This document shows positions 1-47,739 of a stretch of DNA of 47,739 bases, piece by piece. This DNA is from a virus. The notes below the pieces were generated by a model. That model was not told the origin of the DNA. It searched no databases and worked only from the letters and a program-made list of their open reading frames with translations. The stretch lies in the IMG/VR virus record IMGVR_UViG_3300028854_000025, positions 1 to 47,739 of that record. The stretch is one strand, 5' to 3'. The translations under genes and the position numbers were made by a program. Positions within the stretch are counted from its first letter, which is position 1, and each line of letters opens with the position of its first letter.

Positions 1-78
1 CTGAAAACGAACAAATGCTCCACGATAACTATAATCATGTAATTTAGCCCATTTAGACAATTTAATATATCCTTGCAT
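1..78 (-). CDS. partial gene start, possible helix-turn-helix protein
   Basis: An ATG at 78 opens a frame of 26 codons that runs off the left edge without a stop. The peptide includes YIKLSKWAKLHDYSYRGAF, which looks like the start of a MerR/excisionase-type helix-turn-helix of the kind at the N-terminus of IS607-type recombinases and phage regulators. Only this fragment is visible, so the function is a guess. It lies downstream of the gene at 156-1121 on the same strand. Confidence 0.35.
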   Translation of the reverse strand, partial: MQGYIKLSKWAKLHDYSYRGAFVRFQ

Positions 79-155
79 CTAATTATATTTATCATATTTT
101 GTGTTATTTTTACTTGAAAAACAATAAAATATGTAAAGATATTAAATACTATTAA

Positions 156-1121
156 TTAAGGGGTAAATTCACTATTTGTTATTGGGATGTCACCGCCAAA
201 TAAGGCATCTTCATTAATTCTATCTCCAATTGTAGCGGGTTCTTGTTCTTTTTGTGCTGCTGCTTGTTCTTTTATTTGATTATCTAACATTTTCAAGTAT
301 ACTCCATACTCACCAACTGTGCATTTATCTAAATAGTCTGCTGATATCTTACTGGACAACTCGTATATATTATGATACATACTCATTAAATCATCGGAAA
401 ATAAAAGCTTCAATATGAAGGCTAAATTATTAATCTCTATATTTATTGGTATAACATAATTATCCGAAATAGCTGGATTATTCAAGATTTTTAACACGTT
501 TATCTTACTCATATCCTCACACAACTCCTTAATCTTCTTGAACACTTTCAAAGAACATTTAGCAGGAAGTCGGCTAAAGATACTGCTCCTGTCCTTAACA
601 CTAATATTCTTATCAATAGTAATAACCCCTTTGTTCATAAAAGCTATTGATTCAATAAATACTGAATAATCTATATCCCCACTTTTCAGTTCTTGAAACG
701 ATAAAAGTTCTATAACTGTCGGAAGTCTGTATGTCATCTCATACTCTTCATGTATTAAAGTGGATTCCTTTAAAAAATCCACTTTAATATTTGAAAAAAT
801 ATTCAAAACATGATCAATATCCAATGTAATTGTAGTGTTCGCGTTCTCATTTAACATGTTTAACCTAAGAGTGTTCCCTAAACTTATACTTCTTACGTTT
901 ATAAGTATGATAAACAAGTCTACAAAATCTAAATTCTCTATTTCTGTAAGTGATAAATCTGTATATTCAATTAAAATTCTATGAACGTTCGTAAAAGCAA
1001 CTTTTGGGTTGGGTATATCTCCTAATAGAGATTTTAAAAGAACTCTATAATCACTTAGAAGGATTTCTCTTACATAAACATCTCTCCCAAAAATGTCTAA
1101 TATATTTACAAAGTTACTCAC
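156..1121 (-). CDS. putative T4 gp26-like baseplate hub/assembly protein
   Basis: A 321-residue soluble protein starting at GTG (1119-1121). The first 130 residues are helix-rich, with a pattern of a charged helix, then LS-x-E, then R-x-x-SIG-like spacing, which recalls the T4 gp26/T4_baseplate family of baseplate hub assembly proteins. No catalytic motif is seen. The C-terminal 40 residues are Gln/Glu/Ala-rich and probably disordered. It is the last gene of the tail block, 30 bp after a tube-like gene, which fits a baseplate role. The family call is weak; it could be another tail assembly chaperone. T4 gp26 itself is shorter, at about 208 residues. Confidence 0.4.
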   Translation of the reverse strand: MSNFVNILDIFGRDVYVREILLSDYRVLLKSLLGDIPNPKVAFTNVHRILIEYTDLSLTEIENLDFVDLFIILINVRSISLGNTLRLNMLNENANTTITLDIDHVLNIFSNIKVDFLKESTLIHEEYEMTYRLPTVIELLSFQELKSGDIDYSVFIESIAFMNKGVITIDKNISVKDRSSIFSRLPAKCSLKVFKKIKELCEDMSKINVLKILNNPAISDNYVIPINIEINNLAFILKLLFSDDLMSMYHNIYELSSKISADYLDKCTVGEYGVYLKMLDNQIKEQAAAQKEQEPATIGDRINEDALFGGDIPITNSEFTP

Positions 1122-1127
1122 AATAAC

Positions 1128-1155
1128 GATTTAATTGTTTTAATCTAAAAATCAA
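1128..1155 (-). promoter_or_regulatory. possible sigma70-type promoter before 1121 gene
   Basis: TTGATT, 16 bp, TAAATC on the minus strand; the -10 element ends 6 bp before the GTG start. It has the same geometry as stronger copies elsewhere in the window. The -10 is poor, so this is a weak call. Confidence 0.25.
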
Positions 1156-1847
1156 GTCAATATATCACCGCTAGAATCAACTGTGTAGTAATTATAAACA
1201 AATTCTGATTGTCGAATATGCGGTGAAGTAACTGGTTGATAGTTATATTCTTCATTACCTACACTTATAGGACATACGCCATAGAAACTAAATGTTTGAC
1301 GAATGTATGGTGGTAAATCTCTACTAACCACCCCCAATTTATAAAAAGTAGCATTTGTTCTATAGTCATAAGTGCTTCCTTTAGGATATGCAACCATTCC
1401 TAGATACGATGTTACTATAACCCAAGGTCTAACAACGTTTTCCACAAAGCTGACATTGTTATCAAAGAAATCAATTGTTAAATTTTCTCTATCTGATCGA
1501 CCTCTACTTATACTTGGACGTAACAATCCACCATATTGAATGCCTTCATTGGATATCTGAAAAGCCTCCCCTGGGAGTCTAACCGCATAAGCAAACATAC
1601 ATCCCTTAATCTTAAAGAAGGTATCGTTTGTAGCCAATGAATTATAAGCGTTCTCAATATTCCATTTACCTGCAAAATTTGGGTCAAAGTCTGCTACTTT
1701 CGATATTACAGAAGGGAATCCATCAAAAGTAATAATCCATTGAGCACCTTTAGGTAAAGCACCAGCAGGTTCAGTTAGTATACTAGCGAAGAAATACCCT
1801 ACCTGTCCAGTAAACGTAGATTCTCCTGTTGCTATAGGTGTTGCCAT
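1152..1847 (-). CDS. tail-tube-like structural protein
   Basis: A 231-residue protein directly downstream of the tail tube gene. Mid-protein it has the order seen in gp19-type tube proteins: an R-LPGEAF segment, then a GG-LL-RPSISRGRS stretch, then TIDFFDNN and VENVVRPWV, that is, a beta-strand followed by a helix carrying a conserved Trp. There are no enzymatic motifs. T4 has tube-fold paralogues in the baseplate (gp48 and gp54), so this may be a tube initiator rather than the major tube protein. The C-terminal segment is rich in Tyr and Asn, as in other virion proteins here. Confidence 0.5.
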   Translation of the reverse strand: MATPIATGESTFTGQVGYFFASILTEPAGALPKGAQWIITFDGFPSVISKVADFDPNFAGKWNIENAYNSLATNDTFFKIKGCMFAYAVRLPGEAFQISNEGIQYGGLLRPSISRGRSDRENLTIDFFDNNVSFVENVVRPWVIVTSYLGMVAYPKGSTYDYRTNATFYKLGVVSRDLPPYIRQTFSFYGVCPISVGNEEYNYQPVTSPHIRQSEFVYNYYTVDSSGDILT

Positions 1848-1871
1848 ATTAATTACTTATGGCTAAAATTG

Positions 1872-2408
1872 TTAGTAACCCTGTCCTACTTGAGAGCTTC
1901 TCCAATAATGGTATGCCAAAGTAGATTGAACCGTAACAATAGTTCCTGCATCACCAATATTGTATTGGGAACTACCAATATTCATGACATATGCACCAAA
2001 CATTTTATAGTCTCTGATTGGTTGGTTCTGCTTATTCATTAGAATCATATCAATAACTGAAGCTACTGCTCCAATGTTATAATTACCAGTGCTAGTGCTA
2101 TCATCAAAAGTGTCAAATGTTGAATTTTCTAACAATGTTCTAATATCATAGTTCGAATCACATCTAAAGGTAACTGCAAATCCTGCTGAATCAGGGTATT
2201 GAGCAGTCCCTGGAACGTTAAAATTCAACCCCATAAAAGGGACTTGAATGTTGTTAATTGATCGACCAGGGAGGGATGCCGACTCTACATAAACTAACTC
2301 ATCTTCAGATAACACTACTGGCCCTAACTGTAGCAACCTGAATTGAAATTGACGCGCAAAGTCTTTCTGTTGCGCTACCGTATAAAAATCTGAAATGTTT
2401 TGTCCCAT
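1872..2408 (-). CDS. gp19: tail tube protein (T4 gp19-like)
   Basis: This 178-residue protein has about the length of T4 gp19 (163 residues). It carries the tube-fold signature of SLPGRSINNIQVPFMGLN at about residues 45-62, then a Pro-Gly beta-turn, then FAVTFRCDSNYDIRTLLE. Polymerised hexameric rings of this family form the inner tube through which DNA passes. It is followed by another tube-like gene. Upstream, the sheath gene would normally be adjacent, but a homing endonuclease gene separates them. A late-type box lies just before the ATG and no clear Shine-Dalgarno is present. Confidence 0.8.
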   Translation of the reverse strand: MGQNISDFYTVAQQKDFARQFQFRLLQLGPVVLSEDELVYVESASLPGRSINNIQVPFMGLNFNVPGTAQYPDSAGFAVTFRCDSNYDIRTLLENSTFDTFDDSTSTGNYNIGAVASVIDMILMNKQNQPIRDYKMFGAYVMNIGSSQYNIGDAGTIVTVQSTLAYHYWRSSQVGQGY

Positions 2409-2415
2409 ATAATAT

Positions 2416-2423
2416 TATTTATC
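2416..2423 (-). promoter_or_regulatory. late-promoter-like box GATAAATA (tail tube)
   Basis: GATAAATA on the minus strand ends 7 bp before the ATG of the tail tube gene. It differs from the T4 late box TATAAATA only at the first base. Confidence 0.5.
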
Positions 2424-2431
2424 TCAAATAA

Positions 2432-4531
2432 TTAATTTTTGTTTGCATTCCACTCAAAAACATAACTTCCACAATCATATATTTTCAAATATCCACAATC
2501 TTTCATATTATCATCAGCAGTTTTATTAGGATTATACGATTCTCCTAATTTCTTACTCAACATATGTTTTTGAAAACCAACTCTATGATACACTTTACAT
2601 ATATTACTAGTTTTAAAATACCAAAAATTGGGAGGAGATAATCTAAGCAATTTAAACCCTAATTTATTATACAAATTTCCATCGCTATATCTTTTATTAG
2701 CATAACTTATAATTTTATCAGGATTATACTTTCTAATAAAATATTTAAACATTTTAGATGCTCCTCCTACAATAGTGTAATTAAGCTTACTACAATACCT
2801 TATCAATTCTAATGAAGGTTTAGCTCCGGTTATTTTCCTTTTACCAAACGTCATCACGGATAATAACTCTCCATTCTTATTAAAAAGTCCTATCTTATAT
2901 GTAGATTTATCGTTTCCTTGTATATGATTACATTCTAAGAATTTCTCCTTTTCTTTAGTAGAAATTTCTTTAACTATACAGTCTCTGGCATACATCCTAT
3001 ATTTATAAACTCCTAATTTACTAAGAATAATAGATTTAACTATATCCTTAGAAGTTATCCATTCGTTCTCAAAAACATGAATTAATTGAATACCTGAAAG
3101 ATCACACATGGTAGATTTATTAATGTGATAATTTTTATCTAATCTATCATTACTATGCCAATATAATCCATTAAATTCTATAGCTACCTGTTTATTGGGG
3201 ATGTATATATCTAATTCTAAAGGGGGAATAACCTTTTTACTATTCGATACTACTTCGCAGTCTATGTTTTCTCGAACATATTCTAGCATATCGAATTCAG
3301 GTTTGGATATATCTCTTTTACTACACTTAGGGCATCTAACATCAAATGCAATATCTCTACAATATTTATATTCACAACGAGAACATTCAAAATTTATTAC
3401 TCCTGTATCTAAAAAATATTCTTTATTTGATATTATCTTTTCTTGTCGGCCATTCATTTTTTCTACCCACAAATCATAATTTTTACTTCGTAAAGATATT
3501 AGTATATTACTTCTATTCCTCTTAACGTTATTTTTTGCAGAACACCGTATACCACAACATTTTGAATATCCTATCTCAAAAGTATTGAACCTTGCATTTT
3601 TAGTATTACATTCTTCACAAATAGGAACTTTGGTTAATCTATTATGCAATAAATAAATCCTTTCATTAAATTTTATTATATCTCTGTATATAAAATTAGT
3701 ATAGTGCTCTATACTTTTAAATAGTTGTATATTTGTATTGAAAATTGTATTATAAAAAGATTTAGAACTAGTTGTTTTAATACAGGCATCCACACCTTTT
3801 AACGTATCTTCATGAGATAGTATATTTACATTCATATTATTTCTAATCTGTTTATTTATTTTATTAGATAGTTTAACACATTCCACGTTTTTACACGACC
3901 CATACCCTTTATTGTGAGATATAAAATGTAACTTACAATTGCAATGTTTACACGTTAATGTTGTATCTTTATTCAACATTAGAAATATTCCCTCATTGAA
4001 ATTTTCCGCGTATTTTTTTATTATATAATTATACCATACAGGTTTTTTATATAAAAAATGAACTTTTAAATCGTTAAGTGATCGATGTTCTATATATTTT
4101 TTTATATCTTCTTCCTCTATGTTATCTATACTGGAATTTAACGCATCTTTTATCAAGATATTTTGGTGATCTCTTGCACTATAATTTAAAAGTCTTTTAG
4201 TGACTCCTCTCTTTCTTAAAAGTTCTTTATCTTTACATGTGCATCGTTTACAACAATATGTATTGTAGCTCCATTTTCTATTAATTCCAAACGTAAAAAT
4301 CTCGGTATTACACGATTTACATTTTGGATAAGACTTCAAATCACTCACATAATGATATAATAATTGCGAGGCATTTTTAATATTTAATTTATTTTTCTCT
4401 TTAAATTCAAGTAAATCATTTCGTAAAAAAGTAAAATCTTTAAACAGTTCCCTCATAAAAAATTGTTTATATTTATTACGATATTCGTTTACCAGTTCTA
4501 TATGTAAAGGCTTTGATAAAGTAGATGTCAT
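2432..4531 (-). CDS. free-standing homing endonuclease, zinc-rich, PD-(D/E)XK/Vsr-like
   Basis: A 699-residue protein between the sheath and tube genes. The N-terminal two thirds carries repeated CxxC clusters (CKSC/CCKRC, CKHC, CEEC/CCGIRC, CSRC, CPKC), likely zinc-bound DNA-recognition modules. The nuclease core at about residues 435-490 reads LDIYIPNKQVAIEFNGLYWH followed by IQLIHVFENEW, the pattern of phage endonucleases with a Vsr/PD-(D/E)XK fold. The last 200 residues form a second domain often attached to these nucleases, with a GNAT-like look. T4-like phages normally have sheath and tube genes adjacent, so this is an insertion. No intein or intron boundary is seen around it. Confidence 0.8.
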   Translation of the reverse strand: MTSTLSKPLHIELVNEYRNKYKQFFMRELFKDFTFLRNDLLEFKEKNKLNIKNASQLLYHYVSDLKSYPKCKSCNTEIFTFGINRKWSYNTYCCKRCTCKDKELLRKRGVTKRLLNYSARDHQNILIKDALNSSIDNIEEEDIKKYIEHRSLNDLKVHFLYKKPVWYNYIIKKYAENFNEGIFLMLNKDTTLTCKHCNCKLHFISHNKGYGSCKNVECVKLSNKINKQIRNNMNVNILSHEDTLKGVDACIKTTSSKSFYNTIFNTNIQLFKSIEHYTNFIYRDIIKFNERIYLLHNRLTKVPICEECNTKNARFNTFEIGYSKCCGIRCSAKNNVKRNRSNILISLRSKNYDLWVEKMNGRQEKIISNKEYFLDTGVINFECSRCEYKYCRDIAFDVRCPKCSKRDISKPEFDMLEYVRENIDCEVVSNSKKVIPPLELDIYIPNKQVAIEFNGLYWHSNDRLDKNYHINKSTMCDLSGIQLIHVFENEWITSKDIVKSIILSKLGVYKYRMYARDCIVKEISTKEKEKFLECNHIQGNDKSTYKIGLFNKNGELLSVMTFGKRKITGAKPSLELIRYCSKLNYTIVGGASKMFKYFIRKYNPDKIISYANKRYSDGNLYNKLGFKLLRLSPPNFWYFKTSNICKVYHRVGFQKHMLSKKLGESYNPNKTADDNMKDCGYLKIYDCGSYVFEWNANKN

Positions 4532-4569
4532 TTACTATAATTATCACCCTTCAATTAAAAATCTACAAC

Positions 4570-4603
4570 AAAAAGGGTTTAGATTATTATCTAAACCCTT
4601 TTT
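4570..4603 (-). terminator. Rho-independent terminator after tail sheath
   Basis: A perfect 14-bp stem (AAAAAGGGTTTAGA and its complement) around the loop TTATTA, with a T-run on either strand's 3' side. It lies just after the sheath stop codon and should end sheath transcripts. Its symmetry would also stop plus-strand transcription. Confidence 0.8.
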
Positions 4604-4624
4604 ATATTTTAGTTATAGTTTAAC

Positions 4625-6754
4625 TTATCCAATCAACTCTTGGAAGTTTGCAGATGTTCTAGTGGCTATGAAATTCACTAGGATAAATTCCGCAGCCCTA
4701 ACTGGTTTAATATAAATGTCAACATGTAACTCATTTAAATCAATTGTGTCTGGTGTATTATTCCTTTCGTCACATACTATTAAGTAGTCATAAACCCCTT
4801 CAGTATTTTTAGCACTTTCAAAGATTGGTGTAAGGTCATTAACAACCTGTGTTCTGGTGAATAGTGTATTTGGTTCAAATACAAAATACTTCAGTGTTTG
4901 CATTGTTGCCTTCTCTAATGCTAAGAACAATCTTCTAACGTTAACACGATCAAATGCCGAAGGTTTCTTCTGCAAGGTTTTCTGACCATACACGACGTAT
5001 CCATCAGATGGGAAGAATACAACTGGATTAACTGAAATCGTATACAAGAAATCTCTCTGCTTCTGATTTGGGTTGAATGCAATATCAGTAATTCCAGTAA
5101 CAATTCCTCTGTTAAGACCAGCAGGTGCAAACCAAGGATATGCTACGCTGTCATTATTGCCGTAAATTTCAGCAGCAAATCCAGAGAATGGAAGCCAAAC
5201 TTGAGAATCGCTGAACTGATCGTATACTTGCACCCAATTTCCGTATGTTGCCATGTAGTTACAGTCAGCACCTGCAAAAGTATTATTCAATGGAGTGTAA
5301 ATATTCTGTGAAAAGGTGTTTCCTGCAACAGACAGAACCTTAGAGTTCTTACCATTAATGAATGTCTGTCTCAAAGGATCGACAATTGCCATACAATCTT
5401 TTCTTGTTTCACTTACGAAATCTGCAAACATGTTATATACTGCACTCCAATTCTGTATGTAGCTTGAACTTGGGTCTTGTAATTGAGTAATATCATAATA
5501 TAAGCTATCATCATATACTCCACCACCAGAAGTATTAGCAAACATAGTAGTTAACCCTGCATCGATAATAACATCTAAGTTGATGATGTCAGGATTTTCA
5601 ACTAAGGATAATCCTCTCTCCAATTTGGTTACAATATTACCAACGTTCTTCGAGTCTGATCCTACGTTAGCTGGAGTATAAACACCTTCTGCAAATAGTG
5701 CGTTAGTGTTTCCATCAACTGTAACAGTATAATTTGGATTTATTGAGCTTAAATTAGTCCACTGTGTTTGAGTTGAAATTGCAGGGTTTACGAACAACTG
5801 AACGTTTGAAGATTGTTGATTAACCGCATTTTCAAGATAGAATGAGCGTTGTGTTCCACCTTGGGAAGATGCAGTTACTTTAGTGGCATCCAAAGACCCG
5901 ATATATGTTTCAACCAAAGATATTGATAATAATTCAGGAGTATAGATCGAAGACCTTACTTTGAACAAGTTTAAAATCAAGCTATCGCTGAAATATGGAT
6001 CAGCAAAGTTAAATAGTGGAGTTGATTCAATCAATTCCGAAATGCTGTTTGAACTTCCTCCTAAATTTGAACCAGAAAGGTTGAAAGCCAAGAAGGAGTT
6101 TGGTATTTGATACCAGTTATTGGTGTTATCACCCACTGCTGTTAAACTATAAACTGCTGTAACCGCTGTGAAGCTTGTATCTGGCCCAAATCCAGTGTTG
6201 TCAGCCAAAGATACATAATATCCTTGGAAGGCATCATCTATAATTGTCTGACTTTCGTTAATGATAACGAACCCTGCATTCATGTTCTGTCCGTCCCATG
6301 TTGCCACTGGTTCTGCTGAAGTTTGTATTGCCGTAGAAACCCAATTAAAATTGTTCTGAATAATTGCTTGATAGTCAGCATCATCCAAAGTATATTGGCT
6401 AGGTGTTCCGATGACAAATCCACCACCAGAAGAAACTACTGGATAGAATAATGCACTATATTTGTCTGAAAATGCACTACCAGACCCCGAACCATAAGGC
6501 ATGCGGGAAGTGTATAAGTTACCAGCAGAATTTAAAACACGATTTGCTGCATAGTAGAAATATCTTTCGGCAGCAGTTTGTGGGGTTCCATAAGTGTCTT
6601 GAAGCTCTGATATAGATGAAATACTCAAAACTTCGTCCGTTGGGCCTTGGGACGCATATCCCATCAAATAGATGTTGGTTCCTACAACTGTTTGTGTAAT
6701 TGCTGAATCATCTATTTCTGTGATCTGTATTCCAGGCGAATTAATTGTCCTCAT
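4625..6754 (-). CDS. gp18: contractile tail sheath protein (T4 gp18-like)
   Basis: This 709-residue protein starts with SPGIQITEIDDSA, the usual sheath opening. Its last 86 residues form the sheath C-terminal domain: FVFEPNTLFTR, LIVCDERNNTPD, then VDIYIKPVRAAEF. T4 gp18 has 659 residues. Sheath subunits polymerise around the tube and contract at infection. The middle of the protein is a low-complexity Ser/Asn/Gly-rich insertion typical of surface-exposed sheath domains. The gene has a late-type box before it and a strong terminator after it, so it may be made as a separate abundant message. No Shine-Dalgarno is visible. Confidence 0.93.
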   Translation of the reverse strand: MRTINSPGIQITEIDDSAITQTVVGTNIYLMGYASQGPTDEVLSISSISELQDTYGTPQTAAERYFYYAANRVLNSAGNLYTSRMPYGSGSGSAFSDKYSALFYPVVSSGGGFVIGTPSQYTLDDADYQAIIQNNFNWVSTAIQTSAEPVATWDGQNMNAGFVIINESQTIIDDAFQGYYVSLADNTGFGPDTSFTAVTAVYSLTAVGDNTNNWYQIPNSFLAFNLSGSNLGGSSNSISELIESTPLFNFADPYFSDSLILNLFKVRSSIYTPELLSISLVETYIGSLDATKVTASSQGGTQRSFYLENAVNQQSSNVQLFVNPAISTQTQWTNLSSINPNYTVTVDGNTNALFAEGVYTPANVGSDSKNVGNIVTKLERGLSLVENPDIINLDVIIDAGLTTMFANTSGGGVYDDSLYYDITQLQDPSSSYIQNWSAVYNMFADFVSETRKDCMAIVDPLRQTFINGKNSKVLSVAGNTFSQNIYTPLNNTFAGADCNYMATYGNWVQVYDQFSDSQVWLPFSGFAAEIYGNNDSVAYPWFAPAGLNRGIVTGITDIAFNPNQKQRDFLYTISVNPVVFFPSDGYVVYGQKTLQKKPSAFDRVNVRRLFLALEKATMQTLKYFVFEPNTLFTRTQVVNDLTPIFESAKNTEGVYDYLIVCDERNNTPDTIDLNELHVDIYIKPVRAAEFILVNFIATRTSANFQELIG

Positions 6755-6765
6755 ATTATATACAT

Positions 6766-6773
6766 TATTTATT
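6766..6773 (-). promoter_or_regulatory. late-promoter-like box AATAAATA (sheath)
   Basis: AATAAATA on the minus strand, 11 bp before the sheath ATG. It is a one-base variant of the T4 late box, in front of a gene expected to be strongly expressed late. Confidence 0.5.
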
Positions 6774-6788
6774 CAACTTTGACTAATT

Positions 6789-7379
6789 TTATGTTAAGGG
6801 TGGATCAATTAGGTTAAAATCCACCTTACTAAACTGAAATGTGGCTGTTGATTCTACCCAAGCAATGTCACGATAGTTATAATCAATGCGTCCCAAACCT
6901 GTTATTATAGCATTTGAATACGTCCATTGTGCTACCTGTTGATCATATTCGTTAAGTGCATAAACTGAAAAACTACTAGCATATTCAGGGATAGTGCTAT
7001 TTGGAAGAGTTGCTAGATTTCCTCCATAAATACTGCCATTAGCGGTATTTAGAACATTCAACCATGCCCAAAGTATAGAATAGTTGACAAACGAGTTATC
7101 AACTACAAAATTGACTGTAAAAGGATCATAATTGGGACGAGTATAACTTGTAACATTTAAAGTCTGCCCTCCAAATGGAATAGGAATGGTTGGAACTCTA
7201 ATGTCTGGAACTACTGTGCCAAAAATCGTATACTGAATAGGATTTATGTTTTGTATGGCTGGAACATTTGGGGCAGAACCTCTCAAAACAAGTGGAATAT
7301 CCAAAACTAGTAAAAATTTATCTTTACTTGCCTTGTTTAATACAGATTGTTGAGTGGGATTTACATTATCGGCCATCAT
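6789..7379 (-). CDS. tail-tube-fold structural protein
   Basis: A 196-residue protein between terminase and sheath. It carries DIRVPTIPIPFGGQTLNV followed by a strand and a helix with NYSILWAWLN, the same order as in the tail tube protein (loop, PF-G, strand, helix). I therefore read it as a third tube-fold paralogue, perhaps a baseplate tube initiator like T4 gp48/gp54 or a tail completion protein. It starts 13 bp after the terminase stop with no promoter of its own, so it is probably co-transcribed with the terminase C-terminal gene. Confidence 0.5.
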   Translation of the reverse strand: MMADNVNPTQQSVLNKASKDKFLLVLDIPLVLRGSAPNVPAIQNINPIQYTIFGTVVPDIRVPTIPIPFGGQTLNVTSYTRPNYDPFTVNFVVDNSFVNYSILWAWLNVLNTANGSIYGGNLATLPNSTIPEYASSFSVYALNEYDQQVAQWTYSNAIITGLGRIDYNYRDIAWVESTATFQFSKVDFNLIDPPLT

Positions 7380-7392
7380 TATTACTTAATGA

Positions 7393-9207
7393 TTACGGAC
7401 GATATATTGTATAACCCAAGTCAATTAAATCGTCAATATCTAGGTCATCCTCTAGGTTTAAGTCTCCTGTTAGGGAAGTATATTTCTTAACTGAAATATC
7501 GTAGCCAGATGGAATAATCACATTTCCATTAGTTAAGTCTTTCAACGAATATAAACTTGAATCATTTTCGTAATAATCATTTCTAGATATTTTTAAAGGC
7601 TTCTGTTGATCATCATGTTCATCGATGTTAAAATATTGTTGACATAGATCGGTTTCTAGCATGAACAAAGACCAAACCAACCCCATTACATAATCGTCAT
7701 AATATTTTTCACCCTTTTTACGATATACCCCATTCGGAAACCTGATAAACGTTTCCAATTCTGAAATAGTTTGCATGTCATATATCTTTACAACTTGCAA
7801 GAAATTGATCCAATATCTCAAATTACTAACAGCGTTGAAACGTATGTTATTATGACTGAAAACCCCCATGCCTTTTGTTGATTTATAGTCTCCTGTTTGA
7901 CCTACCTTTCCATAACTCACAATTTTCTCATATAATAAATTGTGAGCCAGTGCATCCAGTGTCTGAGCACCACAATTATTTCTTTCAATTAATAAAGGAG
8001 GATTGCCCCAAGAACCGCACAGATTGACCAGTCTATTAGCGAAATGATATGGTTCTATGGTATTTGACCCATATACTGCTGCCTGTGTTATCTTGGTCAA
8101 ATCTGTGACATTTAGAACATGTGCAGTTGATGATGCTCTACCAACACCCTCTCCAACGTCACACCCAATAACATATAAATTGTTTTTATCAGGATTTTCA
8201 TAAACTCTATAAGTTCCATCCTCACTTTTCCAAATAGGTAAACGTTTTTGTTCTTTAAAATCCTGAATGACATTAAAACCTACAGCAGCAGTAGCAGAAT
8301 CAAGGAACACATTACCAAACTCTTGTGCAAACGATTCTTCGGAGCCGAGGGTGTTGATCATGTCCTTTTTCCATTTCTCATTACGGCCCGGCACATCCCA
8401 CCAATCAATTTTCTCATTAGTCCACCCATTAGTGCCTTTCTCTGCACCACTATACATTTCATAGAACTTATTTCCAATTCCATTTGGTGTGCTTACCATG
8501 AAAATCTTACTCTTTTTTCCCGAAGATATAGTAGGAATAACAGACTTCCAAAACTCTTCGAGCAGGTGAGAATCTATGTGCGCTGCTTCATCGATAAATA
8601 AAACATTTATCGACATACCCCTAGCGGCTGAAGATGTGGTTGTGCTTACTCTAATAGCACTACCATTGGCTAGAACCATAGCAGTCTTACCATATTCCTT
8701 CACACCAGGTTTTAAATAATTCGGAAGTAACTCGTATGCCAATCGAATACGGCTAAATATTGATATGGCGGTATCCTCTTTATTTGCCACAATTAACATG
8801 TTTTGATCTGAAGTAAAACAACAAATCCAAAGGGCAAATATAGTGGCTAATGTTGAATTATGACTTAATATTCCGTTTGTAAAAAATGTGTGAGATTCTG
8901 AATCAATGGAAATATCATACATTTTTTGAGGAGGAACATCTAATCTAACAACCGATTTTACTTTTTCTATTCCTGTTTCTGTTATGATTTCATCCCCTAT
9001 CTTCAAATCTCTAACATATACTTCTCCTCCCCTACCATTAATTACTATATGTTCATCGGCGCATTCCAAAAAATAGTTGTCTGTTTCTAACCTCCACACA
9101 TCAAAAGGAATTGTTTCATGAACTTCTTGAATGTCCACCCATCCATTTTCTGTCCACACTTCATAATCTTCGACTTTATAGGAGTTTATAAACTTATTAT
9201 TGTCCAT
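7393..9207 (-). CDS. terL: terminase large subunit, C-terminal part with N-terminal split intein IntC
   Basis: A 604-residue ORF. Residues 1-117 are the C-terminal piece of a split intein, ending THTFFTNGILSHN. Residue 118 (Ser) begins the terminase, STLATIFALW, which completes the Walker A motif. The remaining 487 residues hold Walker B (LFIDEAAHID), the coupling motif FMVSTPNG and the nuclease start VIGCDVGEG, as in T4 gp17, the motor that packages DNA into proheads. Joined to the 102-residue N-extein the product is 589 residues, close to T4 gp17 at 610. Neither half alone has an intact ATP site. The ORF begins 7 bp after an endonuclease gene. Confidence 0.95.
   Translation of the reverse strand: MDNNKFINSYKVEDYEVWTENGWVDIQEVHETIPFDVWRLETDNYFLECADEHIVINGRGGEVYVRDLKIGDEIITETGIEKVKSVVRLDVPPQKMYDISIDSESHTFFTNGILSHNSTLATIFALWICCFTSDQNMLIVANKEDTAISIFSRIRLAYELLPNYLKPGVKEYGKTAMVLANGSAIRVSTTTSSAARGMSINVLFIDEAAHIDSHLLEEFWKSVIPTISSGKKSKIFMVSTPNGIGNKFYEMYSGAEKGTNGWTNEKIDWWDVPGRNEKWKKDMINTLGSEESFAQEFGNVFLDSATAAVGFNVIQDFKEQKRLPIWKSEDGTYRVYENPDKNNLYVIGCDVGEGVGRASSTAHVLNVTDLTKITQAAVYGSNTIEPYHFANRLVNLCGSWGNPPLLIERNNCGAQTLDALAHNLLYEKIVSYGKVGQTGDYKSTKGMGVFSHNNIRFNAVSNLRYWINFLQVVKIYDMQTISELETFIRFPNGVYRKKGEKYYDDYVMGLVWSLFMLETDLCQQYFNIDEHDDQQKPLKISRNDYYENDSSLYSLKDLTNGNVIIPSGYDISVKKYTSLTGDLNLEDDLDIDDLIDLGYTIYRP
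8857..9207 (-). other. split intein C-fragment (terminase)
   Basis: 117 residues containing most intein blocks: block B as ADEH (the usual Thr of TxxH is Ala), then the block F/G end FFTNGILSHN. The +1 residue is Ser. The break point lies close to the intein N-terminus, so IntC is long and IntN very short. That is the atypical split of the AceL-TerL family, known from environmental terminase genes. Confidence 0.92.
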
Positions 9208-9214
9208 ATGCTAA

Positions 9215-10474
9215 TTAACCATTACGTATAAAATCTAAACAGTCATCGATAACCTTTTGCTTGTTCGCATTATACTTCTTTTCGTTGACTATAAAAAACG
9301 AACAATTTAAAGTTTTCTTTATTTCTTTCTCACGTTCAATATCTCTTTCAATAGTATATTTACCTCTAATATTTCTTTCAGAATGCCAATATTCTCCATT
9401 AAATTCTATAACCTTGTTCACATCCCTTATATAAAAATCCAATGATCGTATCGTTTTATCGGTTTTAACTTTATATTCATAATTTTTCCCAACATCTTCT
9501 AGACACTTATTTTCATTTAAAGTAGCAAAGAAAATATCTAAATATTCTTCTTTGATTATCATATATATACTCCAAAACAATTCTTGTGATATGTTGGAAT
9601 AACTTTTAGTCGGAAGGGATGACAGCCATTTACTAGTAATATTTTTTCTTTTTTCAGTGGCTTCATAAATATCACATTTTTCTCTTTTCATTATGGCATC
9701 TACCGAATTTGTAGTTTGTCTTTCTCTTATTTTCAATATAGCTCCATCTTCTGTATATCCTTTTTTTATCCAATATCCTAATTGATTTGGCATGTTTTGT
9801 GATTCTTTCTGACCTTTGCTAATTCCTTCTCCGCAACAGTGTCTATTATGGTTTTTATTATAATAGTTTATGTTACAACTCGTATTATAACAAAAGCTGT
9901 CATATCCTTCCCAAATATTGTTAAATTTCATGTCTTTATAACACCATAAACATTTGCCTCTTTCACCATTAAAATGTTTTAAATAGTATTCTTCGTCCGA
10001 TCCGTGAGTTTCTGTGATGTGACTTGTTAAATGTGCCTTATTTGCATATTTCATATCACACTCCAAACACCTAAATTTATAATCATCAATATTAAATTTT
10101 CCAGATGTTATGTTAAATTGTTGATTTGAATGTGTTATACAACATGCTCCTCTCCTAATATGTTCATACGGAACTTTTTTATCACAATCTATTAAAGAAC
10201 ACTTAGAACCTTCTAAAAAGTATTTATTATATATTTCTTTCTTATTTTCGATGTTTTGAGTTGTTAGTGCTAGAGACACACTTTTCCAGTTTTCAAAATA
10301 TGCATTTAATTCCTCAACTAAAGTATATTTCTTAAGGTCTTCTATGGTGTGATCTACATTTTTCTTATTTTTCTTATATAAGTGCCTAACTAATGATCCT
10401 GCAAATAATCCATACGTTTTACTCTGAAATTCCGTAATTTTTCTTCCAGTAACTCTACAATATTTCTCCTTCAT
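9215..10474 (-). CDS. homing endonuclease between terminase intein halves
   Basis: I chose the ATG at 10474 (419 residues, MKEKYCRVTGRK) over an upstream TTG. The protein has several Cys pairs and one clear C2H2 zinc finger (CLECDMKYANKAHLTSHITE, next residues THG). The nuclease core near the C-terminus reads LDFYIRDVNKVIEFNGEYWH, then FIVNEKKYNANKQKVIDD. This is the same core type as the endonuclease at 2432-4531, resembling Vsr/PD-(D/E)XK homing enzymes. It lies between the N- and C-gene pieces of terminase on the same strand, with 22 bp after the N stop (measured from the TTG) and 7 bp before the C start. It would cleave intein-free terminase alleles and spread the whole arrangement. Confidence 0.85.
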   Translation of the reverse strand: MKEKYCRVTGRKITEFQSKTYGLFAGSLVRHLYKKNKKNVDHTIEDLKKYTLVEELNAYFENWKSVSLALTTQNIENKKEIYNKYFLEGSKCSLIDCDKKVPYEHIRRGACCITHSNQQFNITSGKFNIDDYKFRCLECDMKYANKAHLTSHITETHGSDEEYYLKHFNGERGKCLWCYKDMKFNNIWEGYDSFCYNTSCNINYYNKNHNRHCCGEGISKGQKESQNMPNQLGYWIKKGYTEDGAILKIRERQTTNSVDAIMKREKCDIYEATEKRKNITSKWLSSLPTKSYSNISQELFWSIYMIIKEEYLDIFFATLNENKCLEDVGKNYEYKVKTDKTIRSLDFYIRDVNKVIEFNGEYWHSERNIRGKYTIERDIEREKEIKKTLNCSFFIVNEKKYNANKQKVIDDCLDFIRNG

Positions 10475-10479
10475 GATTA

Positions 10480-10507
10480 TATTTAACCATATAATCAATA
10501 AAATCAA
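10480..10507 (-). promoter_or_regulatory. possible promoter for terminase-linked endonuclease
   Basis: TTGATT, 16 bp, TAAATA on the minus strand; the -10 ends 5 bp before ATG 10474. It would allow expression independent of the terminase N-part. Weak. Confidence 0.3.
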
Positions 10508-10529
10508 ACATTATCCTGCTTGGGGGTTG

Positions 10530-10928
10530 TTAAAAACGATCATAAAACTCTTTTACTGTAAGTTCCTCAACATTATTAGTTTCTGTTCTTCTAACCTTAA
10601 TTTTAGTTTTGTCAATAAAACATTTACCTGCTTGTCTAGAACTTAACAAAACGACGAAGCGGTTCTTCTGAAGGCTTTTAAGAACCTTTTTTTGGGCGGG
10701 ATAAAGTTCGATAGTTTCTTTACCTCTATCAAGATTAACAATAGTAAAATGATTCTCCGCAAAATGAACAATATTATCCTTACAGTTCTTTAATTCTTTA
10801 ACCATTGCAGGAGTAAAGTTAAACTGTGCGTCTTCTTTTGGAAGTTTTTTATCACCACGGTAAAATTGTTTTTCATCGATAGGGTTACTATTAATGATAT
10901 CATCGGGGTTGGCTAATTCATCAGACAT
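10530..10928 (-). CDS. terL: terminase large subunit, N-terminal part with split intein IntN
   Basis: 132 residues. Residues 1-102 are the start of the terminase, ending FVVLLSSRQAGK, the first part of Walker A (T4 gp17 has SRQLGKTT). At Cys103 the sequence changes to an intein N-piece of 30 residues, CFIDKTKIKVRRTETNNVEE and on to the stop. The fragment has an adenine-binding region but no Walker A Ser/Thr or Walker B, so it cannot work alone. The C-partner is encoded about 1.3 kb downstream, beyond an endonuclease gene. A terminator lies just upstream; GGAGG stands 16 bp from the ATG, which is rather far. Confidence 0.93.
   Translation of the reverse strand: MSDELANPDDIINSNPIDEKQFYRGDKKLPKEDAQFNFTPAMVKELKNCKDNIVHFAENHFTIVNLDRGKETIELYPAQKKVLKSLQKNRFVVLLSSRQAGKCFIDKTKIKVRRTETNNVEELTVKEFYDRF
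10533..10622 (-). other. split intein N-fragment (terminase), 30 residues
   Basis: Begins with the catalytic Cys1 right after SRQAGK and ends at the stop codon. Very short IntN fragments like this define the atypical naturally split inteins. It pairs with the IntC at 8857-9207. Confidence 0.9.
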
Positions 10929-10963
10929 ATTTTAAACTACTTAACCTCCTATATAAAAATTAA

Positions 10964-10993
10964 AAGGGGTTGTGAACTTAATCACAACCCCTT
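10964..10993 (-). terminator. Rho-independent terminator upstream of terminase
   Basis: A 12-bp perfect stem (AAGGGGTTGTGA on the plus strand) with a 6-nt loop. On the minus strand it is followed by TTAATTTTTATAT. It ends transcripts of the gene at 11015-11218 and insulates the terminase gene. Confidence 0.8.
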
Positions 10994-11014
10994 ACATTCT
11001 ACAGTTATAGGATT

Positions 11015-11218
11015 TTATCCTACGAACTTATATAGCTCTGCTGCACGTTTAACAACTTCTGCTGTTGATGGCGTGTATTTTTCAACAGTCGCATCATCAG
11101 CTTGTCCACCATGCATGTCACGATAACTTCGTAGTTTTTCTTGACATTGAAAACTAACGTCATTATGTGCCATATGCAATATCTCCAAACGAATCTGGTA
11201 AGCATTCATATTATTCAT
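11015..11218 (-). CDS. small conserved-looking protein, unknown function
   Basis: 67 residues from the ATG at 11218, chosen because GGAGG stands 10 bp upstream; a longer GTG-started reading would put this ribosome site inside the gene. The sequence NAYQIRLEILHMAHND is an amphipathic helix, and a second helix lies near the C-terminus. Small proteins with this kind of start occur in marine T4-like phages, but I cannot assign a role. It is placed where a small terminase subunit might be, though nothing in the sequence supports that. Confidence 0.7.
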   Translation of the reverse strand: MNNMNAYQIRLEILHMAHNDVSFQCQEKLRSYRDMHGGQADDATVEKYTPSTAEVVKRAAELYKFVG

Positions 11219-11286
11219 ATTGTGTGTGTGTCCTCCTTTTTTAGTATTTTTCACAAAGCATTTCAGCGTTGTAAAAGTTTTATAAA

Positions 11287-11721
11287 TTACATATCTTCCA
11301 TTTCACCAGTTCCACCACCATTAACTTGATTATTCATCACGTTAAAAAAGGCAAAACGGAAGTGTTCTAGAATTGCATCCCTATCTTTAACATTTTCTGA
11401 GTGCATTAAAAACACTCGATTGTCGTTTAAATCATAACCAACTGTAATATAGCATTTCAAATACTCCTTACAAATGTTATGGAAATGATTCATGTCTACT
11501 TTTCGAGCGTTTTCTGCTGAAACACTATCATAAAACTGGACGAAGGCTTGCTGAATAACTTTTTGAACTTCTGGATCGATGATAGGCATTGCTGAAGGTG
11601 TTTTCTTTTCAGTAACATCTTGAGCCGTTACAGTAGATAATGGCTTTTTAACGCTTTTCGTTTTCTTCTTATTAGTCATTTTCTTACCCTTTTTGTTTTC
11701 TCCATTATCAGGCATATACAA
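11287..11721 (-). CDS. hypothetical protein, lysine-rich N-terminus
   Basis: 144 residues, not recognised. The first 45 residues are Lys/Thr-rich and disordered. Residues 50-135 look like a compact alpha/beta domain. The protein ends GGGTGEMEDM, resembling the SGGTGELKEKE end of the gp41 helicase encoded at 16344-17759. A CATAAATA box overlaps the start region. It is in tight order with the gene at 11726-12079. Confidence 0.65.
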   Translation of the reverse strand: MYMPDNGENKKGKKMTNKKKTKSVKKPLSTVTAQDVTEKKTPSAMPIIDPEVQKVIQQAFVQFYDSVSAENARKVDMNHFHNICKEYLKCYITVGYDLNDNRVFLMHSENVKDRDAILEHFRFAFFNVMNNQVNGGGTGEMEDM

Positions 11722-11722
11722 C

Positions 11723-11730
11723 TATTTATG
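11723..11730 (-). promoter_or_regulatory. late-promoter-like box CATAAATA
   Basis: CATAAATA on the minus strand ends directly upstream of the 11721 start, within the end of the preceding gene. It is a one-base variant of TATAAATA. Confidence 0.3.
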
Positions 11731-12079
11731 CCTTTTTATCTTTTTTAACGTTCCCCTTATTGTTATAGTTTGGAGCCTTATTATTAATTCCATATTTTAC
11801 AAGGTGTTCAATCAACACTTCGAAAGATAAGGTTTTAATTTTTAAACGTGATGGTAAGAATTGTCCACCGTCACTCAATTCAAGATATGGTTCTTGATCT
11901 CCAAATTGAGGATCACCTGAATACGCTGTACAAATAATTGCAGACACTTTCGGATCGATCATAATTGTCCATATGCGGCAATCCCCTTCACGATATTCGT
12001 CAAACAACTTGAACGCATAATATCCACTATCTCGAAGTCTCTTAAGGAAATATCCCAATGTAGTTAATTTATTAGCCAT
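11726..12079 (-). CDS. conserved T4-like phage protein, unknown function
   Basis: 117 residues: LGYFLKRLRDSGYYAFKLFD at the N-terminus, then a beta-rich middle (WTIMIDP, ICTAY) and LSDGGQFLPSRLKIKT. From memory this resembles a conserved hypothetical protein of marine T4-like phages that begins LGYFIKRLRDSGY. The C-terminus is Lys/Asn-rich. It lies between the clamp gene and the packaging genes with its own promoter-like sequence. No enzymatic motif is seen. Confidence 0.7.
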   Translation of the reverse strand: MANKLTTLGYFLKRLRDSGYYAFKLFDEYREGDCRIWTIMIDPKVSAIICTAYSGDPQFGDQEPYLELSDGGQFLPSRLKIKTLSFEVLIEHLVKYGINNKAPNYNNKGNVKKDKKA

Positions 12080-12087
12080 ACTATATT

Positions 12088-12115
12088 AATTTAACCGTCT
12101 CGTATTATATTTCAA
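12088..12115 (-). promoter_or_regulatory. sigma70-type promoter before 12079 gene
   Basis: TTGAAA, 16 bp, TAAATT on the minus strand, 8 bp before the ATG, in the short gap after the gp45 gene. Confidence 0.4.
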
Positions 12116-12856
12116 CTACTTAACTAGTGCCGAAATCATAAATTTTACTGAAAATCCATCATCTTTTACTTCAAAGACTGTAACTTTATTCTTATGATTA
12201 TATCGAACTTTAATATTTGAGGTTTTAATACCTGCAATTAATCTCAACGATTCAAGTTTTATTGCAAGTGCTGGTTCAAGAGGTTCTCCTTCATACGAGG
12301 ACGAAATCAAATATGTGATACTATTAATATTCGGAGTTTCCTTATCGTTCAACTCAGCATATACTTCGTTTTCTTTAGTGTAGAGATATAGTTTTGTTGC
12401 ATCCGTAACAATAGCACATCCCTTTATCACTTCATTAAATTTGGAAATCGATAAATCGAAGGATGAATGAAATTCCATCGCATCAATTTTTTCTGGCAAC
12501 ATCGTAGATTTAGGTAGATAACCATCCTCTAACAAGTAGTATACAAAATTTACATCGTTACCATCAGTATACGCTATGTTATTATCGTTCAATGTCAGCT
12601 TGAGATTTGTTTTCTCAATACAGTTCATCGTCCGAATAAATTTTGAAACATCTGGTAGATTAATTTTTATGGGATTGGGAATACCTAAATCCACATCCAT
12701 TCGTGCATATACAACTACACTGCTTTTTTGTGAGTTGCAAATGGTGGTTATATAATCCTTTTCTATGTTTAAAGCGATGTTATCCGCTAACTTAGAAACA
12801 GGATTGAGAAATCTATCTACAAAGATTTCTTTGTCGAGACTTATTGTTTCACTCAT
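12116..12856 (-). CDS. gp45: DNA polymerase sliding clamp (T4 gp45-like)
   Basis: 246 residues, against 228 in T4 gp45. The architecture is of a two-domain processivity clamp: an N-terminal segment with LADNIALNIEKDYITTICNS, a middle strand FVYYLLEDGYLPKS, and a second domain with FDLSISKFNEVIKGCAIVTD and the C-terminal strands VTVFEVKDDGFSVKFMIS. As a trimer it encircles DNA, tethers polymerase and, in T4, activates late transcription through gp55 and gp33. It lies in the gp32-gp45 replication stretch, starting 2 bp after the upstream stop. No clamp-loader genes are in this window. Confidence 0.85.
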   Translation of the reverse strand: MSETISLDKEIFVDRFLNPVSKLADNIALNIEKDYITTICNSQKSSVVVYARMDVDLGIPNPIKINLPDVSKFIRTMNCIEKTNLKLTLNDNNIAYTDGNDVNFVYYLLEDGYLPKSTMLPEKIDAMEFHSSFDLSISKFNEVIKGCAIVTDATKLYLYTKENEVYAELNDKETPNINSITYLISSSYEGEPLEPALAIKLESLRLIAGIKTSNIKVRYNHKNKVTVFEVKDDGFSVKFMISALVK

Positions 12857-12858
12857 CC

Positions 12859-13287
12859 TTACAATATAACATCATTCGTCTTTTTTTCAAGCCATTTTGA
12901 TAAAGAATTACTAACTTTATCAAATGCCTTGGCGAAGATTAAAGATGCCTCTGCAATCTTCCTAAAAGATTCTGAATCAATCTTAGATAACGCTGCAACA
13001 GGCGCACCTTGAGGCACAGAAGCTTGTTGTGGAGCGTTTGATGACGCAGGGGCTGAAGTGATAGGAGGAGGCATTGGAAACCTCTCCAATGCCTCCTTAT
13101 TGATTTGATCTTGAATTCTTTGTCTTTCGGTATTAGTCTGATCTTCCTTTCCATTCAAGAAAGACATTGGATTTAATCTATTTACAGCCCCTTCCTTAAA
13201 AGGAACGGTAGTATTCCTGTCAATATCTTTTAATTGAGCACTAGTGAATCCTGCCATTAACGCTGCTGCAATATTATCATCTTCCAT
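12859..13287 (-). CDS. hypothetical protein, Pro/Ala-rich linker
   Basis: 142 residues, not recognised. The N-terminal 75 residues are charged with helix propensity. Residues 75-100 are a Pro/Ala/Ser linker, and the C-terminal 40 residues form an amphipathic helix (FRKIAEASLIFAKAFDK). Both an early-type and a late-type promoter sequence overlap immediately upstream, so it may be made throughout infection. It sits between gp32 and the clamp. Confidence 0.65.
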   Translation of the reverse strand: MEDDNIAAALMAGFTSAQLKDIDRNTTVPFKEGAVNRLNPMSFLNGKEDQTNTERQRIQDQINKEALERFPMPPPITSAPASSNAPQQASVPQGAPVAALSKIDSESFRKIAEASLIFAKAFDKVSNSLSKWLEKKTNDVIL

Positions 13288-13293
13288 ACTTAT

Positions 13294-13321
13294 TATTTAT
13301 CTACTTAACCAAAGCTGTCAA
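13294..13321 (-). promoter_or_regulatory. overlapping early-type and late-type promoter
   Basis: TTGACA, 16 bp, TAAATA on the minus strand. The -10 is nested in GATAAATA (13294-13301), a late-type box, 6 bp before the ATG at 13287. The same bases could serve both sigma70-type and gp55-type polymerase. Confidence 0.5.
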
Positions 13322-13325
13322 GTTT

Positions 13326-13514
13326 TTATTTACGTTCAGTTGGGTTAGAACGTTGTAATTTGGCTACATCTTCCGCATATTCTTTCAGCATTAGAATCTC
13401 ATTATTCATAATGATATCTGGCACATCAATATTGAGAAGTAATTTGATGCGTTGCACACGCAGAATCAATCGATCACAACATGCTTCAACACTCATGTCC
13501 ATGACTGTATCCAT
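13326..13514 (-). CDS. small hypothetical protein, 62 residues
   Basis: MDMSVEACCDRLILRVQRIK and a second helix with LKEYAEDVAKLQRS suggest a small helical hairpin. It starts 4 bp after the gp32 stop on the same strand, as expected for a translationally coupled small gene. An antisense frame of equal length overlaps it, but position and spacing favour this one. Function unknown. Confidence 0.6.
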   Translation of the reverse strand: MDTVMDMSVEACCDRLILRVQRIKLLLNIDVPDIIMNNEILMLKEYAEDVAKLQRSNPTERK

Positions 13515-13518
13515 TTTA

Positions 13519-14397
13519 TTAAGTCAACCCGTCAAGCAGTGCCTTTAACTTAGCATCAGTAGTATCATCAACTGTCGCGGTTTCAAAGTCTGTTGAAGAT
13601 TCCTTAACGGAATTTGCGACAGGGGTTTCTTCCTTTTCTTCTTCTGATGAAGAAGATTCCTTGTTATTAGTATCAACAATGCAGAAGAAATGCTCATCAA
13701 TCATTCTCTGTAATTCAGCAGTTGTCTTTCTACGATTGAACTTAGAAAGATCAATCAAGTTAGCATAGATTTCCTGAAGCTTCTCGTCAGTAATTTCCTC
13801 AAGCTTAGATGCTGACACAAATTTTGAAGAAGAATAGGTAGTAAACTTTGTCTTACCATCACCCTTCGATGAACGTGATTCACACTTGATCTTCAATGTG
13901 CAACCATTCTGAAGATCAAATACACCTGCTCCGAAATCTTCAGCGTCATCACCACTGATTGCTGCCTGAATGATTTTATCCAGTTCCTTACCGTAACGGA
14001 CTACTTTAACCTTTCCGTTATTTTCACCGTTAACTGGATCGTTGATAACATAAACGTTGACCATCCAGTTCTCCTTTCTCGAAATTGGCTTGTTTGCCTC
14101 TTTTTCAGAGTCGCTACCGTTACGGTAAATCTTGAGAACGTAATCGTCAATAGGACACTTTTCACCATAGGTAGAAGGACATAATGTGGTTACAAACTGT
14201 CTAGTTGATTTACTAGTCCAAGAGTGGTGATAGTAATGGTAGATGGTCTTGCGAGGTTCTGCAATGTTTGGGATTAATCGAACAGTATATGTATTTCCTG
14301 ATTCGAACTTCATGATATCCTTGAATGAGGACTCACCTTTGTTATCGTTGTTATACGAGTTTTTGATTTCGTCGAATAATGTTTTTGTATATGTCAT
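13519..14397 (-). CDS. gp32: single-stranded DNA-binding protein (T4 gp32-like)
   Basis: 292 residues (T4 gp32 has 301). A basic N-terminus for cooperativity is followed by FKDIMKFESGNTYTVRLIPN and the OB-fold region YYHHSWTSKSTRQFVTTLCP. The acidic Ser/Glu-rich C-terminal tail (from about residue 240) is typical for partner binding. Zinc ligands of T4 gp32 are His64, Cys77, Cys87 and Cys90. Here His57/58, Cys73 and Cys81 are present, but the last Cys is replaced (CPIDDY). It coats ssDNA at the fork and in recombination. The gene has the cleanest promoter of the window. Confidence 0.93.
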   Translation of the reverse strand: MTYTKTLFDEIKNSYNNDNKGESSFKDIMKFESGNTYTVRLIPNIAEPRKTIYHYYHHSWTSKSTRQFVTTLCPSTYGEKCPIDDYVLKIYRNGSDSEKEANKPISRKENWMVNVYVINDPVNGENNGKVKVVRYGKELDKIIQAAISGDDAEDFGAGVFDLQNGCTLKIKCESRSSKGDGKTKFTTYSSSKFVSASKLEEITDEKLQEIYANLIDLSKFNRRKTTAELQRMIDEHFFCIVDTNNKESSSSEEEKEETPVANSVKESSTDFETATVDDTTDAKLKALLDGLT

Positions 14398-14423
14398 AGG
14401 TTTTATTGGTTTTAATTGTTAGT

Positions 14424-14451
14424 ATTATATATTAGGTTTTGGTTTTTTCAA
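14424..14451 (-). promoter_or_regulatory. sigma70-type promoter for gp32
   Basis: TTGAAA, 16 bp, TATAAT (perfect -10) on the minus strand, 26 bp before the ATG. It overlaps the end of the upstream gene. Best early/middle promoter candidate here. Confidence 0.65.
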
Positions 14452-15102
14452 GTGGTCAGTTACTATTTTTTCAACAAATCCTCTAACTCCTGCATGAGCT
14501 ACACGCAAGTATGTTCTAAGCTTTGAATGTAAATAGTTTGTCTTATACTTAAAAAAATCTTCTACGGTCTTACCCAAGAGTAAGACTTGCTCTTCTTCTG
14601 GAATATCGCTAATGTAATTGATTACGTTAGGAAACTCCATCAGAGAGTAGAAGTTTATGTTGTTGTTTTTTAGATGGTAGACCCATACTGGATGAATACT
14701 ACCATCTATATAATTAACATAATCATCTAAAAAAATGTGTTTAGAAATACAAAATTTTGCAATAAATTCTAAAGATTTTTTAACGTCCTCTAAATGATGT
14801 TCAGGAGACAATCTATCCAACTCCTGTTTATAAATCGTGTATGACTTAATTCCTCGTGGAGATGCAAAATACTGTAGATCGAAATACTCTACGTCAGGAT
14901 AAAGCTTATATGGCGAACTGAAATACGAGTCTATATTAACTTCTGAATACTTTGTGAAGAATATTACAAGCTTTTTAATATATTGATATCTCTCATCGTC
15001 TTCGAACCCATCAAACTTCTCTCTAGTCCTATAAGGCTTCTTCCTTAGAGAACGTGATATAGACATATGTTTGTTGTAGATAGCTATCTCAAATTCTGTC
15101 AT
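14425..15102 (-). CDS. hypothetical protein upstream of gp32
   Basis: 225 residues, helical, with many aromatic and charged residues and no motif I recognise. In T4 the helicase loader gene 59 lies directly upstream of gene 32, and gp59 is a 217-residue all-helical protein. Position and size therefore make a loader a reasonable guess, but I see no convincing sequence match. It overlaps the preceding gene's stop by 4 bp (ATGA), so the two are translationally coupled. Confidence 0.65.
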   Translation of the reverse strand: MTEFEIAIYNKHMSISRSLRKKPYRTREKFDGFEDDERYQYIKKLVIFFTKYSEVNIDSYFSSPYKLYPDVEYFDLQYFASPRGIKSYTIYKQELDRLSPEHHLEDVKKSLEFIAKFCISKHIFLDDYVNYIDGSIHPVWVYHLKNNNINFYSLMEFPNVINYISDIPEEEQVLLLGKTVEDFFKYKTNYLHSKLRTYLRVAHAGVRGFVEKIVTDHLKKPKPNI

Positions 15103-15416
15103 GATTTCTTCTGTTTTTTCGACTTCTCAAAAAGCTTACGTGTATTTTTAGATTTAATCAATACAGGATATAATTTTAAAACTCCTAAGAAGGCATCTCT
15201 TTCTGACTCTGCTCCTGTAATATCAACGAATATATCACGTAATCTATAATTTTCAAGTATGGTTAAAAACAATACTGATGAATTAACCCTCTTATTATTA
15301 ATCATTGATAGATATGCTCCAAACTTCAATACATTCTCAACAAACTCCTTAGTGCAAATGTTATCTAATGGATCGTTGTTGCTTATGAAATTGTCAAGAA
15401 TTTTATCATTTAACAT
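15099..15416 (-). CDS. hypothetical protein, 105 residues
   Basis: Not recognised. Helical, acidic N-terminal half and a strongly basic C-terminus (NTRKLFEKSKKQKKS). It is coupled by an ATGA overlap to the next gene. It lies in the replication block between the DHH phosphoesterase and gp32, a position compatible with a replication or late-transcription accessory factor. Confidence 0.65.
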   Translation of the reverse strand: MLNDKILDNFISNNDPLDNICTKEFVENVLKFGAYLSMINNKRVNSSVLFLTILENYRLRDIFVDITGAESERDAFLGVLKLYPVLIKSKNTRKLFEKSKKQKKS

Positions 15417-15425
15417 ATTGACTAT

Positions 15426-15453
15426 AATTAGCCAATGTTATACAATAAATCAA
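15426..15453 (-). promoter_or_regulatory. possible promoter before 15416 gene
   Basis: TTGATT, 16 bp, CTAATT on the minus strand, 9 bp before the ATG. The geometry fits but the -10 is weak. Confidence 0.25.
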
Positions 15454-16340
15454 GCTACATTTATTAATCTCAAGGTTTTTGTAAATAGCTGAAATGCTTC
15501 GGTTGTAGCTGACCCACCACTAGCATCTTTATGACCACCGCCATCACATAACCTCTCTGCAAGCTTTGATAGGTCTAATTCACAACCTTTTTTCTTACGA
15601 AGAGTTACCTTACCACTTCGAGTAATAACGATAAATACTACATCAGCTTGATACTTATCAATCAAGTAATCAGCCATCTCCTGAACGTAATCGTTAGATA
15701 CTGTTGACACTACCTTATATTCAGTATCCTTAATTTTCATCACTCCACCAAAAATTGCCCGATCTTGGTTAACATATTCGTCTCTAGATGACTTATAAAG
15801 GTTGATCATGTTTTGTTGAAACTTATCAAAAGGTTTAAATCCTTCCCAATAATTTTCAATAAATGATTCAATCTTCTTATTTGTCCCATGAAATACGATA
15901 TTCAAATCGTAGGACACTGGTGTTTTCTTAGCTGCACAGTCATAATCGTCAGCCAACGCTATTAGCACCTTTTGAGCATTTGTAAAGGGTTTATCTTTAC
16001 CCATCGTGTCCTGTAACAGTTTAGCACACGAAGTATAGTTTTTGATTAACGTCTTAGCATTTTTATATTCAAAAGTATTCGTCGCGTGGTGATCTATAAT
16101 AACAACATTTTCTTTATCAATTAAATCTCCTAGTATGCTGGTATCCAAATCTAAAAAGAAAACCTTTCTATAATCTTCATATTTGTTATTCATCAACCAT
16201 CCCTTAAGATTTTCCAACATAGTATTGGGGGTTGTAGAGTATATCTTGGGTTTATAGTTTAATATCCATCCAAGGGTTATATACGATACTACGCCATCTA
16301 AGTCCTTGTGTGTAAAAATTATATCTTTTGATTCGGCCAT
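15450..16340 (-). CDS. DHH/DHHA1-family phosphoesterase
   Basis: 296 residues, full family length. Metal-binding motifs are HKDLDG (H11, D13, D15), FFLDLD (about 61-66) and IIDHHA (D83-H84-H85). The C-terminal DHHA1 substrate motif is GGGHKDASGG at about 267-276. Relatives are RecJ-type exonucleases, NrnA-type nanoRNases and cyclic-dinucleotide phosphodiesterases; the compact length fits the last two better. It sits between gp41 helicase and small replication genes, so it may recycle short RNAs or dinucleotides. A role against nucleotide-signal defences is possible but unproven. Confidence 0.9.
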   Translation of the reverse strand: MAESKDIIFTHKDLDGVVSYITLGWILNYKPKIYSTTPNTMLENLKGWLMNNKYEDYRKVFFLDLDTSILGDLIDKENVVIIDHHATNTFEYKNAKTLIKNYTSCAKLLQDTMGKDKPFTNAQKVLIALADDYDCAAKKTPVSYDLNIVFHGTNKKIESFIENYWEGFKPFDKFQQNMINLYKSSRDEYVNQDRAIFGGVMKIKDTEYKVVSTVSNDYVQEMADYLIDKYQADVVFIVITRSGKVTLRKKKGCELDLSKLAERLCDGGGHKDASGGSATTEAFQLFTKTLRLINVA

Positions 16341-16343
16341 AAA

Positions 16344-17759
16344 TTATTCCTTTTCTTTAAGTTCGCCAGTTCCTCCACTGGAAATATCTTCTAGCTTACT
16401 TAATATATCGTCTGCATTTTCAACAGCAGATTCTTTGTCATCCTCTTCTTTATCTTTAGTGAAGTGGTCTTTGTTTGTCTCTTTAAGAGTGAGAGTTTCG
16501 TATTTTACCTTAAATGACCATGCACCAAAGTTAGCTCCGAACCTATTTTTCTTAATGCTCATGTTCAATATACCCAATGTTCTATCAGTATCTTCCTGCC
16601 ATAAAGCACAAAGAACATCACAGGTGGCTGGTAGACCAATACTCTCCGATATATTCTCCATCCCAGGGTCTGCTTTAGAATGTCCCATTCTATTCACTTG
16701 ACTCGCTGAAATAACTGGTATATTGAACTTAAAGGCCATTGCTCTTAACTGTTCTGCAATCTCCTTAACAGATTCATAGGAATTAAGATTCTTTGTTGAA
16801 GGATTAATGAGATTCAGATAATCAATAACAACTACATCTGGCTTAAATCCGTTATGTCGCAACTTGTTAATATATGATTCAATCTGTCTAACAGTAACAG
16901 ATTTAGGTGGATATTCTTTAATAATCAACTTACTGTTAATGCTCTTCTCAATTTCTTGAACGCTTTTCTTCAGTTCATCAGTATACAGCTTCAAGTTATC
17001 ATGAGGTATCTGCGATAATTGAGCACTAAAACGTTTGGAATACATGAACTCCGACATTTCCAAAGATATTAGCAATACATTCTTATCTTGTAGAACTATA
17101 TTAGAAGCTAAATTACCTAATACAATACTCTTTCCTACGTTGACTGGCCCCATGAAGCATACAAGAGTTTTAGGAAACAATCCACCTTCCAGTTTATCAT
17201 CCAAACTTTTCCACCCTGTAGGAATAGGATGGTAAGTTACAGATAAATCGTTAATATGTTTATCTATATCTTCGAAATACCAATGTCCCAAACTCTCAAA
17301 CAGTGAAATGGAGTATATTTTTTCAATACTCTTTAAGGTATCGTCCAAGTCAACCTCTCCTTCATCGTGTTTCTCTGCTGCAATATCAATGGCTTTATAT
17401 AAACCACGATCCTTTAAGAACTTTTCAGTCTTATGATATAACTCTTCTTGGTTGAAATCTACGTCTAGTAGTTTCTTAGTTAATATATGAGTTACAACAG
17501 TGGTAAAAGCCTTCTTTTCATCTGTTGTAGTTAACCTTGCCTTCAGTTCTTCAAGAGCAGGTGTGCATCCTCGCTCTTTAAAGAATTCAAGAATTTTTTC
17601 TATGAAAATTCTATTGTTTACATTTTTGAAATAGTCTAAATCGACATGTTCAATTATTGCCGATACATATTCCTTGTTCTTTAACGCATTTACAATGACT
17701 ATCATCTCGTAATAGTCGCAATCCAACTTTACCGTAACTTCTTCCTCTTTTTTTGCCAT
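16344..17759 (-). CDS. gp41: replicative DNA helicase (T4 gp41, DnaB-like)
   Basis: 471 residues (T4 gp41 has 475). A helical N-terminal domain is followed by the RecA-like core with Walker A GPVNVGKS at 204-211, Walker B VVVIDYLNLI, and SASQVNR as the DnaB motif. It forms the hexamer that unwinds the fork and recruits primase. It is intact: no intein, although gp41 is a known host of split inteins in environmental phages. The C-terminus is Lys/Glu-rich and ends GGTGELKEKE. It follows uvsX by 8 bp. Confidence 0.95.
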   Translation of the reverse strand: MAKKEEEVTVKLDCDYYEMIVIVNALKNKEYVSAIIEHVDLDYFKNVNNRIFIEKILEFFKERGCTPALEELKARLTTTDEKKAFTTVVTHILTKKLLDVDFNQEELYHKTEKFLKDRGLYKAIDIAAEKHDEGEVDLDDTLKSIEKIYSISLFESLGHWYFEDIDKHINDLSVTYHPIPTGWKSLDDKLEGGLFPKTLVCFMGPVNVGKSIVLGNLASNIVLQDKNVLLISLEMSEFMYSKRFSAQLSQIPHDNLKLYTDELKKSVQEIEKSINSKLIIKEYPPKSVTVRQIESYINKLRHNGFKPDVVVIDYLNLINPSTKNLNSYESVKEIAEQLRAMAFKFNIPVISASQVNRMGHSKADPGMENISESIGLPATCDVLCALWQEDTDRTLGILNMSIKKNRFGANFGAWSFKVKYETLTLKETNKDHFTKDKEEDDKESAVENADDILSKLEDISSGGTGELKEKE

Positions 17760-17767
17760 ATAACATC

Positions 17768-18937
17768 TTATTCATCAGAATCATCTTCACCGTCACTATC
17801 GTATTCCAAATCGTCTACATCTCCCACAATATCTGCTATAACGGATGACGCTTCCCCACCATACTTCAGTTTATCCTGCAACACCTTCTCTAACTCTGGC
17901 ATCACCTTTTCCCAAATATCCGCATTTTTCACAATGTTCTTTTTGAATCCCAAGGACTCGCCATTAAACTCATATGTTTTTCCAATTTTCTTAATAACAT
18001 TAAAGGATACCGCCAGATCAAACAATCCTGCGTATGGGTCTAAACCAGTTTTAAAGTTTAAATATAGTTCGGTTTTTAAAAAGGCAGGAATAAACCTATT
18101 CTTAATTGTTAACGATCCTAATGTGGTTCCAGATACAGTATGAGCTATAACAATAGACTGTTCGTTAGGATTATCAGCAATTTTTTCAGTAGTAATATTA
18201 AATTGAACTAATACCGACGATAAATATACTGGCCCCTTTCCTCCATTTTGAGTTTTAACTATACTAGGATACAGTTTAGTTGGATCGTCGTAGATATGAT
18301 TACTAAACAATATTGGCACCCTAGCTTTAGCTGCCTTATATGTTATAGATTTAAACAAAGATTTGACCACCTTTGACCTAGAACCCATGTCAGAAACTTC
18401 CTTATTTTCCGCTATATCCTTAAGTTCTTTAGCTGAAGATAAGTTACCTAAAGAATCTATAGAAATTATAAATTTATTTCTTTCTTTGTTATTTGGGTTC
18501 TCTTCATTAGACTTAATAACGGCATCCAAAAACGTGCATATCTGATTTCTACAATCTTCCAAAGTATCTACTGGATAATATTTTATTTTCTTAGGATCAC
18601 ATCCAACGGATTCTGCACTTTTTTTATCCACAGCTATTTCAGAATCAAAAATCAGTCCAATATACCCATCTTTTTGAGCATTAGCTATACATTTATTAAT
18701 AATGTAAGTCTTTCCGCATTGACTTGGCCCAATAAACCCTGTAAATCTACCTACGTGAACTCCTCCATATAAAGAGCCTGATATTATCGCATTCAATGCA
18801 TAACATCCAGTAGATATTGTCCCATCTGACACAGAAAGAGTCGATGCGTCAAGAGTTTCTGCGTCAGGATTCAGTTTATCTATCCCTGAAAAAACATCAG
18901 AATATTCGTCTAATTTATTTTTAGATTTTTTTGTCAT
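17768..18937 (-). CDS. uvsX: UvsX recombinase (RecA/Rad51-like)
   Basis: 389 residues (T4 UvsX has 391). Walker A is GPSQCGKT at 70-77, followed by GLIFDSEIAVDK and a Walker B strand FIISIDSLGNL. It forms filaments on gp32-coated ssDNA and drives strand exchange and recombination-dependent replication together with UvsY, which is encoded at 39667-40095. The acidic C-terminus is (DDLEYDSDGEDDSDE). No intein is present. It is clustered with gp41, 8 bp apart. Confidence 0.95.
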   Translation of the reverse strand: MTKKSKNKLDEYSDVFSGIDKLNPDAETLDASTLSVSDGTISTGCYALNAIISGSLYGGVHVGRFTGFIGPSQCGKTYIINKCIANAQKDGYIGLIFDSEIAVDKKSAESVGCDPKKIKYYPVDTLEDCRNQICTFLDAVIKSNEENPNNKERNKFIISIDSLGNLSSAKELKDIAENKEVSDMGSRSKVVKSLFKSITYKAAKARVPILFSNHIYDDPTKLYPSIVKTQNGGKGPVYLSSVLVQFNITTEKIADNPNEQSIVIAHTVSGTTLGSLTIKNRFIPAFLKTELYLNFKTGLDPYAGLFDLAVSFNVIKKIGKTYEFNGESLGFKKNIVKNADIWEKVMPELEKVLQDKLKYGGEASSVIADIVGDVDDLEYDSDGEDDSDE

Positions 18938-18939
18938 AA

Positions 18940-19221
18940 TTAACCTTTTGTTACTAAAATTTCCATCAATTTAAAGTCCTTTCCTGCCTCTTCCTTAAAA
19001 TAAATAGCTACAGATAATTTACCTTCACTTACCAATTTCAATGAATTGTTTTTTGAATTACAAACCACTTTAAAATCAACTAATGGTAACTTTTTTAAAT
19101 ACCTGTTAAAAGCCTTTGTTACGTTCCTCCTAGTTGCAGAATTGTTCTGTTCAAACACAAAACGTTCTATAATATTTTCTACTATCTTATCTCCAGTAGA
19201 TAGTATTGATTTATTAGCCAT
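18940..19221 (-). CDS. stand-alone tail-sheath C-terminal-like domain protein
   Basis: 93 residues. From residue 21 it follows the sheath C-terminal domain motif by motif: FVFEQNNSATR against FVFEPNTLFTR in this phage's own sheath, VVCNSKNN against IVCDERNN, and LSVAIYFKEE against LHVDIYIKPV, then a Phe and a final strand. No sheath N-terminal part is present. It is encoded between uvsX and a conserved small gene in the replication operon, not with tail genes. It could cap or nucleate sheath, serve as an assembly chaperone, or be a domain reused for something else. The resemblance is seen directly; the role is unknown. Confidence 0.75.
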   Translation of the reverse strand: MANKSILSTGDKIVENIIERFVFEQNNSATRRNVTKAFNRYLKKLPLVDFKVVCNSKNNSLKLVSEGKLSVAIYFKEEAGKDFKLMEILVTKG

Positions 19222-19224
19222 ACC

Positions 19225-19608
19225 TTACTTCACATCATCAAACAACTTGATAACAGGTGCCGAATTACCAGCGGGAGCAGTTGATTGAGGAATTACCAAT
19301 GGGGTTGAGGAGAACATCTGTGCATATTGAGCAGATACCTTAAAGTCATACACAATATCAACACTTTCAACAATGTTTGCTCTACGATATAACCATGTAG
19401 TTGACGCTTCTTTATCGGCCAAAAATTCCTTAAAGAATAATGGGAGAATTTGAAGGCGAATCTGTCCTGATTGCTGATCGGGTTGAATATGAATAATAGC
19501 AGGATTCTTTAATGCAAGAATCTCTGAATTGGACTTAGTTTCATCAGTTTCACCTATAATAGTTCTACCTAGTAGGTCAAGAATTGTAGTTAGTTTATTG
19601 TCACTCAT
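19225..19608 (-). CDS. conserved phage protein, unknown function
   Basis: 127 residues. LALKNPAIIHIQPDQQSGQI is followed by LQILPLFFKEFLADKEASTT and a Trp-Tyr-Arg segment. From memory this resembles a hypothetical protein of marine T4-like phages. The C-terminal 35 residues are Pro/Ala/Ser-rich and end IKLFDDVK, a short hydrophobic-acidic tail. It has its own promoter-like sequence and leads into uvsX. Confidence 0.7.
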   Translation of the reverse strand: MSDNKLTTILDLLGRTIIGETDETKSNSEILALKNPAIIHIQPDQQSGQIRLQILPLFFKEFLADKEASTTWLYRRANIVESVDIVYDFKVSAQYAQMFSSTPLVIPQSTAPAGNSAPVIKLFDDVK

Positions 19609-19620
19609 AATATTGCTTAT

Positions 19621-19648
19621 ATCTTATCATAGCTATCTCATTTTTCAA
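19621..19648 (-). promoter_or_regulatory. sigma70-type promoter before 19608 gene and uvsX operon
   Basis: TTGAAA, 16 bp, TAAGAT on the minus strand with an extended -10 TG (TATGA before TAAGAT), 12 bp before the ATG. It could drive the uvsX-gp41-DHH operon. Confidence 0.5.
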
Positions 19649-19655
19649 CTGCATT

Positions 19656-20624
19656 TTATGAAAATAATTCAACTAAATCGGTAGCTGCTTCGTTTTTAAG
19701 GTCTGGTAAATACCATCCCACACAAGTATAGATGCGTTCTATCTCTTTAGCTATTAACTTATAGAACATTTTGTCAATATCTATCTTCAAAACTGCAAAT
19801 TCCTTGGGATATTCACTAGCATATGCTATAGCATCCAGATTGTATGGGTTCTTCTTCAGATAGAACAACTTAATCTTTTGATCTGATACAATTCTTTCAT
19901 ACTTGTCCTCAACGTCAAGTTCCTTTAAAAGGATATTATAAGCTATACTTGCCTTAACGTGATATGGTGTTCCCGACTCAAATTTATGTAAGGACGCCTT
20001 CTCTGCATACTCCTCTAAGTTATGCACAGCAGTTCTTTCAGCCATGTCATCAATCGTCAACGATTTAAACTCTTCGTATACTTCCTTGTATACTGCATTA
20101 GTTTTCTTCTCGTTTTTAGTCGTTAGAAGGGTTTCCATTACTTTTTTAAGACCGTGTTTTACCTGCTTAGATACAGTAGATTTAGCAACCTTAACTCCGA
20201 CATACTTATATTTTGAAACCTTCTTACCTTCATCGTCAACTACATGTAATACGTAGTTCTTCTTCATTAAGAAGGTTCCTGCATCGGATATAACCTCTCG
20301 CTTAAACACATATCGAGGGTCTAATGTAAAAAGCTGCTGTTTCGCAAGCTCGTTGATTCCTTCGTTTAAATATACATCGAGGTCATCAATCACCTTATTC
20401 GCTTCTTCAGACACAGATAAGTATTCGTTTAACAGTTTGATACCCATTTTTTGTAAAATAGGATGTATAGAAAAATAAACCGAATTATGAACGAGTATAT
20501 CATTGGCAAAATACACTTGTTCTTCCTCATTTGTTGTATCCATTTCAAAATCGTAAACATATTCGTCTTGAAAATTTTCAAGTTGTTCTACTCTAAAATC
20601 GTCGGTAATGTTTATTTTATACAT
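19656..20624 (-). CDS. gp43: DNA polymerase gp43, C-terminal part with split intein IntC
   Basis: 322 residues. Residues 1-47 are intein, ending VYFANDILVHN. From Ser48 the polymerase resumes, SVYFSIHPIL, completing motif C (DTDS). The remaining 275 residues include the thumb (FKREVISDAGTFLMKKNYVL and KYKYVGVKVAKSTVSK, as in family B). Added to the 627-residue N-extein this gives 902, against 898 in T4 gp43, so nothing of the polymerase is missing. Its ATG lies 11 bp after the N-part stop and in a different frame; a small endonuclease relic overlaps this junction. Confidence 0.95.
   Translation of the reverse strand: MYKINITDDFRVEQLENFQDEYVYDFEMDTTNEEEQVYFANDILVHNSVYFSIHPILQKMGIKLLNEYLSVSEEANKVIDDLDVYLNEGINELAKQQLFTLDPRYVFKREVISDAGTFLMKKNYVLHVVDDEGKKVSKYKYVGVKVAKSTVSKQVKHGLKKVMETLLTTKNEKKTNAVYKEVYEEFKSLTIDDMAERTAVHNLEEYAEKASLHKFESGTPYHVKASIAYNILLKELDVEDKYERIVSDQKIKLFYLKKNPYNLDAIAYASEYPKEFAVLKIDIDKMFYKLIAKEIERIYTCVGWYLPDLKNEAATDLVELFS
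20484..20624 (-). other. split intein C-fragment (DNA polymerase), 47 residues
   Basis: Contains the C-terminal splicing blocks with a typical block F (EYVYDFEMDT) and the end ANDILVHN, followed by Ser+1. It pairs with IntN at 20639-21025. This is the usual split position, unlike the terminase and gp46 inteins. Confidence 0.9.
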
Positions 20625-20703
20625 AATTTAAAAACTTAACACCTTGATGTATAACATCTTCTGGATTTATTATATAGTCTCCCTCCCATACACATAATTT
20701 TAT
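20617..20703 (-). pseudogene. relic of homing endonuclease C-terminus in polymerase junction
   Basis: In the +1 frame relative to the N-part, 28 codons read IKLCVWEGDYIINPEDVIHQ then GVKFLNYV and stop, with the stop codon overlapping the ATG of the C-part. This matches the C-terminal end of Vsr-like homing endonucleases: V-W-E-x-D-Y, then N-P-E-x-V-I, then F-L. It also parallels FIVNEKKYNANKQKVIDD and DFIRNG at the end of the terminase-linked enzyme. The upstream part of the endonuclease is deleted. Confidence 0.7.
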
Positions 20704-22906
20704 CTAATTTTTCAATATTCTTTGGTGAAACTCGAACAAATTTACCATTTCGTAATATAACAAGGCAATGATCTTCTGTTATAACCACACTTTTTCCATT
20801 CACTGTAAGTTTATATCTTTTCTTAGATACCTTATGTCTAATTATACGTTTTGTTTTTTCGTAGGATACTTTACCGTCTCTATATGTCAGTATTTTTAAT
20901 CCATCGGTATATTTTATTTCATGATTGTTTGTAGTAAATGATATATCGTTTACATTTTCCGTCCACAAGTCTTGAATTTGTTTCTGACCCATGCTACTTC
21001 GAATTATGGTGTCTTTTCCTACGCTGTCCGTGTCACCCGCTATAACAATGCTTTTATCTATGTCAAATGTTTCTTTAGCATATTTATCTCCTAGGTTTCC
21101 TGCTTCCTGTCCAACCCACTGTCCCGTTTCCGTAATCGATCTAGCTGCATCAACGTCAGCTAGAAAACAGTAATTGTTAGCCAACGCACCATAGATAGAA
21201 TTCATAAAAATCTTCAATGAGTATTGCAAAATATCTTGATAGACCTCTTCCATCTTTTCTACTTCAGTCTTATGTTTAACTTTACTTAAATCTTTTGATC
21301 TCTTTCTAGCTAGAACCCTTTTGTTATATAGATCATCAATTAATATAGGCAGAATGCCCTTCTTCTTTTGGGAGTATAGAATATTGGACTTCGTGAGTGC
21401 AATTTTTTCATCTGTAATAAACTTCTTTAACTTTTTAACGGGTATTTTATAGTTATTCCCATTCACTAGCATTAAGTCGGCAACATCCTCGTCATTACTC
21501 ATGTCAGGAGTGTTTTTTATCTTTCCAACTTTAGTTTCGGGAGATATATTCAAAGTAATAATCGTGTTTGGATATAGACTATTCGCATCAAAAGATATGA
21601 TAGATTCTTGTATGCCTGTTACTACTTCTCGAACAAATCCTCCAGGGAAATTGCCCACGTTATCAACATCGAAAGTTGGAATTATCAAATCCTCCTTTTT
21701 AGCTTGGATTGCTACTGCGCCCTCAACCAGCTTCACTTTACCCAAAGCGTTCTCAAAATTGGAACATCCTTGATAAGACATCAATCTTGCAACTTGAATA
21801 TATTTCAACTTAGCTTCTAGGTTATTTACAACTCTAACATCCTGAATATTATAATCTACGAAATTCTCCCAATCTGTATCAGCTAAGGTAGATAAATTTG
21901 TGGCATTAATCGCCAGTTTACCTTCTCCTAATTCCACTTCACCTATATAATTTAAACTGTAAGATTCACGTTTCTCCCTAGTAAACGTTTTATATAGCAT
22001 CATGTAGTCGAGAACGCTCACACCTTGAAATATCCACTTTTCAAAATATTTTCCAAATCCTCCATTCGTTCTAGTAGAAAACACTTTGTCTACTGGCGAC
22101 AACATTTTAATCGCGTCTGCACCCATAACGTTCTTAATTCGATTCACTAAGTAGGGTATATCGAATTCTAGGACGTTCCACCCCGTTATAATATCAGGAT
22201 AATCACTTTTAATATATGTCAAAAATCCCGTTAATATATCTACTTCGGTTTCACATTTATGGTAGAAGCTATTATCAGTTTTTGGTATATAATCTTTTTC
22301 TCCCCAAGTATGATATTGATTCGTTAAAGAATCGTGAATGGTTATAAGCAAAATTGGGAATTTGGCAGTATCTGGATTTGGAAAAGTCTGCTTAAAATAA
22401 CATGAATTCTTTATCTTTACCCAAGCCTTCTCCTCTACGTCTTTCACCAGCCATCCATCTTTCTCAAATGAACGTAATTCTGATACTGTGGTTTCTGCCT
22501 TCTCCCCTGCATCATTCTTGAGTTTTACCTTATCGTTATTAGCATACTTGTTACATTTTGTTTCAATGTCAATGTTAATAACCTTCAAAGGAAACTTACT
22601 AAATTCCTTATCATCAATCTTATCATAATAAGAATCTACAAGAAATTGCTGTTCTGCTGGAAGGTTGTAATAGAATTTTAAATGACCACTATGAGATTCA
22701 ACATACTTCTTCCGATCAAAAGTGTTCTTAAAATAAACCCTTTTAAGCGGAGTATTAAAAATGGATTTACCATCTTTTGCGTTATCTGTCTCTACATACA
22801 GATACGGCTTATATGGAACATAGATATCCTCTCGTTCTCCATTCAATTTCCAAGTCCTAAGAAAGATGCTCTCTTTCTTATAATCATAATACGCATTCCT
22901 AAACAT
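20636..22906 (-). CDS. gp43: DNA polymerase gp43, N-terminal part with split intein IntN
   Basis: 756 residues. Residues 1-627 carry the 3'-5' exonuclease motifs (VINIDIETKC, WNVLEFDIPYLVNRI, YNIQDVRVV), polymerase motif A (SFDANSLYPNTII) and motif B (KIFMNSIYGALANNYC), ending IVIAGDTD. From Ser628 the intein begins (SVGKDTIIRSSMGQ). This is the pol-c site in motif C known for archaeal polymerase inteins. Without the C-part the second catalytic Asp lacks its context and the thumb is missing, so trans-splicing is needed for any replication by this enzyme. A promoter-like sequence stands just upstream. Confidence 0.95.
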   Translation of the reverse strand: MFRNAYYDYKKESIFLRTWKLNGEREDIYVPYKPYLYVETDNAKDGKSIFNTPLKRVYFKNTFDRKKYVESHSGHLKFYYNLPAEQQFLVDSYYDKIDDKEFSKFPLKVINIDIETKCNKYANNDKVKLKNDAGEKAETTVSELRSFEKDGWLVKDVEEKAWVKIKNSCYFKQTFPNPDTAKFPILLITIHDSLTNQYHTWGEKDYIPKTDNSFYHKCETEVDILTGFLTYIKSDYPDIITGWNVLEFDIPYLVNRIKNVMGADAIKMLSPVDKVFSTRTNGGFGKYFEKWIFQGVSVLDYMMLYKTFTREKRESYSLNYIGEVELGEGKLAINATNLSTLADTDWENFVDYNIQDVRVVNNLEAKLKYIQVARLMSYQGCSNFENALGKVKLVEGAVAIQAKKEDLIIPTFDVDNVGNFPGGFVREVVTGIQESIISFDANSLYPNTIITLNISPETKVGKIKNTPDMSNDEDVADLMLVNGNNYKIPVKKLKKFITDEKIALTKSNILYSQKKKGILPILIDDLYNKRVLARKRSKDLSKVKHKTEVEKMEEVYQDILQYSLKIFMNSIYGALANNYCFLADVDAARSITETGQWVGQEAGNLGDKYAKETFDIDKSIVIAGDTDSVGKDTIIRSSMGQKQIQDLWTENVNDISFTTNNHEIKYTDGLKILTYRDGKVSYEKTKRIIRHKVSKKRYKLTVNGKSVVITEDHCLVILRNGKFVRVSPKNIEKLDKIMCMGGRLYNKSRRCYTSRC
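20639..21025 (-). other. split intein N-fragment (DNA polymerase), 129 residues
   Basis: Starts with Ser1. Block B has the intact TxxH form in VVITEDHCLVILRNG. The last 18 or so residues (from MCMGG to the stop) are the wrong-frame reading of the endonuclease relic and probably not needed for splicing. Confidence 0.9.
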
Positions 22907-22914
22907 TTCCTACT

Positions 22915-22942
22915 ATTCTACCATACCTCCATCCTAAATCAA
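22915..22942 (-). promoter_or_regulatory. sigma70-type promoter for DNA polymerase
   Basis: TTGATT, 16 bp, TAGAAT on the minus strand with an extended -10 TG, 8 bp before the ATG. The predicted transcript start is nearly at the start codon. Confidence 0.5.
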
Positions 22943-22948
22943 CCCCCA

Positions 22949-24202
22949 TTAAACATTATAAGGAATGTCAATCAAATACTTGCGTTCTGATGACTTATAA
23001 GGTAAGAAATACGCCTCATGGAATTTCATCATATTTCGTTCATCCTCTAACCAGAAATCTTCAACATACTCTCTATGCTGCTTACATAGAGAAGCATATT
23101 TCGTCTGGTCTTTTAGTGCATATTTAACCTGATCTATTAATTCATCCCCCGTTGTATATTTTAACATTGCATCTTTGTATGTGCAAAGATCAGGGCATAT
23201 TACAGGTATCCCTAGAGCCGACCCCTCCAACAATTTTATATTAGACTTTGCGCGATTAAAATTATTATCTCGTAATGCTGCAAAGGCTAATTGAGTTCCT
23301 GAATTCGCCATTGCTTCAGGGAATTTTGGAAGATCGACCCAAGGAACGTATTTAATTTCTCCGCTATCAATGAAGGGCTTCAAAGGCAATGGGAAAGACC
23401 CATAGAACTGCCATGCAAAGTCTTTACGGGTTCGAATAACCGCTTGCACAATTGCTTCAAAATCATCCTGTTGATTGACTTTATTAATTACATCGATGTG
23501 GGTTCCAGAAGCGAAAATGGAAACGATTGGTTTCTTCTTATTCTTCTCAAACTTCTTCACTAATTCACCTAAGTTGTAATACCTATCAAACCACCACTTC
23601 AACAAGTAATTCGGTATAACAGTAACATTTTTATTGTTAGTCTTACTCTTGAAGTAATCTGCCATAAATTCACACGTAACCGTTACTTGATCGCACATTT
23701 CAATTATGTCAACAATGCTCTGTCTAATCTCATCTGGAACAAATGCTTCCTTATTCCTATTGTAATCAGGAATATCCTCTCTGAAAACAATATCATCAAT
23801 CTCATAGATCAATTTAAAACCGAACTGTTGAGAATAGCTCTTTAACATCTTAACAAACTCTCTCTGAACAGGAGTAGCTTGTCTCTGAATTTTAACGGCT
23901 TTTACCCCGCCATAGAATTTAGGGTCTAAGATCATAGTCGTAGACTCCATAATAACTGCCTTATTATGAAGATTCAACATCAAGTTTGGTGCCATGCAAC
24001 GATACCAAGAGCAACCACCATAATCTGCTAAGAAATTGATAGCCCTTGGTAAGCCATCTCCTGGGACTGGTATACTTGGTGGGGTTATATTAGGCATATT
24101 CTGGATAACATGATAGTTTCCAGAGTTTAATCCCGTAGGTGGAACGCCAAAAGGCACCCCTAATATAGTATCCAGTCCTGTTCGCACTGCTTGATATTGC
24201 AT
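22949..24202 (-). CDS. glycosyltransferase, GT4-like (GT-B)
   Basis: 417 residues. After a Pro/Gly-rich N-terminus comes YGGCSWYRCMAPNLML, a domain boundary FKLIYEIDDIVF and, in the C-terminal domain, VSIFASGTHID and IKLLEGSALGIPVICPDL, the donor-binding E-G-x-x-x-G-x-P pattern of GT-B enzymes. It lies between polymerase and a dead thymidylate synthase gene, away from the main glycosyltransferase block, and has a late-type box instead of an early promoter. It may modify virion proteins or DNA; substrate unknown. Confidence 0.75.
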   Translation of the reverse strand: MQYQAVRTGLDTILGVPFGVPPTGLNSGNYHVIQNMPNITPPSIPVPGDGLPRAINFLADYGGCSWYRCMAPNLMLNLHNKAVIMESTTMILDPKFYGGVKAVKIQRQATPVQREFVKMLKSYSQQFGFKLIYEIDDIVFREDIPDYNRNKEAFVPDEIRQSIVDIIEMCDQVTVTCEFMADYFKSKTNNKNVTVIPNYLLKWWFDRYYNLGELVKKFEKNKKKPIVSIFASGTHIDVINKVNQQDDFEAIVQAVIRTRKDFAWQFYGSFPLPLKPFIDSGEIKYVPWVDLPKFPEAMANSGTQLAFAALRDNNFNRAKSNIKLLEGSALGIPVICPDLCTYKDAMLKYTTGDELIDQVKYALKDQTKYASLCKQHREYVEDFWLEDERNMMKFHEAYFLPYKSSERKYLIDIPYNV

Positions 24203-24211
24203 AAGTTGTTT

Positions 24212-24219
24212 TATTTATC
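24212..24219 (-). promoter_or_regulatory. late-promoter-like box GATAAATA
   Basis: GATAAATA on the minus strand, 9 bp before the ATG of the glycosyltransferase at 24202, suggesting late expression of that gene. Confidence 0.5.
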
Positions 24220-24229
24220 CAGCAACAAC

Positions 24230-24399
24230 TTAAATTGCTACTACATATTTTATGGGATCAGAAGATTTATATCCAACTAATTCCGTATCGGGTAACCCGC
24301 TATAGTTAAACAATCTTCTCCAGTTCTATTATTTTTCCATTTACCTTCACAAAGAATCTTGTTTATTAATCGGTTGTATTGTATATCTGCGTTGTTCAT
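24230..24399 (-). pseudogene. thyA: thymidylate synthase remnant (internal deletion)
   Basis: A 40-codon frame (24277-24399) reads IQYNRLINKILCEGKWKNNR then TGEDCLTIAGYPIRN and stop. It matches the thymidylate synthase N-terminus position by position (QY-x2-L-x2-K-x-L-x-EG-x2-KN-x-RTG-x3-L-x-I-x-G-x3-R). A second frame, ending at 24230, reads DTELVGYKSSDPIKYVVAI, which matches the C-terminus (E. coli ThyA ends FEIEGYDPHPGIKAPVAI). The roughly 200 residues between, including the active-site Cys, are gone and the ends are out of frame. The start overlaps the gp46 stop (ATGA), so it was once a coupled gene. Confidence 0.8.
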
Positions 24400-26423
24400 A
24401 TTTTTGCTAAGTTGCTAAACCCATTTTTCTTTTCAATACAAATACTGTTATCCACCTTACTTGTTATTGCTGCGCCTCTATGGGTAATAATATACGCATT
24501 TTCCTTAAACTGATCTACTCTATCTCGTAAAACCTCTAATACCAATTCAACTCCTCTATCATCCAATGAAGAGTCGAGAAGTTCATCGTAGAAAGTTGCG
24601 CTAAATGAAACATCGCCTTGCATCCTTCTAATATCCAAAAAAGAAAATAAACAAGCCAGATCAATCCTTTTTCTTTCACCACCAGAGAAATTAAAATATG
24701 ACTTTGGCTCCTGTCGCTCATCTATAATCTCCTCTTCGAAAAGTTCATTGAATCGACAAATACAGTTAGCTTCAAACTTCTGAAGATAATACGCCATCTT
24801 TTTGTTAAGGATTGTCAATATCTTCTTAATAATATATGACTTAACTCCTTCTTCCGACACTACAAACTTAATACAATCAAGGATATTCAATCTCTTATCC
24901 ATATCTACCAAATCCAACTTATAGTTCTCCAATAAAACCTCAGTATCCTTAACGGTCTTTTCTAATATTGCATTGGATTCTGCTTCGATCTTAATGATGT
25001 CTTTCTTATATGACTCAATTGTTTCAAGGGTATAGTCAATTTTACTGGTCAACTTATCATTCGAATTCGTTTTATTTGTAATATCCTGCAAAGCATCATC
25101 CAGTTTTTTTATCTTCGCTGCAATCTCTGTTTTCTTTTCATTTAGTGGAGCAAACTTTTTATTAACTTCCTTTTCCTGATCTTGAAACTCTAACAATTTT
25201 TTACCTAAATCCTTCTTAAGCTGTTCTCTACCTTCTGCATCATCGTTTTCATACGGTCTTTTACAAGTAGGGCAAGATGAACTCTTTTGACTCAAGGAAG
25301 ATATTTGAGAGGCTACCTGACGAGCCTCAGACTTAACATCCGACACTTCCTCAACAATTTTACGGTAATCAGCTTCAATCTGCTGAAGTTCTGTATTAAA
25401 ATCCTTCTTTTTGTTTTTGATAATTACATCAAATCCCACATCTACCTTGATAAATTGCTTTTTAAGAACCTCTACGCTTTCTTCTGCTGTTTTTATCTTA
25501 GTATTAACGTCAACAATACGCTTTTGTTTATTACTCTCAAACAAGTCCATTTGTTGTTTGTTTAGTTCATAAGATTGCTGTAGGGTATCTTTTTTAGTGT
25601 AAAGATTCTCATATTCTCTACGTAATTCATTATACTCATCCCTAGTAGACTTGAGCATCGCAGAAAATACTTCTAAATTAACAACATTTTCAATGAACTT
25701 TCTCTTATCGATTTTTTCTTGGGCTAGAAAAGGGGTAGTATCATTAATCGTCATGATGACAGAGTTTTTAAATACGGCACCAGAAGAGTTTACTAATTTT
25801 TGAATAAATGCACTCGTTGCATCAATAGTAGATTTTGTTTCGTCTACCCCATTCCTTTCCAAGATACATTTTGATGGGCTAAGTTTCCTTGTAATCTTAT
25901 ACTCGTCTTTGGCGGTTTCTGTCTCAATATCCATCCACAATATAACTTCACAATTTTTTTTATTTATAGAGTTAACTATGAAGTTATTCTTCAATTCTCT
26001 AATTGTTTTTCCAAATAAAGAGAAATATAAGGATTCTGCTATAGTAGAATTATGTGATATTATTCCATTTGCATAAAACTCTTTATACTTTCTAACCTGC
26101 AAATCATACATGTCCATATATGATTTTGTTACAACTACATCTGATACTATCTCAACCCCATCTACCGTATGTATGGTATCATTAGGATTAAAGTCTTTTA
26201 TCTTTTTCCACCCATCGTCGGATAGTAACATATGATTCTTAGACCCGTTTAATTGTCTTCCTTTTTCTGTCTGTATTTTTAATACTTGTTCGTTCCTCGC
26301 GGTAATACCTACCTCATCCACAGGCAAATACCCAAACCTAGAATTTACTAAAACTTTTCCCTTACATTCTGGAAATTCTTCATAAAAGTCATGTAGTCTT
26401 TTTATAGTTGTTGTATATTTCAT
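24396..26423 (-). CDS. gp46: recombination nuclease subunit gp46, C-terminal part with split intein IntC
   Basis: 675 residues. Residues 1-125 are an intein piece ending EFYANGIISHN. From Ser126 comes STIAESLYFSLFGK, completing Walker A of an SMC/Rad50-type ATPase. Then follow a long coiled coil with the zinc hook CPTC (SSCPTCKRPY), a second coil, the signature FNFSGGERKRIDLAC, Walker B region DELLDSSLDD and the H-loop YIITHRG. With 49 residues from the N-part the protein is 599 residues (T4 gp46: 560). gp46 with gp47 resects DNA ends for recombination and degrades host DNA. The ORF ends in an ATGA overlap with the thymidylate synthase remnant. Confidence 0.95.
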   Translation of the reverse strand: MKYTTTIKRLHDFYEEFPECKGKVLVNSRFGYLPVDEVGITARNEQVLKIQTEKGRQLNGSKNHMLLSDDGWKKIKDFNPNDTIHTVDGVEIVSDVVVTKSYMDMYDLQVRKYKEFYANGIISHNSTIAESLYFSLFGKTIRELKNNFIVNSINKKNCEVILWMDIETETAKDEYKITRKLSPSKCILERNGVDETKSTIDATSAFIQKLVNSSGAVFKNSVIMTINDTTPFLAQEKIDKRKFIENVVNLEVFSAMLKSTRDEYNELRREYENLYTKKDTLQQSYELNKQQMDLFESNKQKRIVDVNTKIKTAEESVEVLKKQFIKVDVGFDVIIKNKKKDFNTELQQIEADYRKIVEEVSDVKSEARQVASQISSLSQKSSSCPTCKRPYENDDAEGREQLKKDLGKKLLEFQDQEKEVNKKFAPLNEKKTEIAAKIKKLDDALQDITNKTNSNDKLTSKIDYTLETIESYKKDIIKIEAESNAILEKTVKDTEVLLENYKLDLVDMDKRLNILDCIKFVVSEEGVKSYIIKKILTILNKKMAYYLQKFEANCICRFNELFEEEIIDERQEPKSYFNFSGGERKRIDLACLFSFLDIRRMQGDVSFSATFYDELLDSSLDDRGVELVLEVLRDRVDQFKENAYIITHRGAAITSKVDNSICIEKKNGFSNLAKI
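26049..26423 (-). other. split intein C-fragment (gp46), 125 residues
   Basis: A long IntC holding nearly all splicing blocks: block B as SKNH (Ser for the usual Thr), DLQVRKYKEFYANG as block F, HN end, Ser+1. Same atypical split as the terminase intein. Confidence 0.9.
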
Positions 26424-26517
26424 GTAGTTCGTTTTTAATATTGTTAAGTTGGGTATAGTAATCTAAATGCGACCAAATAACAAAAACTTTATACCCCAAT
26501 TTTTTTGCCACGGGGAA
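26389..26517 (-). pseudogene. relic of homing endonuclease C-terminus in gp46 junction
   Basis: In the frame shifted from the gp46 N-part, 42 codons read FPVAKKLGYKVFVIWSHLDY then YTQLNNIKNELHEIYNNYKK TT and stop, overlapping the IntC start by 35 bp. The GYKVxVIW-x3-DYY pattern is typical for the C-terminal end of Vsr-like homing endonucleases. No catalytic core precedes it. It resembles the relic in the polymerase gene, which has VWEGDYI. Confidence 0.7.
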
Positions 26518-26755
26518 AATATTCAATATTTTTAAAATATTTTTCAAACTTTTCCTGCACCATTTTATCTTCAATACAAATATCGATATTAGTTAGTGGA
26601 TCAAGACACTTACCTGCTCCATTTTTTGCATCGGGTTTATCAAGATTCCTACCTACTATCAAATTAATTCCATCTTGGAAATCAATTATAACTGGTATGT
26701 CTCCAATAGAAAGGAAATTTCTAATAGACAGTCTTTTAAATGATACCCTACGCAT
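26489..26755 (-). CDS. gp46: recombination nuclease subunit gp46, N-terminal part with split intein IntN
   Basis: 88 residues. The first 49 read as the start of gp46 (FKRLSIRNFLSIGD, INLIVGRN) and end in NGAGK, the Walker A site. From Cys50 an intein N-piece begins, CLDPLTNIDICIEDKMVQEK. The last 12 residues (from about EYFPRG) come from reading into the endonuclease relic in the wrong frame. The fragment cannot hydrolyse ATP by itself. The C-part begins 65 bp downstream. A promoter-like sequence lies only 6 bp before the ATG. Confidence 0.93.
   Translation of the reverse strand: MRRVSFKRLSIRNFLSIGDIPVIIDFQDGINLIVGRNLDKPDAKNGAGKCLDPLTNIDICIEDKMVQEKFEKYFKNIEYFPRGKKIGV
26492..26608 (-). other. 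split intein N-fragment (gp46)
   Basis: Starts with Cys1 after NGAGK. About 28-30 residues look like genuine IntN, similar in length and spacing to the terminase IntN; the rest is relic sequence. Confidence 0.88.
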
Positions 26756-26761
26756 TTAACG

Positions 26762-26789
26762 AATATACACTATTTTTATTATTTTTCAA
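26762..26789 (-). promoter_or_regulatory. sigma70-type promoter for gp46
   Basis: TTGAAA, 16 bp, TATATT on the minus strand; the -10 ends 6 bp before the ATG, so the transcript would start at or next to it. Confidence 0.5.
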
Positions 26790-27318
26790 CCTGAATTACG
26801 AAAGAAGGACATCCATCTTTTGTGATTGCTGAAATCTTTTGTTGGTATACATAACAAAAATTATTGACTGCTGCATATACTTCTCCTCCCTGAATATAGT
26901 CATGCCCTGTCAAAAACTTACCATGCTTGACTTTTAAAAAAGATAGTTGTAAGTCATTTAACACTGCTTGATATGTATGATCTGCATCTACGTAAATAAG
27001 ATCAAACGAGTTATTTGGACACTTTAATAAAAATGTCTGAGTGTCGCTGCGAACTAACTTAACTTCGGGGGTTGGAGCATACTTTTCCTTCAGTCCATTG
27101 TAAACCACTTCCATATCATCAACGACTGTATGATTTTTACCGTCCTTATCACCCGAACCAAATTGACCTTTCCAGATATCTACTAAATATAACTCTTTGG
27201 GTTTAAGGGTGTTATATAATACTTCTGAGAATTCTCCTTTAAAAACTCCTAGTTCACCGACAACCATTTCTTTTGGGAAATGTGTCATTAATTCATTTCT
27301 TGTTTCTATAATTTTCAT
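26779..27318 (-). CDS. SAM-dependent methyltransferase (Methyltransf_24-like)
   Basis: 179 residues. The Rossmann-type SAM site is VVGELGVFKGEFSE at about 19-32, then LYLVDIWKG (acidic residue after strand 2) and FDLIYVDADHTYQAVLNDL with HTY, the mark of the small methyltransferases found in glycan clusters. GHDYI follows. It is the last gene of the glycosyltransferase block and overlaps its neighbour by 4 bp. It probably methylates a sugar or a capping hydroxyl of the glycan built by the block. Confidence 0.8.
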   Translation of the reverse strand: MKIIETRNELMTHFPKEMVVGELGVFKGEFSEVLYNTLKPKELYLVDIWKGQFGSGDKDGKNHTVVDDMEVVYNGLKEKYAPTPEVKLVRSDTQTFLLKCPNNSFDLIYVDADHTYQAVLNDLQLSFLKVKHGKFLTGHDYIQGGEVYAAVNNFCYVYQQKISAITKDGCPSFVIQVEK

Positions 27319-28388
27319 ATAATTTTTAATATCTCCTTACTTTTCTGTATCATGAAATCCACTTCATTTTTAACATGAAATTTCTTTGAATATTCAAAAC
27401 ATTTACGGTAGTCAAATTTTTTATTTATTACCTCAACCATTTCATCGATGTTATCTGTGCATACTCCAACGTTTTCATGGTTTACTAATTCTGGTATTGA
27501 ACCGTTCATAGTCCCTAAAACAGGTGTTCCTTTTGATATAGCCTCAATGTTGGTTCTACCAAAAGCTTCAGTGGTCTTACTAAGCGTTGCAAATAGTCTA
27601 GCTTTCTTGAAAGTGGTTCTATGAATTTCTCCCCTATCAAGCTTACCAAAAAATTGAAAGTTGGGTAATGATTCTTGAACTTTCCTTAACTGTGATGCTA
27701 CGTTATCATTACCCGTTCCAAACACCTTAAACGTTTTATTTGGTAAGCGTCTAGCAAGTTCAATTAGTGTTGTCAACCCTTTGGCATCCATCCCCCAATT
27801 GAGTCCTGCAACCCATAATACATAATCTTCTTTATCCTCGCAAAAATCGAATTCTTCATCCGTTAAGCTAGTGTAATTCCAAAAACTATGTTTTTTAACA
27901 CTATTGATGTATGGATTGGTATCAGCGTCTTTAAAAGTTAAATCATAAATGAACTTAGAGATGTATCTATAATAGATGTTGTCATCTGCAATAAACTTGT
28001 CATCTTCCCAACCTGCGCTGTCTTGCATTGTAGATATTACAGGAATTCCTATCCCCTTTAATGCCTTCGCAGACCAACAGCTTTGTGACCATATAATATC
28101 TGGTTTATTGGGGCTACTGTTGATTATATTCACCACTTCTTGCATAAAAGCAAAAGGCCGAACATTAGATTTAGACCCTTCTATGTAGTTTAATGGAACT
28201 ATTTGAAAATTATATTTCTTGCCTCGGTCATCCAAAATTTTAGGAACAAACACACAAAATTTCACATCATCTTTTGCGTATTCGTCTAATCCAATCGCAA
28301 AATTCTCTACACTGGATTCTATTCCACCATAATCCAATAAAGGAAACTGCTGCTTATAATCATTACCAATTAAACACACCTTAATCAT
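27315..28388 (-). CDS. glycosyltransferase family 4
   Basis: 357 residues, GT-B fold. The N-terminal domain has DYGGIESSVENFAIGL; the C-terminal domain has VLWVAGLNWGMDAKGL, FKVFGTGND and EAFGRTNIEAISKGTPVLGT, the E-x7-E donor-binding motif of GT4. It overlaps both neighbours by 4 bp, indicating one operon. Donor and acceptor cannot be read from the sequence. Confidence 0.88.
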   Translation of the reverse strand: MIKVCLIGNDYKQQFPLLDYGGIESSVENFAIGLDEYAKDDVKFCVFVPKILDDRGKKYNFQIVPLNYIEGSKSNVRPFAFMQEVVNIINSSPNKPDIIWSQSCWSAKALKGIGIPVISTMQDSAGWEDDKFIADDNIYYRYISKFIYDLTFKDADTNPYINSVKKHSFWNYTSLTDEEFDFCEDKEDYVLWVAGLNWGMDAKGLTTLIELARRLPNKTFKVFGTGNDNVASQLRKVQESLPNFQFFGKLDRGEIHRTTFKKARLFATLSKTTEAFGRTNIEAISKGTPVLGTMNGSIPELVNHENVGVCTDNIDEMVEVINKKFDYRKCFEYSKKFHVKNEVDFMIQKSKEILKII

Positions 28389-28990
28389 TTTCTTTTGAAA
28401 ACTAAATATCCGTTGTTTACGTTGAGATTATCCTCAATAACTTCATATTGAGGGTTGTTCAATACTTCAGTTCGAATCTTTGAGCATTTTAAGGCTTTCA
28501 CATCATCCAAAGCACAATATGTAAATCGATCCTTTAAGGCCAGCCATTCTATGTAGGTAGCATATTCTCCACCGTCAAGTATCAAAAAGTCGATTTTATC
28601 TGGAACTGTGTGTAGTAAATTAGGAACTCTTGACATCCAATCAATATCTTGCTTTAACCATTCGTTTTGTTGCCATGTTAACTGTTTCACATCAAACCAC
28701 GTAGTAATTAATTTCTCATCAACTAGCTTCCCAAATAAAAGTTGGAATCCTTCATGAACATTATCTTTATTATTTTTAATAGCCTGTTCATACATCTCAG
28801 GGGAGCATTCATAGGATTTTACAGTATATGACCCTCTTGGTTTATTCTTAACTCCCTCAAGAATACACCGTGTAGTCCCGCAACCATTCCATGTTCCAAC
28901 CTCCACTATGGAATTAACATCTGGTTTTGAACTGATGCTCACGATCAGTTTACCAAGTGGGTTGTATTCAAAGTTTATCTGTCCAGTCAT
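28385..28990 (-). CDS. SAM-methyltransferase-like protein
   Basis: 201 residues. VNSIVEVGTWNGCGTTRCIL matches motif I of class I methyltransferases (E-x-G-x-W-x-G), followed by an acidic strand end YECSPEMYE and FLILDGGEYATYIEWLALKD. It is the second methyltransferase-like gene of the block. It ends in a 4-bp overlap with the GT4 gene. The target is probably a sugar, though a protein acceptor cannot be excluded. Confidence 0.7.
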   Translation of the reverse strand: MTGQINFEYNPLGKLIVSISSKPDVNSIVEVGTWNGCGTTRCILEGVKNKPRGSYTVKSYECSPEMYEQAIKNNKDNVHEGFQLLFGKLVDEKLITTWFDVKQLTWQQNEWLKQDIDWMSRVPNLLHTVPDKIDFLILDGGEYATYIEWLALKDRFTYCALDDVKALKCSKIRTEVLNNPQYEVIEDNLNVNNGYLVFKRK

Positions 28991-28999
28991 AAAAAGTAA

Positions 29000-29800
29000 T
29001 TATACCCCTCGTCTTATCTTTTCAACCCAATAAGTTAAAGTAAGCGTTTCCACATTGCGAAAACATTGATTGTTTTTATACCTTTCTGCCCACTCCCTCA
29101 TTTCATCAACTGGTAAATTATTCCAATCGTCAACCTGAATAATGGGTAAATCCTTATAGGAGTCATACATAAAATGGCGATCTACTAGAGGAATGCTGCC
29201 GAAATATAAAGCTTCCCATGTCCTGTGGCAATCAATTCCGTTTCCTCTAGGGGATGCGATAAATAAATACTCTTTAACTTTATTAACATAATCTAAATAC
29301 GTGCTACAACAATCAACCACAGCACTTCCACCACGAAGCAACGCATCTCTAACCTTACCTCTGTTAAAATGCGTATCTCTAAAATTACAGTATACTTTAT
29401 TGATAACCTTATTTTTAATACTGAAATCGAAAGTGTTGTTTGATAGTGCATTAAAATCGGTATTGCTTCCTTTATACCGACCTATATGGTTTTCAACGCC
29501 AATAGGAATAGGAATTAAGTCGGGATGTTTAAAATCAACATTCTGTGCATACCATTTCTTAATACATTTAGGTTTTATGAAAAATGTTGATTCGTTGATA
29601 GCATGGTCTGCACAATGAGTTATCAAACTATAGCTCACATCATCAACGCTCAATATATGAAAAAGATTATTGATACATTCCGTCTTTGCCCAAATTACTG
29701 CACCATCTCTTAATTTTGAAACTTGAGTATAATCATCAACATCAATGATTACATCTGCCGCATCTTTCAGGGTTTCCCCGTTTATAAGTGATTCTATCAT
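29000..29800 (-). CDS. exostosin-like glycosyltransferase (GT47-like)
   Basis: 266 residues. The C-terminal half has YLFIASPRGNGIDCHRTWEA followed by LYFGSIPLVDR, the pattern of exostosin-type enzymes (SPRG-x-G-x-D-x-HR-x-WE-x-L-x-x-G-x-x-P). The N-terminal part is less clear. It overlaps the next gene by 4 bp. Role in glycan building inferred from the motif and block. Confidence 0.75.
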   Translation of the reverse strand: MIESLINGETLKDAADVIIDVDDYTQVSKLRDGAVIWAKTECINNLFHILSVDDVSYSLITHCADHAINESTFFIKPKCIKKWYAQNVDFKHPDLIPIPIGVENHIGRYKGSNTDFNALSNNTFDFSIKNKVINKVYCNFRDTHFNRGKVRDALLRGGSAVVDCCSTYLDYVNKVKEYLFIASPRGNGIDCHRTWEALYFGSIPLVDRHFMYDSYKDLPIIQVDDWNNLPVDEMREWAERYKNNQCFRNVETLTLTYWVEKIRRGV

Positions 29801-30501
29801 ATAATAACCCGCCAGTTCAATTTAGAGGACGAATAAAACAAAGGGTCTTTACGTATACCGTTACATAAAGCTACATGAAAGAATAGTCCATCCCTGTTTT
29901 CAAGCATTGAATCTATCATTAACTTAAAACTGCTGTCTATACAATGTATTTCTTTTGCGTTTTCTATTAGCATCAAATAGTCGAATATATTATCAGTTAA
30001 TCCAGCGATAGGAGAAACAACGTTATGTTTTGGATTGATAATATTTGTGCCATCTATCAATAATCCACGGTTTATGTCTTGATGAATAAAAATATACTCA
30101 CCTTTTGGTTTAAGTAGATTAAACAGCTTTTCCTCTCTGTTTGTATCTCTCTTAACATAAAAATCCGACCACCTCTTACTAAAAGATAGCCCCACCTGTT
30201 GATAAAAGGCTTCATCAAAAGCAGACCCTTTAACATTTTTAAATAGGTGGTGGTGCCCAATATAAAGCTTCTCGGTATCCGGTAGTCCATCCAACATTGA
30301 ATGTGCTAAACCATCTCCACCTAAAATATAATAAAGGTTTGGAATGTCTCTATACATAAACTTCACTGTCTCTATAAATTGTTTCTCACAAAATAGTATC
30401 ACATTGTCTTGCGGAAACTTTCTACAAACGTTCCTAACAATTGCATTACAAATAATCTGATCACCTAATCCTAAATGTGGATATATGTAAAAATTACTCA
30501 T
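29797..30501 (-). CDS. glycosyltransferase, GT9/heptosyltransferase-like
   Basis: I start it at ATG 30501 (234 residues, MSNFYIYPHLGLGDQIICNA) because this follows the upstream stop by 1 bp; a longer frame would overlap that gene by 140 bp. HLGLGDQIICNAIVRNVCR is the glycine-rich N-terminus typical of GT9-like GT-B enzymes, and HCIDSSFKLMIDSML resembles the C-terminal D-S-x2-x-H/K-x-A site. Substrate unknown. Confidence 0.7.
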   Translation of the reverse strand: MSNFYIYPHLGLGDQIICNAIVRNVCRKFPQDNVILFCEKQFIETVKFMYRDIPNLYYILGGDGLAHSMLDGLPDTEKLYIGHHHLFKNVKGSAFDEAFYQQVGLSFSKRWSDFYVKRDTNREEKLFNLLKPKGEYIFIHQDINRGLLIDGTNIINPKHNVVSPIAGLTDNIFDYLMLIENAKEIHCIDSSFKLMIDSMLENRDGLFFHVALCNGIRKDPLFYSSSKLNWRVII

Positions 30502-30502
30502 A

Positions 30503-31246
30503 TCAAAATACTCCCCTATGGTGTGCAAAAAGTTGTGGATATGGTCGTGAAATGTAATTACCCCATTCACTAGGTTCTGGAAGTAGTTGAATATCGTGCT
30601 TAACCGCCATAAGAGAAAGTATTGATTGATCGTGTCTGTGATCAATAAACTCTGGTAAATTAGGTAGGGTTATATTCGGCAAGTCTGTAATGATATTTTC
30701 ATTCTCACTATACTTTAGATACTCGTTTAAGAAATCCTTTACATAATTACATTTCTTATATATTTGGTATGATGCATCAATTTGTGGAGCATCATAATAT
30801 TTTTGTTCGTCACAACCCATTAAAACAAACGCATCTCTCTTTGTCCACTCTTTATTCCAATGTGTTCGTCTTTGATAATTACCATCTCTATTATCAAAAA
30901 ATAATATACTGTTCTGCTGGCACACATCAAATATGTAAGATAAATCGTTAATAACAGCATTTCCACTATCAACGTAAATAACACAATCATTCTCATTTAC
31001 TAGATTCATCGTCTGTATTAAAATCATCGCCTTCCACATCCAAAAACCTCCTCCCCTTGAAGAAATAGGATTATTCCCAAAATAGTTCTGATGTCTCAAC
31101 TTAAAATCAGCATCTAAATTGGATGGATTATAAGACACTACACCATCAACACCTTTTCCTTTAGCGGTTGAATTAAGAACATGTTGTGAACGATACCACT
31201 TGTCGTTATTGGCGTAGGAGATTAGATAAGTTTTATATTGTCGCAT
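30503..31246 (-). CDS. glycosyltransferase-like protein (GT-A)
   Basis: 247 residues. RGGGFWMWKAMILIQTM is followed by DCVIYVDSGNAV, a D-x-D/S-like metal site, and later EFIDHRHDQSILSLMAVKH, the H-D-Q motif found in several GT-A families acting on surface polysaccharides. It overlaps the downstream gene end to start and the upstream gene by 25 bp. The exact family is not certain. Confidence 0.7.
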   Translation of the reverse strand: MRQYKTYLISYANNDKWYRSQHVLNSTAKGKGVDGVVSYNPSNLDADFKLRHQNYFGNNPISSRGGGFWMWKAMILIQTMNLVNENDCVIYVDSGNAVINDLSYIFDVCQQNSILFFDNRDGNYQRRTHWNKEWTKRDAFVLMGCDEQKYYDAPQIDASYQIYKKCNYVKDFLNEYLKYSENENIITDLPNITLPNLPEFIDHRHDQSILSLMAVKHDIQLLPEPSEWGNYISRPYPQLFAHHRGVF

Positions 31247-31932
31247 AGTTTAACCTCCTTTAGTTTATCTGAAAAATTATTCATTCTTCTTTCTTGATAT
31301 ACTGCTAAATCATCTGTTTTTAACATATCATTCCTAATATATAAAGCATCGGGTTCCTCTTTAACTATAGAATACTGAACATGCTTGATAATAACCTCAT
31401 CAAAATACTTAGACTTGTTTAGTAACCCCGACACCGCAGTAAATTCTAGATCACAATAAAGAGATTTGTATGATGGATGATAAATGTAGTTGAATCTATC
31501 ATAATACGCTTTTCCCATTATAACAAGTGTATTCAAGTTTCCCTTCTGAAATCCGTCATTAAACCATAATACTCCATCGGTATCAGGGTAAAATTCGTTC
31601 ATCTTATCCTTGATTATTTTATCGTAACCCTCTTTAACGGGTTCCATATCATCAGAAGCAAGGAGTAGAACGTCAAATTGTAATCCTTCCATGTTGTTGT
31701 TAATTGCCTCTACCTTTGATTTGTTTTCACTGAAGAAATACCTTAAAAATGGGTATGAATCAAGTCTTGCAATAATTTCGGGGTTATTCATGGAAGCATC
31801 ATCTACGTCACATGAAATAATAAACTCAAAATTAACATCACGCAGCAAAGCATAATATTTTTCGAGCATCAAAAAGAACTTGTCTGGTCTACTCCTTGTC
31901 GGAAATTTGATAATTAGCTTTAAATCTTTCAT
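31222..31932 (-). CDS. glycosyltransferase family 2-like protein
   Basis: 236 residues. It starts LIIKFPTRSRPDKFFLMLEK, with the strand-loop of GT2 enzymes, then FIISCDVDDASM and VLLLASDDMEPVKEGYD, a plausible D-D metal site. It lies in the block with overlaps of 25 and 44 bp to neighbours. Confidence 0.65.
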   Translation of the reverse strand: MKDLKLIIKFPTRSRPDKFFLMLEKYYALLRDVNFEFIISCDVDDASMNNPEIIARLDSYPFLRYFFSENKSKVEAINNNMEGLQFDVLLLASDDMEPVKEGYDKIIKDKMNEFYPDTDGVLWFNDGFQKGNLNTLVIMGKAYYDRFNYIYHPSYKSLYCDLEFTAVSGLLNKSKYFDEVIIKHVQYSIVKEEPDALYIRNDMLKTDDLAVYQERRMNNFSDKLKEVKLCDNIKLI

Positions 31933-32665
31933 AACCTTCTGGCCCGTCTTTTCTATTTTGTGTATTATGACTATCTAACGCTGCATGGACAAAACAGCAA
32001 GGGTTAATAAAGCCAAATTCTACATTTTTTATGAAACAATACACGGATAAATACCTTTCCAGAAAATGTCCAGCCATTCGATCAACATTCAAATAGTTTA
32101 AAAGATTAATCGTCATTGGGCATTCAAAAAATTTATGTAAGGCATCTTTTTTAAATATAGCGTTATTACTAACTATCCATTTTTCATTATTAGGCTTAAT
32201 CTCTCTATATCCATTTGCTTTTAGAAAATCTATCAACCCCTTAGAGAATATTGAATTATCTAAGAAGCTGTTCGATATTGGTAAATTAAACATACCATAC
32301 ACTTCTTTGTCTTCGATGAATACATTCTTCAACATTACATTAAAATCTTCAACGTTTATTAAATCAGTATCATACTCTAAGAAGCATACATACTCAATAT
32401 CGTCAGGAATTAATTTATTGGCAACTGTAGCAAACCATCCTGTATATGCCAAAAAGTTTTTATAATACTCAGCATTATTACGCAATAGATTACACTGAAT
32501 CACTAAATCACTATTATAGCAACTTTTATGATTTCCAACTAAAAGGTATTTATAACGAGTAAAATTTGAATATTTCTTCTCTCGCTCAAACGCTTCGATT
32601 ATAGCAGGATCATGAACTGTTATAAGAAACAGAATCCTCTCATTATATGGCTTTGATTGTAGCAT
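31889..32665 (-). CDS. glycosyltransferase-like protein
   Basis: 258 residues. ILFLITVHDPAIIEAFER, then YVCFLEYDTDLINVEDF (an acidic D-T-D metal site as in GT-A) and NEKWIVSNNAIFKKDALHKF. This is an unclassified GT-A-like protein. Its ATG lies 23 bp inside the preceding gene, so the two are translationally coupled. Confidence 0.6.
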   Translation of the reverse strand: MLQSKPYNERILFLITVHDPAIIEAFEREKKYSNFTRYKYLLVGNHKSCYNSDLVIQCNLLRNNAEYYKNFLAYTGWFATVANKLIPDDIEYVCFLEYDTDLINVEDFNVMLKNVFIEDKEVYGMFNLPISNSFLDNSIFSKGLIDFLKANGYREIKPNNEKWIVSNNAIFKKDALHKFFECPMTINLLNYLNVDRMAGHFLERYLSVYCFIKNVEFGFINPCCFVHAALDSHNTQNRKDGPEGYERFKANYQISDKE

Positions 32666-33371
32666 CTTTATATTTAGGTATTTGGACTTGGTAAAAACGT
32701 TCGATCATTTTACCGTGTTTGTAAAGATTAATGTCATTATGAGTATCTTCTGGATTGATATCAATGTCTCCATTCGTTTCACCATACTTCAAGGTTCTCC
32801 ACGACATTCCTTCATAATGTAGATAATAGTTATCTTGTAATCTAACGTCACCAATCTTTAACCCAACCTTTTTAATATCTTCGAAAAAGGTTGCACCCAC
32901 ATCATATATCCTTCCAGTCTTATTAGCTTGTCGATCCCTGTCATAAAATCTAATACCAAATTGCTTTATCTGCTTAACGTTGATGAAGCAATGCCAAGGG
33001 TGAACTCTATAATGTAAGGACTTTCCTCCACGATCACCACATACTTCACCTAAAAGGGATATGTCAGCGTCTTTGAACTGTTTAAAAATGTCCTCATGAT
33101 TCTTTAAGAATATAACGTCAGTGTCAACCAACAATGCGTAATCCGTCTTACAAGTATCCAATAAAATATCAACAGATGGACTATGCAATCCTCCAACGTT
33201 TCTTATTGTTGGAACCTTATTTTCTTCAAGCAATTTCTGAGTATCATCATTTGTTGAGTTGTCGCATATCCACACCTTAGTCTCATCATGAAGGCTGAAG
33301 AAAGACCTCAACATCGTGAGAGTTACATCAGGGGTATTATACGAGCATGATATTAGTGTTAAGTTATCCAT
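32643..33371 (-). CDS. glycosyltransferase family 2
   Basis: 242 residues. LISCSYNTPDVTLTMLRSFF and WICDNSTNDDT give the nucleotide-binding half, DYALLVDTDVIFLKNHED the DxD metal site, and HPWHCFINVKQI the acceptor side. Family length and motif order are typical of GT2. It starts in a 1-bp stop/start overlap with the upstream gene. Confidence 0.8.
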   Translation of the reverse strand: MDNLTLISCSYNTPDVTLTMLRSFFSLHDETKVWICDNSTNDDTQKLLEENKVPTIRNVGGLHSPSVDILLDTCKTDYALLVDTDVIFLKNHEDIFKQFKDADISLLGEVCGDRGGKSLHYRVHPWHCFINVKQIKQFGIRFYDRDRQANKTGRIYDVGATFFEDIKKVGLKIGDVRLQDNYYLHYEGMSWRTLKYGETNGDIDINPEDTHNDINLYKHGKMIERFYQVQIPKYKDATIKAI

Positions 33372-34234
33372 TAAGTTATTCCTCGTTTATGTTGTTTTAT
33401 CCAATCAATTACCCTTTCTGGTGATTCTTTAAAAGTCTGTGCTGGATAATGACCGTTTTTAACACGATACTTCTCAGCATTTTCTTGAACATTCCTCATC
33501 CAAGCTTCAGTATTTTTCGACATTGAACTGTTCTTTATAGAATCTTTTTGTGGTTCTAAATATTCATCGCTGTTTCCTATATCTGCAAAATACCAGAAAG
33601 GAGGGTGAAATCCTGCTTTAATAGCCTGATACGTATGATCAACGTGGTCCCAAGCGTTCTTATACTGTTCATCAATATATCCAATGTTTTCAATAACACT
33701 TCGATGATAATATGAAAACATTCCAGCAATATGTTCATATAAAGCTATTCGAGTATCTACATCATAGTCAAATATAAGCTTTGGATTAGGTTCAGTTTCT
33801 AAGTCTAAGCTATCTCTATTATATAAATCGAAGTGACCTTTCTGTTTACGATTAAAGGGAGTTCCCAAAGCATAGTTTAAGTGAAGAATTCCTGAAGCTT
33901 CTGCCGTTTCAATATATTTCTGGAATACGTCACCTTTCTTAATTACAACATCGTCTTCTATAATGAAAATGTGATCACACCCCTTATCCATCAAGTATCG
34001 CATTGCATCATTTTTACTAATGCCAACCCCCTTATTTTGATCGTGGGTTATTACGTGTTCGTTATACTTGTCTAGGTTGCTAAACGTTGGATATATAGCT
34101 GATGATCCGTCATTCACTATAACTATATGATCATAACCAGCCCCACCATCAACATAACGCAAACTATTAAGACAGTTTGCAAAATACTGTGGTCTATCCT
34201 TCGTTATAATACCAACGCCAATGCTGTTATCCAT
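33371..34234 (-). CDS. glycosyltransferase family 2
   Basis: I start it at ATG 34234 (287 residues, MDNSIGVGIITKDRPQYFAN), which has AAGGGGG upstream; an earlier frame start would run through the HNH gene. HIVIVNDGSS, then DHIFIIEDDVVIKKGDVF (the E-D-D metal site) and NAWDHVDHTYQAIKAGFHPP (the W/ED-x-D-like acceptor motif) mark GT2. It partly overlaps the HNH endonuclease gene, suggesting the latter inserted at its start. Confidence 0.82.
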   Translation of the reverse strand: MDNSIGVGIITKDRPQYFANCLNSLRYVDGGAGYDHIVIVNDGSSAIYPTFSNLDKYNEHVITHDQNKGVGISKNDAMRYLMDKGCDHIFIIEDDVVIKKGDVFQKYIETAEASGILHLNYALGTPFNRKQKGHFDLYNRDSLDLETEPNPKLIFDYDVDTRIALYEHIAGMFSYYHRSVIENIGYIDEQYKNAWDHVDHTYQAIKAGFHPPFWYFADIGNSDEYLEPQKDSIKNSSMSKNTEAWMRNVQENAEKYRVKNGHYPAQTFKESPERVIDWIKQHKRGIT

Positions 34235-34856
34235 ATTTAGCCCCCTTTTTAATATTTTCATCCCACCACAACGGTTGAAGATTTGTATAATGAAAACATT
34301 CTTCTTGTTGCTTTGGATCACGTAAATCATATGATGCACAAGGGCGTTTATGATCAACATGCCATCCAAATCTACCATAAGTATCCCACGACATCCCTTC
34401 TTTGAATTGTGACTCTAAATGTTCTTTTAACGTGATTAAATCACACCCTAATAATATAGAAGTAGTGTTACACTTTTTAATTTTTTTAAGGTTTAAAAAA
34501 GTATTAACCCTTTTTCTTAAATTACATAATATTTTATATCCTAAATCCAATTTACATCGTTTCTTATGGTATATATTCTTAGCATGTGGATGCAATTTTC
34601 TATATTGGCGTTGATAATCCTTAAGTCGCTCTCTATTTAGAATGTAATATTCCCTATTCTCCTTTAACCTTTTAGTTTTATGTTTAAGTCTACTATTGCG
34701 TTTAGATATCCTTCTCAAATCCCTATGATTTTTATCATAATCCCGATCCCTAGAACGTATAGCATCTCTATTTTTTTCTCTATATTCTTTATTTTTTAAT
34801 GCAATTTTTTCTTTATTTTTAATTGCATATTGTTTCTGATGTTCAGTCCGTTGCAT
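34227..34856 (-). CDS. HNH endonuclease, free-standing homing type
   Basis: 209 residues. A very basic, repetitive N-terminal half (KNKEYREKNRDAIRSRDRDY) probably binds DNA. The C-terminal nuclease has GRFGWHVDHKRPCASYDL followed by CFHYTNLQPLWWDENIKKG, the H-x-D-H, N and W-x-x-N order of phage HNH enzymes. It sits between two glycosyltransferase genes and overlaps both by 8-14 bp. No intron is evident. It is likely a mobile gene that exploits the operon for expression. Confidence 0.85.
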   Translation of the reverse strand: MQRTEHQKQYAIKNKEKIALKNKEYREKNRDAIRSRDRDYDKNHRDLRRISKRNSRLKHKTKRLKENREYYILNRERLKDYQRQYRKLHPHAKNIYHKKRCKLDLGYKILCNLRKRVNTFLNLKKIKKCNTTSILLGCDLITLKEHLESQFKEGMSWDTYGRFGWHVDHKRPCASYDLRDPKQQEECFHYTNLQPLWWDENIKKGAKYG

Positions 34857-35538
34857 ATAACCTTTTCAAATCTGTTTTCATATGTTCTAATTCACCAGCA
34901 TCTTGATCCCAAGGATGTTGTTCGTGCTTATATTTATACCATTCAGATGATACTTCATCCATTTCAGGTTTGGCAATGAATGGTAAATCACTCTCAATAT
35001 CAAATAACCACGGAGACTTTTTAAAATCTACCCTAGGCATTAAACCTTTATCAGATAGACGGTATGCATAATCAATAACGCACGAATAATCTTTCATACG
35101 CACATCGAAATAACCTACAGCTTCTACTGCTTTTTTACTTAAAACTTCAATGGTGATCTTCTGTCCTAATCCTGTTCCAATAGATATATTCTTACCACCG
35201 TAATCAATCGTAGCAACAGGCTTTAGTTTCCCTGTGAAATATGGAATATTAGTATCATTAATCGAATCTACATATTCCATTTGAAGTTCACGAATCTTAT
35301 CAAAATCAGCTTTAGACTGTTTCTTTTCAGGCTTCCATAACACACAATATTCAAAAGGTGAATTAAAAAACTTTCTAAGATAGACATTCTTCAATTGACT
35401 TACATTATCATCCTTGGTATAAGGAACAATAAAATATTCATCAGACTCTTCAATATCAGAATCAAACCTATCAAAGATTACAAGAAGAGTATTACTCAGC
35501 GGTTTGGATGCTTTTGTAGATGTTGATGCATTTTTCAT
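34843..35538 (-). CDS. putative glycosyltransferase-like protein
   Basis: 231 residues. The N-terminal part TLLVIFDRFDSDIEESDEYF and the C-terminal VEAVGYFDVRMKDYSCVIDY (next residues AYRLSDKGLMP) resemble the second half of GT2-like proteins, where a VGYFD motif precedes the acceptor-side acidic residues. No certain DxD is visible. It overlaps the end of gp47 by 47 bp and begins the glycosyltransferase block. Confidence 0.5.
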   Translation of the reverse strand: MKNASTSTKASKPLSNTLLVIFDRFDSDIEESDEYFIVPYTKDDNVSQLKNVYLRKFFNSPFEYCVLWKPEKKQSKADFDKIRELQMEYVDSINDTNIPYFTGKLKPVATIDYGGKNISIGTGLGQKITIEVLSKKAVEAVGYFDVRMKDYSCVIDYAYRLSDKGLMPRVDFKKSPWLFDIESDLPFIAKPEMDEVSSEWYKYKHEQHPWDQDAGELEHMKTDLKRLYATD

Positions 35539-36550
35539 AAATTTCGTCTTTATTCAGTTCAGTATTTAAAAGGTTAATATATTCTTTCAAGGAGGTATCG
35601 ATATCAATATAGGTTTTTTCAAGCTGTTCCATTTCAGCGGTAACAAGACTCTCTTCATCTAGTTCAAACTCACTTCGTAACTGTGCTGGATTCATATTAC
35701 CTAATTTTAACAATATCATATTCAGTTTATCATCTGGAATCTTTTCGTCAACTACTAGAACGATAATATTCCCTTTTATTTTGTCTTTCCACTCCGTTTT
35801 ACCTGCAATCATATCCGACAATTTAATCTTCAAGTGTTTAGGAGAAATCGTGTTAGGAACGAATTCGTATGACATAATATTAAAATCGAGTATCGTTATT
35901 CCTTTATCTTGTCCCGCTTCCCCCCAATTTTGTTCGTAGGGAGAACCGAGATAAAGTATTTCACTTCCATTATCATATTTGCGATGTTCTCTATTATGAA
36001 AATGCCCTGATATGATCGTTTTTCCCTTCTCAAGAAATAAAGCTGAGTCAACTCCATGATCACATATCTTTATAGAGTTTATTTTAAAGTTACCTATTTC
36101 AAAATGTCCAAATATTATATCACATTCTGGAATATCGTTTACATCTACACCCCAAGGACAGAATACAAACTTCTTTCCAAATTGATCTACTTCAGTCAAT
36201 TCATCAATAACTTTAACATTAGGCCAGTTTTTGAAAGGCTTAAGAGAATGTATTTTAGAGTTGTTCTTGAAATAACAACAATGGTTTCCTGTAGTCATAA
36301 TAATGTTGAATTCCTTAAACTTATCAAGGAATTCAACACCACAATCAAGAGATGTCTGATTAACTTCTTCTCTATAGTGGAAGTAATCACCACAAAAAAC
36401 TATATCATCAATACCTCTTTTTCTAAATTCCACTACTGCCCAATCAGCAAACTCCAAAGAAGTTTTATGCCATTGTTCAACGTTACCATGAACGCCTAAA
36501 TGGATATCAGAAAACAACCCAATCTTTTTACTTTCAAATACCTGTTTCAT
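35492..36550 (-). CDS. gp47: recombination nuclease subunit gp47 (Mre11/SbcD-like)
   Basis: 352 residues (T4 gp47: 339). Metallophosphoesterase motifs in order: LFSDIHLG (about 12-19), VFCGDYFHY, TTGNHCCYFKNN, GHFEIGNF and ISGHFHNREH. The usual GNHD is GNHC here; Asn and His, the direct ligands, are kept. It makes the nuclease that works with gp46 ATPase in end resection. In T4 gene 47 lies next to 46; here 8.7 kb of glycan genes separate them. It overlaps the gp55 stop by 1 bp. Confidence 0.92.
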   Translation of the reverse strand: MKQVFESKKIGLFSDIHLGVHGNVEQWHKTSLEFADWAVVEFRKRGIDDIVFCGDYFHYREEVNQTSLDCGVEFLDKFKEFNIIMTTGNHCCYFKNNSKIHSLKPFKNWPNVKVIDELTEVDQFGKKFVFCPWGVDVNDIPECDIIFGHFEIGNFKINSIKICDHGVDSALFLEKGKTIISGHFHNREHRKYDNGSEILYLGSPYEQNWGEAGQDKGITILDFNIMSYEFVPNTISPKHLKIKLSDMIAGKTEWKDKIKGNIIVLVVDEKIPDDKLNMILLKLGNMNPAQLRSEFELDEESLVTAEMEQLEKTYIDIDTSLKEYINLLNTELNKDEIYEKCINIYKSIQTAE

Positions 36551-38151
36551 TATTCTGCGTCATCATCAAACCATCCCTCTTCATCGTGACCATGTGTATT
36601 TTTAGGGTAAGGAATCTGCCCTGATTCTGTTAGGATATTATAAACGTTTTCTTGGTATCTCTTTACAGTATCATGATCCTTCTTTTCTTTTTTAATACGA
36701 TTTTGAAATGCTCTAAAAGCCACCTTAGTAAAATATGAGAAAGGGTTATATCCTGCACACACCATAAATCTTCTACGCTTTAATGCAGTAACCATCTTAA
36801 TAACTGCATCTCCTATCATTTCTTCTTTATAGCTGTTTCCAGTGACGTATATATATTTACCTCGTCTTGCTATAAAGGTTCCATAACTGGTTTCTGGACA
36901 CCATACCAATCCACCATATTCAATTGTTGGTATATTGGGGTTGCTTATTTTTCCTGTCGTTATATTTAACGATCTGTTATCTCCCCCTGGTCGTGGTCTT
37001 CCTCCGTTGAAATTTATATTTTCTGCCAAACATTGTAACTTAGGAGTGTTATAGATATTAACTACGTAATATGGTTGATCACTAAAAATAGAATCATTTT
37101 CTACTAAAGTATTTGATGTAGTCAATCCCGCTAAGGTGCATAACATTAAGAAACTATCTATATGATGTTTATCTTTTTGCACGTAAGTCCACGACATCTC
37201 CTGTTCATGGTTTCTTACGTTACCATCGCCTCTAACCATTGTCCTAATTAATTTAATGCGTTGTGATTGAGTTAAGCTCAATATAAATTCAGAAGATAAT
37301 ACACGATTTGGAGCTAATGACACTATTAAATTAGCTGCCTCCCTTTTAATTCTAAATCCTAAAATATTAGGATCAGACCAAGGGTATTCCTTAAAGGGTA
37401 TTTCTTGACGTATTAAGCAATCTCTAATTTCATTTGCCTTCTTTCCTATTTTTTGAAAAACTTGAACACTGTGGGTATATTTACCTAATAAATAATTACC
37501 TTCTGTAACTGCCCATCCCATCAATTCAACAAAATCGTCGCTGTAAATTGGAATGTTATCTTCTACAGGTAATCCCATTAAAGTAATGTGTTCCTTACAC
37601 TTAATATGTTCAACAGGTTTAAGTCCCTCTTCAGAACTTACGAATTTATGTCCTGGTGTAACTAACGCATCCAACCCTTTTAAAGTTAATTTATGCATCA
37701 ATCCCGTATAGTCTGCTCTATATATACTTTTGACATCACTCCACACTAAAGCTTTTGTAGATATATCGTAGGATAGAATTTTATCAGTTTCATTAATTTC
37801 GTTTCCATTCACCCATCCTCTTTGTGTTAATGCTTCAGTTTCTTCATCCACACAATAATTTATGAAGTTCTGAGCATATCCTAAACGAGTAGCAATCTTC
37901 TGAATCATATCAGCAAGTTCAGAGGAGAATACATCAGTCTCATAAAACTTTTTAATTAAAAGTTCCATTTCATCAGGATCAACATAATTAGTTTTTAACT
38001 CTTCCTTAGTTCTCCTAACTCTCTTTTTTGGGGGTAACACTACTTCATCAACAGCATGGTCATCATCAAAAAACTCATCCTCCTCTTTTTCCTTTCTTGG
38101 TCTTTTAGTTATTTTTTTCTTTATAGGCGCAGTTTCTTTTCCTTGTTTCAT
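36550..38151 (-). CDS. gp55: late-transcription sigma factor gp55 with in-frame intein
   Basis: 533 residues, of which 340 (100-439) are intein. Exteins: residues 1-99, a Lys/Glu-rich extension then ELADMIQKIATRLGYAQNFI, and residues 440-533, SYKEEMIGDAVIKMVTALKR and FTKVAFRAFQNRIKKEKKDH, close to T4 gp55 ([20 protein letters not shown] and AFVQRIKKERKE). Spliced length is 193, against 185 for T4. gp55 directs host RNA polymerase to TATAAATA late promoters with the clamp. The intein breaks the promoter-recognition core, so unspliced protein should be inactive. Confidence 0.93.
   Translation of the reverse strand: MKQGKETAPIKKKITKRPRKEKEEDEFFDDDHAVDEVVLPPKKRVRRTKEELKTNYVDPDEMELLIKKFYETDVFSSELADMIQKIATRLGYAQNFINYCVDEETEALTQRGWVNGNEINETDKILSYDISTKALVWSDVKSIYRADYTGLMHKLTLKGLDALVTPGHKFVSSEEGLKPVEHIKCKEHITLMGLPVEDNIPIYSDDFVELMGWAVTEGNYLLGKYTHSVQVFQKIGKKANEIRDCLIRQEIPFKEYPWSDPNILGFRIKREAANLIVSLAPNRVLSSEFILSLTQSQRIKLIRTMVRGDGNVRNHEQEMSWTYVQKDKHHIDSFLMLCTLAGLTTSNTLVENDSIFSDQPYYVVNIYNTPKLQCLAENINFNGGRPRPGGDNRSLNITTGKISNPNIPTIEYGGLVWCPETSYGTFIARRGKYIYVTGNSYKEEMIGDAVIKMVTALKRRRFMVCAGYNPFSYFTKVAFRAFQNRIKKEKKDHDTVKRYQENVYNILTESGQIPYPKNTHGHDEEGWFDDDAE
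36835..37854 (-). other. LAGLIDADG intein in gp55
   Basis: Cys1 after FINY; block A CVDEETEALTQRGWV, block B VTPGHKF, endonuclease motifs VELMGWAVTEG and KLIRTMVRGDG, then the end RRGKYIYVTGN followed by Ser+1. The penultimate residue is Gly, not His. Both LAGLIDADG motifs keep an acidic residue (Glu, Asp), so the endonuclease could be active. Confidence 0.93.
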
Positions 38152-38165
38152 AGTGAATGTTGACT

Positions 38166-38193
38166 AATATAACATAGATTAATAAAAAATCAA
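38166..38193 (-). promoter_or_regulatory. sigma70-type promoter for gp55
   Basis: TTGATT, 16 bp, TATATT on the minus strand with an extended -10 TG, 14 bp before the ATG. Confidence 0.55.
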
Positions 38194-38197
38194 CTAG

Positions 38198-39661
38198 TTA
38201 TATAGCTTCAGTTAATATAGTTTCTCTAACAGGTATACTCTCCACTCTATAGATAGTTTTCCTTTCTTCGTAATGATCCCATCCATACCTTAACATATCC
38301 ACAATGTCGAAGATGATAGCTATCTGTTTACTTGAATGTAAACGTAAACTTCTACCAATGGACTGAATAATCTTAATCTTAGCCTTACCTATAGCTGCGA
38401 AAATAACGTAATGCAAGTTTTTAATGTTAATACCAGTACTGAAAATCTTCGATATAGCCACGCAAACAATATCATCTTGTGTTTCCATTAGTTTACGTAT
38501 ACTCTCACGTTCCTCTAATTCAACTTCTCCCTGAACAAAATATACCTTTTTAGTAGTATTTTCAGAGAGTATTTTTAATAATTGCTCTCCATGAGGAATT
38601 CTGTCAACCATTATTAGAATATTCTTATCCACCTTATTCACAAGCTTAACGATAGTGTTATTTCTAAATTCATTGGTTTGTAAAAATGTTATCTCTTCTT
38701 CGTAAGCTTCAGTAGGGTTTAAAGCGGAAGGAGATTTAAAAGTCCATTTTGAGTCATAATGAATTTTTAACGCAGAAACAACTACTTTAGATATCTGGTT
38801 GTTATTCCTCAATTCTAAGGAAGTTTTAGTATAAATTACAGGGCCAAAAATGCCTGATATACACCACTTATCAGTATTCGATTCTGGTAATGTTCCCGTT
38901 AACCCAAAACGATACTTAGCAGGAATCTTACTGATTACCTTATTAATTTTGTTGCCATATCTACATTTATGCGCTTCGTCACATACAAAGACATCAATCT
39001 CTGATAACCACGAAATATCTTGAGTCTTAGATAGTAAAATTTGTGCATTTGCTATAACAATCGGAGTCTTAGGAGATTCACCACCAGTCCAACAACTAAT
39101 ATCCTTTTCATCTATCCCATACTCCAATAGATCACCATAGGTCTGCTTAACTAAATGAATATCAGGAACAAGAATAAATGTTTTATATCCAGTTGTTTGC
39201 TTCCTAATAGACTCAATTAATGTAGCAAGCACTAAAGTCTTACCAGCGGAGGTAGGAAGTATTATAACTCCATAGCCTTGTTCAAGCGCAGTAATTACTG
39301 ATTCCTCTTGATAATCTCTCAATACTATACCCAAAACATCAAGATTTTTCAATTTAACTATCTCACCCCTAAACTTAGGAGGTTCAACAATTTTCTTAAA
39401 ATTATCAGTAATTTTTATTTCTACAACTAAATCTAAAGCCTTAAGATGGTTTACAATGTCATGATACATTCGAGGCTCAAATCTACCCTGTGGTGTAATT
39501 GAATAAATCCTAGTAGGCATTGAATATCCTACTGCATACTTCTTCTTAAAACGTTGATTTTTATCTGCTACTGAAAAGTGTTCCCTAATATTATCAAGAT
39601 AATCAGACTCGATAATACCTTTCCTTCTTCCAGTGTCATAATCAATCGTTACAGAAATCAT
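38198..39661 (-). CDS. uvsW: UvsW-like DNA/RNA helicase
   Basis: 487 residues (T4 UvsW: 503). An N-terminal substrate domain is followed by LRDYQEESVITAL (Q-like motif), Walker A LPTSAGKT at 135-142, DEAH box VFVCDEAHKC, motif III FGLTGTLPES, then VCVAISKIFSTGINIKNLHY (motif V) and IQSIGRSLRLH (motif VI). It is an SF2 enzyme that remodels branched DNA and R-loops and switches T4 from origin- to recombination-driven replication. It lies 5 bp after uvsY, as part of a recombination unit. Confidence 0.93.
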   Translation of the reverse strand: MISVTIDYDTGRRKGIIESDYLDNIREHFSVADKNQRFKKKYAVGYSMPTRIYSITPQGRFEPRMYHDIVNHLKALDLVVEIKITDNFKKIVEPPKFRGEIVKLKNLDVLGIVLRDYQEESVITALEQGYGVIILPTSAGKTLVLATLIESIRKQTTGYKTFILVPDIHLVKQTYGDLLEYGIDEKDISCWTGGESPKTPIVIANAQILLSKTQDISWLSEIDVFVCDEAHKCRYGNKINKVISKIPAKYRFGLTGTLPESNTDKWCISGIFGPVIYTKTSLELRNNNQISKVVVSALKIHYDSKWTFKSPSALNPTEAYEEEITFLQTNEFRNNTIVKLVNKVDKNILIMVDRIPHGEQLLKILSENTTKKVYFVQGEVELEERESIRKLMETQDDIVCVAISKIFSTGINIKNLHYVIFAAIGKAKIKIIQSIGRSLRLHSSKQIAIIFDIVDMLRYGWDHYEERKTIYRVESIPVRETILTEAI

Positions 39662-39666
39662 TCAGA

Positions 39667-40095
39667 TTACGTAGTTTCTAATTTAATAATGTCGATTAAG
39701 TGACCTATATCCCAACTAATAGACCTAAAATTGGCTTCAATTTTCTCTAGATATTCTATTAATAGTTCTTCCTCTACAATTTTTTCATCTATTTTTTTAA
39801 CAATATCATTATCTTCCGCAGCGTCTTTTATAGTTCGAGCACTTAAACCTACAGGAGAATCTTTTGTTTTCTTATCACTTAGAATCTTGATAGCTTTCTT
39901 GCGTTGTTTCTGTAAATTGATGATATCACATTTATGTTGCATTAATCTTCCTACCCAATAATGTCTTTGATTGGGTAAATCCATTTGAATTTCCTTATAA
40001 TTAAAGACATCAAGTTTAACTGCTTTACCAATTTTCTCGTGATATTCTTCAATCCGTTCCTTTAAGGTCTTTTCTTTTGTAGGAGTCTCATCCAT
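39667..40095 (-). CDS. uvsY: UvsY-like recombination mediator
   Basis: 142 residues (T4 UvsY: 137). NQRHYWVGRLMQHKCDIINL and LLIEYLEKIEANFRSISWDI then GHLIDIIK match the helical UvsY pattern (Y-x2-WL, then EFLE-x6-SRG-x-I-x-N-I/LIDY). UvsY loads UvsX on gp32-coated ssDNA. It is at the head of the minus-strand recombination operon, 5 bp before uvsW, and faces the plus-strand arm. In T4, uvsY and uvsW are also neighbours. Confidence 0.78.
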   Translation of the reverse strand: MDETPTKEKTLKERIEEYHEKIGKAVKLDVFNYKEIQMDLPNQRHYWVGRLMQHKCDIINLQKQRKKAIKILSDKKTKDSPVGLSARTIKDAAEDNDIVKKIDEKIVEEELLIEYLEKIEANFRSISWDIGHLIDIIKLETT

Positions 40096-40105
40096 AATCG
40101 TTTAT

Positions 40106-40133
40106 ATAGTAACATATTTAGAAGCAAAATCAA
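40106..40133 (-). promoter_or_regulatory. sigma70-type promoter for uvsY-uvsW
   Basis: TTGATT, 16 bp, TACTAT on the minus strand with an extended -10 TG, 10 bp before the ATG, in the divergent gap to the plus-strand genes. Confidence 0.5.
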
Positions 40134-40151
40134 CTAAGTATTGATATAATT

Positions 40152-40388
40152 ATGATAAATTTTACAGAGTTAGTTAATATGGTTATCCTAGAAAATGTAA
40201 CTTGTGCAGCATTTGGAACACCCGCAGTTATAGCGACACAGTTTTCTGGTGATACCTATGCTACAGGAGACGCTAGAACCCCGAAAGTTTTAGGTGGAGT
40301 AATGCGTAGAGGTAAACCAGAAAACATCTTTTTAGGAACTACTGTGAAAAAGAAACGGAAAAAGACTAAAAAGCACAAAAGGTCGTAA
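40152..40388 (+). CDS. small basic protein, unknown function
   Basis: 78 residues. FTELVNMVILENVTCAAFGT, then SGDTYATGDARTPKVLGGVM, then a poly-basic C-terminus (KKKRKKTKKHKRS). The GD-x-R-x-PK-x-LG segment followed by a basic tail recalls small conserved proteins in T4-like marine phages, but I cannot name the function. It could bind DNA. It is the first plus-strand gene, 57 bp from the uvsY start. Confidence 0.6.
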   Translation: MINFTELVNMVILENVTCAAFGTPAVIATQFSGDTYATGDARTPKVLGGVMRRGKPENIFLGTTVKKKRKKTKKHKRS

Positions 40389-40660
40389 AATTTTCCCCTT
40401 TAAAGACTTATTAAAGGGTATTAGACCAACCATAAAAAGTAAGTAAAAAGTTTTTAATACTCCTTAAAAGGTTCCTTAAGAGTATTTTACTATAAGAATA
40501 AAAAAAGTCAATAGATGAGTTTTTAAAGAGTTTTAAAACTCCAGAAATTTCAACCCCTCAAAAAACTCTTTAATCACTTATCTTTGTGGAGGGTAAAAGT
40601 CAATAGTAAAAAGTGAAAATAAGTAAAAAAGTTCTAAGTTGTTATAATTAAGCAGTTTAC
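40389..40660. other. gene-free stretch with several hairpins
   Basis: 285 bp separate the genes ending at 40388 and starting at 40674. No convincing ORF. It holds a stem CCCTTTAA/TTAAAGGG (40396-40403 with 40411-40418), a bulged stem AATACTCCTTAA/TTAAGAGTATT (40456-40487), a perfect palindrome GAGTTTTAAAACTC (40528-40541) and two copies of AAAAGTCAATAG (about 40503 and 40595). Confidence 0.7.
40456..40491 (+). terminator. likely Rho-independent terminator
   Basis: Stem of 11 pairs with one bulged C, loop about 9 nt, followed by TTTTAC. It would end plus-strand transcripts from the 40152 gene. Confidence 0.45.
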
Positions 40661-40668
40661 TATAAATA
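40661..40668 (+). promoter_or_regulatory. exact T4-type late box TATAAATA
   Basis: TATAAATA identical to the T4 late promoter, 5 bp before ATG 40674. In T4 transcription starts about 6 bp downstream of the box, so the message would be leaderless. Confidence 0.6.
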
Positions 40669-40673
40669 AAATT

Positions 40674-41087
40674 ATGGATTATGGACACTGGACTTTAGCT
40701 GAAGGAGTGGAACTGAATGAAGATACTTTCGGGTTCATCTACCTCGTTACAAACAAAAAGGATGGTAGACGATATATCGGAAAGAAGCAGTGTATATTCG
40801 CTTTAAAAAGAAAACCGTTAAAAGGTAAAAAACGTTGTAGAAGAGACGTTAAAGAGTCTAATTGGAAGAAATACACTGGTTCCTGTAAAAAACTAAACGA
40901 AGATATTAAACAGTTCGGTATGGAGAACTTTACTTTCTCAATTATCAAAGCATGTTGTTCGAAAAGCCAGTTAATGTATGAGGAAGCAAAAATGCTATTT
41001 GACTATAATGTTTTATTCTCTAAAGAATACTATAACGACAACATTCATTGTCGGTTACATAGGGTTAAAATAGATGATGGACAATGA
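40674..41087 (+). CDS. GIY-YIG-type endonuclease
   Basis: 137 residues. GFIYLVTNKKDGRRYIGKKQ is the GIY-YIG core (here FIY and YIG) with the following Lys; WKKYTGSCKKLNEDIKQFG and LMYEEAKMLFDYNVLF supply the aromatic and catalytic Glu positions; YYNDNI ends the domain. It is a single short domain without a DNA-recognition extension. It may be a phage endonuclease acting on host DNA or a minimal homing enzyme. An exact late box precedes it. Confidence 0.8.
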   Translation: MDYGHWTLAEGVELNEDTFGFIYLVTNKKDGRRYIGKKQCIFALKRKPLKGKKRCRRDVKESNWKKYTGSCKKLNEDIKQFGMENFTFSIIKACCSKSQLMYEEAKMLFDYNVLFSKEYYNDNIHCRLHRVKIDDGQ

Positions 41088-41107
41088 TTTCAAATCTGCT
41101 ATTATTC

Positions 41108-41115
41108 AATAAATA
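41108..41115 (+). promoter_or_regulatory. late-promoter-like box AATAAATA
   Basis: AATAAATA 5 bp before ATG 41121. Confidence 0.45.
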
Positions 41116-41120
41116 AAGAT

Positions 41121-41714
41121 ATGAGTCAATTAAGTCGATGCGTTTTTTGTAGTTCCACATCATATGGTAAAGGGTGTAAATACTCTCCCTCTGGTATACA
41201 TTTCCATCCAGATGACCCTAAAAAATGCTCCTTTTGCGGTTCTACAGCTTATGGAAGAGGGTGTAAATACAATCCATCTGGAAATATGCACATTCATGGA
41301 ATCGCCTATAACTCTATGCTTAAAGAAAGAATTTCAGAAGTATTGACAAATCAGTTACTGTTAGCTGAATTAAAGAAACCATTTACCGAGTTTGTTGCTT
41401 ATGAACTTGGATTGGTCAATGAGAAAGGTGTTAAAATTAAAGAACCTGTGACGGAAGAAGAACATTTAGCCCTATCCCCTGCTATCAAAACACTTTTTCA
41501 ACTTAAGAGGTTTTTAGGTAGTAAAATCGACCTTATTGAGGGCATGACAATCCTTGAAAATCAGAAGCTTTTAAATTTCACACCAGACACCTATTCCAAA
41601 ATTCTTGACTACGAGGAAAGAATTAACAAGATTTTTGAGGAGTTTCATGCTATAATACACGAAGCAGAACAAGATAACATCTCTTTTGAGATTCTTGAAG
41701 CTTTGATAAAATGA
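41121..41714 (+). CDS. protein with two tandem zinc-ribbon-like repeats
   Basis: 197 residues. Two near-identical repeats open the protein: CVFCSSTSYGKGCKYSPSGI with HFH (about 7-30) and CSFCGSTAYGRGCKYNPSGN with MHIH (about 36-60), each CxxC-x7-C-x7-10-H-x-H. The rest is helical without motifs. The tandem repeats suggest metal and perhaps nucleic acid binding. Similar starts occur in other T4-like phages from memory; function unknown. It overlaps the next gene by 4 bp. Confidence 0.72.
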   Translation: MSQLSRCVFCSSTSYGKGCKYSPSGIHFHPDDPKKCSFCGSTAYGRGCKYNPSGNMHIHGIAYNSMLKERISEVLTNQLLLAELKKPFTEFVAYELGLVNEKGVKIKEPVTEEEHLALSPAIKTLFQLKRFLGSKIDLIEGMTILENQKLLNFTPDTYSKILDYEERINKIFEEFHAIIHEAEQDNISFEILEALIK

Positions 41715-42274
41715 AACTAAAATATAAACAGTTTGACAAATCTAGAGTTTGTGTTATAGACTCGTTTCCTATACTATTAAAATCAGTGCAGGATGTTGCA
41801 TTTTTTTGCAGTAGTAATAATATAGCCTTCAACACTAGTGGTAGAGGATCAGGGGATGTCCATAATCTTTTCTATAACTTCTGTATTGAGAATATAGACT
41901 ATGCTTATAACAACATTAAGACGCATTACCCAAAGGTGCTTTTATTATATCCTTTTTCTAATCATCAAAGCGGAGCTAAAATTGCCAACTATTTTTTAAA
42001 AAGTAAAGTTTTTGAAAAAGTTCTGAAAATTTTACCTTATCCTTGTTGTAAGGTATCCACTTATAATGATAAAGAGATGGAAGCCGCAGCAATCGCAGTA
42101 ATTGAAAAACATAAGGTTAACTATACTAAAATAACTAAATTTGCCAACGTTAAGCGTTTAGATTCAGTCTTATCACGGTATAGAAAAACTAAAGCATTTA
42201 GTCACGGATTTGTTCCTGTTGATGAACTACCATTGGATACTGATAAAGAAAATGTGAAGAAAATATCAAGATAA
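41711..42274 (+). CDS. hypothetical protein, 187 residues
   Basis: Not recognised. Alternating strands and helices (KVLLLYPFSNHQSGAKIANY, MEAAAIAVIEKHKVNY) suggest a Rossmann-like alpha/beta fold. The C-terminus is charged. It is coupled by an ATGA overlap to the zinc-ribbon protein, so the two may work together. Confidence 0.6.
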   Translation: MKLKYKQFDKSRVCVIDSFPILLKSVQDVAFFCSSNNIAFNTSGRGSGDVHNLFYNFCIENIDYAYNNIKTHYPKVLLLYPFSNHQSGAKIANYFLKSKVFEKVLKILPYPCCKVSTYNDKEMEAAAIAVIEKHKVNYTKITKFANVKRLDSVLSRYRKTKAFSHGFVPVDELPLDTDKENVKKISR

Positions 42275-42276
42275 AG

Positions 42277-42284
42277 AATAAATA
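42277..42284 (+). promoter_or_regulatory. late-promoter-like box AATAAATA
   Basis: AATAAATA 5 bp before ATG 42290. Confidence 0.45.
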
Positions 42285-42289
42285 TAGAC

Positions 42290-42601
42290 ATGAGCAAATT
42301 TGAAGAATTATTCGATAAGATAAAGAATGGTAGACTTGATGAAGATGGTGCGCCAATTGGAGTCGGTATTAACCCTACTACAACATCTCCCAATGGTTCT
42401 GCACCAGTTACAAGCGGTTCTACAGGAACCACACCAACCACAACTCCTACTGGCCCAAATTCATCTGCCCCAGTTCCTACAACGACAACATACGACACCA
42501 ATCATCCAATTATTCAACAGTTATCAAAAACTACTAATCCAGATGATGTATTGAAATTGTTACAATCTGCTAAGATAGCATTACCCCAACAAAGTCAATA
42601 A
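42290..42601 (+). CDS. Thr/Pro/Ser-rich small protein
   Basis: 103 residues. A short N-terminal helix (FEELFDKIKNGRLDEDG) is followed by a 45-residue Thr/Pro/Ser/Gly linker and a C-terminal helix (PDDVLKLLQSAKIALPQQSQ). This two-helix-plus-linker layout would suit a tether or scaffold part. The linker could also be a glycosylation target in a phage with so many glycosyltransferases, which is speculation. Confidence 0.6.
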   Translation: MSKFEELFDKIKNGRLDEDGAPIGVGINPTTTSPNGSAPVTSGSTGTTPTTTPTGPNSSAPVPTTTTYDTNHPIIQQLSKTTNPDDVLKLLQSAKIALPQQSQ

Positions 42602-42607
42602 GTTGTA

Positions 42608-42635
42608 TTGATAATTTCATATAACGTGATAAGAT
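42608..42635 (+). promoter_or_regulatory. sigma70-type promoter before 42646 gene
   Basis: TTGATA, 16 bp, TAAGAT, 10 bp before the ATG, with an extended -10 TG. Confidence 0.5.
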
Positions 42636-42645
42636 ATATATTGTT

Positions 42646-42939
42646 ATGAGTAATACTGCTAACGATATAATAAACTTATCATTAACTAAAGATGAGTGGA
42701 ACCTAATAGTTGAATCCTTATTGTTTTCTTCCTCAGTAGATATATGTAGTGAGTGGGAGCCAGAACATATCTATAAATCTATTAATGTAGCTAAAACTAT
42801 TAAGAAGGAATTGGGAAAGAAACTGAAACTTGAAAATATTTATATATTTGACTCTTTACCCTATTCTGATATTGTCACAGATGACATCAATAAAGATTTT
42901 GGAAATAGTATAAGACGAGAACTGTCTAAGGATGTATAA
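42646..42939 (+). CDS. hypothetical protein, 97 residues
   Basis: Not recognised. A helical N-terminal half (LTKDEWNLIVESLLFSS) is followed by a conserved-looking Trp-Glu-Pro-Glu and a basic helix. It overlaps the cREC gene by 8 bp, so the two are coupled. Confidence 0.6.
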   Translation: MSNTANDIINLSLTKDEWNLIVESLLFSSSVDICSEWEPEHIYKSINVAKTIKKELGKKLKLENIYIFDSLPYSDIVTDDINKDFGNSIRRELSKDV

Positions 42940-43360
42940 CGAGTTTAGTAGTCAATATTATCTTTTTTTAGATGATGAAAGAGATGTAAAACACGTTACG
43001 TGGCTTACATTACCGAAGGACTTTCGTTCTTGGGTAGTTGTAAGAAACTACGATGAGTTTGTAAAAACTATCTTAATGAGAGGATTACCCATAATGATGT
43101 CTCTGGATCATGATTTAAAAGATGAACATTATCCAGTTGTTAACCAAGATGACATTAAAGAAATCCCTTACGATACTTATAAATTCCCTACTGGATTAGA
43201 TTGTGCTAAATGGTTATGTGATTATTGCTTGAAAAATAGGGAGACATTTCCTAAATACACCGTTCACTCAATGAATCGTAAAGGTAAAGAAAATATTATT
43301 GGGTATATTAGTGGATTTTTAAAACAACATAATATGAAAATGCGTAAGGAACTATATTAA
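42932..43360 (+). CDS. cREC-type receiver domain protein (cyclic-phosphate processing)
   Basis: 142 residues. YLFLDDERDVKHVTW carries the double Asp of receiver-like domains; PIMMSLDHDLKDE supplies an invariant-looking D-H-D; TGLDCAKWLCDYCL and YTVHSMNRKGKENIIGYI complete the family pattern (HS-N-x2-G-x-x-N-I). This combination marks the cREC family, proposed from comparative genomics to process cyclic phosphates in RNA repair or signalling systems. No kinase or partner enzyme is evident next to it. It is coupled to neighbours and read in the accessory arm. Confidence 0.75.
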   Translation: MYNEFSSQYYLFLDDERDVKHVTWLTLPKDFRSWVVVRNYDEFVKTILMRGLPIMMSLDHDLKDEHYPVVNQDDIKEIPYDTYKFPTGLDCAKWLCDYCLKNRETFPKYTVHSMNRKGKENIIGYISGFLKQHNMKMRKELY

Positions 43361-43361
43361 T

Positions 43362-43997
43362 ATGAAACTAGCAGTAATCAGCACTCACGACAATGGCAGG
43401 GCAGACTTTATTAAAAATTTTCAGAAGAAGTGGCCCATGTATAAAACTCCTAGTCCTTCTTATAAAGATAAGATTGGTGATATAAAACTAAAACTAAATC
43501 GTAAGGGGGATAAAAAAAGTCAGAAGATAATTCTTGACGCACTTGTAGATGAACTTCAAGAAGCTATAATGAACAATGAATACTTTGTATTGTTTACTAA
43601 CGGTATAGTCGAGAATATCGCGTATTCACTATGGTTAAACTCTAACGGTAAAGGCAAGGTTGATGATGAGTTTATTATGGATAGTAGGGTCATAGTAAAC
43701 CAAATGGTTAAGCATTATGACATTATTTTCTATATGCCCTTAAGAGACGAAATTAAACTTAATAAGACTGCTACAAAAGAAAACTTAGGATTCAGGCAGG
43801 AAATTGATTATATTATTGATGCTATGGTTAATACCTATGAAAAGAATAAGGGCATATACTTTCCACTAGTTGATTGCCCTGCCGTTATTCGCTTAGAAGG
43901 CCCACCTGATTTACGTGCTGAACAAATCAGAATGTATATAAAAGAAAGTGGTAAGTGCTTTGCCGAAGAAGATGGCAGTTTGATTGCAACCCCTTAA
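43362..43997 (+). CDS. AAA_28-like kinase fold protein with degenerate P-loop
   Basis: 211 residues. The layout resembles phage P-loop ATPases/kinases of the AAA_28 type: an N-terminal strand and loop, KNFQKKWPMYKTPSPSY, a middle helix DALVDELQEAI, YDIIFYMPLRDE and a C-terminal FPLVDCPAVIRLEGPPDLRA. In related phage proteins the loop reads G-x4-GKT; here it is STHDNGRADF, so the Lys and Thr that bind phosphate are missing. Either the enzyme is dead and regulatory or it works without a standard P-loop. Confidence 0.65.
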   Translation: MKLAVISTHDNGRADFIKNFQKKWPMYKTPSPSYKDKIGDIKLKLNRKGDKKSQKIILDALVDELQEAIMNNEYFVLFTNGIVENIAYSLWLNSNGKGKVDDEFIMDSRVIVNQMVKHYDIIFYMPLRDEIKLNKTATKENLGFRQEIDYIIDAMVNTYEKNKGIYFPLVDCPAVIRLEGPPDLRAEQIRMYIKESGKCFAEEDGSLIATP

Positions 43998-44013
43998 TAA
44001 AACGCTTGAAAAG

Positions 44014-44021
44014 GATAAATA
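44014..44021 (+). promoter_or_regulatory. late-promoter-like box GATAAATA
   Basis: GATAAATA 6 bp before ATG 44028. Confidence 0.45.
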
Positions 44022-44027
44022 ATTCAT

Positions 44028-44270
44028 ATGTTATATTCACTTAAAAAAGTCTACGCTAAACAAGTATTAAAAGAGGATGGAGAACTAGTTATAACACCTC
44101 AACCAACTGCTGAAGAAGAAGGTGCTAAGGTTCAGAGTATTCTATCTACATCCCTAAAAAATATTGTAGATTTAATTGATGAACCATCTGAAGATATAGA
44201 AGGACTGTTAGGTGAAATTCGTGAGCAAGCATTAACTGCATTGATCGATTCTGGTATTGAGAATGATTAA
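44028..44270 (+). CDS. small acidic hypothetical protein
   Basis: 80 residues, not recognised. A basic N-terminal strand region is followed by an acidic helical C-terminal half (VQSILSTSLKNIVDLIDEPS and LGEIREQALTALIDS). Late-type box upstream, no Shine-Dalgarno. Confidence 0.6.
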   Translation: MLYSLKKVYAKQVLKEDGELVITPQPTAEEEGAKVQSILSTSLKNIVDLIDEPSEDIEGLLGEIREQALTALIDSGIEND

Positions 44271-44273
44271 CTA

Positions 44274-44301
44274 TTGATTTTTTCAAGATGTAGTGTAATA
44301 T
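44274..44301 (+). promoter_or_regulatory. sigma70-type promoter before 44321 gene
   Basis: TTGATT, 16 bp, TAATAT, 19 bp before the ATG. It likely drives the 44321 gene and the BCS1-like ATPase after it. Confidence 0.5.
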
Positions 44302-44320
44302 CAGGTAGTTAATAAAATAT

Positions 44321-44548
44321 ATGATGGATATAACTAAATACGTGAGTAAGGATTCTTTGGATGAATCAATAACCGATTTTTATGCAGACTTTGAAGATTA
44401 TGATAGTGGAATACAAGACGTTGAGATGGAATCGGGGGATATAGTTGGTTGGACATGGAATGGAATTAAATATACGGGAATCCTTAGAGGAAACCCAAGT
44501 CATAATGATGGAATGTTTGAGATAGAACGAGTGAAAATCCTTACATAA
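44321..44548 (+). CDS. small acidic hypothetical protein, 75 residues
   Basis: Not recognised. An acidic N-terminal half, then DIVGWTWNGIKYTGILRGNP, a beta-hairpin that recalls small SH3-like barrels. It is 2 bp before the AAA ATPase gene and so probably expressed with it. Confidence 0.6.
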   Translation: MMDITKYVSKDSLDESITDFYADFEDYDSGIQDVEMESGDIVGWTWNGIKYTGILRGNPSHNDGMFEIERVKILT

Positions 44549-44550
44549 GA

Positions 44551-45708
44551 ATGCATAAAAACTTACTCACTGGTGAAGGAAACCCATTTAAAATTCCTTC
44601 TGATATCCAGCTTTTCGAAAAGGGGTATAATTTTGGGGATCAATCTGCGCGATATATATTTTTAAATATATATGGTTACTGTCCATGTGTTATAGAATCG
44701 AACATAATTTACGATGATAGACTATTAGAACATTTTCGAAAAACTGGATCGTTAATTTGTGATGAAACCTTTTTGGAAGAAAATACACAATCTCCAATTC
44801 AGGTATCTTCTGACGAGCTTATCTTTGAGGAGGAACGGAAGAGATATATAGCCTACTTCTCATACAAAGAATGCATCATTGCTATAGATAAGGTTCGTAA
44901 TAGACTTAACTCTGAAAATGCATCTAACTTATTCAAAATAACAGTTTTCCACCGACCAGGAACCACATTTGATCTTACTGCCTTTGACAAATATCGTGCG
45001 GAGAAGGAGGAAGGAAGCTTTATTACTACTATTATAAAAGGGGACGCAGGAATCGAATTTGTTCCATTTAAAGTAGAAATTCCTAAAACCTTTGACATCA
45101 CTACTAACTTTGAACCAGACTTTCAAGATGTGTATAAATCCATATTGGAGAACTTAGATCAGAAGAAATCGGGGTTATATTTGTTTCATGGACCTCCGGG
45201 TGTAGGTAAATCAACACTTATTAAACATCTAGCATCTCAGATTAAACGCGAGATGATATATGTTCCAATTGCTTTTATTGATAGTTTAACTGATCCAGGA
45301 TTCATTCCCTCACTTCTCAACAAGAAGGGTAGTGTCATAGTTATAGAGGACGCCGAAAAAGCACTTCTAACGAGGGAAAGTGATGAATCGTCCTCATCTT
45401 TAGTGTCAACTATTTTAAATATTACAGACGGTATAATGGGAGACATTTTTAAAATATCTATTATTGCCACCTATAATAGTCCAAAAAAATTAATCGATAA
45501 AGCTTTAGTTCGTAAGGGTCGATTGAAGGTTGAATACGAATTCAAAAACCTTTCAGTTCCCACGGCACAGAAATTAATTGACAGTCTGAACGTGAATTAT
45601 AAGGTTGCTAAACCAATGTCTTTAGGTGATATTTTCAATTTGAGTGAAAAAGACCCAATTCAAGATAAATCAATAGTTGAAGAAAAGGTGATTGGCTTTG
45701 GTGCATAA
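44551..45708 (+). CDS. BCS1-like AAA+ ATPase
   Basis: 385 residues. An N-terminal region of about 200 residues is followed by Walker A GPPGVGKST at 214-222, Walker B SVIVIEDAEKALLTRESDES, sensor 1 ISIIATYNSPK and the arginine-finger segment DKALVRKGRLKVEYEF. The E-D-A-E-K and L-R/VRKGRL motifs match BCS1-like AAA proteins found in phages and bacteria, not the T4 clamp loader gp44. It likely unfolds or remodels a protein partner; target unknown. A terminator follows. Confidence 0.85.
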   Translation: MHKNLLTGEGNPFKIPSDIQLFEKGYNFGDQSARYIFLNIYGYCPCVIESNIIYDDRLLEHFRKTGSLICDETFLEENTQSPIQVSSDELIFEEERKRYIAYFSYKECIIAIDKVRNRLNSENASNLFKITVFHRPGTTFDLTAFDKYRAEKEEGSFITTIIKGDAGIEFVPFKVEIPKTFDITTNFEPDFQDVYKSILENLDQKKSGLYLFHGPPGVGKSTLIKHLASQIKREMIYVPIAFIDSLTDPGFIPSLLNKKGSVIVIEDAEKALLTRESDESSSSLVSTILNITDGIMGDIFKISIIATYNSPKKLIDKALVRKGRLKVEYEFKNLSVPTAQKLIDSLNVNYKVAKPMSLGDIFNLSEKDPIQDKSIVEEKVIGFGA

Positions 45709-45734
45709 ATCTAAATTTTAATTAATTAAAGTGC

Positions 45735-45773
45735 TGCGGAAAGCAAGGTTAATGCCTCTTTCCGCATTATTTT
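45735..45773 (+). terminator. Rho-independent terminator
   Basis: TGCGGAAAG (45735-45743) pairs with CTTTCCGCA (45758-45766), extended inside by AGG/CCT, then TTATTTTATT. It ends the ATPase transcript. Confidence 0.75.
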
Positions 45774-45774
45774 A

Positions 45775-45802
45775 TTGTCTTTTTCTAGTAAATCTATATA
45801 AT
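45775..45802 (+). promoter_or_regulatory. sigma70-type promoter before 45813 gene
   Basis: TTGTCT, 16 bp, TATAAT (perfect -10), 10 bp before the ATG, directly after the terminator. Confidence 0.5.
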
Positions 45803-45812
45803 TAAAAGAAAT

Positions 45813-46523
45813 ATGGCAAGAACTAAAAAGATTAAAAAGGTGAATACACAGGTAAAAAATAAACCTGTTAAGAAACCTCGTAGGTCAAAAAAGTTAGATA
45901 AACCTCTTAAGCGAGGCAGAAAGCCTAAAATTAAAAAAATTGAAAAACCTCTTAAAAAGAGTAAAAAATTACCCGTTGTTTTACCTCCGAAACTAGAGAA
46001 GAAACCTGAAGTATTCAAACTTAAGATTCGAAAAAACGAAATTACTTGTATTTTAACAGGTGTAAAAATATTACTTTCACGAAAAATTTTGCAGAAACAA
46101 GCTGCAAAATTAAAATTTGATACCGCTGAAGAATATGCACAATACTATATCTGTAGAGATGCAAGAAAACTTTTGAAAGAAGGACATCTTGAAAAAGATA
46201 TTCGTAAGCAATTCAACTGTCAAATCACTAAAGAAATCCCTTTAAAGATTCTTAAGTGCTATGTTAAAAAATTTAAGAGTAGAGAGAACATTGAACGTAA
46301 AAGACGTAGAGAGTTGGCGAACACACCAATTCCATATTCGGTAAGCACTAAGAAAGCAGAAGTATTAAGCTTGAATAACCCTGCACATGTAGCGATACTT
46401 ACCACGAATGCTTGTTGGCGACCAGATTTCTACTTGAATAATGATAGAACTTGTGTAGAATGTAGTTTATATGAGAATTGTCAATGTAAGTTGAAACGTC
46501 TCCCTAAAAAACATGCTAAATGA
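45813..46523 (+). CDS. lysine-rich putative DNA-binding protein with Cys cluster
   Basis: 236 residues. The first 65 residues are very basic with an AT-hook-like KRGRKPKIKK and several PK repeats. The middle has CILTGVKILLSRKILQKQAA and an amphipathic helix EEYAQYYICRDARKLLKEGH. The C-terminus carries CWRPDFYLNNDRTCVECSLY and ENCQC, a Cys cluster that may bind zinc or an iron-sulphur cluster. It overlaps the start of a nuclease gene by 11 bp, suggesting a joint function on DNA. Confidence 0.65.
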   Translation: MARTKKIKKVNTQVKNKPVKKPRRSKKLDKPLKRGRKPKIKKIEKPLKKSKKLPVVLPPKLEKKPEVFKLKIRKNEITCILTGVKILLSRKILQKQAAKLKFDTAEEYAQYYICRDARKLLKEGHLEKDIRKQFNCQITKEIPLKILKCYVKKFKSRENIERKRRRELANTPIPYSVSTKKAEVLSLNNPAHVAILTTNACWRPDFYLNNDRTCVECSLYENCQCKLKRLPKKHAK

Positions 46524-47304
46524 TCTACTAAGCCTACAAGTTTTCAACAAGATAACATTCTTTGAAAGCGGTCATAAATATATTGTCGATGGTAAACCTG
46601 CTCCAATGTCAGTATCAAAATTGATTGAGCATTATAAACCAGAATTTGAAGCGGATAAGATTTCAAAAAGAAAGGCAAAGGAAATAGGCGTGTCCCAAGA
46701 AGAAATACTTGATGCTTGGAGAATTAAAAACCTTCGTGCCACACAACAAGGCACAATATTGCACTACTATATAGATAACTATTTTAGAAATCGTATTAAT
46801 GTATACGAGGATAATGATAAACATTATGCCTCTTTCGAAGACGAGGATAGAAGGAATCTTAACGCTAATCTGAAGATATTAATCAACCACTTCGACAATT
46901 TTTATAAAGATCATAAACATATACTTCCTATTAAAAATGAATTTGTATTGGGAGATGTTGACGATACAAAGATATGTGGAACCTTAGACCTCTTAGCTTA
47001 TAATACCTTACTCAACCAATATGAGATATATGACTTTAAAACGAATCTAAGGTTTGATATGAAGAGTAAATATAGGAATAAGTTTGCTCCTCCGCTGAAG
47101 CATTTGGATGTATGTGAAAATAATACATACGCTTTGCAGATGTCCCTTTATCAAACAATCTTAGAAAAGTATACTCCTTTGAGGGTTAAGTCCAATAAGG
47201 CAGTATGGTTTTATGCTAAGAACGATAACTATCAAATATTTGAAATGGCTGATAGGAGAGAAGAGGCTAAGGCAATGTTAGAGGATATTAAATCGACTCT
47301 TTAA
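46513..47304 (+). CDS. PD-(D/E)XK nuclease superfamily protein
   Basis: 263 residues. FFESGHKYIVDGKPAPMSVS at the N-terminus, then LRATQQGTILHYYIDNYF (a helix with the conserved G-T-x2-H), KNEFVLG, KICGTLDLLAY and YEIYDFKTN give the RecB-type order E, G-x-x-D, D-x-K. It is probably a 5' or dsDNA exonuclease used in DNA processing. It is coupled with the lysine-rich protein upstream. Confidence 0.82.
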   Translation: MLNDLLSLQVFNKITFFESGHKYIVDGKPAPMSVSKLIEHYKPEFEADKISKRKAKEIGVSQEEILDAWRIKNLRATQQGTILHYYIDNYFRNRINVYEDNDKHYASFEDEDRRNLNANLKILINHFDNFYKDHKHILPIKNEFVLGDVDDTKICGTLDLLAYNTLLNQYEIYDFKTNLRFDMKSKYRNKFAPPLKHLDVCENNTYALQMSLYQTILEKYTPLRVKSNKAVWFYAKNDNYQIFEMADRREEAKAMLEDIKSTL

Positions 47305-47644
47305 GTTTAAGTAAAGTCATATACGTTATCATTGCCCCAATATAGATCAATGGAATGTAGGTTATATCAGACTTTATGAGTCCTATAAAAACGGATAGAA
47401 CCATACCTAGACAAACTGGACAAGACAGAAGCTTGAGTATAAATTTAACAGTTCTGTTTTTATAATTAACTCGCTGTAAAAACAAATAGGTAGGTAAGGG
47501 GGTTTCAGAATGCTTAAGATATTCTGAAATTAATCCTTCAGCGTGAAACAGCTTTAAATACTCTATAAATGCATCAGTGTTAAACCATAAAAAAAGGATT
47601 GTGGTTACTAAACATACATCTCTAAAAAAATAGTCTATAGTCAT
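47288..47644 (-). CDS. small membrane protein with CPVC motif
   Basis: 118 residues. Hydrophobic segments at about 8-26, 74-92 and 94-114, the second containing LLSCPVCLGMVLSVFIG. The middle loop is charged. The order, with a Cys-Pro-x-Cys at the start of a membrane helix, resembles small membrane proteins of T4-like phages of unknown role. Its 3' end overlaps the nuclease gene by 17 bp, tail to tail. Confidence 0.7.
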   Translation of the reverse strand: MTIDYFFRDVCLVTTILFLWFNTDAFIEYLKLFHAEGLISEYLKHSETPLPTYLFLQRVNYKNRTVKFILKLLSCPVCLGMVLSVFIGLIKSDITYIPLIYIGAMITYMTLLKLKESI

Positions 47645-47646
47645 TT

Positions 47647-47654
47647 CATAAATA
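47647..47654 (+). promoter_or_regulatory. late-box-like CATAAATA, orphan
   Basis: CATAAATA on the plus strand over the start of the minus-strand membrane protein gene. No plus-strand start follows closely, so it may be chance. Confidence 0.15.
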
Positions 47655-47685
47655 ATATAGTATTTTTATGAAAAGTAAAGAATTT

Positions 47686-47729
47686 TATTATTATTTATTA
47701 AATTTTACAAATTGTAATAAATAATAGTA
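47686..47729. repeat. AT-only inverted repeat with divergent late-type boxes
   Basis: Arms TATTATTATTTATTA (47686-47700) and TAATAAATAATAGTA (47715-47729) pair with one mismatch; inner AATTT/AAATT adds 5 more pairs around TAC. Each arm holds AATAAATA reading outward (minus 47692-47699, plus 47716-47723). The window ends in GAATAAAT, possibly another box for the next plus gene. Confidence 0.5.
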
Positions 47730-47739
47730 GAGAATAAAT

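Follow-up and report, generated by a model that had tools for sequence, protein, structure and literature searches.

A phage terminase gene fractured at its Walker A motif by a split intein and a putative homing endonuclease, and the alleles related to it

Why is the gene for the large terminase subunit (terL) of this phage broken inside its Walker A motif, with an endonuclease gene between the two parts, and could the parts still yield one terminase? The window, that is, the whole stretch of DNA analysed, is a 47.7-kb fragment of a phage genome (47,739 nucleotides; IMG/VR record IMGVR_UViG_3300028854_000025). The locus was resolved into the following features.

10623..10928, minus strand: TerL N-extein, 102 aa, ending in SRQAGK, which is Walker A up to its Lys (ORF, PHROG terL)
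10530..10622, minus strand: N-terminal intein piece (IntN), 30 aa (CFIDKTKIKVRRTETNNVEELTVKEFYDRF), and stop codon
9215..10474, minus strand: putative homing endonuclease (HEN) gene, 419 aa, from ATG, with a zinc-finger region at the N-terminus and a catalytic domain of the Vsr-like/EDxHD type at the C-terminus (D346, E357, H364)
8857..9207, minus strand: C-terminal intein piece (IntC), 117 aa, with its start 7 nt beyond the HEN stop codon and NGILSHN as its last residues
7393..8856, minus strand: TerL C-extein, 487 aa, starting with the Walker A Ser (+1) and holding the nuclease domain as well as the remainder of the ATPase domain
8857..10622, minus strand: whole element of IntN, HEN and IntC, 1766 bp, between the Walker A codons for Lys (AAA) and Ser (TCA), placed by the element ends and by empty-site comparison in relatives
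10964..10993, minus strand: terminator-like hairpin upstream of the N-part, from a consensus scan only

Along the minus strand, a 132-aa ORF is followed by a 419-aa ORF and a 604-aa ORF. The N-part ORF (10530-10928) consists of the 102-aa extein and the 30-aa IntN, CFIDKTK...FYDRF before the stop, and the C-part ORF (7393-9207) consists of the 117-aa IntC and the 487-aa extein, which opens with STLATIF. The joined exteins amount to 589 aa (102 + 487). A sequence-only reading of this DNA had proposed a terL split in this manner, with a full endonuclease gene between the halves, and had placed it among the fractured genes. Our analysis agreed on each of these points: the 419-aa ORF (9215-10474, minus strand) was recovered by the HEN profile, and the arrangement is that of a split intein with an atypical N-proximal split and a free-standing Vsr-like/EDxHD endonuclease. 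The split TerL matched PF03237 (2.4e-9), both halves matched PHROG terL (the N-part at 3.2e-18), and T4 gp17 structures aligned with residues 117-512 of the C-part (9e-37). The joined TerL contains both the ATPase and the nuclease regions, as in the T4 gp17 terminase large subunit. The break falls between the Lys and Ser of Walker A and leaves a complete P-loop in neither half; therefore, the P-loop could not be formed by either half alone. From these sequences we consider it highly likely (about 92%) that the locus is a fractured terL with a homing element lodged in its P-loop, and that trans-splicing rejoins the halves.

An assembly artefact was rejected because two other metagenome contigs match across the N-part, HEN and IntC, with 100% (5104 bp) and 99.97% (6248 bp) identity. 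Profiles built mainly from relatives recovered the N-part (2.6e-52), HEN (9.5e-122) and IntC (5.2e-49), indicating that the arrangement did not arise by chance. Tail tube and tail sheath genes flank the split terL downstream (PHROG). The terminator-like hairpin suggests that a new transcript probably begins at the terL N-part. T4-type late promoters (TATAAATA) were not found in the cassette, and their count in the window was below that of shuffled sequence.

The window intein has Cys1, the block F Asp, the C-terminal HN of block G and Ser+1, which is the class 1 residue set. Its block B reads CADEH, with Ala at the usual Thr position of TxxH, a motif that is canonical for class 1 inteins and not an absolute requirement. 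Four positions were invariant in all 61 deduplicated relatives: His and Ala of block B, Asp of block F and Ser of block G. The last Asn and the His before it were present in 60 of the 61 (the exception, LR756500, ends in SSQ), and the +1 residue was Thr in 42 and Ser in 19. The Ala had earlier been read as bearing on the splicing mechanism. The substitution is real, but we rejected it as a mechanistic anomaly: with Ala in 61 of 61 relatives and also in the VidaL intein, the change from Thr is a lineage trait. VidaL (PDB 6VGV) was the best structural and sequence match, although it is only about 20% identical to the window intein. For the fold, a model of L016, a contiguous close relative of 153 aa, stood in for the split pair of the window. 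It formed a HINT domain whose best PDB match was 6VGV (E 7.7e-8, probability 1.00), and many other inteins were also matched. The split position of the window coincides with a low-confidence linker of this model and with a linker that varies when L016 is aligned with further contiguous inteins. On sequence grounds, the split locus is an atypical class 1 split intein.

An intervening sequence with an endonuclease ORF might also be removed from the RNA. The 1766-bp insert would then be a group I or group II intron, and its intein residues would be coincidental. EDxHD endonucleases do occur in group I introns (PMC3943268), and the terL of phage ICP1 is RNA-spliced (PMC10448857). However, no Rfam family matched the window at the gathering score, and a relaxed threshold gave no more than chance-level hits in the region 8500-11000, so that a group I or II intron was rejected. 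Together, the two ends of the insert code for a whole HINT intein whose catalytic residues are invariant, and L016 and L033 are each read straight through the intein as one ORF. An intron is thus extremely improbable, and protein trans-splicing is the reading pursued below.

The ORF between the halves is best called a putative Vsr-like/EDxHD homing endonuclease. Its relatives align over the N-terminal zinc-finger region and the C-terminal domain, and they match DUF559/MTES_1575. In an alignment of 23 rows, D346, E357, G360 and H364 of the C-terminal domain were invariant. The HEN profile reached I-Bth0305I (3R3P, E 3.7e-4), and the match of the fold to Vsr was weak (1VSR and 1CW0, probability 0.84 and 0.82, E about 0.2). 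The spacing of 7 nt between the HEN stop codon and the C-part ATG suggests that translation of the C-part is probably coupled to termination at that stop codon.

Relatives of the locus were collected from IMG/VR and GenBank. An early scan with weak patterns from the HEN alignment gave one distant locus only. The first scan for the intein yielded 498 relatives, of which 80 were kept, and the second yielded 60, mostly new. In a tally of 126 loci, which includes some near-copies, 58 were split with an EDxHD-profile endonuclease, 26 were split without a large ORF between the halves, and 3 were split around another ORF. The intein was contiguous in 14, the endonuclease was fused to IntC in 1, and the N-part was off the contig or not found in 24. 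Nucleases of other families (T5orf172, HNH/NUMOD3, DUF7487-type) also occupy the gap. At L134, a TnpB between the split halves was considered as a new homing nuclease and rejected; by eye, it resembles an IS605-type element that has inserted into a zinc-finger HEN in decay. Three-piece terL genes carry two split inteins, the second after an FxQE[FY] motif, and all three pieces were seen in L027, L031/L032, L035 and L085. L014 carries a split intein and two contiguous inteins. Truncated, intein-free TerL-ATPase-like ORFs lie beside the fractured terL at L011, L014 and L022. Homologous, contiguous TerL mini-inteins occur at the same site (RQSGK/C...HN/TT) in Ackermannviridae, namely Det7, Serratia phage Kevin and Vibrio phage SD25. 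They share the block B Ala, but are unbroken, at 159-179 aa (159 aa in Det7 and Kevin, 179 aa in SD25), and have no internal endonuclease.

We compared related alleles of the site within the clades closest to the window. The terL of L117 is intein-free, with an empty site, whereas L019 is occupied by a 1744-bp insert exactly between the AAA and TCA codons; the flanks of the two are 87.6% and 93.0% identical. L016 is a contiguous, HEN-less version of L017/L018, with 80-87% DNA identity on both sides. L011 and L014 are about 98-100% identical outside the stretch that runs from the N splice junction to where the endonuclease ends. Inside this cassette, the IntN (38% aa identity) and the HEN (52%) have been replaced, whereas the IntC proteins are identical (dS 0.016). 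As judged from this pattern, L011/L014 is a recent replacement of an IntN and HEN cassette, with two highly dissimilar IntNs paired with the same IntC. On the tree, the contiguous and fractured states switch several times, the starred branches forcing at least five changes for the contiguous state, and HEN-less alleles alternate with HEN-bearing ones. The endonuclease might have been inserted incidentally into an already split intein and not drive its mobility, as the 26 split loci without a large ORF and the variety of nucleases in the gap would allow. Empty sites that correspond exactly to the whole element, and a recent swap with its boundary at the N splice junction, fit homing instead, and the alternation of alleles on the tree also argues against an incidental insertion. 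We regard such an insertion as unlikely and favour an endonuclease that drives homing of the element.

It is also conceivable that the terL halves are decaying or do not splice, with packaging done by another terminase or through non-covalent assembly. Such a reading can draw on the partial record of the window, on splicing activity being a prediction, and on the truncated ORFs beside three of the fractured genes. Selection speaks against it. The dN/dS values were 0.21-0.34 for IntN (with one L011-L014 comparison at 0.63), 0.05-0.14 for IntC and 0.14-0.26 for HEN where computable; almost every comparison that could be computed gave less than 0.35. These values indicate that all parts of the locus, IntN and IntC included, are under purifying selection. 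In addition, the splicing residues are invariant across loci spanning 35-79% identity, and the full P-loop lies in neither half. No second or intact terL and no TerL paralogue was found within the 47.7-kb window fragment. Among eight larger intein-bearing records, seven, including the complete genome of Vibrio phage VmeM-32, showed a PF03237 match at the split copy only, and the eighth showed nothing above the PF03237 threshold.

VmeM-32 is a clonal, plaque-forming isolate with a PacBio genome (PMC6483233). In this one assembly, the terL N-part lies beside gp16 at 79950-80624 on the minus strand, and the C-part, next to gp18, occupies 1102-3216 on the plus strand, so that the halves are about 79 kb apart; the extein flanks are ...SRQLGK and TTVTAIL.... 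No other terL was found in the complete genome by PF03237. If the assembly is right, VmeM-32 is viable only if its terL halves join or assemble in trans. Taken with the selection on the intein pieces, decay or loss of splicing is very unlikely, and a spliced terminase remains the reading that we prefer.

For trans-splicing, the terL halves would be made as separate proteins, and the 30-aa IntN would thread into the 117-aa IntC to give a single HINT domain. A class 1 reaction, through Cys1, transfer to Ser+1 and Asn cyclisation, would then join SRQAGK to STLATIF, with SRQAGKSTLATIF as the predicted junction in the spliced TerL. This would recreate Walker A and a 589-aa terminase resembling T4 gp17. 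Because Walker A would be recreated by splicing, splicing would be needed for ATPase activity and packaging. At the DNA level, the zinc-finger and EDxHD endonuclease would cut an allele without its own cassette, and repair would copy the IntN-HEN-IntC element, or its IntN-HEN part, into the cut allele. We infer trans-splicing, the order of its chemistry, the translational coupling, the DNA cleavage and the homing target from what is known of such families.

How might an intact intein become split? In L066/L067 and L087, an unbroken intein encloses a complete endonuclease ORF of 304 or 299 codons in another frame, and the insert of L066 and L087 is 443-448 aa. The second frame contains no stops, compared with about 18 (L066) and 16 (L087) expected from synonymous re-sampling of the endonuclease codons, and it was open in none of 20,000 simulations in each case. 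The nested ORF is EDxHD-type in L066 and HNH/NUMOD3-type in L087; the arrangement therefore arose at least twice. L086 retains a 99-aa endonuclease remnant in such a nested frame. The ShiLan domain (PMC11855218) is a precedent for an in-frame insertion that conceals an endonuclease in a different frame; it has no splicing domain, whereas the carrier in L066 and L087 is a recognisable TerL intein. We tentatively propose, at even odds, a fracture cycle at the TerL P-loop. It would pass through an empty site, a contiguous mini-intein, a contiguous intein with an overlapping-frame endonuclease, a fractured gene with a free-standing endonuclease, loss of the endonuclease or exchange of the cassette, and terminases in three pieces or with dispersed parts, with the window locus as one of these states. 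The overlapping-frame inteins (L066/L067, L087) would supply the missing step from intact to split inteins: the second frame would have to stay free of stops until a stop arises there and breaks the gene in two.

Fractured genes that combine a split intein with a Vsr-like homing endonuclease were reportedly described by Dassa et al. in 2009. The locus shares with them a conserved phage enzyme interrupted by such an intein and a free-standing Vsr-related endonuclease in between. Here, however, the host is terL at the Lys-Ser step of Walker A, the whole locus and its genome context are visible, and empty, contiguous, swapped and dispersed alleles were found. The AceL-TerL precedent named in the sequence-only reading holds for the TerL host and the atypical N-proximal split, but not for the site. 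AceL-, GOS- and Cat-TerL are likewise class 1, with a short N-fragment (25-37 aa) and a long C-fragment (104-115 aa), and Cat was reached weakly by the sequence profile (E 3.3e-5). They use Cys+1 (PMC11766414), in contrast to the Walker A Ser at +1 here (Ser or Thr in the family), which indicates a different TerL insertion site.

The class is thus a known one, and the family around the window locus is a more valuable result than the locus itself. Split inteins are major tools of protein engineering, and their origin and host dependence have mostly been inferred from metagenome fragments. Because the alleles of one site can be seen here next to each other, both the origin of split inteins and their native function become testable. 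The two split inteins of a three-piece terminase are candidates for naturally orthogonal pairs, and the exchange of IntN beside an unchanged IntC suggests broad cross-compatibility.

Among the relatives' loci carrying a related TerL intein, a second IntN was found in terL after the FxQE[FY] motif in L025, L027, L028, L031, L032, L035, L038, L051, L066, L074, L075, and L085. Since a second IntN lies past this motif, the terminase is in three pieces, and a second endonuclease often sits between pieces 2 and 3. Unbroken TerL inteins with an endonuclease ORF in a different reading frame were also observed:

L066/L067, 3750-5969: complete endonuclease ORF
L087, 2346-5357: complete endonuclease ORF
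L086, 3-2408: endonuclease ORF remnant

Truncated, intein-free TerL-ATPase-like ORFs of about 230-270 aa recurrently adjoined fractured terL, and their Walker A motif was intact in most and degraded in L008 (LR756500):

L011, L014, and L091: upstream of the N-part
L022: between the homing endonuclease gene and the C-part
L008: 8588-9406

The intein of L008 (6616-8502) has an IntC ending in SSQ|T in place of SHN|T, and, where it is split, both of its halves extend into long tails that look amphipathic. In L134, on a 243-kb phage contig, an IS605-type TnpB ORF (2677-3900) was found between the split intein halves; by eye, it looks like an insertion into a degraded zinc-finger endonuclease.

We compared the occupied allele L019 with the intein-free allele L117. 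The 60 bp upstream, adjoining the insertion site, were identical at 48 positions, compared with 53-58 of 60 farther out, and this dip was confined to the N side. It may reflect a co-conversion tract or target recoding.

Further endonuclease-like ORFs and inteins were found in the window:

2432-4531 (-): free-standing 699-aa ORF amid tail genes, EDxHD-type catalytic domain (profile E 1.1e-8)
34227-34856 (-): endonuclease-like ORF, possible HNH, without Pfam support
40674-41087 (+): SegE-type GIY-YIG endonuclease-like ORF (6.2e-33)
36550-38151 (-): large contiguous intein within a probable sigma-like gene, junctions NY|CVDEE...YVTGN|SYKEEM
24396-26423 + 26489-26755 (-): gp46/SbcC-like gene split by an intein at Walker A, junctions NGAGK|C...HN|STIAES
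19656-20624 + 20636-22906 (-): DNA polymerase B, interrupted at GDTD|S by a split intein with Ser1 and Ser+1

The intein of the probable sigma-like gene possibly contains its own endonuclease domain. The gp46/SbcC-like IntC was akin to the TerL IntC (5.9e-16, profile search of the window), and the gap between the gp46/SbcC-like halves held no endonuclease gene. The two DNA polymerase B ORFs were separated by only 11 bp. Three replication or packaging genes of the window, terL, gp46, and DNA polymerase B, thus appear to need trans-splicing.
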